Shown: positions 1 through 31,390 of the stretch, in pieces
Numbering within the stretch: the first letter of the stretch is position 1
How the letters are laid out: each line of letters opens with the position of its first letter
DNA from: a virus
Reading direction: 5' to 3' (one strand)
DNA: 31,390 bases
Virus record (IMG/VR): IMGVR_UViG_3300013099_000055
Span: 1 to 31,390 of that record
The notes under the pieces: model-generated
Database searches by the model: none
What the model was told of the DNA's origin: nothing
The model's input: only the letters and a program-made list of their open reading frames with translations
Translations under genes and position numbers: made by a program

Positions 1-1
1 A

Positions 2-169
2 AAGAAAAAAGATGACCTTGCTAGCATGAAGAACTATTTTCAGGGCGTTGCTGGATACGTTGTTAGGGGCATACCAGACTGCGCAGATAAAATGGCTGCG
101 ATTAGATGCTTGAGAGAGTCTTTGCACTGGTGCAACAACGCGATTATGCAAGAAGAGGGCAAAGAATGA
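2..169 (+). CDS. Acb2/Tad1-type hairpin protein, C-terminal part (5' end cut by window)
   Basis: An open frame runs from the window edge to a TGA at 167-169, giving 55 residues; the start lies outside the window. The C-terminal half, from about residue 24, contains IPDCADKMAAIRCLRESLHW followed by CNNAIM. This matches the pattern I know for the Acb2/Tad1 hairpin family (formerly DUF7681): a short acidic or Cys/Pro turn, then a helix of the form A-x-x-x-L-x-E-A-x-x-W-x-N-x-A-I. Characterised Acb2 and Tad1 proteins sequester cyclic nucleotide signals of CBASS and Thoeris defence; many family members are untested. The stop overlaps the next start as ATGA at 166-169, so the two genes are translationally coupled. 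The family call rests on remembered motif similarity and the N-terminal helix is only partly visible. Confidence 0.6.
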   Translation, partial: KKKDDLASMKNYFQGVAGYVVRGIPDCADKMAAIRCLRESLHWCNNAIMQEEGKE

Positions 170-360
170 TAGTTAGAGAAGCAGCTACCCTTATAGTTAT
201 GGCTGTGATGGGGACGGTTCTAGCGCTCCAAGGGCTGGAAAAGGTTAAGGAAATGAAAAATGAAACTCAGACAGAAGTTTGCGTGGAATATCTCGATGAC
301 GCAGGACATAGAATCAAAGAGTGTGAGATTCACGAAGTAAAGCGCGGAAAGTCTAGGTAG
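166..360 (+). CDS. small single-pass membrane protein
   Basis: 64 aa. I chose the ATG at 166 because it overlaps the upstream TGA (ATGA) and follows GAGGG at 155-159 with normal spacing; a longer in-frame start at 106 would lie inside the upstream gene. Residues 7-22 (TLIVMAVMGTVLALQG) form one hydrophobic segment. A charged tail follows with two cysteines (VCVEY, KECEI) and a basic end (KRGKSR). Function is unknown. Coupling to the Acb2/Tad1-like gene suggests co-expression and possibly a shared role in host interference, which is inference. The last 8 bases overlap the end of the convergent leftward gene. Confidence 0.6.
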   Translation: MIVREAATLIVMAVMGTVLALQGLEKVKEMKNETQTEVCVEYLDDAGHRIKECEIHEVKRGKSR

Positions 361-601
361 ATTTCCCGGCCTTCTCTTCTTTTCGCCACTTAAGGAAGCC
401 GTAGGATGCAAGGCAGAACGACACAGCGTGTCCGATGCACTGACTCAATAGCCCGATATCAATAGTTCTGCCGATGAAATATGATATCGCGGCTAGCGAG
501 AACAGCCATCCTACAGACATCTTTTTAATCTTAAGATAAGACCCGACATGCACACATATTATTGCAAGCATATCGGTGAATTCAAAAGTCCAGCTATCCA
601 T
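353..601 (-). CDS. small polytopic membrane protein (half-PnuC-like)
   Basis: 82 aa with about three hydrophobic segments: residues 8-21, 28-44 and 49-68. Each is separated by short basic turns, and the tail is very basic (KWRKEEKAGK). The pattern SYLKIKKMSVGWLF then YGFLKW resembles the small phage membrane proteins that look like half of a PnuC transporter. That resemblance is from memory and no transport function is claimed. It is the last gene of the leftward operon and ends 8 bases inside the end of the convergent rightward gene. The Shine-Dalgarno site is weak (AGAAG next to the ATG), so translation may depend on coupling to the regulator gene just upstream. Confidence 0.55.
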   Translation of the reverse strand: MDSWTFEFTDMLAIICVHVGSYLKIKKMSVGWLFSLAAISYFIGRTIDIGLLSQCIGHAVSFCLASYGFLKWRKEEKAGKST

Positions 602-604
602 CTT

Positions 605-1498
605 CTATCGGTTAAACTCCTTCGGAAATACGCCAGACATCTTTGGATTGGGTGAGACTCCGTTATTATATTTAACTGGCACATGAACATTGCCATTCTG
701 ATTTTTAGCCGCTTCGCTCCCGCTTTTGATAGCCTGGGTTGCCATCATTTGTTGCTGCATGCTCATGCACTGCATAACCGTGCTCATCATGTTAAGTTGG
801 GCATCTTGCATTTGATTTAGCCTGTGCAGCATATCATTAATGTCTAGCCTCATTTTGCATAGGGATTCATTGGCTTCTTTAACTTCGCGCGTGGTTTCAA
901 CGGGGATACTATCAACTTCCGGCATTTCAGGTTCAATATCTGTGGAAAGCGCTCTAAGTTTATCTTCATTTGGAGAGCAAGCCTTTTTCATCTCCGCTAT
1001 GACCTCAAAATCTTCCTGGGTGGTTGGATATTCCCATAAATGCCGCTTGTATGGCATATATAGTACTAGCTTGTCGATGGTAGGGCTTGATGGCTTTGAG
1101 TCATAATTCATCAGCTTGTAAAAGCCACCTTTTGACATTCCAATGAGCTGATGTATGTCTGCTTGAGAGCATCCTGATTCATTAACGATATATTTAATTT
1201 TATCAGGCACAGTTTCACCAATTAAAATCTTGGGGAATTTTATTTTTCTAATTTTATTTTTCTGAATCTTGGCTTTTTCCTTGGCCTTGGTTATATGCTC
1301 AACCATGTCATCTATAGTCTTGAATCTTTCATCTGTAACGACATCGCCATATACTTTTGTCCATCTATATAGATTTGCAACACTGACACCCAGGTATGCT
1401 GCCGCTTGCGAGGTTGTTTCGAACTCCAGCCCCTCTTTAACTGCACCAACTATCTCCACTAGTCCGTATCTGGCTTTATTTTTATTTTTATTTTCCAT
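605..1498 (-). CDS. DNA-binding regulator with two helix-turn-helix regions and C-terminal coiled coil
   Basis: 297 aa from the ATG at 1498. This start follows GGGAG with proper spacing and sits two bases after the upstream stop; a longer frame to 1561 would overlap that gene. Residues about 25-50 (FETTSQAAAYLGVSVANLYR) look like one helix-turn-helix. Residues about 100-130 (SGCSQADIHQLIGMSKGGFY) look like a second, Cro/CI-like one. A basic linker (KAKIQKNKIRKIKFPK) joins them. The C-terminal third is a Met/Gln-rich amphipathic stretch, probably a coiled coil for oligomerisation, followed by a low-complexity tail. It likely regulates phage promoters, possibly the palindromic switch upstream of its own operon; this is inference. 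No catalytic or peptidase (LexA-like) domain is visible, so it is not a classic cleavable repressor. Confidence 0.55.
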   Translation of the reverse strand: MENKNKNKARYGLVEIVGAVKEGLEFETTSQAAAYLGVSVANLYRWTKVYGDVVTDERFKTIDDMVEHITKAKEKAKIQKNKIRKIKFPKILIGETVPDKIKYIVNESGCSQADIHQLIGMSKGGFYKLMNYDSKPSSPTIDKLVLYMPYKRHLWEYPTTQEDFEVIAEMKKACSPNEDKLRALSTDIEPEMPEVDSIPVETTREVKEANESLCKMRLDINDMLHRLNQMQDAQLNMMSTVMQCMSMQQQMMATQAIKSGSEAAKNQNGNVHVPVKYNNGVSPNPKMSGVFPKEFNR

Positions 1499-1499
1499 C

Positions 1500-1763
1500 T
1501 TAAAACTCCCTAAGTAAGATTGCCTTTTTAACCGGAGCGCATAGTATGTGTACGCCCCCATCTTTTATGATTCTTGAAAGTACGTGCAGGCAGTGCTGAA
1601 TTTCAACTGGCACCCCGTTTTGAGCCATGTATTCGTAAACACTATCCGGCAGCAGGAGAAACAATTCCCCTGGAACCGAATCAATATCAGCCTTCATTTT
1701 ATTGTAGGCTGCAATGAGCTGCGGCCTAACGCTGTCGATGAATTTAATCTTTTCCTTTTGCAT
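1500..1763 (-). CDS. hypothetical phage protein
   Basis: 87 aa, no recognised family. The N-terminus is amphipathic (KEKIKFIDSVRPQLIAAYNK). A hydrophobic core follows (ELFLLLPDSVYEYM), then a Cys/His-containing stretch (EIQHCLHVLSRI, HILCAPVKK). The start overlaps the end of the upstream gene by 20 bases, and the stop is immediately followed by the regulator's ATG. It is therefore an internal member of the leftward recombination operon. Nothing indicates membrane insertion or a metal site. Confidence 0.5.
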   Translation of the reverse strand: MQKEKIKFIDSVRPQLIAAYNKMKADIDSVPGELFLLLPDSVYEYMAQNGVPVEIQHCLHVLSRIIKDGGVHILCAPVKKAILLREF

Positions 1764-2022
1764 CGCCGTCTAGTTCCTTCCTGATTTCCGCGAAAGTCTG
1801 GTCGAGCGAGTCCATGAAAGCTAAGTATTGTTCCAAGTCTAAACCCTCAGCTGATACCCTTCCGGCTAGGACATACAGGTCTATCGCTAGCAACGATATA
1901 ATTGCACACTTAGATTTCCCGTTCTCAATCTTTTCGTCTATCATCTTGATAGCTTCATTAACTATCAGCCCTGTAATCTGAATTTCCTCATCATGCGTAT
2001 ATGTTTTTGGTTTCTTTGCCAT
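1744..2022 (-). CDS. hypothetical phage protein
   Basis: 92 aa, predicted mostly helical with an acidic C-terminus ending DGDAKGKD. Not recognised. It lies 15 bases downstream of the exonuclease gene and overlaps the next gene's start, so it is co-transcribed with the ERF/exonuclease pair. By position it could be a small recombination accessory protein. That is guilt by association only. Confidence 0.5.
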   Translation of the reverse strand: MAKKPKTYTHDEEIQITGLIVNEAIKMIDEKIENGKSKCAIISLLAIDLYVLAGRVSAEGLDLEQYLAFMDSLDQTFAEIRKELDGDAKGKD

Positions 2023-2037
2023 GCCCTATCATTCCCT

Positions 2038-2649
2038 TTAAGCTCGTGAGTAAATAAAATCTTCAATAAAATCGTCTAGCTTTGCCAGCGCTTCTTTGAA
2101 CTGCGCTATAACATCATCATCCCGCTCAAACCTTTGTACATGTAAATGCATATTTTTAGCCTTCAGCCTATTGTCGAAGCTAATAAAATCACACCACTCG
2201 CGTTCGCCTTCAAAGACAAGCATCTGGAATTGCATCTGTGCTTTAATGTCGGGTGGTATTTTCCCATCCATGTACCTCATGTGCGTTTCAGTGTTGGGGA
2301 TTTTCATTTCCCCCAATCCTTTTGTGCCTATTATCAAATCTGGGCTACAGCCAGCGTATGGCGTTTCATCGCTTTTGCAAAACCCGGTGCCGAAAACGTC
2401 CAGACCTGTTTTTTCAGCGTATGCTTTTGCGGCAACAGGCTCAAGAAGTTCACCGCGAAGCATTGCATCATTCTGAAAGCCATCTTCAATATTCTCGGGC
2501 AAGTCTGTCAGCACTTGAGCCAATATTTGATACTTAAATGTATTAAACTTTGCTGTTGTTTGCAGCTTATGTGCATCTGAAGCGGTTACAACACCGTGTC
2601 TAAGTGCGTGCCATTCTCGTGTTCTTTGCTCTACATCATAAACTATCAT
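2038..2649 (-). CDS. YqaJ/lambda-type alkaline exonuclease
   Basis: 203 aa, the usual size for phage YqaJ-domain exonucleases (lambda Exo is 226). In order: REWHALRHGVVTAS (residues 11-24), the family's W-x-x-L-R-x-G-x-x-T-A-S signature; GELLEP with E70; GCSPD with D104; GEMKIP with E114 and K116, the D...ExK metal-binding core; and QMQFQM at 139-144, the glutamine motif on the following helix. The family degrades the 5' strand of duplex ends to leave 3' overhangs for a single-strand annealing partner. That partner, ERF, is the gene directly upstream, with a 4-base ATGA overlap at 2646-2649. The GEMKIP form replaces the commoner GE-I/L-K-C/T-P. Confidence 0.9.
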   Translation of the reverse strand: MIVYDVEQRTREWHALRHGVVTASDAHKLQTTAKFNTFKYQILAQVLTDLPENIEDGFQNDAMLRGELLEPVAAKAYAEKTGLDVFGTGFCKSDETPYAGCSPDLIIGTKGLGEMKIPNTETHMRYMDGKIPPDIKAQMQFQMLVFEGEREWCDFISFDNRLKAKNMHLHVQRFERDDDVIAQFKEALAKLDDFIEDFIYSRA

Positions 2650-3413
2650 CTCGCCGCCTTTTTAGCATCTGCTGCTATCTTATTTGTTAACTTTGTTTGA
2701 AGTTGGAGAAACACGCATAAAGGCATGTCAGCCAGACCATCGAAGTCGGAGCGTCTTTTTGCGTGGGAAACCACAACATCAAAGTCCGATCCAGCTTCCA
2801 CTATCAGCCCTGAAAGCTCCCGAGCCTTCTCAACTCCAATAGGCATCATGTCAGGCGACAGAACCGCGTTTTCCTTAATGGCCTCAGCTTCCTTGGGTTC
2901 CCATGGTTTAATCGCATTGTCCCGTGCCTCTTTGGCTTCTTCATTTTTAGCGTATGAATCTAGGTCTTTATTGTTATCCAGTGCTAGCAGCCCTGATAGT
3001 GCCATTTTGCGTGCATAACTCGTGCTGGTTCCGGTAGTTTGCGCGACATCCTGCCCTTTTTTATTATCTGGCTCCCTGGCTAACGCTGTTGCGAATAGGC
3101 TGTTTTCTCCGTCTGAGAATGTTGCAGTGGATTTTATATAGAATCTATCTCCGCAAAAAACAATCTCATCTGACAGGTTAATAAAACACCCGGCTGGCAC
3201 TACGCTTTTGAACGCTTCCAGGATGCCATCACAGGTTCGATAGTTATAGTTTCCAAATTTATTGTGCTCCGCTTTCGGAGACTTGATAGCGTTTTGAACG
3301 AAATATAACTTTTGGTTCAGGGACTTATTATGCATAGCCTCTTTAATGAAACTCAGCTCCTCAGCCCCACCGTCCATAAGATTACCTTCAATCTGTTTTT
3401 CATCCGTTGTCAT
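2646..3413 (-). CDS. erf: ERF-family single-strand DNA annealing protein
   Basis: 255 aa from the ATG at 3413, chosen because GAGAGGG lies 7 bases upstream. The ATG at 3419 would be too close to that site, and the open frame to 3476 lies across the promoter. ERF signatures are present: KFGNYNYRTCDGILEAFKS (residues 52-70, matching F-G-x-Y-x-Y-x-x-x-x-x-I-L-E), FYIKSTATFSDGENSLFATA with ALARE (91-114), and QTTGTSTSYARKMALSGLLA then LDNNKDLDSY (125-154, matching T-G-x-x-x-S-Y-A-R-K-x-A-L-x-G-L). P22 Erf anneals complementary single strands and circularises terminally redundant genomes after injection. The first gene of the leftward operon, it is coupled to the exonuclease. Confidence 0.92.
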   Translation of the reverse strand: MTTDEKQIEGNLMDGGAEELSFIKEAMHNKSLNQKLYFVQNAIKSPKAEHNKFGNYNYRTCDGILEAFKSVVPAGCFINLSDEIVFCGDRFYIKSTATFSDGENSLFATALAREPDNKKGQDVAQTTGTSTSYARKMALSGLLALDNNKDLDSYAKNEEAKEARDNAIKPWEPKEAEAIKENAVLSPDMMPIGVEKARELSGLIVEAGSDFDVVVSHAKRRSDFDGLADMPLCVFLQLQTKLTNKIAADAKKAAR

Positions 3414-3443
3414 GTTCATACCCTCTCTAAGTATTGTTTGTGT

Positions 3444-3489
3444 TTGCAGTTCGTGAGGCCATTGTGATACAATCATCTCAACAAGTCAA
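3444..3489. promoter_or_regulatory. overlapping divergent promoters sharing a palindromic operator
   Basis: Rightward: -35 TTGCAG at 3444-3449, an 18-base spacer, and -10 TACAAT at 3468-3473. Leftward: -35 TTGACT (complement of 3484-3489), a 17-base spacer, and -10 CACAAT (complement of 3461-3466). Both -10 boxes lie inside a perfect 5+5 inverted repeat, ATTGT-GAT-ACAAT, at 3461-3473. The promoters cover the same DNA, so polymerase can occupy only one at a time. They drive the small-gene operon starting at 3513 and the ERF operon starting at 3413. The binding protein is not identified; candidates are the two-HTH regulator and the ribbon-helix-helix-like product of 3513-3728. Confidence 0.65.
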
Positions 3490-3512
3490 GTAAAACTAAA
3501 TAAGAGGGCAAA

Positions 3513-3728
3513 ATGACAACAACAAAAAGAGCGCCGGAAAAGCTGGACGTTAACGGGCTACCGGTTCGAAAGCGGATCACAAAAGGGGCTAATGAGTACA
3601 TTGGTTCAAGGCTTACCAGAGAAGAGAAAGACCTGATTTATGAGGCGGCTAAAAGCCTTAGGTTAACCATCGGCGCTTATATACTGGAAGCTTCCCTAGA
3701 GAGAGCCAAGGCGATGCGGGATGATTAA
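3513..3728 (+). CDS. small basic protein, ribbon-helix-helix-like
   Basis: 71 aa. The ATG at 3513 follows GAGGG with good spacing. The middle and C-terminal parts read as a short strand (NEYIGSRLT), then a helix (REEKDLIYEAAKSLRLT), then IGAYILEASLERA. This strand-helix-turn-helix layout, with the TREEKDLI motif, is typical of Arc/MetJ or DUF1778-like ribbon-helix-helix proteins. The N-terminus is a basic tail (KRAPEK, RKRITKG). As first gene of the rightward operon next to a palindromic promoter it could be an autoregulator; that role is inferred. Confidence 0.6.
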   Translation: MTTTKRAPEKLDVNGLPVRKRITKGANEYIGSRLTREEKDLIYEAAKSLRLTIGAYILEASLERAKAMRDD

Positions 3729-3975
3729 ACTCGGCGACGAAAGTGATGAAGAGCAACATCTACGCGGGTTGGCTGATAGAAGGTTTGAGCATAGCTTGAA
3801 GTCCTTATTCTTTATATATGAGGGTGATACATATCAGATTGAGGAGACTAGCTCTAACGAAGGCCGCTTTACCCTGTATCTACTACGTCCAGATAAAAAA
3901 AAGGCGCTTGTTAAATTGGATAAGTGTCAGAACATTTTGAGCTGGCTGTTCCATGGGGATTTTGACGGTGAGTGA
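3721..3975 (+). CDS. hypothetical phage protein
   Basis: 84 aa, overlapping the previous gene by 8 bases. Acidic N-terminus (DESDEEQ), then alternating strands: LFFIYEGDTYQIEE, RFTLYLLRPDKKKALVKL and CQNILSWLFHGDFD. It looks like a small beta-rich domain. Not recognised. Confidence 0.5.
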   Translation: MIKLGDESDEEQHLRGLADRRFEHSLKSLFFIYEGDTYQIEETSSNEGRFTLYLLRPDKKKALVKLDKCQNILSWLFHGDFDGE

Positions 3976-4159
3976 AAGAAAAGTAATTAAGTACCTGGCT
4001 GTTTATGAGTATGAACATGACAGGCTAAACCACAAGGTCAATCATCATTTAAAAGAAGGGATGGAGTTATACGGGAGCATATCTGTAACTAATTGCTATG
4101 ACGGCGATGGCATGGCCTATCAGCTTTATGTACAACCCATGGTGGAATATGATGTTTAA
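3953..4159 (+). CDS. DUF1737-like small protein, copy 1
   Basis: 68 aa. The core KVNHHLKEGMELYGSISVT fits the DUF1737-type pattern: a helix, L-x-x-G-W/M-E-L-Y-G, then a strand. A second member lies at 8567-8797. Both begin MGIL and share H/V-N-x-x-L-x-x-G-x-ELYG followed by an aromatic-rich YQ segment. That similarity supports the ATG at 3953 over the alternative GTG at 3968, even though the GTG has the better Shine-Dalgarno. Function of the family is unknown. Confidence 0.55.
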   Translation: MGILTVSERKVIKYLAVYEYEHDRLNHKVNHHLKEGMELYGSISVTNCYDGDGMAYQLYVQPMVEYDV

Positions 4160-4511
4160 AGTACCTGAAAGGTTTAGAGAAAGTGATGGAATAATGGGCA
4201 GCGATTCATCCATCGGCAACGCAGGCGTGTTTAATTTTCCATCTGTCATTAAGGGGCGCATGCTTCACGCGATAGCATCAGACGGCTCGGGTTATGACCA
4301 CGTGTCGGTTTACGCATCAAAGCATAACGAGCGGTACATACCGCGATGGGGTGACATGTGCTTAGTTAAGGATTTGTTTTGGGGTGAAGACGATACGGTT
4401 ATTCAATTTCACCCAAAGCATTCTGAATACGTGAACATAAACGAGTTTGTTCTTCACCTATGGCGAAAGCAGGGTGTGGAATATGAATTGCCACCAAGGA
4501 CTTTGATATGA
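4152..4511 (+). CDS. phage protein of the DUF7694 type
   Basis: 119 aa from the ATG at 4152, which has GGTGGA 5 bases upstream; the upstream in-frame ATG at 4098 lies within the previous gene. The central block HVSVYASKHNERYIPRWGDM then CLVKDLFWGEDDTVIQFHP then YVNINEFVLHLWR matches, from memory, a widespread phage family annotated DUF7694 (pattern W-x-x-M-C-x-I-K-x-L-F-F ... Q-x-H-P ... Y-V-N-x-H ... L-H-L-W). Biochemical role unknown. It ends in an ATGA overlap with the next gene. Confidence 0.65.
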   Translation: MFKVPERFRESDGIMGSDSSIGNAGVFNFPSVIKGRMLHAIASDGSGYDHVSVYASKHNERYIPRWGDMCLVKDLFWGEDDTVIQFHPKHSEYVNINEFVLHLWRKQGVEYELPPRTLI

Positions 4512-4690
4512 AATGGATTCTATTTATATGGTTATTTGGCGCGTATAGCGGAAGTCTTGACCACGTGGAATTTAAGACTAGAGAAGAGTGCGAATACGCA
4601 TTGAATGCAGTTAAGGTAAAGAGCAATGGGTTGCTTGCTCCTGCTATAGGCGGTGTTTGTGTGGAGGTTTCCGATGATAGATTGGGATGA
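4508..4690 (+). CDS. small exported or membrane-anchored protein
   Basis: 60 aa, starting in the ATGA overlap at 4508. The N-terminus MKWILFIWLFGAYSGS is a hydrophobic segment like a short signal peptide or anchor. The remainder, HVEFKTREECEYALNAVK then GVCVEV, has two cysteines spaced like a disulphide-bonded small periplasmic domain (F-x-T-x-E-x-C ... A ... C-V). Not recognised as a named family. Confidence 0.5.
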   Translation: MKWILFIWLFGAYSGSLDHVEFKTREECEYALNAVKVKSNGLLAPAIGGVCVEVSDDRLG

Positions 4691-4841
4691 GGTTTTTACA
4701 GAGGAAACTCTACATAAGGTTGTTGGTGTATGTGGTGCCGCTGTAGTAATTTCTTTGTCTGCTGTAATGTCAGTTGGGTGTATGGCCCTTGTTTGGATTA
4801 TGGTTTTTGGCTCTAGTTCAGGGTGTGAGGGTGCGGCATGA
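4674..4841 (+). CDS. small single-pass membrane protein
   Basis: 55 aa from the ATG at 4674, which has GGAGG six bases upstream; the in-frame ATG at 4653 lacks a ribosome-binding site. After an acidic N-terminus (MIDWDEVFTEE) comes one long hydrophobic stretch, residues 14-46 (VVGVCGAAVVISLSAVMSVG and following). The end is short and polar with a cysteine. Coupled on both sides by overlaps. Function unknown. Confidence 0.5.
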   Translation: MIDWDEVFTEETLHKVVGVCGAAVVISLSAVMSVGCMALVWIMVFGSSSGCEGAA

Positions 4842-5089
4842 AAATCAGCGAATTAAAAAAGGTGCTTGAACAAGCTGAAAATGAAGTCGGAGATTGCGAG
4901 GTGTTTCTTACGGATAGATATTCAAAATACCACGTTAAATGGGCTGATCTCTTTAACGGTGAACCTCACGTACAGAGCGGAGTGTACCTTAGAGTCGGCA
5001 AAAGATGGGGTGCGGAGTTATGGGGCGGCAAAATAGAACCTGTATGCGAAATGATAACGGACGGGGATGAACCTAAGGATGAAAAATGA
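4838..5089 (+). CDS. small phage protein, MKxSEL-type N-terminus
   Basis: 83 aa; GAGGG upstream and an ATGA overlap with the previous gene. The start MKISELKKVLEQAENEVGDC followed by EVFLTD fits the common phage pattern in which an N-terminal helix (M-K-x-S-E-L-I-x-x-L) is followed by D/G-D-x-x-V-x-V strands. It belongs with the genes at 5086, 5750, 6012 and 6206. No biochemical role is known to me. Confidence 0.55.
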   Translation: MKISELKKVLEQAENEVGDCEVFLTDRYSKYHVKWADLFNGEPHVQSGVYLRVGKRWGAELWGGKIEPVCEMITDGDEPKDEK

Positions 5090-5298
5090 GTGTAGGAGAG
5101 TTGATTGAAAAACTTGAATCTTTTGCTAAAGAGGCAGATATTTGCGTTTCAGGAAAGGAAGGGTACCTTCACCCTATCCATGACGTGAAATTAATGCTGG
5201 CTCAGGATGGGAGTGGCACGATTTGCATTCAGGCCAATCATTCTGAGGGTTTTATGAACTGTAGTGGAGAATTTGTGGTGCATGATGATACCAGATAG
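5086..5298 (+). CDS. small phage protein, MKxSEL-like family
   Basis: 70 aa, ATGA-coupled to the preceding gene. The N-terminus MSVGELIEKLESFAKEADIC keeps the helix and following strand of the MKxSELIE family in diverged form. The rest is beta-rich (VKLMLAQDGSGTICIQAN). Unknown function; placed here by similarity to its neighbours. Confidence 0.5.
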   Translation: MSVGELIEKLESFAKEADICVSGKEGYLHPIHDVKLMLAQDGSGTICIQANHSEGFMNCSGEFVVHDDTR

Positions 5299-5527
5299 AA
5301 CAAAACAAACGATTGATGATTACGTTAAGCACGGATGGAACCCAGGGGGTTTTGTAACGGCTGTTTTAGCAAACGACCTGATGAATTCTTTTGGGCGCGC
5401 TGATGAGGAAAACCAGGTTGCCATGCTTAGCATCGTAAAATACGTTTACAACAATACGCCAATGAGTTGTCACGGCAGTTATGAGGCAGTTAATGCGTGG
5501 CTCAAGCATGAGAGGCTAGGGGAGTAA
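5282..5527 (+). CDS. conserved phage protein (GGFVTAVLxNDL family)
   Basis: 81 aa from the ATG at 5282 (a second ATG is in frame at 5285). The motif HGWNPGGFVTAVLANDLMNS, then FGRADEENQ, then YNNTPMSCHGS and VNAWL is a recurrent small protein in tailed phages. I recognise the pattern (Y-V-x-x-G-x-x-P-G-G-F-L-x-A-V-L-x-N-D-L ... A-D-x-x-N ... G-S) but know no assigned function. It overlaps the end of the previous gene. Confidence 0.6.
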   Translation: MMIPDRTKQTIDDYVKHGWNPGGFVTAVLANDLMNSFGRADEENQVAMLSIVKYVYNNTPMSCHGSYEAVNAWLKHERLGE

Positions 5528-5532
5528 TGAAG

Positions 5533-5763
5533 ATGAAAGAACGTGAACCAGAATTTTACATTAACAAGACATTCATAGAGCTTATTATTGATAAAGTTAA
5601 ATCAAGAAAAGATTTTTTCGAGCGCGGTGAAAGTGTTGTTTATCCTGGCTCTAAAGAAGATTTTATTTTAGGCATAGAATACGCGCTGGTGCTTTTTGAA
5701 GAGTACAAGCTTTTCGCTGTGCGGCTAGACCATCCAGAGAGGGCGACTGATGAAAGCAAGTGA
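5533..5763 (+). CDS. hypothetical phage protein
   Basis: 76 aa from the ATG at 5533, preferred because GGAG at 5521-5524 is 8 bases away; the in-frame ATG at 5527 is only 2 bases from it. Charged and helical: NKTFIELIIDKVKSRKDFFE, then EDFILGIEYALVLFEEYKLF. Not recognised. Its last codons contain the start of the next gene. Confidence 0.45.
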   Translation: MKEREPEFYINKTFIELIIDKVKSRKDFFERGESVVYPGSKEDFILGIEYALVLFEEYKLFAVRLDHPERATDESK

Positions 5764-6025
5764 GCTGGACACGGTAAGAATGGTTGATGACAGAATTCAG
5801 AGCCTGGAAAGGCAAATAAAAGGGTTTGAAAATATTAATGATAAAGATGTTATTTACATCGCCGGTTATCTGGATGCGTTGAATCATTTAAAGCACGACT
5901 TAGGGTTCCTTAAGGTTTCAGCTGTCGTCGGTGGTGGAAGTGACACGCCATGCAATGAATCCGGCGGCTCTGGTGCGACTTCTAAGTATGGTGTAAAAAT
6001 AAGGTACACAGATGAAAGCGAGTGA
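5750..6025 (+). CDS. small protein beginning MKASEL, copy 1
   Basis: 91 aa. The first 17 bases of the gene, ATGAAAGCAAGTGAGCT, nearly match those at 6012 and 6206, and GAGAGGG lies upstream. After MKASEL the protein diverges: helical region MVDDRIQSLERQIKGFENIN, then IYIAGYLDALNHLKHDLGFL, then a Gly/Ser-rich linker and a short strand end. It looks like a coiled-coil dimer. The shared start is better explained by conserved translation signals or module exchange than by whole-gene duplication. Confidence 0.5.
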   Translation: MKASELDTVRMVDDRIQSLERQIKGFENINDKDVIYIAGYLDALNHLKHDLGFLKVSAVVGGGSDTPCNESGGSGATSKYGVKIRYTDESE

Positions 6026-6223
6026 ACTGATAGAAAGGCTGCAAAAATTGCCACCCGACATGCACGTGGGAGTTTTAGACCCACGGGAAAATTATTACAC
6101 TATTTGCGATAGAGATATTATTATCTCTTCAGTCTACGAGTATGACGATGATGAAAATGAGACTGAGATTCCGGCGGCCTTAATCTGCACTGAGGATGAT
6201 GACGAATGAAAGCGAGTGAACTA
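6009..6223 (+). repeat. direct repeat of MKASEL start sequence
   Basis: The 18-base block ATGAAAGCGAGTGAACT-x occurs at 6012 and 6206 (one difference at the last position) and in near form at 5750 (two differences). All three are gene starts inside the preceding gene's end. The identity is stronger at DNA level than the downstream proteins, suggesting exchange or constraint at this block. Confidence 0.6.
6012..6209 (+). CDS. small protein beginning MKASELIE, copy 2
   Basis: 65 aa, overlapping the previous gene by 14 bases. N-terminus MKASELIERLQKLPPDMHVG then VLDP is the classic form of this phage family: a helix, then L-P-P-D-x-x-V and a strand. Strongly acidic C-terminus (YDDDENETE and EDDDE). 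Near-identical in DNA to the start of 6206-6397 over about 18 bases. No recognised activity. Confidence 0.55.
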   Translation: MKASELIERLQKLPPDMHVGVLDPRENYYTICDRDIIISSVYEYDDDENETEIPAALICTEDDDE

Positions 6224-6397
6224 ATAGAAGAGATTCAAAAAACAATGAAAGAGCACGGAGATTTACCGGTGTTCATTTACGGTGACGGTAAGGTAAACGA
6301 GAACGCAAGAGATGTTTTGGTAAGCTACCAAGATAAGATAGAAATAACACCAGGGAGCGGGTTTCAAGGGTTTCACGAAGGTATCTATTTAGGGTAA
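6206..6397 (+). CDS. small protein beginning MKASELIE, copy 3
   Basis: 63 aa, ATGA-coupled at 6206-6209. N-terminus MKASELIEEIQKTMKEHGDL then PVFIYGDG, then strands ending EGIYLG. It is the last gene of the tiny-gene series and is followed by the structured leader of the replication initiator gene. Confidence 0.55.
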   Translation: MKASELIEEIQKTMKEHGDLPVFIYGDGKVNENARDVLVSYQDKIEITPGSGFQGFHEGIYLG

Positions 6398-6544
6398 AAG
6401 TACTTAGGCCGCTCCGATGAGAGCGACCTAAAGCTTTGTGTTTTCCGTACACATAAGTTATTCTCCTATTTCGAAAGTCAATTAAGCGGAATCCCCATTC
6501 CCTTAATCTGGCTCCACCACAATGGAACAAGGAAAGTATACCTC
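6398..6544 (+). promoter_or_regulatory. structured untranslated leader with two strong hairpins before the replication initiator
   Basis: No gene fits here. Hairpin 1 at 6404-6431: TTAGGCCGCTC pairs with GAGCGACCTAA (11 positions, one C-A mismatch) around loop CGATGA. The sequence AAGCTTTGTGTTTT follows, so it is a possible weak or attenuating terminator. Hairpin 2 at 6482-6506: TTAAG-C-GGAAT pairs with ATTCC-CTTAA around loop CCCC, with one bulged C. Between them TTCTCCT (within 6465-6475) could pair with the AAGGA ribosome-binding site near 6530. The pairings are read directly; attenuation or translational control is inferred. Confidence 0.5.
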
Positions 6545-7267
6545 ATGCCAGATCACGCTTCAATTGCAAATGCACTCTTAGCTTCTAACTTAAACCAAGA
6601 TAATCGTGAAGATATTCTTCAAGCGCTTCTGGATTCACTTTCAGTCAAGCAGCTTAGAGTTGCCCGACACATAATCACCTATGCAACTAAATCATGGGGC
6701 TTCTGCGTCAAGACTTATAAAATCATGTCCAGAGAACTTGGATGCTCAGCTAAAACGGTTGGGCGCACGGTTAGAATGCTTCTAAATTACCGCTTGGCGA
6801 CCGCAAAAGACGGTGGTTGTACAGCTAACAAAATATCAGTAACCAAAGAATTAATCAGCCTTTTTAATAAATGTCCCCGCAATGTCCCCGCAAATCGCCC
6901 CCATACCTTATATATAAAGAAAATGAATGAAGATGATTTTGATATTGTCTCGGACGTTGGGAAAGCCATGAAGGCTAGCGTAGAGCAGATTGACGCCGCT
7001 AATGCAGAGATAGCTAAGGCTAGACGTAACAATGTGCGTATAAGCTCCGTAGCGAGACTTAGCAGGTCTATCTTTCAAAGGGCATACAATCGGGCTAGGA
7101 AGGCGCTTAAGGCCGAGCAGAGGCAACAGAGGAAGGATGACGCTATTCTTGAGGCTCAACATCAGGCTAGGGAAAAGGAAAGCAGGGAAATGAGGGCAAA
7201 CAGAGCATCTCCCGAGAGCACGAAAGAACATTTAAGGAAACTCAGGGCGATGCTGACAGGGGGTTAG
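6545..7267 (+). CDS. replication initiator-like helix-turn-helix protein
   Basis: 240 aa, AAGGA upstream. Residues about 34-85 (KQLRVARHIITYATKSWGFC, then KIMSRELGCSAKTVGRTVRM) form a winged-helix type DNA-binding region like those at the N-terminus of phage O-like or DnaD-like initiators. The C-terminal half is long, basic and helical (ARLSRSIFQRAYNRARKALK then AEQRQQRK and many Glu/Arg residues), suited to nucleic-acid or helicase contact. The DnaB-like helicase gene follows within 2 bases, and no separate loader gene is visible. I infer that it recruits the helicase to an origin. No clear iteron array was seen inside the gene. Confidence 0.6.
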   Translation: MPDHASIANALLASNLNQDNREDILQALLDSLSVKQLRVARHIITYATKSWGFCVKTYKIMSRELGCSAKTVGRTVRMLLNYRLATAKDGGCTANKISVTKELISLFNKCPRNVPANRPHTLYIKKMNEDDFDIVSDVGKAMKASVEQIDAANAEIAKARRNNVRISSVARLSRSIFQRAYNRARKALKAEQRQQRKDDAILEAQHQAREKESREMRANRASPESTKEHLRKLRAMLTGG

Positions 7268-7268
7268 G

Positions 7269-8555
7269 ATGACCGAGTTAGAACAGGCGGTACTCGCATG
7301 CTGCCTTAGAAAAAAACATTTATTTATTTTGGCAACTAGCAAGATAAATTCCTCATTCTTCAAAAATGAAGCTCATGGGGAAATATTTGAAGCCATAGCA
7401 GAATACGCCAACAAGAACGCTAACACATGTTGGGATTCCACCTTGCTTGTAATCCACGTTTCAAAATTATCCGGGGTGGGTTCAAAAAATATAACTCAAA
7501 TTATTTCAGCTCATTATTCTGAAAGCGCACTAGATGAATATCTCGATATGATGGTGGTGGAAAATAATCTGGATAGCACCAGAAACTTTATTTTTGAGGC
7601 ATCCGCAATGCTTGAAGATGAAAGTTTGTCAGCTAAAGATATAAATACTTTTATAGCCGATGGGCTTTACAATATTATTTCCGGGGCTGCATCAAGAGCC
7701 GACGACCCACCCACAGAAAGCGAAATGCTAGCCACACTGTTTTCAAACATAGAAATGGCACAGGAAAACCCAGGTTATGGGAGAATCCCAACCGGGTTTG
7801 ATAGGCTTGATAAGCTAATTCTCGGGTATCGAAAGGGAACAATGAATATAATTGCTGCACCGTCCGGGCAAGGCAAAACAGCCTTCGCTTTAAACGTGGC
7901 TGCCAACATGATATTTAAAGCGCGTAAAAAAGTTTTATTTTTTAGCTTGGAAATGAGCAGGGACGATCTTGTTTTAAGAATAGCTTCTTCATTGTCAAAA
8001 GTACCGAGCACGAGGCTAGAGCTGGGAGAGCTAACAGATAAAGATTGGGAAAAGCTAACATCATGTGTCACGCCGATGATGAGCGGCATAACAGAATGCT
8101 TGAGAATATATGACAGCGGTACTGTTACAGTGCAGAGCATTAGAATGAACATAATGAAAGAGATGGCAAAGAAAGAGGTAGACGCTGTATTTATTGATTA
8201 TGTTGGGCTAATAGAGCCGAGCGATAGAAGAGAAAGCAGAGTTTCTCAGGTTTCCCAAATAACCAGGGAAATAAAAATAATGTCAGAGGATTTTAAAATA
8301 CCAATCATTCTGCTATGCCAGACGAATAGAAACATAGATTCTGATGTGAACCGAAAATCTCCCATATTATCCGATCTCAGAGAGTCATCAAGTATCGGCA
8401 ATGATGCTGATACAGTTCTGTTTATCATGCCAAGGTCGGGCGACGACTGGGTTAAAGACTTTCATCTTGTTAAAAATAGGCGTGGCGTAGTGGGGGATTT
8501 TGCATTACAGTTTGACGGCAAAACAACAACATTTATTAACGAGCCAGTTTATTAG
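7269..8555 (+). CDS. DnaB-like replicative helicase
   Basis: 428 aa. N-terminal DnaB helical domain (residues 1-100; begins MTELEQAVLACCL). RecA-like core with Walker A APSGQGKT (197-204), H1a VLFFSLEM (222-229), Walker B VDAVFIDYVGL (304-314), motif H3 LLCQTNRN (348-355) and H4 LSDLRESSSIGNDADTVLF (367-385), including the conserved arginine and D-x-D. Family members are hexameric ATP-driven 5'-3' helicases at replication forks. Slightly shorter than E. coli DnaB (471) mainly in the N-domain and linker. It starts 2 bases after the initiator gene, so the pair forms a replication module. Confidence 0.93.
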   Translation: MTELEQAVLACCLRKKHLFILATSKINSSFFKNEAHGEIFEAIAEYANKNANTCWDSTLLVIHVSKLSGVGSKNITQIISAHYSESALDEYLDMMVVENNLDSTRNFIFEASAMLEDESLSAKDINTFIADGLYNIISGAASRADDPPTESEMLATLFSNIEMAQENPGYGRIPTGFDRLDKLILGYRKGTMNIIAAPSGQGKTAFALNVAANMIFKARKKVLFFSLEMSRDDLVLRIASSLSKVPSTRLELGELTDKDWEKLTSCVTPMMSGITECLRIYDSGTVTVQSIRMNIMKEMAKKEVDAVFIDYVGLIEPSDRRESRVSQVSQITREIKIMSEDFKIPIILLCQTNRNIDSDVNRKSPILSDLRESSSIGNDADTVLFIMPRSGDDWVKDFHLVKNRRGVVGDFALQFDGKTTTFINEPVY

Positions 8556-8566
8556 AAGGAATTTAA

Positions 8567-8797
8567 ATGGGTATTCTAAATTACGAGCCAGAAAAAAAAA
8601 TTGCCAGATACAGGGTTGAGTGCGGACATAGCAACGGGCTTGAGTGTGACGAGAGCGAGTCAAGAGAAGGTGAAGAGAAACTTGCTTATCATATTAATAC
8701 GTGTTTAGAGCATGGATGGGAGCTGTACGGAGAGCCGTTTACAGATACCTACGGGCATTTTTATCAAGCCATGGTTTTATGCATAGCGGAAAATTAG
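8567..8797 (+). CDS. DUF1737-like small protein, copy 2
   Basis: 76 aa, AAGGA upstream, 11 bases after the helicase gene. Shares with 3953-4159 the MGIL start, the helix-x-N-x-x-L-E-H-G-W-ELYG core (residues 45-58) and a final FYQAMV strand. It carries an extra acidic segment (ECDESESREGEEK) near residues 25-40. Two diverged copies lie about 4.6 kb apart in the same operon. Unknown function. Confidence 0.55.
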   Translation: MGILNYEPEKKIARYRVECGHSNGLECDESESREGEEKLAYHINTCLEHGWELYGEPFTDTYGHFYQAMVLCIAEN

Positions 8798-8808
8798 GAG
8801 AGTGACAC

Positions 8809-8979
8809 ATGGAAGTTTACAAGCCAGCGGCTGAAGTTTTACAAATATTAAAGCCGTTTATTATGGGCGCTCTGGAAAAAACCAGAACATGCCCAGACAA
8901 ACATAAGCAAAGGATTAAGAAAGCATACGGCGATGTCATCGAAGAAACATATGTACTTTTACGAAGTGAGAAATGCTGA
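8809..8979 (+). CDS. 56-residue hypothetical protein
   Basis: 56 aa, short enough to be missed by common length cut-offs. A strong GGAG site (in TTAGGAGAGTGACAC) precedes the ATG at 8809, and the frame is open to TGA at 8977-8979. The sequence is helical and basic in the middle: VYKPAAEVLQILKPFIMGAL, then CPDKHKQRIKKAYGDVIEE. Not recognised. It overlaps the next gene by about 29 bases. Confidence 0.55.
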   Translation: MEVYKPAAEVLQILKPFIMGALEKTRTCPDKHKQRIKKAYGDVIEETYVLLRSEKC

Positions 8980-9196
8980 GTATACCAGCGAAATTGCCGC
9001 TGCCAGAGAAACGAACGCCATTTTATTTTTCGAGCCGGTGTTCAGCTCAAAATGGGAAACTGGGTTTTTCAAAAGGCATGTAATATGGATGGATGCGTTT
9101 AACAATATTAAATCGGAAATATTTAAAGGGAAGTCTAATGGGAAATTTGCGCAAGCCGAATCCTGCGGTAAACGATATCGAGATAGATCCAAGTGA
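8951..9196 (+). CDS. hypothetical protein, start uncertain
   Basis: 81 aa from the ATG at 8951 (weak GAAG upstream); an ATG at 8933 is also in frame. MYFYEVRNAEYTSEIAAARE, then ILFFEPVFSSKWETGFFKRH reads like a compact alpha/beta protein. The last 20 residues overlap the following gene and look less coding-like. Unrecognised; part of the tail of the early operon. Confidence 0.4.
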   Translation: MYFYEVRNAEYTSEIAAARETNAILFFEPVFSSKWETGFFKRHVIWMDAFNNIKSEIFKGKSNGKFAQAESCGKRYRDRSK

Positions 9197-9350
9197 AGAG
9201 ATAATACGCTGTAAGCTTGAGAAGATGGGTATCTACGCACCCCTGCGCTCTGCCTTTAAAGATGAAGAGGATTATCAAGAAGCGCTGCATGAATATAATT
9301 TAAAGCGTGAGCCGTTTTACTACGAGATAGTTACCGCCGCAGATGAATGA
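9138..9350 (+). CDS. hypothetical acidic protein
   Basis: 70 aa from the ATG at 9138, with AAAGGGAAG directly upstream; the longer frame to 9093 lacks a site. Acidic and helical (EIDPSEEIIRCKLEKMG, DEEDYQEALHEYNLKREP). Last protein gene before the small-RNA region. Not recognised. Confidence 0.5.
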   Translation: MGNLRKPNPAVNDIEIDPSEEIIRCKLEKMGIYAPLRSAFKDEEDYQEALHEYNLKREPFYYEIVTAADE

Positions 9351-9372
9351 CATGGCGAAAGCAAAATAGGTG

Positions 9373-9381
9373 TGGCATAAT
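9373..9381 (+). promoter_or_regulatory. extended -10 promoter for small RNA 1
   Basis: TGGCATAAT at 9373-9381 fits the extended -10 form TGnTATAAT with one mismatch. No good -35 is visible, which is acceptable for an extended -10. The context GTGTGGCATAAT closely resembles GTGTGGTATAAT at 9952-9963, so both may be read by the same holoenzyme or controlled together. The predicted RNA start is about 9387-9389. Confidence 0.5.
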
Positions 9382-9386
9382 CCCCT

Positions 9387-9510
9387 TAGTCCTATCTTGG
9401 ACGGTATGGACTAGAAGGCCGAAAGGTGTTCGTAACACAATACTCTAAGTAGGGTACATCGTAGCTTGTACCGAATGGCTGGTTTCTAATCCTTTCCGGC
9501 CATTTTTTTA
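9387..9510 (+). ncRNA. candidate structured small RNA 1 (about 120 nt)
   Basis: No ORF covers this segment, but paired elements do. Hairpin 1: TAGTCCTATC (9387-9396) with GGTA-T-GGACTA (9403-9413), loop TTGGAC. Hairpin 2: GTGTT/AACAC, 9426-9438. Hairpin 3: GGTACA/TGTACC, 9453-9472. Hairpin 4 is the terminator at 9476-9502. An alternative long-range helix, GGCCGAAAGG (9417-9426) with CCTTTCCGGCC (9491-9501, one bulge), would exclude the terminator hairpin. An extended -10 promoter sits just upstream and a T7 tract just downstream, so this is a complete transcription unit. It is not a tRNA and matches no RNA family known to me. Confidence 0.65.
9476..9509 (+). terminator. intrinsic terminator of small RNA 1
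   Basis: Stem TGGCTGG (9476-9482) with CCGGCCA (9496-9502), one G-U pair, a 13-base loop, then seven T (9503-9509). It also ends the rightward early operon. Its loop sequence is nearly repeated in the second terminator at 9638-9666. Confidence 0.8.
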
Positions 9511-9523
9511 TTCCCAAAACCCA

Positions 9524-9666
9524 TTGCGGTTTGACAATCATTATTGTAGTATTAACGGGTGTTCTTTCCTTGAACTTGAGATAAAAATCTATTCCTGTAG
9601 AAAATATATCAAACTCCCGTTCATGGTACTCCCTAAGCGCTGGTTCCTATCCGTTCCAGCGTTTTT
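9524..9666 (+). ncRNA. candidate small RNA 2, related to small RNA 1 at its 3' end
   Basis: No gene here. A possible promoter is TTGCGG at 9524-9529, a 17-base spacer and TAGTAT at 9547-9552. A perfect TTGACA also lies at 9531-9536 but has no correctly spaced -10. Downstream are GTTC/GAAC (9561-9575), AACGGG/CCCGTT (9554-9559 with 9616-9621) and a strong terminator hairpin. The 3' end (GGTAC, then CTGG-TT-Y-CTA-TCC) is similar to that of small RNA 1, and both contain GGTGTTC near the 5' side. The transcript start is uncertain; it may instead be a read-through product. Confidence 0.45.
9638..9666 (+). terminator. intrinsic terminator of small RNA 2
   Basis: Perfect 6-bp stem CGCTGG (9638-9643) / CCAGCG (9656-9661), 12-base loop TTCCTATCCGTT, then TTTTT at 9662-9666. 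The T tract lies only on the + strand side, so it does not serve the leftward gene that ends at 9670. Confidence 0.8.
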
Positions 9667-9669
9667 AAA

Positions 9670-9915
9670 CTAAGATAGCTTATCTTGCTGTAGCACATTT
9701 ACGCGCTCAAACACTTCTTCAATCGTATCAAAGTAATCAACTACCTTGTTTAGCTTTTCATCTTTAAAGCTTAGGCTGTAGCAAGTGCCCGTAAAAACAT
9801 CGTCGTGGGATTTCATCTTGTAAAGCACGCCATCCAGTCCAAAAACATATTCAGACCCCTTTTTACCGTAGTGCTCAAAAGCATCAGATTCAATTTTTTC
9901 AACTTCCTTTAGCAT
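9670..9915 (-). CDS. hypothetical protein
   Basis: 81 aa from the ATG at 9915, preferred because AAGG and GGG lie just upstream; the frame extends to 9951 through the control region. Acidic N-terminal helix (LKEVEKIESDAFEHYGKKG), then strands (YVFGLDGVLYKMK, CYSLSFKD) and a C-terminal helix (TIEEVFERVNVLQQDKLS). Not recognised. It is the only leftward gene between two rightward units and is transcribed away from the 11-base repeat region. Confidence 0.5.
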   Translation of the reverse strand: MLKEVEKIESDAFEHYGKKGSEYVFGLDGVLYKMKSHDDVFTGTCYSLSFKDEKLNKVVDYFDTIEEVFERVNVLQQDKLS

Positions 9916-9929
9916 AATTACCCTTGTCC

Positions 9930-9963
9930 TTGTGTTACAGTTGTGGTACACGTGTGGTATAAT
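9930..9963 (+). promoter_or_regulatory. promoter with three 11-base tandem repeats
   Basis: Units TTGTGTTACAG (9930-9940), TTGTGGTACAC (9941-9951) and GTGTGGTATAA (9952-9962) abut, one per helical turn. The third contains a perfect extended -10, TGGTATAAT (9955-9963). A -35-like GTTACA (9934-9939) lies 18 bases upstream. Same-face repeats overlapping the promoter are typical of a cooperative operator. It probably controls the rightward pair 9999-10684 and, on the other strand, the gene ending at 9915. Confidence 0.6.
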
Positions 9964-9998
9964 AGCACAATATCAACAAGCGTATACATGGGTTTAGA

Positions 9999-10295
9999 GT
10001 GTCAAAGCTATATAAATCAAAATCGGACTTGGAAATAATCGTAGAGCAATATCGTGACTATGAGCTTTATATCGCGATGGATTTTAATTCGTTCAACGGT
10101 ACATGCGAAGTATCCGTTTTTCATTCGAGATTTGCGCCGGTCTATCACGAGGCTAAATTTTCCGGGAGCCGGGGAATTGAGGAAGCTACGCAATGGCTGC
10201 ACGATAATTTTTCCGATTTCTATAAAGAATCTCGCGCTTATTATTTTGATGGAAAAGGGGCAACGGAATGCCAAGAAACAGAGAAGAAGAAATAA
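9999..10295 (+). CDS. hypothetical protein with GTG start
   Basis: 98 aa from GTG at 9999 (reads MSKLYKSKSDLEIIVEQYRD). No convincing Shine-Dalgarno, and the predicted transcript start is only about 30 bases upstream. Contains strands (YELYIAMDF, CEVSVFHSRF), an amphipathic helix (IEEATQWLHDNFSDFYK) and a basic end. Not recognised. It overlaps the nuclease gene by 28 bases, suggesting co-expression. Confidence 0.5.
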   Translation: MSKLYKSKSDLEIIVEQYRDYELYIAMDFNSFNGTCEVSVFHSRFAPVYHEAKFSGSRGIEEATQWLHDNFSDFYKESRAYYFDGKGATECQETEKKK

Positions 10296-10684
10296 ATCAG
10301 GAAATGGTCGTAGAATGGTTTGCACGGCAATACCCTAAATATCAAAATCTATTATTTCACATCCCAAATGGCCAGAATGTTGGAAGAATTCGAGGCTATA
10401 CTCTGCAACGAATGGGGCTTGTGGCCGGTATGCCGGACTTAATGCTTGCAGTACCGTGGGCATGCAAAACTCACATGGGTAAAAATGTTGATGAATCAAA
10501 CGGTCTTTACCTGACTTGTGGGCTGTTTATCGAAATGAAAGCAAAGAAAGGTGTGCTTAGGCAGTCTCAGCGCGCAATTCACAGTGAACTTGAGGCACAG
10601 AATTATAAAGTCGTAACTTGCTATTCTTTTGAGTCTGCAAAGTCGGGGATAAACGAATATCTCCGGGGCAATAGTTATTCATAA
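10268..10684 (+). CDS. VRR-NUC domain endonuclease
   Basis: 138 aa. Layout of the VRR-NUC (PD-D/ExK) family: N-terminal helix with E/Q (REEEINQEMVVEWFARQYPK), HIPNGQNVGRIRGYTLQRMG with LVAGMPDL (D57), then CGLFIEMKAKKG (E89, K91) and QSQRAIH with Q101. These give the metal-binding D...ExK plus the following glutamine. Stand-alone phage VRR-NUC proteins are structure-selective (Holliday-junction-like) nucleases in the cases studied; cleavage here is inferred. Start in GGAAAAGGGG context. The 3' end overlaps the convergent leftward gene by 10 bases. Confidence 0.85.
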   Translation: MPRNREEEINQEMVVEWFARQYPKYQNLLFHIPNGQNVGRIRGYTLQRMGLVAGMPDLMLAVPWACKTHMGKNVDESNGLYLTCGLFIEMKAKKGVLRQSQRAIHSELEAQNYKVVTCYSFESAKSGINEYLRGNSYS

Positions 10685-11001
10685 TCCCATTTTAAGCTTG
10701 TGGGCTTGTCAATTGTGCCGTCTGTCATAGCTGCAACGTCTTTTAGAAAATTTAGCTTATCTTCCAGCCACATTTGACCATCTTCCTTGCTCAGCGCTTG
10801 TATCAGGCAGTTAGTTGTATCTTTTATGGACTGGCTGCGAACGTAGCAGCTGTATGCATCATCTGAACTTCCGTTTTGCATCGCCGATGTCATGGACTTT
10901 CGCGCGATTAAATCTTCTTGCTCGCAAACTTCAATGTAGGTTTTTACGAGCTTATGCATTTCCACTTGTGTTCGCATGCCAATTTTCCATGTATGTGTCA
11001 T
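10675..11001 (-). CDS. hypothetical protein
   Basis: 108 aa from the ATG at 11001, with GGTGGA 8 bases upstream; the longer frame to 11151 is the antisense-frame shadow of the upstream membrane protein gene. Almost all helical: VEMHKLVKTYIEVCEQEDLI, then IKDTTNCLIQALSKEDGQMW. Four cysteines. Not recognised. Last gene of the long leftward operon. Confidence 0.5.
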   Translation of the reverse strand: MTHTWKIGMRTQVEMHKLVKTYIEVCEQEDLIARKSMTSAMQNGSSDDAYSCYVRSQSIKDTTNCLIQALSKEDGQMWLEDKLNFLKDVAAMTDGTIDKPTSLKWDYE

Positions 11002-11003
11002 CG

Positions 11004-11231
11004 TTAAATCCACCTGTCTCTTAAATATTCTTCTATTTCCGCGTCCATTTCCATGGTACGGAGATGCCGGGGAAACTTCATCATTTCCCGCATGTGCTGG
11101 TCGTAAGTTCTTGCCGGTGGCTCGAACATATTCATTACAGCGCCGATGCATGATGCGATAGCGCGGCCAACGCAGATAAGAAAAACCAGAGCGAAGTAGG
11201 CTATCACAGCCATGCAGATTGCTTCAAACAT
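11004..11231 (-). CDS. small membrane protein with basic cytoplasmic tail
   Basis: 75 aa. Residues 4-33 are hydrophobic (AICMAVIAYFALVFLICVGR then AIASCIGAVM), consistent with one long or two short TM helices. A charged tail rich in Arg, Met and Glu follows. Stop and next start are separated by 2 bases. Unknown; a holin-like role is possible from the layout but unproven. Confidence 0.5.
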   Translation of the reverse strand: MFEAICMAVIAYFALVFLICVGRAIASCIGAVMNMFEPPARTYDQHMREMMKFPRHLRTMEMDAEIEEYLRDRWI

Positions 11232-11238
11232 TATTCAC

Positions 11239-11499
11239 CTACCTTAATACGATTTCAAATTCCGGTTCGTCCCAATCAAGCTCACTCAAATCACGCTTGT
11301 TAAAATAATCTTTATCAAAAATATAATAAGCATGCAAAGTCAGGTCGTGGCCTTCTATATCAATAGCCGCTGAATATGTAACATGCGTCAAACCGTCATC
11401 GCAAAACTCCGCGTTTTCGTCAAACATTAAATTGTCGACATCCTCTTTGCTGAAAATTGCGCGTATCTGTTGCTCTGTTAATAGTGTGTGTGGTTGCAT
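11239..11499 (-). CDS. hypothetical acidic protein
   Basis: 86 aa with an N-terminal helix (LLTEQQIRAIFSKEDVDNLM) and an acidic beta-rich remainder (FDENAEFCDDGLTHVTYSA, LTLHAYYIFDKDYF), ending EFEIVLR. High acidity might suggest a DNA-mimic type, but no such family was recognised. The Shine-Dalgarno is weak. Confidence 0.5.
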   Translation of the reverse strand: MQPHTLLTEQQIRAIFSKEDVDNLMFDENAEFCDDGLTHVTYSAAIDIEGHDLTLHAYYIFDKDYFNKRDLSELDWDEPEFEIVLR

Positions 11500-11517
11500 T
11501 AGTTCTATTACGCCTAT

Positions 11518-11922
11518 TTATTTCACGTCTAGCACTATGGCTATATTTCTAAGATTGTACATTGTGGTACTCATGTCTTTTCGGCTCATTCCGTTTGCAT
11601 AAACCGCCGCGACATCTCTATGCTGTTGAATTTTACCACCCCATAGCAAGGCGCCTGATGTGCATTCCTTAAGGCTTCTTATGTCTCCCTGAGCTTCGTA
11701 TACTTCACATATTTTGATGTTAGCTGTGAATGCGTTGTACTGGGCAAGTATGTCGTCTTGCACGGCATAAGGTACACTTAACCCTAAGGCTTTCTTGTAG
11801 TCTTGGATTGTGCTGCCAGTTTTGAAAAGTAGGTTCTCTGCATCCGTCAAATCATCAAGCCGGTCTGCCATTGCCCCAAAGCTAATTGTTGTTAATAATA
11901 TTGCTGCTATTAGTTTTTTCAT
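11518..11922 (-). CDS. exported (signal-peptide) protein
   Basis: 134 aa from the ATG at 11922 (GGAAAC upstream); the longer frame to 12003 overlaps the lipoprotein gene. MKKLIAAILLTTISFGAMAD is a textbook signal peptide with cleavage after AMA. The mature part is mostly helical with two cysteines (IKICEVYEAQGD, LKECTSG). Predicted periplasmic. Directly downstream of the YecR-like lipoprotein. Function unknown; envelope modification or superinfection exclusion are possibilities only. Confidence 0.65.
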   Translation of the reverse strand: MKKLIAAILLTTISFGAMADRLDDLTDAENLLFKTGSTIQDYKKALGLSVPYAVQDDILAQYNAFTANIKICEVYEAQGDIRSLKECTSGALLWGGKIQQHRDVAAVYANGMSRKDMSTTMYNLRNIAIVLDVK

Positions 11923-11957
11923 GTTGCTGTTTCCGTTTCCGTTGTTGTTAAAAATAT

Positions 11958-12281
11958 TTAATTTGTGCACTGGTAGGTCAAGCTTACTGATTCTTGTTCG
12001 CATGTGCTAAAGATTAGCCCACCATATCTTGCGCACTCGCTTGTTTGGGTTTTAAATAATATCGCATCTTTGTACCCCCACCCTTGACATCTTTTTCTTG
12101 CCTTGGTGTTGGCGGTTACATAATCAACGTCAAATGGCCGCCAAATTGCTGTGTCGAACTTGTATGATAGTAAAACTGTTCCATCGGCTTTACTTCCACC
12201 GTAAGGCTCTGGTATTTTTGTAACTGAGCTGCACCCCGAGGCTGCAAGCAAAACTAGTACTATTGCTATAATCTTACCCAT
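11958..12281 (-). CDS. YecR-like lipoprotein
   Basis: 107 aa from the ATG at 12281 (AAGGG upstream). N-terminus MGKIIAIVLVLLAASGCSS contains a lipobox, ASGC, so Cys17 is the likely lipidated residue. The mature part, YGGSKADGTVLLSYKFD, then KARKRCQGWGYKDAILF and a Cys-containing end (SLTYQC), matches the pattern of enterobacterial YecR-like lipoproteins (GGSKADGTV-x-L-S-Y ... A-x-x-R-C-x-x-W-G-Y-x-x-A ... C). Family function is unclear. Its start overlaps the end of the tiny membrane protein upstream. Confidence 0.75.
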   Translation of the reverse strand: MGKIIAIVLVLLAASGCSSVTKIPEPYGGSKADGTVLLSYKFDTAIWRPFDVDYVTANTKARKRCQGWGYKDAILFKTQTSECARYGGLIFSTCEQESVSLTYQCTN

Positions 12282-12405
12282 CGTATCCCTTATCATACTC
12301 AAGTCTAACGAAGTGATAGACTATATAAACAAGCAGCGCAGGCCAAGCAGGCGGGAATACAGCGCCTAAGACTATTAATCCAAAGAATATAAATATTGGC
12401 TCCAT
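12274..12405 (-). CDS. 43-residue membrane protein
   Basis: 43 aa, below usual length cut-offs. The site GAGGGGG (12416-12410) lies 6 to 7 bases upstream of the ATG at 12405 (another ATG at 12408). Residues 3-33 are hydrophobic, PIFIFFGLIVLGAVFPPAWP then ALLVYIVYHFV, with a Pro-rich kink, so one bent or two short TM helices; the tail is charged. It overlaps its neighbours: TGATG with the gene upstream, and 8 bases with the lipoprotein. Holin-like geometry, but no family match. Confidence 0.6.
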   Translation of the reverse strand: MEPIFIFFGLIVLGAVFPPAWPALLVYIVYHFVRLEYDKGYDG

Positions 12406-12515
12406 CATTCCCCCTCATTGCATTTAAATAAGGATGCGATACACATAACGCTTGGCATCACCACTACGAGGATGAACATGAAAACCACAGCTAAATCCCC
12501 TATACCTAAGCCCAT
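12405..12515 (-). CDS. 36-residue membrane protein
   Basis: 36 aa from the ATG at 12515 (an adjacent ATG at 12518 is also possible), preceded by the same GAGGGGGAATGATGG context as its downstream neighbour. One strongly hydrophobic helix (residues 5-24, IGDLAVVFMFILVVVMPSVM), then CIASLFKCNEGE. Its last codons, coding NEGE, form the next gene's ribosome-binding site, so the translation signal is built into the coding sequence. Unknown function. Confidence 0.55.
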   Translation of the reverse strand: MGLGIGDLAVVFMFILVVVMPSVMCIASLFKCNEGE

Positions 12516-12682
12516 CATTCCCCCTCATTCTTTTTTTTCTTCTTAGCCAATTTAACAACGCCCTTAGCGGCTTCAAAAGCAAGCAAGCCTACGAGTCCCG
12601 TAGACATTGCTATTGCCATGTAACCCGCTGTTTTCCAGCGCTCTTTCTTTAGTGCTTTTTTATCAGTGATAATCTCGCCCAT
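12515..12682 (-). CDS. 55-residue membrane protein with basic ends
   Basis: 55 aa from the ATG at 12682, GAGGGGGGG just upstream, stop overlapping the next start. Basic N-terminus (KKALKKERWKTAG), one hydrophobic helix (residues 20-39, GYMAIAMSTGLVGLLAFEAA), and a poly-lysine C-terminus (KLAKKKKKNEGE). It ends with the same NEGE codons that make the next ribosome-binding site. Positive charge on both sides of the single helix makes topology ambiguous. Unrecognised. Confidence 0.55.
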   Translation of the reverse strand: MGEIITDKKALKKERWKTAGYMAIAMSTGLVGLLAFEAAKGVVKLAKKKKKNEGE

Positions 12683-12876
12683 CACCCCCCCTCATGCCAC
12701 GGGTCAATCACGTTAGAATCGTAGCCATTGGCCACACACTTTTCACCGTACTGCACCGCGCTATCTTCTGATTTAAAGTGCATCTCATCTATGGGGTTTG
12801 AACCTTGAAACAATATTAGTTTCCAATCTGTCCCATCTTTCTGCACGTGATATTCATCAACTTTAATGCTGTACAT
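12682..12876 (-). CDS. hypothetical small protein
   Basis: 64 aa, beta-rich (YSIKVDEYHVQKDGTDWKLI then LFQGSN, DEMHFKSEDSAVQYGEKC), ending WHEGG. The final Glu-Gly-Gly codons (GAG GGG GGG) again double as the ribosome-binding site of the next gene. No family recognised. Confidence 0.5.
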   Translation of the reverse strand: MYSIKVDEYHVQKDGTDWKLILFQGSNPIDEMHFKSEDSAVQYGEKCVANGYDSNVIDPWHEGG

Positions 12877-12886
12877 ATCATGCCCC

Positions 12887-13093
12887 CTAATCTTTAGCAG
12901 CTATCGTTACAGTTGCCGTTAAGCCTTCATATTTTCCCAAGTCGCTTTTTTCGGGCGCAATTCTTAGCTCGTTGTTTTCACATTCAAAATACAATCCGTA
13001 ATCCATGCAGATTTCAATAATCGTAGCCAGCATGTGGCTTGGTATCTCTTTTTGCTCTCTGATAAGTCTTATAAGCGGTAAGTGGTTGTTCAT
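12887..13093 (-). CDS. hypothetical protein, first gene of the distal leftward operon
   Basis: 68 aa. AAGGATTAAGAC precedes the ATG at 13093. Helical N-terminus (LIRLIREQKEIPSHMLATII), then CMDYGLYFECENNELRIAP and a short strand end. Its leader is a duplicate of the one before 14284, so the two operons probably share regulation. Not recognised. Confidence 0.5.
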   Translation of the reverse strand: MNNHLPLIRLIREQKEIPSHMLATIIEICMDYGLYFECENNELRIAPEKSDLGKYEGLTATVTIAAKD

Positions 13094-13187
13094 GTCTTAA
13101 TCCTTATTAAGTATATTTATGTTTGTCTCTGTCTCTAATCTGAAACCATTGTCTCACAGACGTATAACAAGATACATGTCATTCGTC
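13091..13187 (-). promoter_or_regulatory. leftward control region, copy A of a duplicated promoter/leader
   Basis: Matches 14282-14377 in two blocks: the ribosome-binding block at 13091-13110 (CTTAATCCTTATTAA, + strand) and the upstream block at 13135-13187, ending ATGTCATTCGTC. On the leftward strand it reads an extended -10-like TGTTATACG and then GACAATGG. The core CCATTGT-CTC-ACAG (13146-13159) resembles the palindromes at 3459-3473 and 14338-14351. It drives the operon starting at 13093. Confidence 0.55.
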
Positions 13188-13195
13188 TTTTAGCT

Positions 13196-13723
13196 CTACA
13201 TTTCACTGTCAAAGATATGGCATTGGCCTTTTACAGTTATGCTATATAGCGAACCATGACGGAACCAGTCACGCGTCATTGTCTCAAAGTCTATGTAACC
13301 GGCTAAGTAAGAGGGCACATCGTCGTAACAGTCATCGAAAGTTTGCTCTGTATAAGCCTGTTCACTGTCAGCTTCACCGCAATATTGCCCGTCCATTGCG
13401 CTTTCAGCACTCTCAAGGTCATCATCAAGATATTTTAAAACTTCGATTCCCAATTCGCCGTGCTCGATGAAAAAATCAGCGTGCGCCTTAGCGGTCTCTA
13501 TGCATGTTCCAACGCCGCTTGCATATACATACTCGGTGTCGAATACTTCAAATTCTTCAGCGTTATCCATGGGGCTTTCGTTCAGCATCACATCGATATC
13601 GTGTTCTATATCACTCATTTCCTGAGTTAAATCTATCCATTTCCCGAAAAGATGCCCGTTGTTGTAGCTTGCCAAGCATCCAACCCATGCTTTTGGTGTT
13701 TCATTGATTATTGTTGTGTTCAT
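13196..13723 (-). CDS. ardA: ArdA-family antirestriction protein
   Basis: 175 aa from the ATG at 13723, where the ArdA homology begins (MNTTIINETPKAWVGCLASY); the upstream extension to 13816 runs across another gene's end. Family hallmarks: AWVGCLASYNNGHLFGKWID, DIEHDIDVML, EEFEVFDTEYV, AKAHADFFIEHGELGIEVLK, LDDDLESAESA, DDVPSYLAGYIDFE. The protein is very acidic, as expected for a DNA mimic. ArdA dimers mimic B-form DNA and block type I restriction-modification enzymes; the function is well established for the family. Length is close to Tn916 ArdA (166). It lies at the end of the proximal leftward operon. Confidence 0.92.
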   Translation of the reverse strand: MNTTIINETPKAWVGCLASYNNGHLFGKWIDLTQEMSDIEHDIDVMLNESPMDNAEEFEVFDTEYVYASGVGTCIETAKAHADFFIEHGELGIEVLKYLDDDLESAESAMDGQYCGEADSEQAYTEQTFDDCYDDVPSYLAGYIDFETMTRDWFRHGSLYSITVKGQCHIFDSEM

Positions 13724-13749
13724 AGCTCTATCCAGCCTTGGTGTTAAGT

Positions 13750-13803
13750 TTAAAGTGTCGTTAATATCAATCTTAATGCGATTACAAGTAGAATGTATGT
13801 CAT
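13750..13803 (-). CDS. 17-residue hydrophobic micro-ORF before ardA
   Basis: ATG at 13803 overlaps the upstream stop (ATGA) and is preceded at ideal spacing by GAGGGGG, the same strong site used by the micro-genes at 12274-12682. It encodes MTYILLVIALRLILTTL, almost entirely hydrophobic with one Arg. It ends 26 bases before ardA. It could be a real micro-membrane peptide or a leader peptide that keeps ribosomes loaded for ardA. The signals are visible; expression is unproven. Confidence 0.4.
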   Translation of the reverse strand: MTYILLVIALRLILTTL

Positions 13804-14096
13804 TGCGCCCCCTCAAAATGCTTTTGCGATGCTGCGGCTTGGCTCTGTGCTATCTCATCAGCCGCCAGCTGCAATGCCCTACTTATTAAGTGTGCGTGCT
13901 CCCATGGCTCCCATGCTCCCTCTGGGTTGGTGTCTATTTCCAGCTCCCTTTCCTTACAACCCTTATGCAGTATGTTGTAGCTTATAATCTGGCTGCCAAA
14001 TGAATCTGTTTTCATGTGCGCCCAAATTAGAATGTTTTCGTTAACAAATAGTTCTGAGTAGCCGCTCATGTGAAATAAGTTCATATTTACAAGCAT
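13800..14096 (-). CDS. hypothetical protein
   Basis: 98 aa, AAGGAG upstream of the ATG at 14096. Beta-rich N-terminal half (YSELFVNENILIWAHMKTDS), then a short Trp-rich loop (NPEGAWEPWEHAHLISRALQ) and an Ala/Gln-rich helical end. Not recognised. ATGA-type overlap with the 17-residue micro-ORF and TAATG overlap with the upstream gene. Confidence 0.5.
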   Translation of the reverse strand: MLVNMNLFHMSGYSELFVNENILIWAHMKTDSFGSQIISYNILHKGCKERELEIDTNPEGAWEPWEHAHLISRALQLAADEIAQSQAAASQKHFEGAQ

Positions 14097-14284
14097 TACA
14101 AGCTCCTTTGCTTAACTGTAATCGTGTAGCCAAGCTTCTTGATGCTGCTTATGTCTCTGGCTGTTAGCGTCTTGCGTCCTACCATCTCCGCGAATAATTT
14201 AGCGTTATCGCAAACCGGGTAAACCATTTCGCTACCATAAACGTTCTTAATCTGTACCTGAATTGAAAGTGTTGAGTTGGTCAT
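14096..14284 (-). CDS. conserved small phage protein
   Basis: 62 aa, AAGGATTAAGACA before the ATG at 14284. The motif VQIKNVYGSEMVYPVCDNAK, then GRKTLTARDISSIKKLGYTI, recurs in many phage and plasmid small proteins (V-K-N-V-Y-G-x-E-x-x-Y-P-V-C ... T-L-T ... I-K-x-L-G-Y). No function is known to me. First gene of the operon that ends with ardA. Confidence 0.6.
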   Translation of the reverse strand: MTNSTLSIQVQIKNVYGSEMVYPVCDNAKLFAEMVGRKTLTARDISSIKKLGYTITVKQRSL

Positions 14285-14377
14285 TGTCTTAATCCTTATT
14301 AATGTTGCTGTTGTTGCTGCTTGTCTTTAACTTGAGACCATTGTAGCACAAATGTATAACAAAGATATGTCATTCGT
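14282..14377 (-). promoter_or_regulatory. leftward control region, copy B of a duplicated promoter/leader
   Basis: Same two blocks as copy A: 14282-14302 (CTTAATCCTTATTAA) and 14325-14377 (ending ATGTCATTCGTC). The leftward strand carries extended -10-like TGTTATACA and TACAATGG. The core CCATTGT-AGC-ACAA is at 14338-14351. It drives the operon 14284 to ardA. The differences between copies fall mainly in the spacer between the two blocks. Confidence 0.55.
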
Positions 14378-14418
14378 CGGCCAAGGTAATTAGCCGGATA
14401 GCTCACCATGCAGGTAAA

Positions 14419-14488
14419 TTGATATTAAACTTGATTGCGCATACACTCCTAAGCTAGGCAAGACAATTAACAATGATGACCTTATATA
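14419..14488 (+). promoter_or_regulatory. candidate late-operon promoter(s)
   Basis: P1: TTGATA at 14419-14424, a 17-base spacer, and TACACT at 14442-14447. P2: AAGACA at 14460-14465, a 17-base spacer, and TATATA at 14483-14488, whose start point would fall at the ribosome-binding site, so P2 is less likely. The region 14285-14503 lacks genes and separates the leftward accessory operon from the late genes. Confidence 0.4.
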
Positions 14489-14503
14489 TAGAGGAAGTGG
14501 GCA

Positions 14504-14758
14504 ATGACAGAGAGATGCAAGGGGTGCAGGGGTTCCAAGAAGGTTGTAGGCATGGGACATACTGAAATCAACTGTCCAGCATGCGCAGGCACAGGGAAAG
14601 ACATTGACGGGCAAGCAAAGAAACTAGCAAGGGAGATTGTCAAGAATGGAAAAGAGCAAGACGAAGGCAAAGAAAAAAGCACCGTCAAAAGCAAAGCCAA
14701 AGCAAAAAGTGGCAGCAAAGCCAAAGCCAAAAAAGGCGGTGGCGAAAAAGGAAGTTAA
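14504..14758 (+). CDS. DnaJ-type zinc-ribbon protein with lysine-rich tail
   Basis: 84 aa, GAGGAAGTGGG upstream. The N-terminus has two DnaJ-type cysteine knuckles, CKGCRGSKKV (residues 5-14) and CPACAGTGKD (24-33), which should bind one zinc ion. The rest is a Lys/Ala/Ser/Gly tail. The last 113 bases overlap the terminase small subunit gene in another frame, where the other frame also encodes a lysine-rich tail. First gene of the late operon. Likely a nucleic-acid or protein-binding accessory; role unknown. Confidence 0.7.
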   Translation: MTERCKGCRGSKKVVGMGHTEINCPACAGTGKDIDGQAKKLAREIVKNGKEQDEGKEKSTVKSKAKAKSGSKAKAKKGGGEKGS

Positions 14759-15278
14759 GAAGCGCCGTGATGTAAGACAGCTTGAATATTTTAATGAGGT
14801 TATGGCAAAGAAAAGGGCAGGTGCTCCAAGCTTCCCTTACACCGAAAGTGTAGCTGATGAGATATGCAGATTAGTGTCAATAAAGACTGTTAGCTTAGAC
14901 AGAATCATACGCGAAAACCCACACTTGCCGAGTAAAGATGTCATTTATACATGGCGTGCTTACAACAAAGAATTTGGCGATAAGTATATGAAAGCTAAGA
15001 TAACTCAAGCGCAGCTATTAGCGGACGAAGTGCTGGAAATATCAGACGATTCTACACACGATGAAATGCAAGACGCGAACGGAAATTGGAAACTGAACTC
15101 TGAATATGTAGCTCGCTCTAAGCTTAAAATACACACAAGACAGTGGTTAGCTGGCAAGCTGCACCCAAGGCTCTACGGCAATCAACTGTTAGAGCAAACA
15201 AGCGACATCACAAACACGCTCAAAGAACTTAAAGAAAGCATCGACGATATTAAAAAAGACGATGAAAAAGACTATTAG
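14646..15278 (+). CDS. terminase small subunit, Sf6 gp1 type
   Basis: 210 aa from the ATG at 14646 (GGGAG 10 bases upstream; a TTG at 14637 is too close to that site). The first 45 residues are an unusual Lys/Ala/Pro tail. The family part begins at about residue 60: ESVADEICRLVSIKTVSLDR, DVIYTWRAYNKEFGDKYMKA, QAQLLADEVLEISDD, and ARSKLKIHTRQWLAGKLHPR then LYGN. That order matches Sf6-type small terminases, which bind the pac site as a ring and regulate the motor. It overlaps both neighbours. Confidence 0.88.
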   Translation: MEKSKTKAKKKAPSKAKPKQKVAAKPKPKKAVAKKEVKKRRDVRQLEYFNEVMAKKRAGAPSFPYTESVADEICRLVSIKTVSLDRIIRENPHLPSKDVIYTWRAYNKEFGDKYMKAKITQAQLLADEVLEISDDSTHDEMQDANGNWKLNSEYVARSKLKIHTRQWLAGKLHPRLYGNQLLEQTSDITNTLKELKESIDDIKKDDEKDY

Positions 15279-16830
15279 CGAAGCGGACGAAATAGCGGAC
15301 TTACGGTCTAAGTTATGGGGCAGCTTTCTTTTGTTCACGCAAACATTCTTTCCGCTTGTGACAGGCCGTAAGTTTCTGATATCTCAACCCGTGGGGCGTG
15401 AGTCTCACTTTATAACGATAGCGCGAGAGCTAACACTTGCAGCGCGAATGCAATCACCGAGTGTGCTTATCAATGTGCCACCCGGTTACGGCAAGAGCGT
15501 ATTATTGTCTATGTGGGTAGCATGGACTATGAGCCGTTACCCCGATTCGCAGTATCTTTACATATCTTATGCCAAGGCACTGGCAGCTAAACACACGGCG
15601 TTTGTGCGTGACATTGTTATGTGCAGGCAGTATGGCGACATCTTTGGCATACATATCAAGCATGATGTCCGTGGGCGTGAGAAGTTCCAGGTTAAGCAAG
15701 GTGGTATGGTATCAGCGTTCGGCGCATCAGGTGCAGTGACGGGGCAAGATGCAGGGATGCCGGGCGAGAGTCGATTCACCGGCGCGGTTATCATCGATGA
15801 CCCCCACAAACCCGATGAAGTTCACAGTGACACGATGCGACAGACTGTTATTGATAACTATCGCGAGACTATTCTACAGCGGCCACGTGATATCAATGTT
15901 CCGGTTATATTTATTGGGCAGCGGTTGCATGAGGATGACCTTGCAGCGTTCATGCTAAGCGGAAAAGATGAGCGTACTTATAAGCCAATCATATTGCAAT
16001 CAATAGACGTAGCGGGCAATGCACTGTACCCGGAAGTTAGTCCCATTGGATTACTGAGGGAGAAGCAAGACAAGAATCCATACGTTTTTAGCTCCCAGTT
16101 TCAGCAAGAGCCGGTACCATCTGGGGGCGCGCTGTTCAAAGAGGATTACTTTCTTATGCTCGATGATGAGCCAGAAATCATATCAACGTTTATCACGGCT
16201 GACACAGCGGAAACAGATAAGACTTACAACGATGCAACAGTGTTCAGCTTTTGGGGTGTCTATAAGATTGTAGAGGGCGGCCAAGAGACCGGCGCTTATG
16301 CATTGCATTGGCTTGATTGCCTTGAGGTTAGGGTAGAACCAAAGGACTTGGAGACAGAGTTCAGGAGTTTTTATTCAGACTGCATGCTTCATTCTGTTAA
16401 GCCTCTTCATGCCGCCATAGAAAAGAAATCAACAGGCGTAACGTTATGTAGCGTACTGTCTAACATGCGCGGGTTAAACATCATTGAAGTCAAAAGAACC
16501 CGGGCATCAGGTTCAAAAGCGGTTAGATACTTGGAGATGCAACCCATACTGTCAGCTAGGCTAGTAACACTCACGCGCGGCGCTAAGCACGCAGAGAAAT
16601 GCGTCAAGCACATGCTCAAGATTACGGCGAACGACACACACAGATGGGACGATATCGCGGACACATTATATGATGCTTGCAAGATAGCGTTGATTGACAA
16701 GACAACAGGATTGCTTGGTATCAACCAAACCGACACGGCGAACGATGCTATTTTAGATAAGCTTTCAAACAGACTAAGCACAACACTCGCGGCTAGAAAG
16801 AGGATTCAAAATCATGGTATTAGCAGCTAA
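15262..16830 (+). CDS. terminase large subunit (packaging ATPase and nuclease)
   Basis: 522 aa. ATPase: Walker A VPPGYGKS (residues 72-79), Walker B GAVIIDD (174-180), coupling-motif region around IFIGQRLHEDD (216-225). RNase H-like nuclease: TADTAE with D314, HAAIEKK with E387, and RWDDIADTLYDA with D463/D464 and D467. Packages DNA into the prohead through the portal and makes headful or cohesive cuts; strategy not determined here. It overlaps the small subunit by 17 bases and the portal by 17 bases, giving a tightly coupled packaging cassette. Confidence 0.95.
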   Translation: MKKTISEADEIADLRSKLWGSFLLFTQTFFPLVTGRKFLISQPVGRESHFITIARELTLAARMQSPSVLINVPPGYGKSVLLSMWVAWTMSRYPDSQYLYISYAKALAAKHTAFVRDIVMCRQYGDIFGIHIKHDVRGREKFQVKQGGMVSAFGASGAVTGQDAGMPGESRFTGAVIIDDPHKPDEVHSDTMRQTVIDNYRETILQRPRDINVPVIFIGQRLHEDDLAAFMLSGKDERTYKPIILQSIDVAGNALYPEVSPIGLLREKQDKNPYVFSSQFQQEPVPSGGALFKEDYFLMLDDEPEIISTFITADTAETDKTYNDATVFSFWGVYKIVEGGQETGAYALHWLDCLEVRVEPKDLETEFRSFYSDCMLHSVKPLHAAIEKKSTGVTLCSVLSNMRGLNIIEVKRTRASGSKAVRYLEMQPILSARLVTLTRGAKHAEKCVKHMLKITANDTHRWDDIADTLYDACKIALIDKTTGLLGINQTDTANDAILDKLSNRLSTTLAARKRIQNHGISS

Positions 16831-18982
16831 ACACAAAGACAAATTGGAAAAGATTAGAGAGGATGTGACGCAATCGCATCAATACTTTAGAAAAAACATT
16901 GATAGATACAAAGAGTTTGTTAAGTTTGTATTTGACACAGCTTTAAGCGATGAAGACCTGGCAGCGTTGGAAGCATTGCAGAAACCTAACATTGAATTCA
17001 ACGTATTGGAATCGTATGTAAGCAGGCTACGCGGTGAGTTCGCAGACAATGAGCCAGGAATCTTAGTGTCGGCGGCTGATGGCACACCGTCCGAGGTGTT
17101 GGATGAAAAGTTCTTTAAGACCATGAAGGTGATTGAAGAACACATCCGCGAGATGTTCGACAACTCTAAAAACGATTCACTTCAGAACAAGATATTCAAC
17201 GATGTGCTTGCAGGTGGTTATAGTGTTGTTGGCATTTACACTGACTACATCAACGATATGTCATTTGAGCAAAATATTTATGTTGAGCGTGTATTCGACC
17301 CCACATTGACCGGCTTTGATCCAATGGCGAGAGACAGTCACAAAGGTGATGGCCGTTATTGCTTTGAAATTATCCCAATGACCCGCGACGACTTCGAAAA
17401 TGAGTTCGGCGCAGAGCTAACAAAGAACATGACATTCACCAAAACCGGCGGCTCTGAGTTCAACTGGAGTTACAAGGCTCAAGAGCAAGAGATTGTAATG
17501 CTCGTAGATTATTACGAGAAGATTGCCGAGCGTAAAAAGATTGTAAAACTATCGAATGGCGCAGTGATTCTAAAAGAACATTATCAGGAAATGGCCGACC
17601 ACATCAATCAATCTGGCATGCTTCGAGCTGCACCGATTGTTGTTAGCGAACGCTGGACATCGCTTGAAACGATACACAGATATAGAACATGTGGGACTGA
17701 AGTGTTAGAGCACAAGCTTACAGCGTACAAACAGCTGCCTTTGGTTTTTGTTGATGGCAATTCAATGGTTGTTTATGATAAGGGTTCTGGTGTTAGCCAG
17801 CAAATGACACGCCCTTACGTCTATCACGCGAAAGGCATTCAAAAGCTTAAGAACTTCGCAGGCCAAACAGTCGGCAACGAAATTGAAAATATGAGCATGA
17901 CAACATGGGTAACATCATTAGACTCAATACCGGAGAAGTATTTGGAAGCTCACCTTAACCCACAGCACGCACAAACGCTTGTCTATAATGAGTTTTACAA
18001 AAGCAATCCAGATATAAAGCTAACCCCACCGCGTGAGGCTCAACGCACACCTACACCCCCTATTGTTATCGAAACATTTATGGGTAGTGATGCGACAATG
18101 CAAAGCGTTCTTGGCTCGTTCGACGCTCAGCAAGGCCACATTGGAGCCAACGACCTGTCAGGCAAAGCGATTCAGATGGGCGCAATGCAATCAAACACAT
18201 CAGCGATGCCATATTTTATGGGCTACATTAACGGGATGAATAGAGTTGCTCAGATTATTATCGACCTAATTCCAAAGTTCTACATCACCCCGCGCACATT
18301 GCCAATCAAGAAAGACAACGGAAAGCGTAGCTATGTAGTAGCCAATGATGAGGGGCAAGAGGATGCAGTGTTTTTAAATTATGACCCTAACAGCCTTAAC
18401 ATTTCCGTTGAAGTTGGCGTTAATACCAAAATGCAAAAGCAAATAGCGCTTGAGACTATCGTCACACTGATGGGTGCTAGTGAGCTATTCAGCGAGTTCA
18501 TGAACACGGAAGGATTGGAAGTTCTGCTTGAAAACATTGATATCCGTGGCATTGAAGAGCTAAAAGAGCGCTCGAAACAGTTCATGGAACAAAAGCGTGC
18601 GATGCAACAGGCTGCATTCCAAGCTGAGCAAGAGAAAGCAGGCCAACCGAGCGAAGCTGATAAGCTTATTATGGCTGAACTGGCTATCGAAAAAGACAAG
18701 ATAGAGCAGAAACGAGAGGAAGCTGAAGGTAAGCAAAGCATAGCCGTGGCTGATGTTGCAATTAAAGAGCAAAAAGCCTATCAAGATTTTATTGGCATGA
18801 TGGCGAAAATTGAAAATGATGCTACCAAAAATGAAATGACCGAGCAAAAAGCATTGGCAGATACCGCGCAAAACGCAGTTAAAAACGCAATTGAAGTGGC
18901 CAAGGCTAAAAGTTCAGCGGACGGCAAGCACAAGATGGCTGATGGCAGCATGATGTATGACAATGAAATGCCACAAGGCTAA
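16814..18982 (+). CDS. P22-type portal protein
   Basis: 722 aa, close to P22 gp1 (725). Typical content: the N-terminal helix-rich start (HQYFRKNIDRYKEFVKFVFD), VLESYVSRLRGEF, a clip/wing region with YRTCGTEVLEHKLTAYKQLP, FVDGNS, and the conserved segment HIGANDLSGKAIQMGAMQSN. The C-terminal 120 residues are Glu/Lys/Gln/Ala-rich and helical, consistent with the barrel and crown extension of P22 portals. Forms the dodecameric DNA channel at one vertex. GAGG upstream; overlaps terL. Confidence 0.9.
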   Translation: MVLAAKHKDKLEKIREDVTQSHQYFRKNIDRYKEFVKFVFDTALSDEDLAALEALQKPNIEFNVLESYVSRLRGEFADNEPGILVSAADGTPSEVLDEKFFKTMKVIEEHIREMFDNSKNDSLQNKIFNDVLAGGYSVVGIYTDYINDMSFEQNIYVERVFDPTLTGFDPMARDSHKGDGRYCFEIIPMTRDDFENEFGAELTKNMTFTKTGGSEFNWSYKAQEQEIVMLVDYYEKIAERKKIVKLSNGAVILKEHYQEMADHINQSGMLRAAPIVVSERWTSLETIHRYRTCGTEVLEHKLTAYKQLPLVFVDGNSMVVYDKGSGVSQQMTRPYVYHAKGIQKLKNFAGQTVGNEIENMSMTTWVTSLDSIPEKYLEAHLNPQHAQTLVYNEFYKSNPDIKLTPPREAQRTPTPPIVIETFMGSDATMQSVLGSFDAQQGHIGANDLSGKAIQMGAMQSNTSAMPYFMGYINGMNRVAQIIIDLIPKFYITPRTLPIKKDNGKRSYVVANDEGQEDAVFLNYDPNSLNISVEVGVNTKMQKQIALETIVTLMGASELFSEFMNTEGLEVLLENIDIRGIEELKERSKQFMEQKRAMQQAAFQAEQEKAGQPSEADKLIMAELAIEKDKIEQKREEAEGKQSIAVADVAIKEQKAYQDFIGMMAKIENDATKNEMTEQKALADTAQNAVKNAIEVAKAKSSADGKHKMADGSMMYDNEMPQG

Positions 18983-19006
18983 CTTTGACAACAGGAAAAT
19001 TAATGC

Positions 19007-19354
19007 ATGAGCGATTTCGACAGGATATTGGAGATAGCGGAAGCGTGCCACGAGGTGAATTCAGCATATTGCACGGTGGTAGGCGACAAGGTGATTCCGT
19101 GGAAAGGTATGGGCATAGGGCTGAGGGCGTCTATTGTGTCGGGCGTTCAGGGAGCGCTTGGCGGGACTACACCGCGACAGTCGCACACAAACTGGCTGGC
19201 GAATCGAGAGGAGTTAGGCTGGGTTGTTGGGGCGCGTGACGATAAGGCAAAAACACATCCTTGCATGGTTCCATACGATGAGCTGCCAACGAGCCAGAAG
19301 GCAAAAGATAAGATATTTTTGGCGGTTGTTGAGGGGTTACGGGGGGATTTATGA
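19007..19354 (+). CDS. RyR-domain protein
   Basis: 115 aa, AGGA upstream. Near-complete RyR (ryanodine receptor) domain: IAEACHEVNSAYC (residues 10-22), VIPWKG, RQSHTNWLANREELGWVVGA, then KTHPCMVPYDELPTSQKAKD and the final helix IFLAVVEGL. RyR domains occur as stand-alone phage and bacterial proteins; their ligand is not established to my knowledge. Its position between portal and scaffold is unusual for a P22-like late operon. ATGA overlap with the next gene. Confidence 0.85.
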   Translation: MSDFDRILEIAEACHEVNSAYCTVVGDKVIPWKGMGIGLRASIVSGVQGALGGTTPRQSHTNWLANREELGWVVGARDDKAKTHPCMVPYDELPTSQKAKDKIFLAVVEGLRGDL

Positions 19355-19641
19355 ACGAAAATTATATTAAGAATCTGATATTGGAAAATCTAGGGCAGTC
19401 GATAAAGGTAGTTAGAGACAGGCATTTTGCGACCCAAAAGGATATATACATTCTTGTCGTGGGTGGCTCACAGGTCATGAACATTGCAATCGAGGATGCA
19501 GACCTACATGGAGACCCGATGAACCTTACCGACCAGGTAGAGGAAAACTTCGATATTGCCAAACGCTTTGCCAGGCATATAACCGATGAAGTAACACGAG
19601 ATTACGCCGTTCTATCGTCTGTTGGGGGTGGTGGAGCATGA
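19351..19641 (+). CDS. hypothetical protein
   Basis: 96 aa, ATGA-coupled on both sides. Strand-rich start (SIKVVRDRHFATQKDIYILV, VMNIAIEDADLHGD), a helix (EENFDIAKRFARHITDEVTR) and a Gly-rich tail. Not recognised. One of three unassigned genes inserted between portal and scaffold. Confidence 0.5.
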   Translation: MNENYIKNLILENLGQSIKVVRDRHFATQKDIYILVVGGSQVMNIAIEDADLHGDPMNLTDQVEENFDIAKRFARHITDEVTRDYAVLSSVGGGGA

Positions 19642-20027
19642 TATTTAAGCTATGGGTATTGGCGATTGGGGTAACGATTATATTTCTCTTTTTTGCTATC
19701 GACACAGAGGCACGCAGCTCAAAAGGCGGCGCGTCTAGGTCTGTTAGGCATAGTTCGACTCCCAAAAGAGGACACAACCCGCCTAAAAAGCAGGATTCAC
19801 AGCCTAAAAAGGAAGCCTCAGCACAGCCAACCGAGGTTCACCATCATCATCATGAAGCGCCGAAGCAAAGCGGTAATCTAGCCTCATCTGTCCTAACCGG
19901 AATGGCCGCTGGTTATGCTGGCAGTGCTATCCACGACCATCTGTCAAAAGATAAAGTGGCTGAAACTGCGCCTATCTCCACGGAAAATGCGCCTATCTCC
20001 GCCGAAAGTTCTTGTTCAGCTGAATGA
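19638..20027 (+). CDS. membrane-anchored or exported histidine-rich protein
   Basis: 129 aa. One hydrophobic N-terminal segment (residues 2-21, IFKLWVLAIGVTIIFLFFAI), which could be a signal peptide (cleavage near TEARS) or an anchor. Next is a basic, Pro/Lys-rich low-complexity region, then five consecutive histidines (VHHHHHEAPK), a Gly/Ala-rich amphipathic segment (SSVLTGMAAGYAGSAIHDHL) and a Ser/Ala/Glu tail with a tandem APIS-TENAPIS-AES repeat. The layout resembles small cell-surface glycine-zipper proteins. Expressed with virion genes; role unknown. Confidence 0.55.
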   Translation: MIFKLWVLAIGVTIIFLFFAIDTEARSSKGGASRSVRHSSTPKRGHNPPKKQDSQPKKEASAQPTEVHHHHHEAPKQSGNLASSVLTGMAAGYAGSAIHDHLSKDKVAETAPISTENAPISAESSCSAE

Positions 20028-20149
20028 ATTTGCCTTAGATAGTACCTTGGTGTTAGCATTGGGGTACTGTCATAGTCAGGTAAATATGCGGTTACTCGCC
20101 GAAAAGAGGAAATCACCGTTACGGGGTTAATAGTTAGTGGGTTTAATTA

Positions 20150-20944
20150 ATGAATGACGAGATAGTTGAAGATGCATTGGACGATGCGATTACTACTGAG
20201 CCTGACATTAGCGACGAAGCCGACGAGAAGCCCGAAAAAATGGTTCCTCAAAGTAAGGTAAACGCGCTAATCGGACAAGCCAAAAAGAACGCAGCGGAAA
20301 AAGCGAGACAACAAGTTATGAACGAAATCGAACAGCAAAAAGCTCAAGTATTTGAACAGGCGCAAGCCCAAGAACAGATGCAACAAGCTCAAGCAGCGCA
20401 ATCAGCACAGACAGCACAACCGGCACAGGCAGCGCAAGCACCACAGCCAACCGAGCAAGAAATGTATGAAAGCATTCGACAGCGTTTAATGGCAGACGCA
20501 GAAGCCCAGCGTGCAGAGCAAGAACAACAACAGTACACCGCCCAGGCTACGGAAGTGGCTAGAACCTACATGGAGAAAATGGGAAAGGGTAACGATAAAT
20601 TTGAAGATTTTGAATCGGTAATGTCCGGCTTCAATCCATCCGAATTCAAAGAAATCGTGTGGCTCGCTTCAGATTTAGATGATACTGCATCGGTGATGTA
20701 TGAACTTGCAAAGAACCCTGAAAAGCTAGCGATAATGTCCACACTTGCACAGAAGTCACCCGAGTACGCTAAAAAGCAGCTTGGCGAGCTTCAAACCTCA
20801 ATCCAATCTAATCAACAAGCACTTGAGCAAGCCCAGCAATCTGGCGTTCAAGAGCCGTTATCACGAATTAAACCATCTTCCGCATCGGGCGCTGATGGAC
20901 AAGCAAGAACAGTACGCGACTTTAAGTCGATGTTTAAAGGCTAA
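20150..20944 (+). CDS. head scaffolding protein
   Basis: 264 aa, immediately upstream of coat as in P22. Acidic N-terminus, the conserved EKMVPQSKVNALIGQAKKNA segment (V-P-x-S-x-V-N-x-L-I/V-G-x-A-K/R), a Gln/Ala low-complexity coiled region (residues 60-130), then a C-terminal end EPLSRIKPSSASGADGQART and VRDFKSMFKG. The basic C-terminal end is expected to contact coat, as in P22 gp8. Shorter than P22 gp8 (303). The 122-base gap before it contains a 6-bp inverted repeat (AGTACC ... GGTACT) but no clear promoter. Confidence 0.82.
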   Translation: MNDEIVEDALDDAITTEPDISDEADEKPEKMVPQSKVNALIGQAKKNAAEKARQQVMNEIEQQKAQVFEQAQAQEQMQQAQAAQSAQTAQPAQAAQAPQPTEQEMYESIRQRLMADAEAQRAEQEQQQYTAQATEVARTYMEKMGKGNDKFEDFESVMSGFNPSEFKEIVWLASDLDDTASVMYELAKNPEKLAIMSTLAQKSPEYAKKQLGELQTSIQSNQQALEQAQQSGVQEPLSRIKPSSASGADGQARTVRDFKSMFKG

Positions 20945-20984
20945 CAAACATCCTCAGCACCTAAATTAATTTTAAGGTGATGAC

Positions 20985-22223
20985 ATGGCTAATATTCTAC
21001 AACAGGTTCAGACGTACCAAATGGCCAACTTGGCTCTTTTGCAAAATCTGAACTGCTTTATTTCTACATTTAATACAAAATTTAAAGACTTTAACAAGAT
21101 TCAAGCTAACCGTGGCGACACAGTGACGTTTGACCTACCACCACGTTTTATTTCCAATCCTTCTTTGATTGCCGTATTCCAAGACGCTGAACAGCGCGTT
21201 CAATCTCTAACGGTTGACCAAGCGGAAAACATTGCATACCAATTCACCGCACAGGAATTCATCTTTAACGTTGAAGACTACATGGAAAAATTCGGTAAAT
21301 CAGCTACCGCCGAAATGGGCGCAGTTGTAGAGGCTAACGTAGCACAAAACTGTGTGACTGCTCCTTACCGTTTCTTTGGTGATGGTATTAACCCAATCAA
21401 TAGCTACACTCAGCTAGCACAAGCATTGGCATTGTTCCGAAATTACGGTGCAGCTACCAAAAATACAATCGGCTATCTTTCTGATGTTGCAGTTCCAACA
21501 ATCATTGGTTCCGGCCTAACTCAGTTCGCGACAAATCGAAATAACGAAATCGCAAACAGCTGGGAAGTTGGATCGTTCTCCCGTACTGACTGGTGTCAAT
21601 CTAATTTGCTTCCAGTACATGTAGCCGGAACAGAAGGCGAACAAGATACTACCCTAACAGTTGTTTCTGTCGTAACTGACGCTGACGGTGGCATCTCTGC
21701 CATCACATTCAGTGGCACTAACGCAGCAGCTGATGCGGATTCTATCAAGAACAACGATAAGCTTCAGTTCCAAGACGGTGTTGCCGGGCAACCCAACATG
21801 AGATACAGAACATTCATCGGGCATGAAGTCTCAGCCAACACAGTCCAAGTTAGAGTTACAGCCGATGCTGCTTCTACCGCTGGTAGTGAAGTTACAGTTC
21901 AGATTACGCCTAAGCTTTATAACGCAGCTGGCAGAAATCAAAATACCAATAACCTAGTGGCCGCTGGCATGCAGGTTAAAGCGCTACCATCTCATCGCGC
22001 GGGTATGATTATCTCGGGTGACGCTGGCTATCTTGCTATGCCTCAGTTGCCAGAAGAAACTCCGTTCCCTACAGGTAACGCTTACGATCCAGATACTGGC
22101 GTATCAATGCGTATGTATCACGGTTCTAAGTTCGGCCTCAACGAACGCGGCATGGTTCACGATGCTATATGGGGTTCAACTGTTGTTCCCGAATATGCCA
22201 TGAGCTTGATTTTCCCGCTATAA
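20985..22223 (+). CDS. major capsid protein, P22 gp5 type
   Basis: 412 aa (P22 gp5 is 430), AAGGTGATGAC upstream. N-terminal segment LLQNLNCFISTFNTKFKDFN, then RGDTVTFDLPPRF (the loop typical of P22-like coats), a helix-rich core, and a beta-rich insertion at about residues 210-310 that corresponds in position to the P22 I-domain. The end EYAMSLIFPL matches the terminal strand of the family. Follows scaffold directly. Forms the HK97-fold shell. Confidence 0.88.
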   Translation: MANILQQVQTYQMANLALLQNLNCFISTFNTKFKDFNKIQANRGDTVTFDLPPRFISNPSLIAVFQDAEQRVQSLTVDQAENIAYQFTAQEFIFNVEDYMEKFGKSATAEMGAVVEANVAQNCVTAPYRFFGDGINPINSYTQLAQALALFRNYGAATKNTIGYLSDVAVPTIIGSGLTQFATNRNNEIANSWEVGSFSRTDWCQSNLLPVHVAGTEGEQDTTLTVVSVVTDADGGISAITFSGTNAAADADSIKNNDKLQFQDGVAGQPNMRYRTFIGHEVSANTVQVRVTADAASTAGSEVTVQITPKLYNAAGRNQNTNNLVAAGMQVKALPSHRAGMIISGDAGYLAMPQLPEETPFPTGNAYDPDTGVSMRMYHGSKFGLNERGMVHDAIWGSTVVPEYAMSLIFPL

Positions 22224-22295
22224 GCGCTGAGTTATTCAGGGTTTATTACAATGCCCCGGTTCGCTGGGGTTGCGTGCATGATGAGGTGAAAATAA

Positions 22296-23003
22296 ATGGT
22301 ATACCCAGTACTCAAGGTTATTACAAATGCTTATTACAAATCTGGCATAGCATCCAGAGATTTTAGTACTGTTTCAGGCAGCCAAGAGGCCGTGGGGTTA
22401 GATTCCCTTAACAAACTTTTTGCTGACAAGACAGTGCAAGAATACCTTGTTCCGTATTACACGGAGCATCAGTTTAATGCTGTGGCAGCCCAGGAAAAGT
22501 ATTTTATTGAAAATTTAATCGACGTAGATACGGCGGTGTTCTTTTTGGACTCTGTGCGATACGCGATGAACCGGCTTAAAAGACGTAGATATTTTGGTGG
22601 GCCAAGAGCTGAGAACATCACATCTTTGCCTTACAGCTATCATTTAGAGCAAGAGTTAGGTGGAGCAAGCATTTATCTTTACTTTCTACCCCAGCAAAAC
22701 TACCCAATAACACTTTGGGGTAAGTTTAGGCTTGGCAGTGTAGATTTTAACGATGATTTAGAGCTAACCACAGAGCTTTTTTATATTGACTTCATTGAGT
22801 TTGAGCTGGCTAGAAGATTGTGTGTTGAATATAACTTTACCATCCCTGATGGCGTAGAGTCAGAGCTGAAGCGGTTCTATGCAACCATGTCTAAAAGCAT
22901 GGCTCCGTTGGATTTAAGCGTACAGAAGCTATCAACGTTGCAAAAACGCAGGCAAGGCGACCTCTATCAAGATGCCAATCTGGGCAAAGGGTGGAGACCG
23001 TAA
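22296..23003 (+). CDS. tail accessory factor / head-tail adaptor, gp4-like
   Basis: 235 aa, AGGTG upstream. Begins LKVITNAYYKSGIASRDFST then VSGSQEAVGLDSLNKLFADK, the hallmark of podoviral gp4-like adaptors (I-x-N-A-Y-Y-x-S-G-I/V ... L-x-x-L-N-x-L). Longer than P22 gp4 (166), because of the middle and C-terminal regions. Binds below the portal dodecamer to extend the channel. Position between coat and gp10 agrees. The 72-base gap upstream holds a CCCC/GGGG hairpin (22253-22268). Confidence 0.75.
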   Translation: MVYPVLKVITNAYYKSGIASRDFSTVSGSQEAVGLDSLNKLFADKTVQEYLVPYYTEHQFNAVAAQEKYFIENLIDVDTAVFFLDSVRYAMNRLKRRRYFGGPRAENITSLPYSYHLEQELGGASIYLYFLPQQNYPITLWGKFRLGSVDFNDDLELTTELFYIDFIEFELARRLCVEYNFTIPDGVESELKRFYATMSKSMAPLDLSVQKLSTLQKRRQGDLYQDANLGKGWRP

Positions 23004-23032
23004 AACACTGATATAACCAGGAATAATTGCAA

Positions 23033-24619
23033 ATGAGAGTAACAGAAAAGGCAAATGAAGTTCCCGTAAACCTGGTTGGCTCTAGCGTCTTTGGCAGATA
23101 TCCAAAAATCAGCGCTGAAAAAACCTACAACATGTTTATCTCGGGTGAAGACGTTGTGAACTTCGCAGGCTATGAGCGCGTGGCAGAGATGCTTGCCTCT
23201 GGTGAAGGTCGTGGGATTTACAAAAGCTCAAGACGAAACATCATGATTGCCGTTGTTAATAGCAACGTGTATAGAATTGACAGCAACCTTGCGCCTGTTC
23301 TTATCGGCAACATCGAAACCCAATCGGGTGAAGTGTACATGGATGAGAATCTGGCCAATCAGATATGCATCGTTGACGGACAAAACGCGTATATCTACAA
23401 TACTCAGGAAGCCCCCAACCTGACTAAGCAAACATTATCCCCAGATTTAGTCCCAAACTACGTTAGATTTCATAGCACCTTCTTTCTGTTCGGCAACGCA
23501 TCAAAGGGACTGCCCGGCGATAGGTGGTTCGTATACCAACCTGCAACAGCCACAACCATTAGCGAAACATCATTTCACACCGTATCAACGAAGCCAGACT
23601 ATGCTTTGGCTGTTGAGCGTGTGCCAGGACAATCATCCAATGTTATGGTTTTTGGCGCGACTGTATGCGAAATACACACCAAGGTAGATGGGCTGGAAAA
23701 CTACGCCCTTAATAGGTCGGTCAGTATAGATTACGGCTGTAGTAGCGTTTCCACAATTGCGACCAGCGATAAACATATAATCTGGCTTGGCGTTAATGAA
23801 AAGAATGCCCCGGTTATTATGATGTTCACCGGCCAGAGTGCGGAACAAATATCATCCGATGGTATCGATTACCTTATGCGCTCATTGGTGGCACCTCAAG
23901 ATTCAACCGCTTCGTTTGTCAGGCAAGACGGACATCTTTTGTACGTGATAACTTTCTTTCATCCTGATGACAATCTAACTTTGATGTTTGATGTGAACAC
24001 GGGTAAATTTTTCCACCTGTCTGATGGCGATTTGAATTTCCATCCTGCAAGGCAGTTTGCATATTTCCAGAATAAAACCTTTTTTGTTTCAATAAACAAC
24101 GGCTCACTTTATGAGTTAAGCACTGATTTTACCAGGATAAATCACAACATTGACATGCCGGGTTGGGATGATGACCCTAGATTAATTGAAGACATCCCGA
24201 GAATTAGAATCTGCAAAACCGTTCGGGCTGATAACACTGCACCGTTTCGCGCTAACTCGTTTACCTTCCTGATGGATATGGGAAATGATTTACCCAAAGG
24301 CGATGAATGCACAATTTTAATGATTACAGAAGATGGCGTGAGAATCATAACAGAGGATGACGCACAGGTAATCCCAGAGGACGCAAGCCAAGATGTATGC
24401 CACAGCACCCCGTATCGCGGTCGTGTTGATTTGGCAATATCTGGAAACGGCGGCGAGACTTATAGCAATTACGTTCCCAGATGGACTAACCCACGTGGCG
24501 ATAGGCGCAACATTATGCAGTGGGAAAATATGGGGATGTATAACGAATGGACGGCCAAAGTACGATTCTGGACATCCGGGCGTGTGATAGTCGGTAACGG
24601 CACGTTGGAGACATTTTAA
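23033..24619 (+). CDS. gp10-like packaged-DNA stabilisation / tail hub protein
   Basis: 528 aa from the ATG at 23033; a TTG at 23027 is an alternative. Conserved start GSSVFGRYPKISAEKTYNMF and repeated beta blades across the protein (YKSSRRNIMIAVV, RFHSTFFLFGNAS, VMVFGATVCEIHT, HIIWLGVNEKNAPVIMMF), as in P22 gp10 (472). Near residues 425-450 an internal acidic repeat, MITEDGVRII-TEDDAQVIPEDA, is an addition seen in some podoviral tail proteins. Plugs and extends the portal channel. The stop overlaps the next start. Confidence 0.82.
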   Translation: MRVTEKANEVPVNLVGSSVFGRYPKISAEKTYNMFISGEDVVNFAGYERVAEMLASGEGRGIYKSSRRNIMIAVVNSNVYRIDSNLAPVLIGNIETQSGEVYMDENLANQICIVDGQNAYIYNTQEAPNLTKQTLSPDLVPNYVRFHSTFFLFGNASKGLPGDRWFVYQPATATTISETSFHTVSTKPDYALAVERVPGQSSNVMVFGATVCEIHTKVDGLENYALNRSVSIDYGCSSVSTIATSDKHIIWLGVNEKNAPVIMMFTGQSAEQISSDGIDYLMRSLVAPQDSTASFVRQDGHLLYVITFFHPDDNLTLMFDVNTGKFFHLSDGDLNFHPARQFAYFQNKTFFVSINNGSLYELSTDFTRINHNIDMPGWDDDPRLIEDIPRIRICKTVRADNTAPFRANSFTFLMDMGNDLPKGDECTILMITEDGVRIITEDDAQVIPEDASQDVCHSTPYRGRVDLAISGNGGETYSNYVPRWTNPRGDRRNIMQWENMGMYNEWTAKVRFWTSGRVIVGNGTLETF

Positions 24620-24891
24620 TGGACATACCAAGGTTTCTGGCTGGCGAGTATCAGCAGGATTATCACAGACAGTTAAATGAAGAGCTAACGCGAAGTGTTG
24701 GAGATTTGGGCTTTAGAATTACCCAAGCTACCAGCGCAGACATAACGGCATTAACACAGATGAGTTTTAGACCTGTGTTGCCAGTTGGCACAATGTGGTT
24801 TGACACAGACTTGGCAAAATTAGTGGTTCTTGTTGTTGCGGCTGTTCCAGGCGTTTCAGACGGAATAATTGAAACAATTCAAAGTATATAA
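24619..24891 (+). CDS. small virion-associated protein
   Basis: 90 aa, GGAG 8 bases upstream, TAATG overlap with gp10-like. N-terminal coiled-coil-like helix (GEYQQDYHRQLNEELTRSVG), then SFRPVLPVGTMWFDTDLAKL and a hydrophobic strand. The P-x-G-T-x-W-F/Y-D/N-T-D/T motif recurs in small phage structural proteins and fibre pieces. It occupies the site where P22 has the tail needle (gp26) and gp14, but is far shorter than gp26 (233). Function uncertain. Confidence 0.55.
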   Translation: MDIPRFLAGEYQQDYHRQLNEELTRSVGDLGFRITQATSADITALTQMSFRPVLPVGTMWFDTDLAKLVVLVVAAVPGVSDGIIETIQSI

Positions 24892-24902
24892 ATAGGTGAC
24901 AT

Positions 24903-25529
24903 ATGGGATTATTTAGCGGAGTCGGCAGATTCCTTTTCGGGAAAAACCCAGCGGAAGCGGCTAACCCTTATCTTGAACAGATACCCGGAATGGCTAGGGA
25001 GCAATACAACCCTTACATCCAGCAAGGGCAGCAAGCTTACGAAAACATGAACCCGGTCTTGCAGCAAATGACCTCAGACCCAACGGGCTATATGAATGAG
25101 ATGCAGAGCCAGTATAAGCCCTCTACCGGCTATGATTTTATGCGAGAGCAGGCTATGCAAGGCGCTCAGAATACGGCGGCTGCACGTGGGTACTCAGGCA
25201 CCCCTGAAGATGAGAGAAGGCAAGCAGAGTTGGCATCAGGATTGGCCGGGGGCGATATGCAAAACTGGATGAACAATGTACTGGGCGTTCAGGGTGCAGG
25301 CATGGAAGGTCAAAGCAGAATTCAGCAACAGGGGTTTCAGGGAACTCAAAGTATGGCTGACATGCTTGGCGGCACGCTTAATTCTCAAGCTAGCTTAGCG
25401 TTCCAAGGCCAGAAGCAAAAGAATCAGCAACAGCAAGACTTCATGAAGTTTATTGGGCAGATGGCTGCTTCAGCTGCTGGCATGCCGGGGGCTGGTGGCG
25501 CAACCGGCGGGGCATCTACACCAAGATAA
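24903..25529 (+). CDS. ejection (DNA transfer) protein, P22 gp7-like
   Basis: 208 aa (P22 gp7 is 229). N-terminus MGLFSGVGRFLFGKNPAEAA is followed by repeated NPYLEQIPGMAREQYNPYIQ-type segments, SGTPEDERRQAELASGLAGG and a Gln/Gly/Ala-rich end. Residues in order match the widespread podoviral family with P-Y-x-x-Q-G, L-x-x-M-x-x-D-P and A-A-A-R-G-Y/M-S-G-T. Predicted to leave the capsid at infection and enter the envelope. AGGTGACAT upstream. Confidence 0.75.
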   Translation: MGLFSGVGRFLFGKNPAEAANPYLEQIPGMAREQYNPYIQQGQQAYENMNPVLQQMTSDPTGYMNEMQSQYKPSTGYDFMREQAMQGAQNTAAARGYSGTPEDERRQAELASGLAGGDMQNWMNNVLGVQGAGMEGQSRIQQQGFQGTQSMADMLGGTLNSQASLAFQGQKQKNQQQQDFMKFIGQMAASAAGMPGAGGATGGASTPR

Positions 25530-25538
25530 GGGGGACTT

Positions 25539-26960
25539 ATGCCAATTAATTTTACCGATTATTCAAACATACCTGCTCAAAAAAGCGCGTTTGATACTGC
25601 GTTTACAGATATGCAAAAGGCTTATGATGCTCCAACAGAAGTAAGGCAAAAGCGTGCGAATCTTAAGCGCACTCAAATTGACAACATGATTCAAGACTAT
25701 GTAGCTCAGTATGCCCCTGAAGTTCATCGCTCTAGCATGGATACAGCACAGGCTCAGCGTGGATTAACGGGTGCTCAAACCGGGTTGGCAGGTGCTCAAG
25801 CACAGCAATATGGAATACAGAATCAATATTTGCCAAATCAGTATCAGCAAGAAGCATTTGCCAGGCAGTTGGAGAATCAGCAGGCTCAGCGTGACGCAAG
25901 CGTAAATAAAATGTTTATAGACACTCTCAATGATGGTGGCATGGAAGCCCCGGGAGCCGGTCAAGGTGCAGTTACCCCAGAAGATGGGGCTGGGTACGAC
26001 CTTGGGCAAGACCCAATGGCAAACCAAAACATGGGCGGCATGAGTATGGATGCTGCACAACAAGGGCAACCAAGCCAAGCACCATATCAAGCAAGCCCAG
26101 AAGAGCAGCTGGCACAGGACATACAGTCCCAACCTCAGGTGCAAGAGCAAGAGCAGCCCCAACCTCAGTCCAAGCTAAGCAGGGTTGATCAACAATGGAA
26201 AAATAATCCTTTAATTAGGGCGCAAGCCAAAAAGTATTTTCCAAATGCTGGTGAGAAAACAGAGTGGAACAAGGCTACCGGCGAGCTTATAAAAATAACA
26301 ACCTATCCATCAGGAAAAACTGAAACCGAGGTTATTCCAGCGGGAATGACAGCTGAGCAGTTAGAAAGGGAAAAGGGTTTCGCTAAAAGTGACGTTGATA
26401 AATATGATGCAATGGGTGAGCGCGTAGCCGCTGGCGAAAACATGCAGACAAATTATGATTACATAAATGAAACTGTAGCCGGAAACGAGCAGCTATTTGA
26501 CGATAACATTGGGCCACTTAGGAATAAGGTCGTTAAGCTACTCGGTTCAGAGGAAGCTCAAACCCTTCTTGGTGAGCTTGAAACTTCCCTTGGCAACATC
26601 ATGCTGGAAACATCCAAGGGTGTTAAAGGCGCGTTTACCGGGAAAGACCAAGCAATGATAAATAAGGTCAAACCTACTCTTAATGACACGCCATCGGTTT
26701 TCCGAGGGAAAATGAAGGCTCTGACAGAGATACATAGAGTCACTCAAGAGCGCAATATGCTCGCGATGGATTTAATTAGAAACCACAATACTCAGCCAGC
26801 AAAAGCTATGGAGATGGCACGGGCAGCCATAGAGATGGATGTTAAGGGTGTTACAGACAAAGCAAGGTCATTAGACATGGTAACCCTCAGAAACTCGGAA
26901 ACAGGAAAAGAAGAGAGGGTGACCCGAGCTGAGGCAAACAAAAGGATGGGCAAATCATGA
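25539..26960 (+). CDS. ejection (DNA transfer) protein, P22 gp20-like
   Basis: 473 aa, nearly the length of P22 gp20 (471), in the same position. Helical N-terminal third (IPAQKSAFDTAFTDMQKAYD, QRGLTGAQTGLAGAQAQQYG), a central Gly/Met/Gln/Pro low-complexity region (residues 125-225), then a folded helical C-terminal half (QLFDDNIGPLRNKVVKLLGS). Assigned by order, length and composition rather than a diagnostic motif. GGGGG upstream; ends in an ATGA overlap with the next gene. Confidence 0.65.
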   Translation: MPINFTDYSNIPAQKSAFDTAFTDMQKAYDAPTEVRQKRANLKRTQIDNMIQDYVAQYAPEVHRSSMDTAQAQRGLTGAQTGLAGAQAQQYGIQNQYLPNQYQQEAFARQLENQQAQRDASVNKMFIDTLNDGGMEAPGAGQGAVTPEDGAGYDLGQDPMANQNMGGMSMDAAQQGQPSQAPYQASPEEQLAQDIQSQPQVQEQEQPQPQSKLSRVDQQWKNNPLIRAQAKKYFPNAGEKTEWNKATGELIKITTYPSGKTETEVIPAGMTAEQLEREKGFAKSDVDKYDAMGERVAAGENMQTNYDYINETVAGNEQLFDDNIGPLRNKVVKLLGSEEAQTLLGELETSLGNIMLETSKGVKGAFTGKDQAMINKVKPTLNDTPSVFRGKMKALTEIHRVTQERNMLAMDLIRNHNTQPAKAMEMARAAIEMDVKGVTDKARSLDMVTLRNSETGKEERVTRAEANKRMGKS

Positions 26961-28153
26961 GCAAGTGGGAAATCGTGGACGACCAGGCACCGGCAGGAAG
27001 CGGGTATGAAATCCTAGACGACAATCAACTTCAAGGCCAGGGACAGTCTCAAGATAGCCAAAATGGATTTTGGGGTGGTGTCGATAAGCTTAATCAGTTT
27101 GGGGATAAATATTTGGCTCCCGTTGGAGCGGGTGTTTACCAGGGTGCTGGCGATATGGCTGCATCAGTTGGAAATTTGGCTTTAATGCCATTTACCGATA
27201 AGCGCATTCCACATCCAGAGCTGAAGCAACACTTAACTGAAAAGGGTGGCATGCAAGATGCACTCTTTCTTGGGGGCGAGATTGGAGGGAGCCTTCCGGC
27301 AGCTGGCGCGGCCTTCAAAGCTGCATCAAAGGTAATCCCACAGATTGGGAAAGGTGCTGCCTCTATGTTGGGTGCAAACGTTGGTCGCGGGGCTGCAACT
27401 GGCTATGCGACAGGCGAAGGAACTCCAATGGGGCGGGGCGGTTCAGCGGCATTAGGCGGGGCGCTCACCTCTCTGGCTGGAACTGGTTCAAAGGCGATAA
27501 GCGAGGCTCTAACAACTGCGAAAAATAAGGCGCTGGCCAAATCATCATCACTATATAAAAGTGTCTTTAAAGAAGCTGAAAAGGCTGGCGTTAAAGATGT
27601 GAAGGTTCCCAAAATAAATATGGATGACATTGTAGGGTACGCCACCAAAAAAGATATGGCCGGAGTAGATAAATATATAAAATCTCCAACTTTGAATAAT
27701 GCCCATGACGCGCAAAGTGACCTTGGAAAGATTGGCCGAGCGCTTGATAAAAAGAAGGTGGCTAGCGGCCTAAGCTCTAGCGAGAACAAGGCATTGGCGT
27801 CTGTTGAGGATGCCAAAAGAAGAATACGCGGAAGCATGCAAACAGCTATAACAAAAAAAGACCCTACATTGGCAAAGAAATACAGCGAAGCCACTAAAGA
27901 TTATAGGGACAATGTTCTGCCATACCTAAAACTAAAGCCCCTATCAAAGGTGACATCAAAAACTATGAAGGAAGGAAAACTCCCCTCTGCCGTAGCTAAA
28001 AGTGATGAGTTCATGCTGGCTAAAGGTGCCGAGCATCCAGAGATAGCCTTAAGAGAGCTGGGAAAAGCTTTGGGTAAAAAATCATTATATTTAGGTGCTG
28101 CTGGTGCTGGTGGATTTGGCGGCAAAAAAGCTTATGACACGTTATTTGAGTAA
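26957..28153 (+). CDS. ejection (DNA transfer) protein, P22 gp16-like
   Basis: 398 aa (P22 gp16 is 609, so shorter). N-terminal tag MSKWEIVDDQAPAGSGYEIL is typical of phage ejection proteins. Then a Gly/Ala-rich membrane-active stretch (residues 50-180: FLGGEIGGSLPAAGAAFKAA, GRGAATGYATGEGTPMGRGG), a Lys-rich helical domain, and a glycine-rich end (YLGAAGAGGFGGKKA). Composition suits a protein that inserts in the inner membrane to help DNA entry. Assigned by order and composition. Confidence 0.65.
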   Translation: MSKWEIVDDQAPAGSGYEILDDNQLQGQGQSQDSQNGFWGGVDKLNQFGDKYLAPVGAGVYQGAGDMAASVGNLALMPFTDKRIPHPELKQHLTEKGGMQDALFLGGEIGGSLPAAGAAFKAASKVIPQIGKGAASMLGANVGRGAATGYATGEGTPMGRGGSAALGGALTSLAGTGSKAISEALTTAKNKALAKSSSLYKSVFKEAEKAGVKDVKVPKINMDDIVGYATKKDMAGVDKYIKSPTLNNAHDAQSDLGKIGRALDKKKVASGLSSSENKALASVEDAKRRIRGSMQTAITKKDPTLAKKYSEATKDYRDNVLPYLKLKPLSKVTSKTMKEGKLPSAVAKSDEFMLAKGAEHPEIALRELGKALGKKSLYLGAAGAGGFGGKKAYDTLFE

Positions 28154-28162
28154 GGAGCCATC

Positions 28163-30331
28163 ATGGCACTAGACGCACGATATATATTAGACCTAACGCT
28201 TGAGCCGGTTTTTAGAGATAAAACCACTGGCTTACCTTTGGCGGGTGGCAAACTATATTTTTATGAAGACAACAATAGAAACACGCTTAAAGATGTTTTT
28301 GAGCTATCTGGAAGTCCCCCCAATTATGGTTATTCTCCATTCCCGAATCCAATAATTTTGAGTTCAAAGGGAACCATTCAGGACGCTGACGAAAACAATG
28401 TAGCGTTGTACTACTATCCTTATGATAGTTTTGACAATATTGACCTATATTATATTCGGGTAACAGATGCAAATGATGTTGAGCAGTTCACGCGCGAAGC
28501 ATGGCCAAACATAGTTGGAAGCAACAACCCGTTAGCCAGCTCCAACAGTGTGAGCAATTCAATCTCAAATTCTCAGTTCCCAGCTGTATTGTTCGACCCT
28601 ACTAAGCCGTTAGAGATAGATTACACTGGCGCGGGTGATACTATTGTGGAGATAGCACCTGATTGGCTTTTGCGTCTTTCCCATAGCGGAGCAGGCACAA
28701 CCACAGTTACGAGAACATCAATTGTTGGGACATCTGGATTTGTCACTAACCCAGCTTATACTTTGGACATTACACCCGGTGTAAATACCACTGCGGTGGA
28801 GTTAATCCAAAGGTTGGAGAATGACACGGCAATCTGGGGGCCAACCGGCGATAACTCTAATGGCTTTGTAGCTACCTCAGTTACGATAGCACCCAATACA
28901 GACCTCACAGTTTTTTATCGACCTAGTGTGCCAGGCGAGCCAGGGCAGCAGACATTGCTATCCACAGGCGTAAATGGCAGCGGGTTATTTCAGGAATTTA
29001 ACAACACAGCCCAACTAGTCCCCTTTTCGAATACGGACACATCCGACAGTGGATTTGTGGATATTGTCTTTTCCCTATCTCCCGTTAATCCAAGTAGGCT
29101 TACGAGCTTGCAGGTAGTTGGGCTAAACGCAAACGACACGGGAATTAAGTATCAGCAAGAGCCGGTGAGCAAACAGCTAGACTCTCTTTCAAGTTATTAC
29201 GACTCAAGGTTGGCAGCCAAGGCCATTCCATCTCATCTGGTCGGCTGGGATTTCCCGGCTAACCCTGCTCAGTTTGGCGCGGTTTATGCTGCTGCTGCGA
29301 TTGGGGTTAATAAGTCTGCCTATGTATGGGATCAAACCATTGTCTTTCAGTCTTTGGATAGCGGGTTTAACGCTTTGCGTTCGGCTGAGGGCGCTTTGTC
29401 CTTGGATATTGATGTTGCGAATACTCAGCTTGCATTGGTTCAGTATCTTGAAGAGCCAAGGGCTAGAAGCATATTAAACGACAGGATTTCCGTAAACATT
29501 GCGGCCAAGGCTGATGCCGATGTGGATTGCGTGGTGTCACTTTGGTATACGGATGACGCTACGTTGCCCGATGTGAATGCGAATGATTCCGTTGTGGCAA
29601 CTTTGGCGGCTGATGGTACGGTTGCGACTCAAAATGGAAGCTGGAACCAAGTTCCCCGGAGTGGCTTGGGTACTGCTGAGCTTACAATTTCCCCGTCTGC
29701 TACGAATAACTTTAATGATTACGGGCTTAGTGGCTGGGATTTGCAGGGAATAGCCGGTGTTAATACGGCAACATTTTTTGCAATTGTTGTTAGCACTAAA
29801 GCTTTGGCTGACACCAATGCGCTGCATTTTGACTCTATATCTCTTTGCTCTGGTGACATTGCAACTAGACCAGCTCCGAAGGGATTAAGCGAAACTCTGT
29901 CTGACTGTGAACGCTATTATGAGAAGAGTTACGACTCAAATATCCTGCCCGGGGTAGTTACCAGCGTGGGTGCTGTAGTCGCAGCTCAATCATCATATCT
30001 AAATTCTCCGAATGTAGTTTTTCAAAATGCATCTTTTGGACTTACTTACAGAACAGCCAAGATGGTCACAGCCAACACGGTTTTAATATACGCGCCAAGT
30101 ACTGGGGCGGTTGCATCCTTGGACTCGAAGGTGTTCTCTCCTGGAAGCGGGACGGTGAGTGGGGTTAACGGAGTTGCCAACTGGGCGCAAACGGTTTCCC
30201 AATCTGGCGTTGTGTTTACGCTCGGGGTTAACGTTAACTTCCCAGCAACAGCCGATGGTGGCCATGCCTCTGGCGGTTCAGGATGGAATGTTTACCATTA
30301 TGTTTCTGACTCAAGACTTGGAATAGTTTAA
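28163..30331 (+). CDS. tail fibre / tailspike with podoviral attachment domain
   Basis: 722 aa, AAGGAG upstream. N-terminal attachment domain, residues 8-120: LDLTLEPVFRDKTTGLPLAG, GKLYFYEDNNRNTLKDVF, PNPIILSSKGTI, LYYIRVTDANDVEQF. This recurs at the start of many podoviral fibres that dock on the tail or head. A beta-rich middle follows. The C-terminal part contains LSETLSDCERYYEKSYDSNI (from about residue 578), a recurrent fibre-tip motif (C-x-R-Y-Y-E-K-S-Y). No pectin-lyase repeats or depolymerase site seen, so it is more likely a receptor-binding fibre than an enzyme. Confidence 0.8.
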   Translation: MALDARYILDLTLEPVFRDKTTGLPLAGGKLYFYEDNNRNTLKDVFELSGSPPNYGYSPFPNPIILSSKGTIQDADENNVALYYYPYDSFDNIDLYYIRVTDANDVEQFTREAWPNIVGSNNPLASSNSVSNSISNSQFPAVLFDPTKPLEIDYTGAGDTIVEIAPDWLLRLSHSGAGTTTVTRTSIVGTSGFVTNPAYTLDITPGVNTTAVELIQRLENDTAIWGPTGDNSNGFVATSVTIAPNTDLTVFYRPSVPGEPGQQTLLSTGVNGSGLFQEFNNTAQLVPFSNTDTSDSGFVDIVFSLSPVNPSRLTSLQVVGLNANDTGIKYQQEPVSKQLDSLSSYYDSRLAAKAIPSHLVGWDFPANPAQFGAVYAAAAIGVNKSAYVWDQTIVFQSLDSGFNALRSAEGALSLDIDVANTQLALVQYLEEPRARSILNDRISVNIAAKADADVDCVVSLWYTDDATLPDVNANDSVVATLAADGTVATQNGSWNQVPRSGLGTAELTISPSATNNFNDYGLSGWDLQGIAGVNTATFFAIVVSTKALADTNALHFDSISLCSGDIATRPAPKGLSETLSDCERYYEKSYDSNILPGVVTSVGAVVAAQSSYLNSPNVVFQNASFGLTYRTAKMVTANTVLIYAPSTGAVASLDSKVFSPGSGTVSGVNGVANWAQTVSQSGVVFTLGVNVNFPATADGGHASGGSGWNVYHYVSDSRLGIV

Positions 30332-30340
30332 GGATAAAGT

Positions 30341-30712
30341 ATGACTACTCAATATAACATTAATGAAATCACGAAAGGTCGAAATGGCTTTGGGTTGCCG
30401 TTTAGCGATAATGTCGCTTCTGCGGCTCTTGCTGCGGCTGCTGATACATCTCTTATAGTTCCCTTAAGTTCTGCGATGGGATCCGTTCAAGCGTCTGCTA
30501 ATCGATATGTGGCTGTATTCTCTTACGCCGCTGATGCCGAGGTTTATGTAGCATTAAATGCTGCGGCTGCCGCTCCCGCAGGGGCTGCCTTTGCGGCTGG
30601 CAGCGAGCTAAATCCGAGTGCTAAAGTAGTGAAGGCGGGAGATACAATTCATCTTCTTTCAACTGCTGGCGCTCAAGTTTCAGTCGCTTTTTACGCAATT
30701 CAAGAGGCTTAA
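30341..30712 (+). CDS. small beta-rich appendage protein
   Basis: 123 aa, AAGGA upstream. Start YNINEITKGRNGFGLPFSDN, then Ala-rich strands (TSLIVPLSSAMG, RYVAVFSYAADAEVYVALNA) and SELNPSAKVVKAGDTIHLLS, ending VSVAFYAIQEA. I recognise this layout (G-x-N-G-F-G-L, S-E-L-N-P-S-A-K-V-V-K) from other phages, where it accompanies fibre genes. Likely a small beta-sandwich decoration or fibre-associated protein. Confidence 0.65.
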   Translation: MTTQYNINEITKGRNGFGLPFSDNVASAALAAAADTSLIVPLSSAMGSVQASANRYVAVFSYAADAEVYVALNAAAAAPAGAAFAAGSELNPSAKVVKAGDTIHLLSTAGAQVSVAFYAIQEA

Positions 30713-30715
30713 TTC

Positions 30716-31390
30716 ATGTCTAGTCAAACCAGAAAATTTAGTCAGTTTGTGCAAGGTGGCGCGGCCAAGGTGGGCGATCAATTCGCTGGTTTGCGTGATG
30801 GAAAGAACACCATGTTTGATAGCGTGACCGGAGGTGGTGGCGCAGTTACTCATCCTATTGAGCAGGCAGCACATGGGTTTACAGGCACAGAATGGGTGCG
30901 CTGGGACTTGTCCACAAGCAAATATATATTGGCGCTCGGAAATAACGCTGTGAATGCTGAGGTAGCGGGAGTGGTCAGCCTGAAGGTGGATGATGATAAT
31001 TTTATTCTTCAGCAAGTCGGCTACAACGAAACAACGTTCATCGGTGCAGGTCTGATGGAGGGGATTTACTTCCTTTCGACGACAGTTGCCGGGGCCATGA
31101 CCTTATCAACCCCGCAAAATTCGGGTGAGGTGAGAAAAGTATTATTTAACTCTGTCGATGCTCCAAATGATGAAGGCTGGGTTATGAATATGATTGGGAA
31201 GGTTGTCGGTACTCAAGACCCTGGGCCAGGCACAGGCGAGAACGAGATTATTGTTGTGCAACCAGCGCATGGGTTTTCAGTAGAGCAAGCCGTAAGGGCT
31301 GACCCAGGCACACCGGGATTCTTTGTTCTGGCGCTTTCAGATACCGAAGTGAATGCACAGGCAGTGGGGGTAATTACGGAAATTATCGAC
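30716..31390 (+). CDS. appendage protein with tandem AHGF repeats, 3' end cut by window
   Basis: 225 codons from the ATG at 30716 to the window edge with no stop; AGAGG upstream. Begins MSSQTRKFSQFVQGGAAKVG then DQFAGLRDGKN, an attachment-like start. Two repeat units follow: EQAAHGFTGTEWVRWDL ... NAEVAGVVS (from about residue 45) and VQPAHGFSVEQAVRADP ... NAQAVGVIT (from about residue 181). The unit (Q-x-A-H-G-F ... V-R ... A-L ... N-A-x-x-x-G-V) is frequent in phage fibre-linked proteins. Probably a receptor-binding or linker component. Confidence 0.75.
   Translation, partial: MSSQTRKFSQFVQGGAAKVGDQFAGLRDGKNTMFDSVTGGGGAVTHPIEQAAHGFTGTEWVRWDLSTSKYILALGNNAVNAEVAGVVSLKVDDDNFILQQVGYNETTFIGAGLMEGIYFLSTTVAGAMTLSTPQNSGEVRKVLFNSVDAPNDEGWVMNMIGKVVGTQDPGPGTGENEIIVVQPAHGFSVEQAVRADPGTPGFFVLALSDTEVNAQAVGVITEIID

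Follow-up and report, generated by a model that had tools for sequence, protein, structure and literature searches.

The largest internal gap in the genome of an uncultivated phage holds one, and probably two, tandem short non-coding RNA units, each with a similar terminator at its predicted end. These units, RNA1 and RNA2, follow one another on the plus strand at the 3' end of what looks like an early operon, and we give their existence as non-coding units with the predicted transcripts roughly even chances. In function, they may be small regulatory RNAs. The window, meaning the whole stretch of DNA that was analysed, is a viral record of 31,390 bases in which 58 genes were called. The features of the gap are as follows:

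9370 to 9381, plus strand: extended -10 element (GTGTGGCATAAT), recognised by its sequence and ranked 50th among 2324 scored sites
9388 to 9509, plus strand: RNA1, a predicted non-coding transcript of about 120 nt, from the fold of 9384-9513, Rfam-negative
9387 to 9413, plus strand: 5' hairpin of RNA1 in the minimum-energy fold, in competition with a longer 5' helix extending to 9452
9453 to 9472, plus strand: GGTACA/TGTACC hairpin of RNA1 in the minimum-energy fold of 9384-9513
9473 to 9509, plus strand: terminator T1, with a 10-bp stem (9473-9482/9496-9505) and a T-run at 9503-9509
9544 to 9629, plus strand: body of RNA2, a three-way junction closed by AACGGG/CCCGTT; 9544-9634, without the terminator, has z -2.86 (2 of 200 shuffles)
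9635 to 9666, plus strand: terminator T2, with a stem at 9635-9643/9656-9664 and a T-run (9662-9666) of just 5 T
9392 to 9646, minus strand: open frame of 84 codons, coding score 5.6, with ATG, GTG and TTG absent before 9541

The proteins of the record include a P22-type portal, a terminase, a major head protein, a DnaB-type helicase and a VRR-NUC protein, which identify it as a tailed phage. No close isolate was found among deposited phages, where the portal and terminase matches all lie below 60% identity. The plus-strand genes at 3513-9350 look like an early or replication operon. They are followed by the gap (9351-9669), by a convergent minus-strand gene (9670-9951) and by a plus-strand gene (9999-10295). 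The gap does measure 319 bases, as the original prediction had stated; it is the biggest internal gap among the 58 called genes, exceeded solely by the contig end (30713-31390). The accompanying claim that it contains no plausible protein gene is borne out on the plus strand, where a coding signal is absent, but not fully on the minus strand, which carries the 84-codon frame. Over the whole gap, the plus strand folds better than the minus strand (z -2.83 versus -0.73, with 60 shuffles each).

The top-scoring promoter of the window (GTTACA-18-TGG-TATAAT, 9934-9963) is located upstream of gene 9999. Part of it falls within the start of the divergent gene 9951(-), and it contains the palindrome ACACGTGT; judging from these features, this site may be a control region.

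The intrinsic terminator claimed at the end of RNA1 is present as T1, the sole match with a U-rich tail in a scan of both strands of the whole window that allowed loops of 3-16 bases and required 6 or more T among the 8 bases that follow the stem. T1 is listed there in two nested versions, with no other match in the window, and a standard terminator scan covering loops of 3-8 only returned none in 8500-10500. The loop of T1 comprises 13 nt (9483-9495, TTTCTAATCCTTT), and its stem has pair probabilities of 0.99-1.00 in the full RNA1.

T2 has a loop of 12 nt (9644-9655, TTCCTATCCGTT) and resembles T1 in both stem and loop. When the two are aligned over 29 columns, their score is reached by 7 of 2000 shuffles, and the same likeness is seen as a repeat (D1), in an alignment (A3) and as a match of the RNA model R1. 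It is confined to the terminator part of RNA1 and RNA2. In a search of the window and 99 loci (1.19 Mb), the second-best match is T2 (E 8.9) for model R1 and the 3' part of RNA1 (E 1.4) for model R2. These values are not significant alone; what counts is that the two sites lie 161 bases apart. Between the stems, U-G in one corresponds to U-A in the other and G-C to C-G, so that pairing is retained, and the loop letters are alike. Such changes would be consistent with duplication of a module whose loop is in use, as far as a single two-sequence comparison goes. The second unit and the terminator likeness, both missed in the original prediction, offer a better argument than folding alone for a gap built from RNA units.

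The second folded unit spans 9544-9668, just downstream of RNA1. The original prediction had drawn its limits at 9373-9510, where the RNA1 unit indeed lies, but these coordinates stop short of RNA2. The segment 9540-9674 forms a three-way junction plus terminator (-32.9 kcal/mol, z -4.20, 0 of 200 shuffles), and the two units folded together reach z -4.70 (0 of 200). In a folding scan of both strands (20 shuffles per segment), 9541-9660 is third of 1044 segments and 9421-9540 ranks 42nd. RNA1 (9384-9513) also folds better than shuffled sequences (z -2.96, with 2 of 200 as good); its 5' part minus the terminator gives z -1.56 (10 of 200), which indicates that its folding advantage comes largely from the terminator. 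Because 13 of the 1044 segments fall below z -3, mostly over called genes, and because another gap (6398-6544) folds as well, folding alone proves little.

That other gap precedes gene 6545-7267, which has a weak match to replication-initiation families, and folds with z -3.36 (1 of 200 shuffles). An Rfam search of it at E up to 5 gave no match, and it is possibly a leader or origin element.

Of three hairpins described earlier within RNA1, those at 9387-9413 and 9453-9472 occur in the minimum-energy fold, while 9426-9438 is an inverted repeat absent from it. If a start at 9388 is assumed, the hairpin 9387-9413 is replaced by the longer 5' helix; the 5' domain has two near-equal folds, and the choice between them is set by the assumed start. 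RNA1 also contains a GTG-started frame of 8 codons (9426-9452) with AAGG (9415-9418) upstream at the usual distance, which by its sequence is probably a chance occurrence.

The extended -10 promoter proposed for RNA1 exists as a sequence element at 9370-9381, but its quality appears middling. Its best -35 sequence, TGGCGA, agrees with the consensus at 3 of 6 positions, and its rank is only 50 of 2324 in a scoring by base frequencies. The pattern TGNYATAAT occurs 3 times in the window, with 3.2 occurrences expected; since it is as common as in shuffles, the -10 box alone is no evidence for a promoter. The 12-base sequence GTGTGGYATAAT has two exact copies in the window, namely the RNA1 box and 9952-9963 before gene 9999, and this pattern, shared only with the latter site, speaks in favour of the RNA1 promoter. 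With up to 2 mismatches, it has 3 matches in the window versus 4.7 expected, which is no enrichment. Transcription of RNA1 would presumably start at about 9388, according to the distance rule that we assume for an extended -10 element. For RNA2, promoter scoring gave no convincing promoter. This absence, the poor -35 sequence and the chance frequency of the -10 pattern all count against the tandem-unit reading. The complete transcription unit described originally stands as a prediction as regards the extended -10 element, the folded body and the strong terminator. When RNA1 is compared with a phage intergenic small RNA that has its own promoter and its own terminator, the terminator is clear, the promoter is middling and a weak minus-strand frame is present.

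The tandem-unit reading draws on the size of the gap, on T1 as the sole terminator match, on the folding of RNA2 and of both units together, on the fold excess of the plus strand, on the T1/T2 likeness and the model cross-matches, on the well-spaced promoter-like box and on the lack of plus-strand coding. According to this reading, each of the two units would combine a folded body and, downstream of it, an intrinsic terminator whose loop of 12-13 nt is pyrimidine-rich. RNA1 (about 9388-9509) would probably be transcribed from the extended -10 promoter in front of it, and early-operon transcripts would release it as well, as their 3' end. RNA2 (about 9544-9666) would probably arise when transcription reads through T1 or starts at a weak promoter. 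T1 and T2 would stop early transcription ahead of the convergent gene 9670-9951, and the short RNAs, shielded by their 3' hairpins, would most likely persist. If they act at all, the likeliest route would be antisense pairing via the exposed terminator loops, a suggestion we make tentatively and consider unlikely to be correct.

A simpler account, which is doubtful yet deserves serious consideration, is that T1 and T2 merely terminate the early operon ahead of the convergent gene, a double stop being safer than a single one. Neither the folds nor the -10-like box would then have a role, and T2 would be a diverged copy of T1 or a convergent structure. The location between a plus-strand operon and a convergent gene speaks for such an account, and the resemblance of the two terminators, the modest folding of the RNA1 body without its terminator and the middling promoter agree with it. 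Termination does not, however, need 12-13-nt loops of similar letters, nor does it explain why the body of RNA2 still folds well once its terminator is left out, and a gap of 319 bases would be wasteful for a compact genome.

Coding on the minus strand appears improbable. The frame 9392-9646(-) covers both RNA units, and it could encode a small protein, or be the remnant of one, downstream of gene 9670-9951, with incidental hairpins. Its 84 codons are open, and its score of 5.6 exceeds the 95th percentile of 52 null frames (4.8). This score is nevertheless below the largest null frame (6.7) and below all 20 called small genes tested (8.2 to 24.2), it falls to 0.0 from 9541 on, and the usual start codons are absent before that position. 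Searches of phages, PHROGs and Pfam gave no match for the frame, and IMG/VR gave an identical contig alone.

That contig (IMGVR_UViG_3300013101_000089, 100% identical) is also the only homologous sequence found for the gap in phage, plasmid, IMG/VR and species-genome searches; blastn of the region against phages and plasmids gave no match. The absence of a known RNA family, claimed at the outset, is confirmed by an Rfam 15 search of the window, with 0 matches at gathering score and no sub-threshold match in the region better than E 2.7. In the literature, no description of this element was found in the partial texts consulted. Besides the identical contig, IMG/VR contains 6 loci matching the helicase at 28-32%, 29 loci matching the VRR-NUC protein at 26-40% and 78 loci matching the terminase at up to 64% (79 kept in all). 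The next-best 26 terminase loci (L040-L065) have 55-64% identity, and tblastn of the 58 window proteins against them found structural genes as well as the small proteins encoded next to the terminase; for the early part, the sole match is the VRR-NUC protein, at 26%, in L048 and L065. In IMG/VR, the identical contig is also the sole match for the minus-strand frame, for the loop pattern and for the three small proteins encoded next to the RNAs. Against the terminase-related loci, blastn of 9301-9700 gave nothing better than E 1.6 beyond identical copies; short or truncated sequences are common among these loci, and the early region may fall outside what they cover.

The structural genes (15262-24619) have relatives at about 30-64% identity in the IMG/VR contigs L040-L065, and the early region is matched solely by the identical contig or distantly. 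On sequence grounds, the record would belong to a group of mosaic phages that lacks a close isolate.

The RNA models R1 and R2, run against 99 of 122 loci (all except L001, L002, L009, L039 and L104-L122), gave one match outside the window, that of R2 in L012 (E 8.2), and none in 25 whole related records at E up to 1. Each model consists of two identical rows, that is, of one sequence, and such empty searches say little. The loop pattern has 2 matches in species genomes, neither of them followed by a T-run, and these are taken as probable chance matches. The lack of a diverged relative in these searches weighs against the tandem-unit reading, as do the weak E-values of the cross-matches and the lack of significant phage targets for the loops.

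The search for such targets began from sequence complementarity. The T1 loop contains UAAUCCUU, which is complementary to AAGGAUUA, an 8-mer with 5 occurrences in the window, where 1.5 are expected and 5 of 100 shuffles reach the same number. One of these sites is accounted for by the T1 loop itself, one is at 26204, one is located 15 nt ahead of the ATG in the leader of 8933, and two end 4-5 nt before the ATG of the minus-strand genes 13093 and 14284. The leaders of these two genes also have AATAAGGATTAAGACA in common, directly before the ATG (13094-13111 and 14285-14303), as if a ribosome-binding site might have been copied. Complementarity to the T1 loop reaches 8-9 nt in 3 of the 58 phage leaders. 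Among 13-mers of the window containing TCCT plus at least 6 T, 67 of 553 reach 8 nt in two or more of the 58 leaders, a count that covers two or more where the T1 loop has three. The T2 loop attains at most 6 nt of complementarity in the 58 leaders, and the loop-leader duplex energies are no lower than those of shuffled loops. The candidate phage targets of the loops among the 58 leaders are not above the null, and the pairing of the T1 loop with two ribosome-binding sites is a lead that failed its significance test. The full version of this idea is distinctly improbable: a tandem sRNA pair with a common terminator module, whose 12-13-nt loop doubles as a pairing seed, in which UAAUCCUU of RNA1 masks the AAGGAUUA ribosome-binding sites upstream of 13093(-) and 14284(-). 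The terminator of the early operon would in this way, as that operon ends, silence the operon on the opposite strand.

The pairing idea rests on analogy with terminator-loop pairing in LhrC and with the UC-rich stretches of the NmsR RNAs. LhrC of Listeria is a group of multicopy sRNAs in which a CU-rich motif of the terminator loop is described as pairing with the Shine-Dalgarno region, in the accessible part of the report (PMC4132741). As described there, LhrC has three UCCC sites and a demonstrated target, whereas UCCC is absent from the T1 and T2 loops and their pairing is hypothetical; Rfam shows no relation of RNA1 or RNA2 to LhrC. NmsRA and NmsRB of Neisseria are, in the available sections of their description, sibling sRNAs encoded in tandem within a single intergenic region, with exposed stretches that are UC-rich (PMC5362039). 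The predicted RNA1 and RNA2 share this arrangement, but the siblings are reported to be 70% identical over their length (PMC5362039), while RNA1 and RNA2 are alike in the terminator part only.

The nearest phage parallel is sRNA1 and sRNA2 of PAK_P3, a virulent Pseudomonas phage (NC_022970), which excerpts of the report present as RNAs of about 100 nt detected by RNA-Seq, with unknown function (PMC4933390). The same excerpts state that, as of 2016, descriptions of small RNAs from virulent phages were few, those of T4 being without known function. In both phages, two short non-coding RNAs, here predicted ones, are intergenic, and the PAK_P3 regions are neighbouring. However, as far as these excerpts go, the PAK_P3 sRNAs lie beside tRNA genes, are separated by a gene and were seen as transcripts (PMC4933390), while RNA1 and RNA2 are predictions. 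Alignment of the two pairs gave chance-level similarity.

Another comparison concerns sRNA-Xcc1 (RF02221), whose long-range GGCCG/CGGCC helix and ACAAUAC sequence align with the region. This candidate was rejected as being at chance level (14.5 bits where the gathering score is 53, and E 2.7 in a scan of 101 bases), and sRNA-Xcc1 has no match in the whole record at E up to 10.

It is very improbable that both loops derive from tRNA T-arms and that the units are decayed tRNA-like elements. Both loops are within 2 edits of a T-arm consensus, and so are other sequences, with 33 such places in the window. An 11-nt T-loop stretch is reported for PAK_P3 sRNA2 in the accessible text (PMC4933390). Against this, ARAGORN finds no tRNA or tmRNA, a tRNA model that was positive in 14 of 14 control genomes gives nothing at E up to 10, the PAK_P3 alignment offers no support, and the comparison was made post hoc.

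The two-state behaviour suggested originally, and with it a riboswitch or attenuator reading in which the helix 9417-9426/9491-9501 would act as an anti-terminator controlling read-through, is hardly credible: the helix exists as a 10-bp complementarity with one bulge, but it has a probability of 0.0007, costs 6 kcal/mol to force, never exceeds 0.07 at 15 chain lengths during synthesis, is equalled in 43 of 1000 shuffles of the 5' region and in 17 of 305 segments elsewhere in the window, and offers no anti-terminator of comparable stability, and the next plus-strand gene (9999) comes only after a minus-strand gene.

The tandem units are probably ordinary in kind, being orphan phage non-coding RNA units, two in number, whose terminators look related. 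Their present standing is that of an orphan prediction in an uncultivated phage. As two compact units with related terminators, they would provide a simple test case for the use of a phage terminator loop as an antisense seed.
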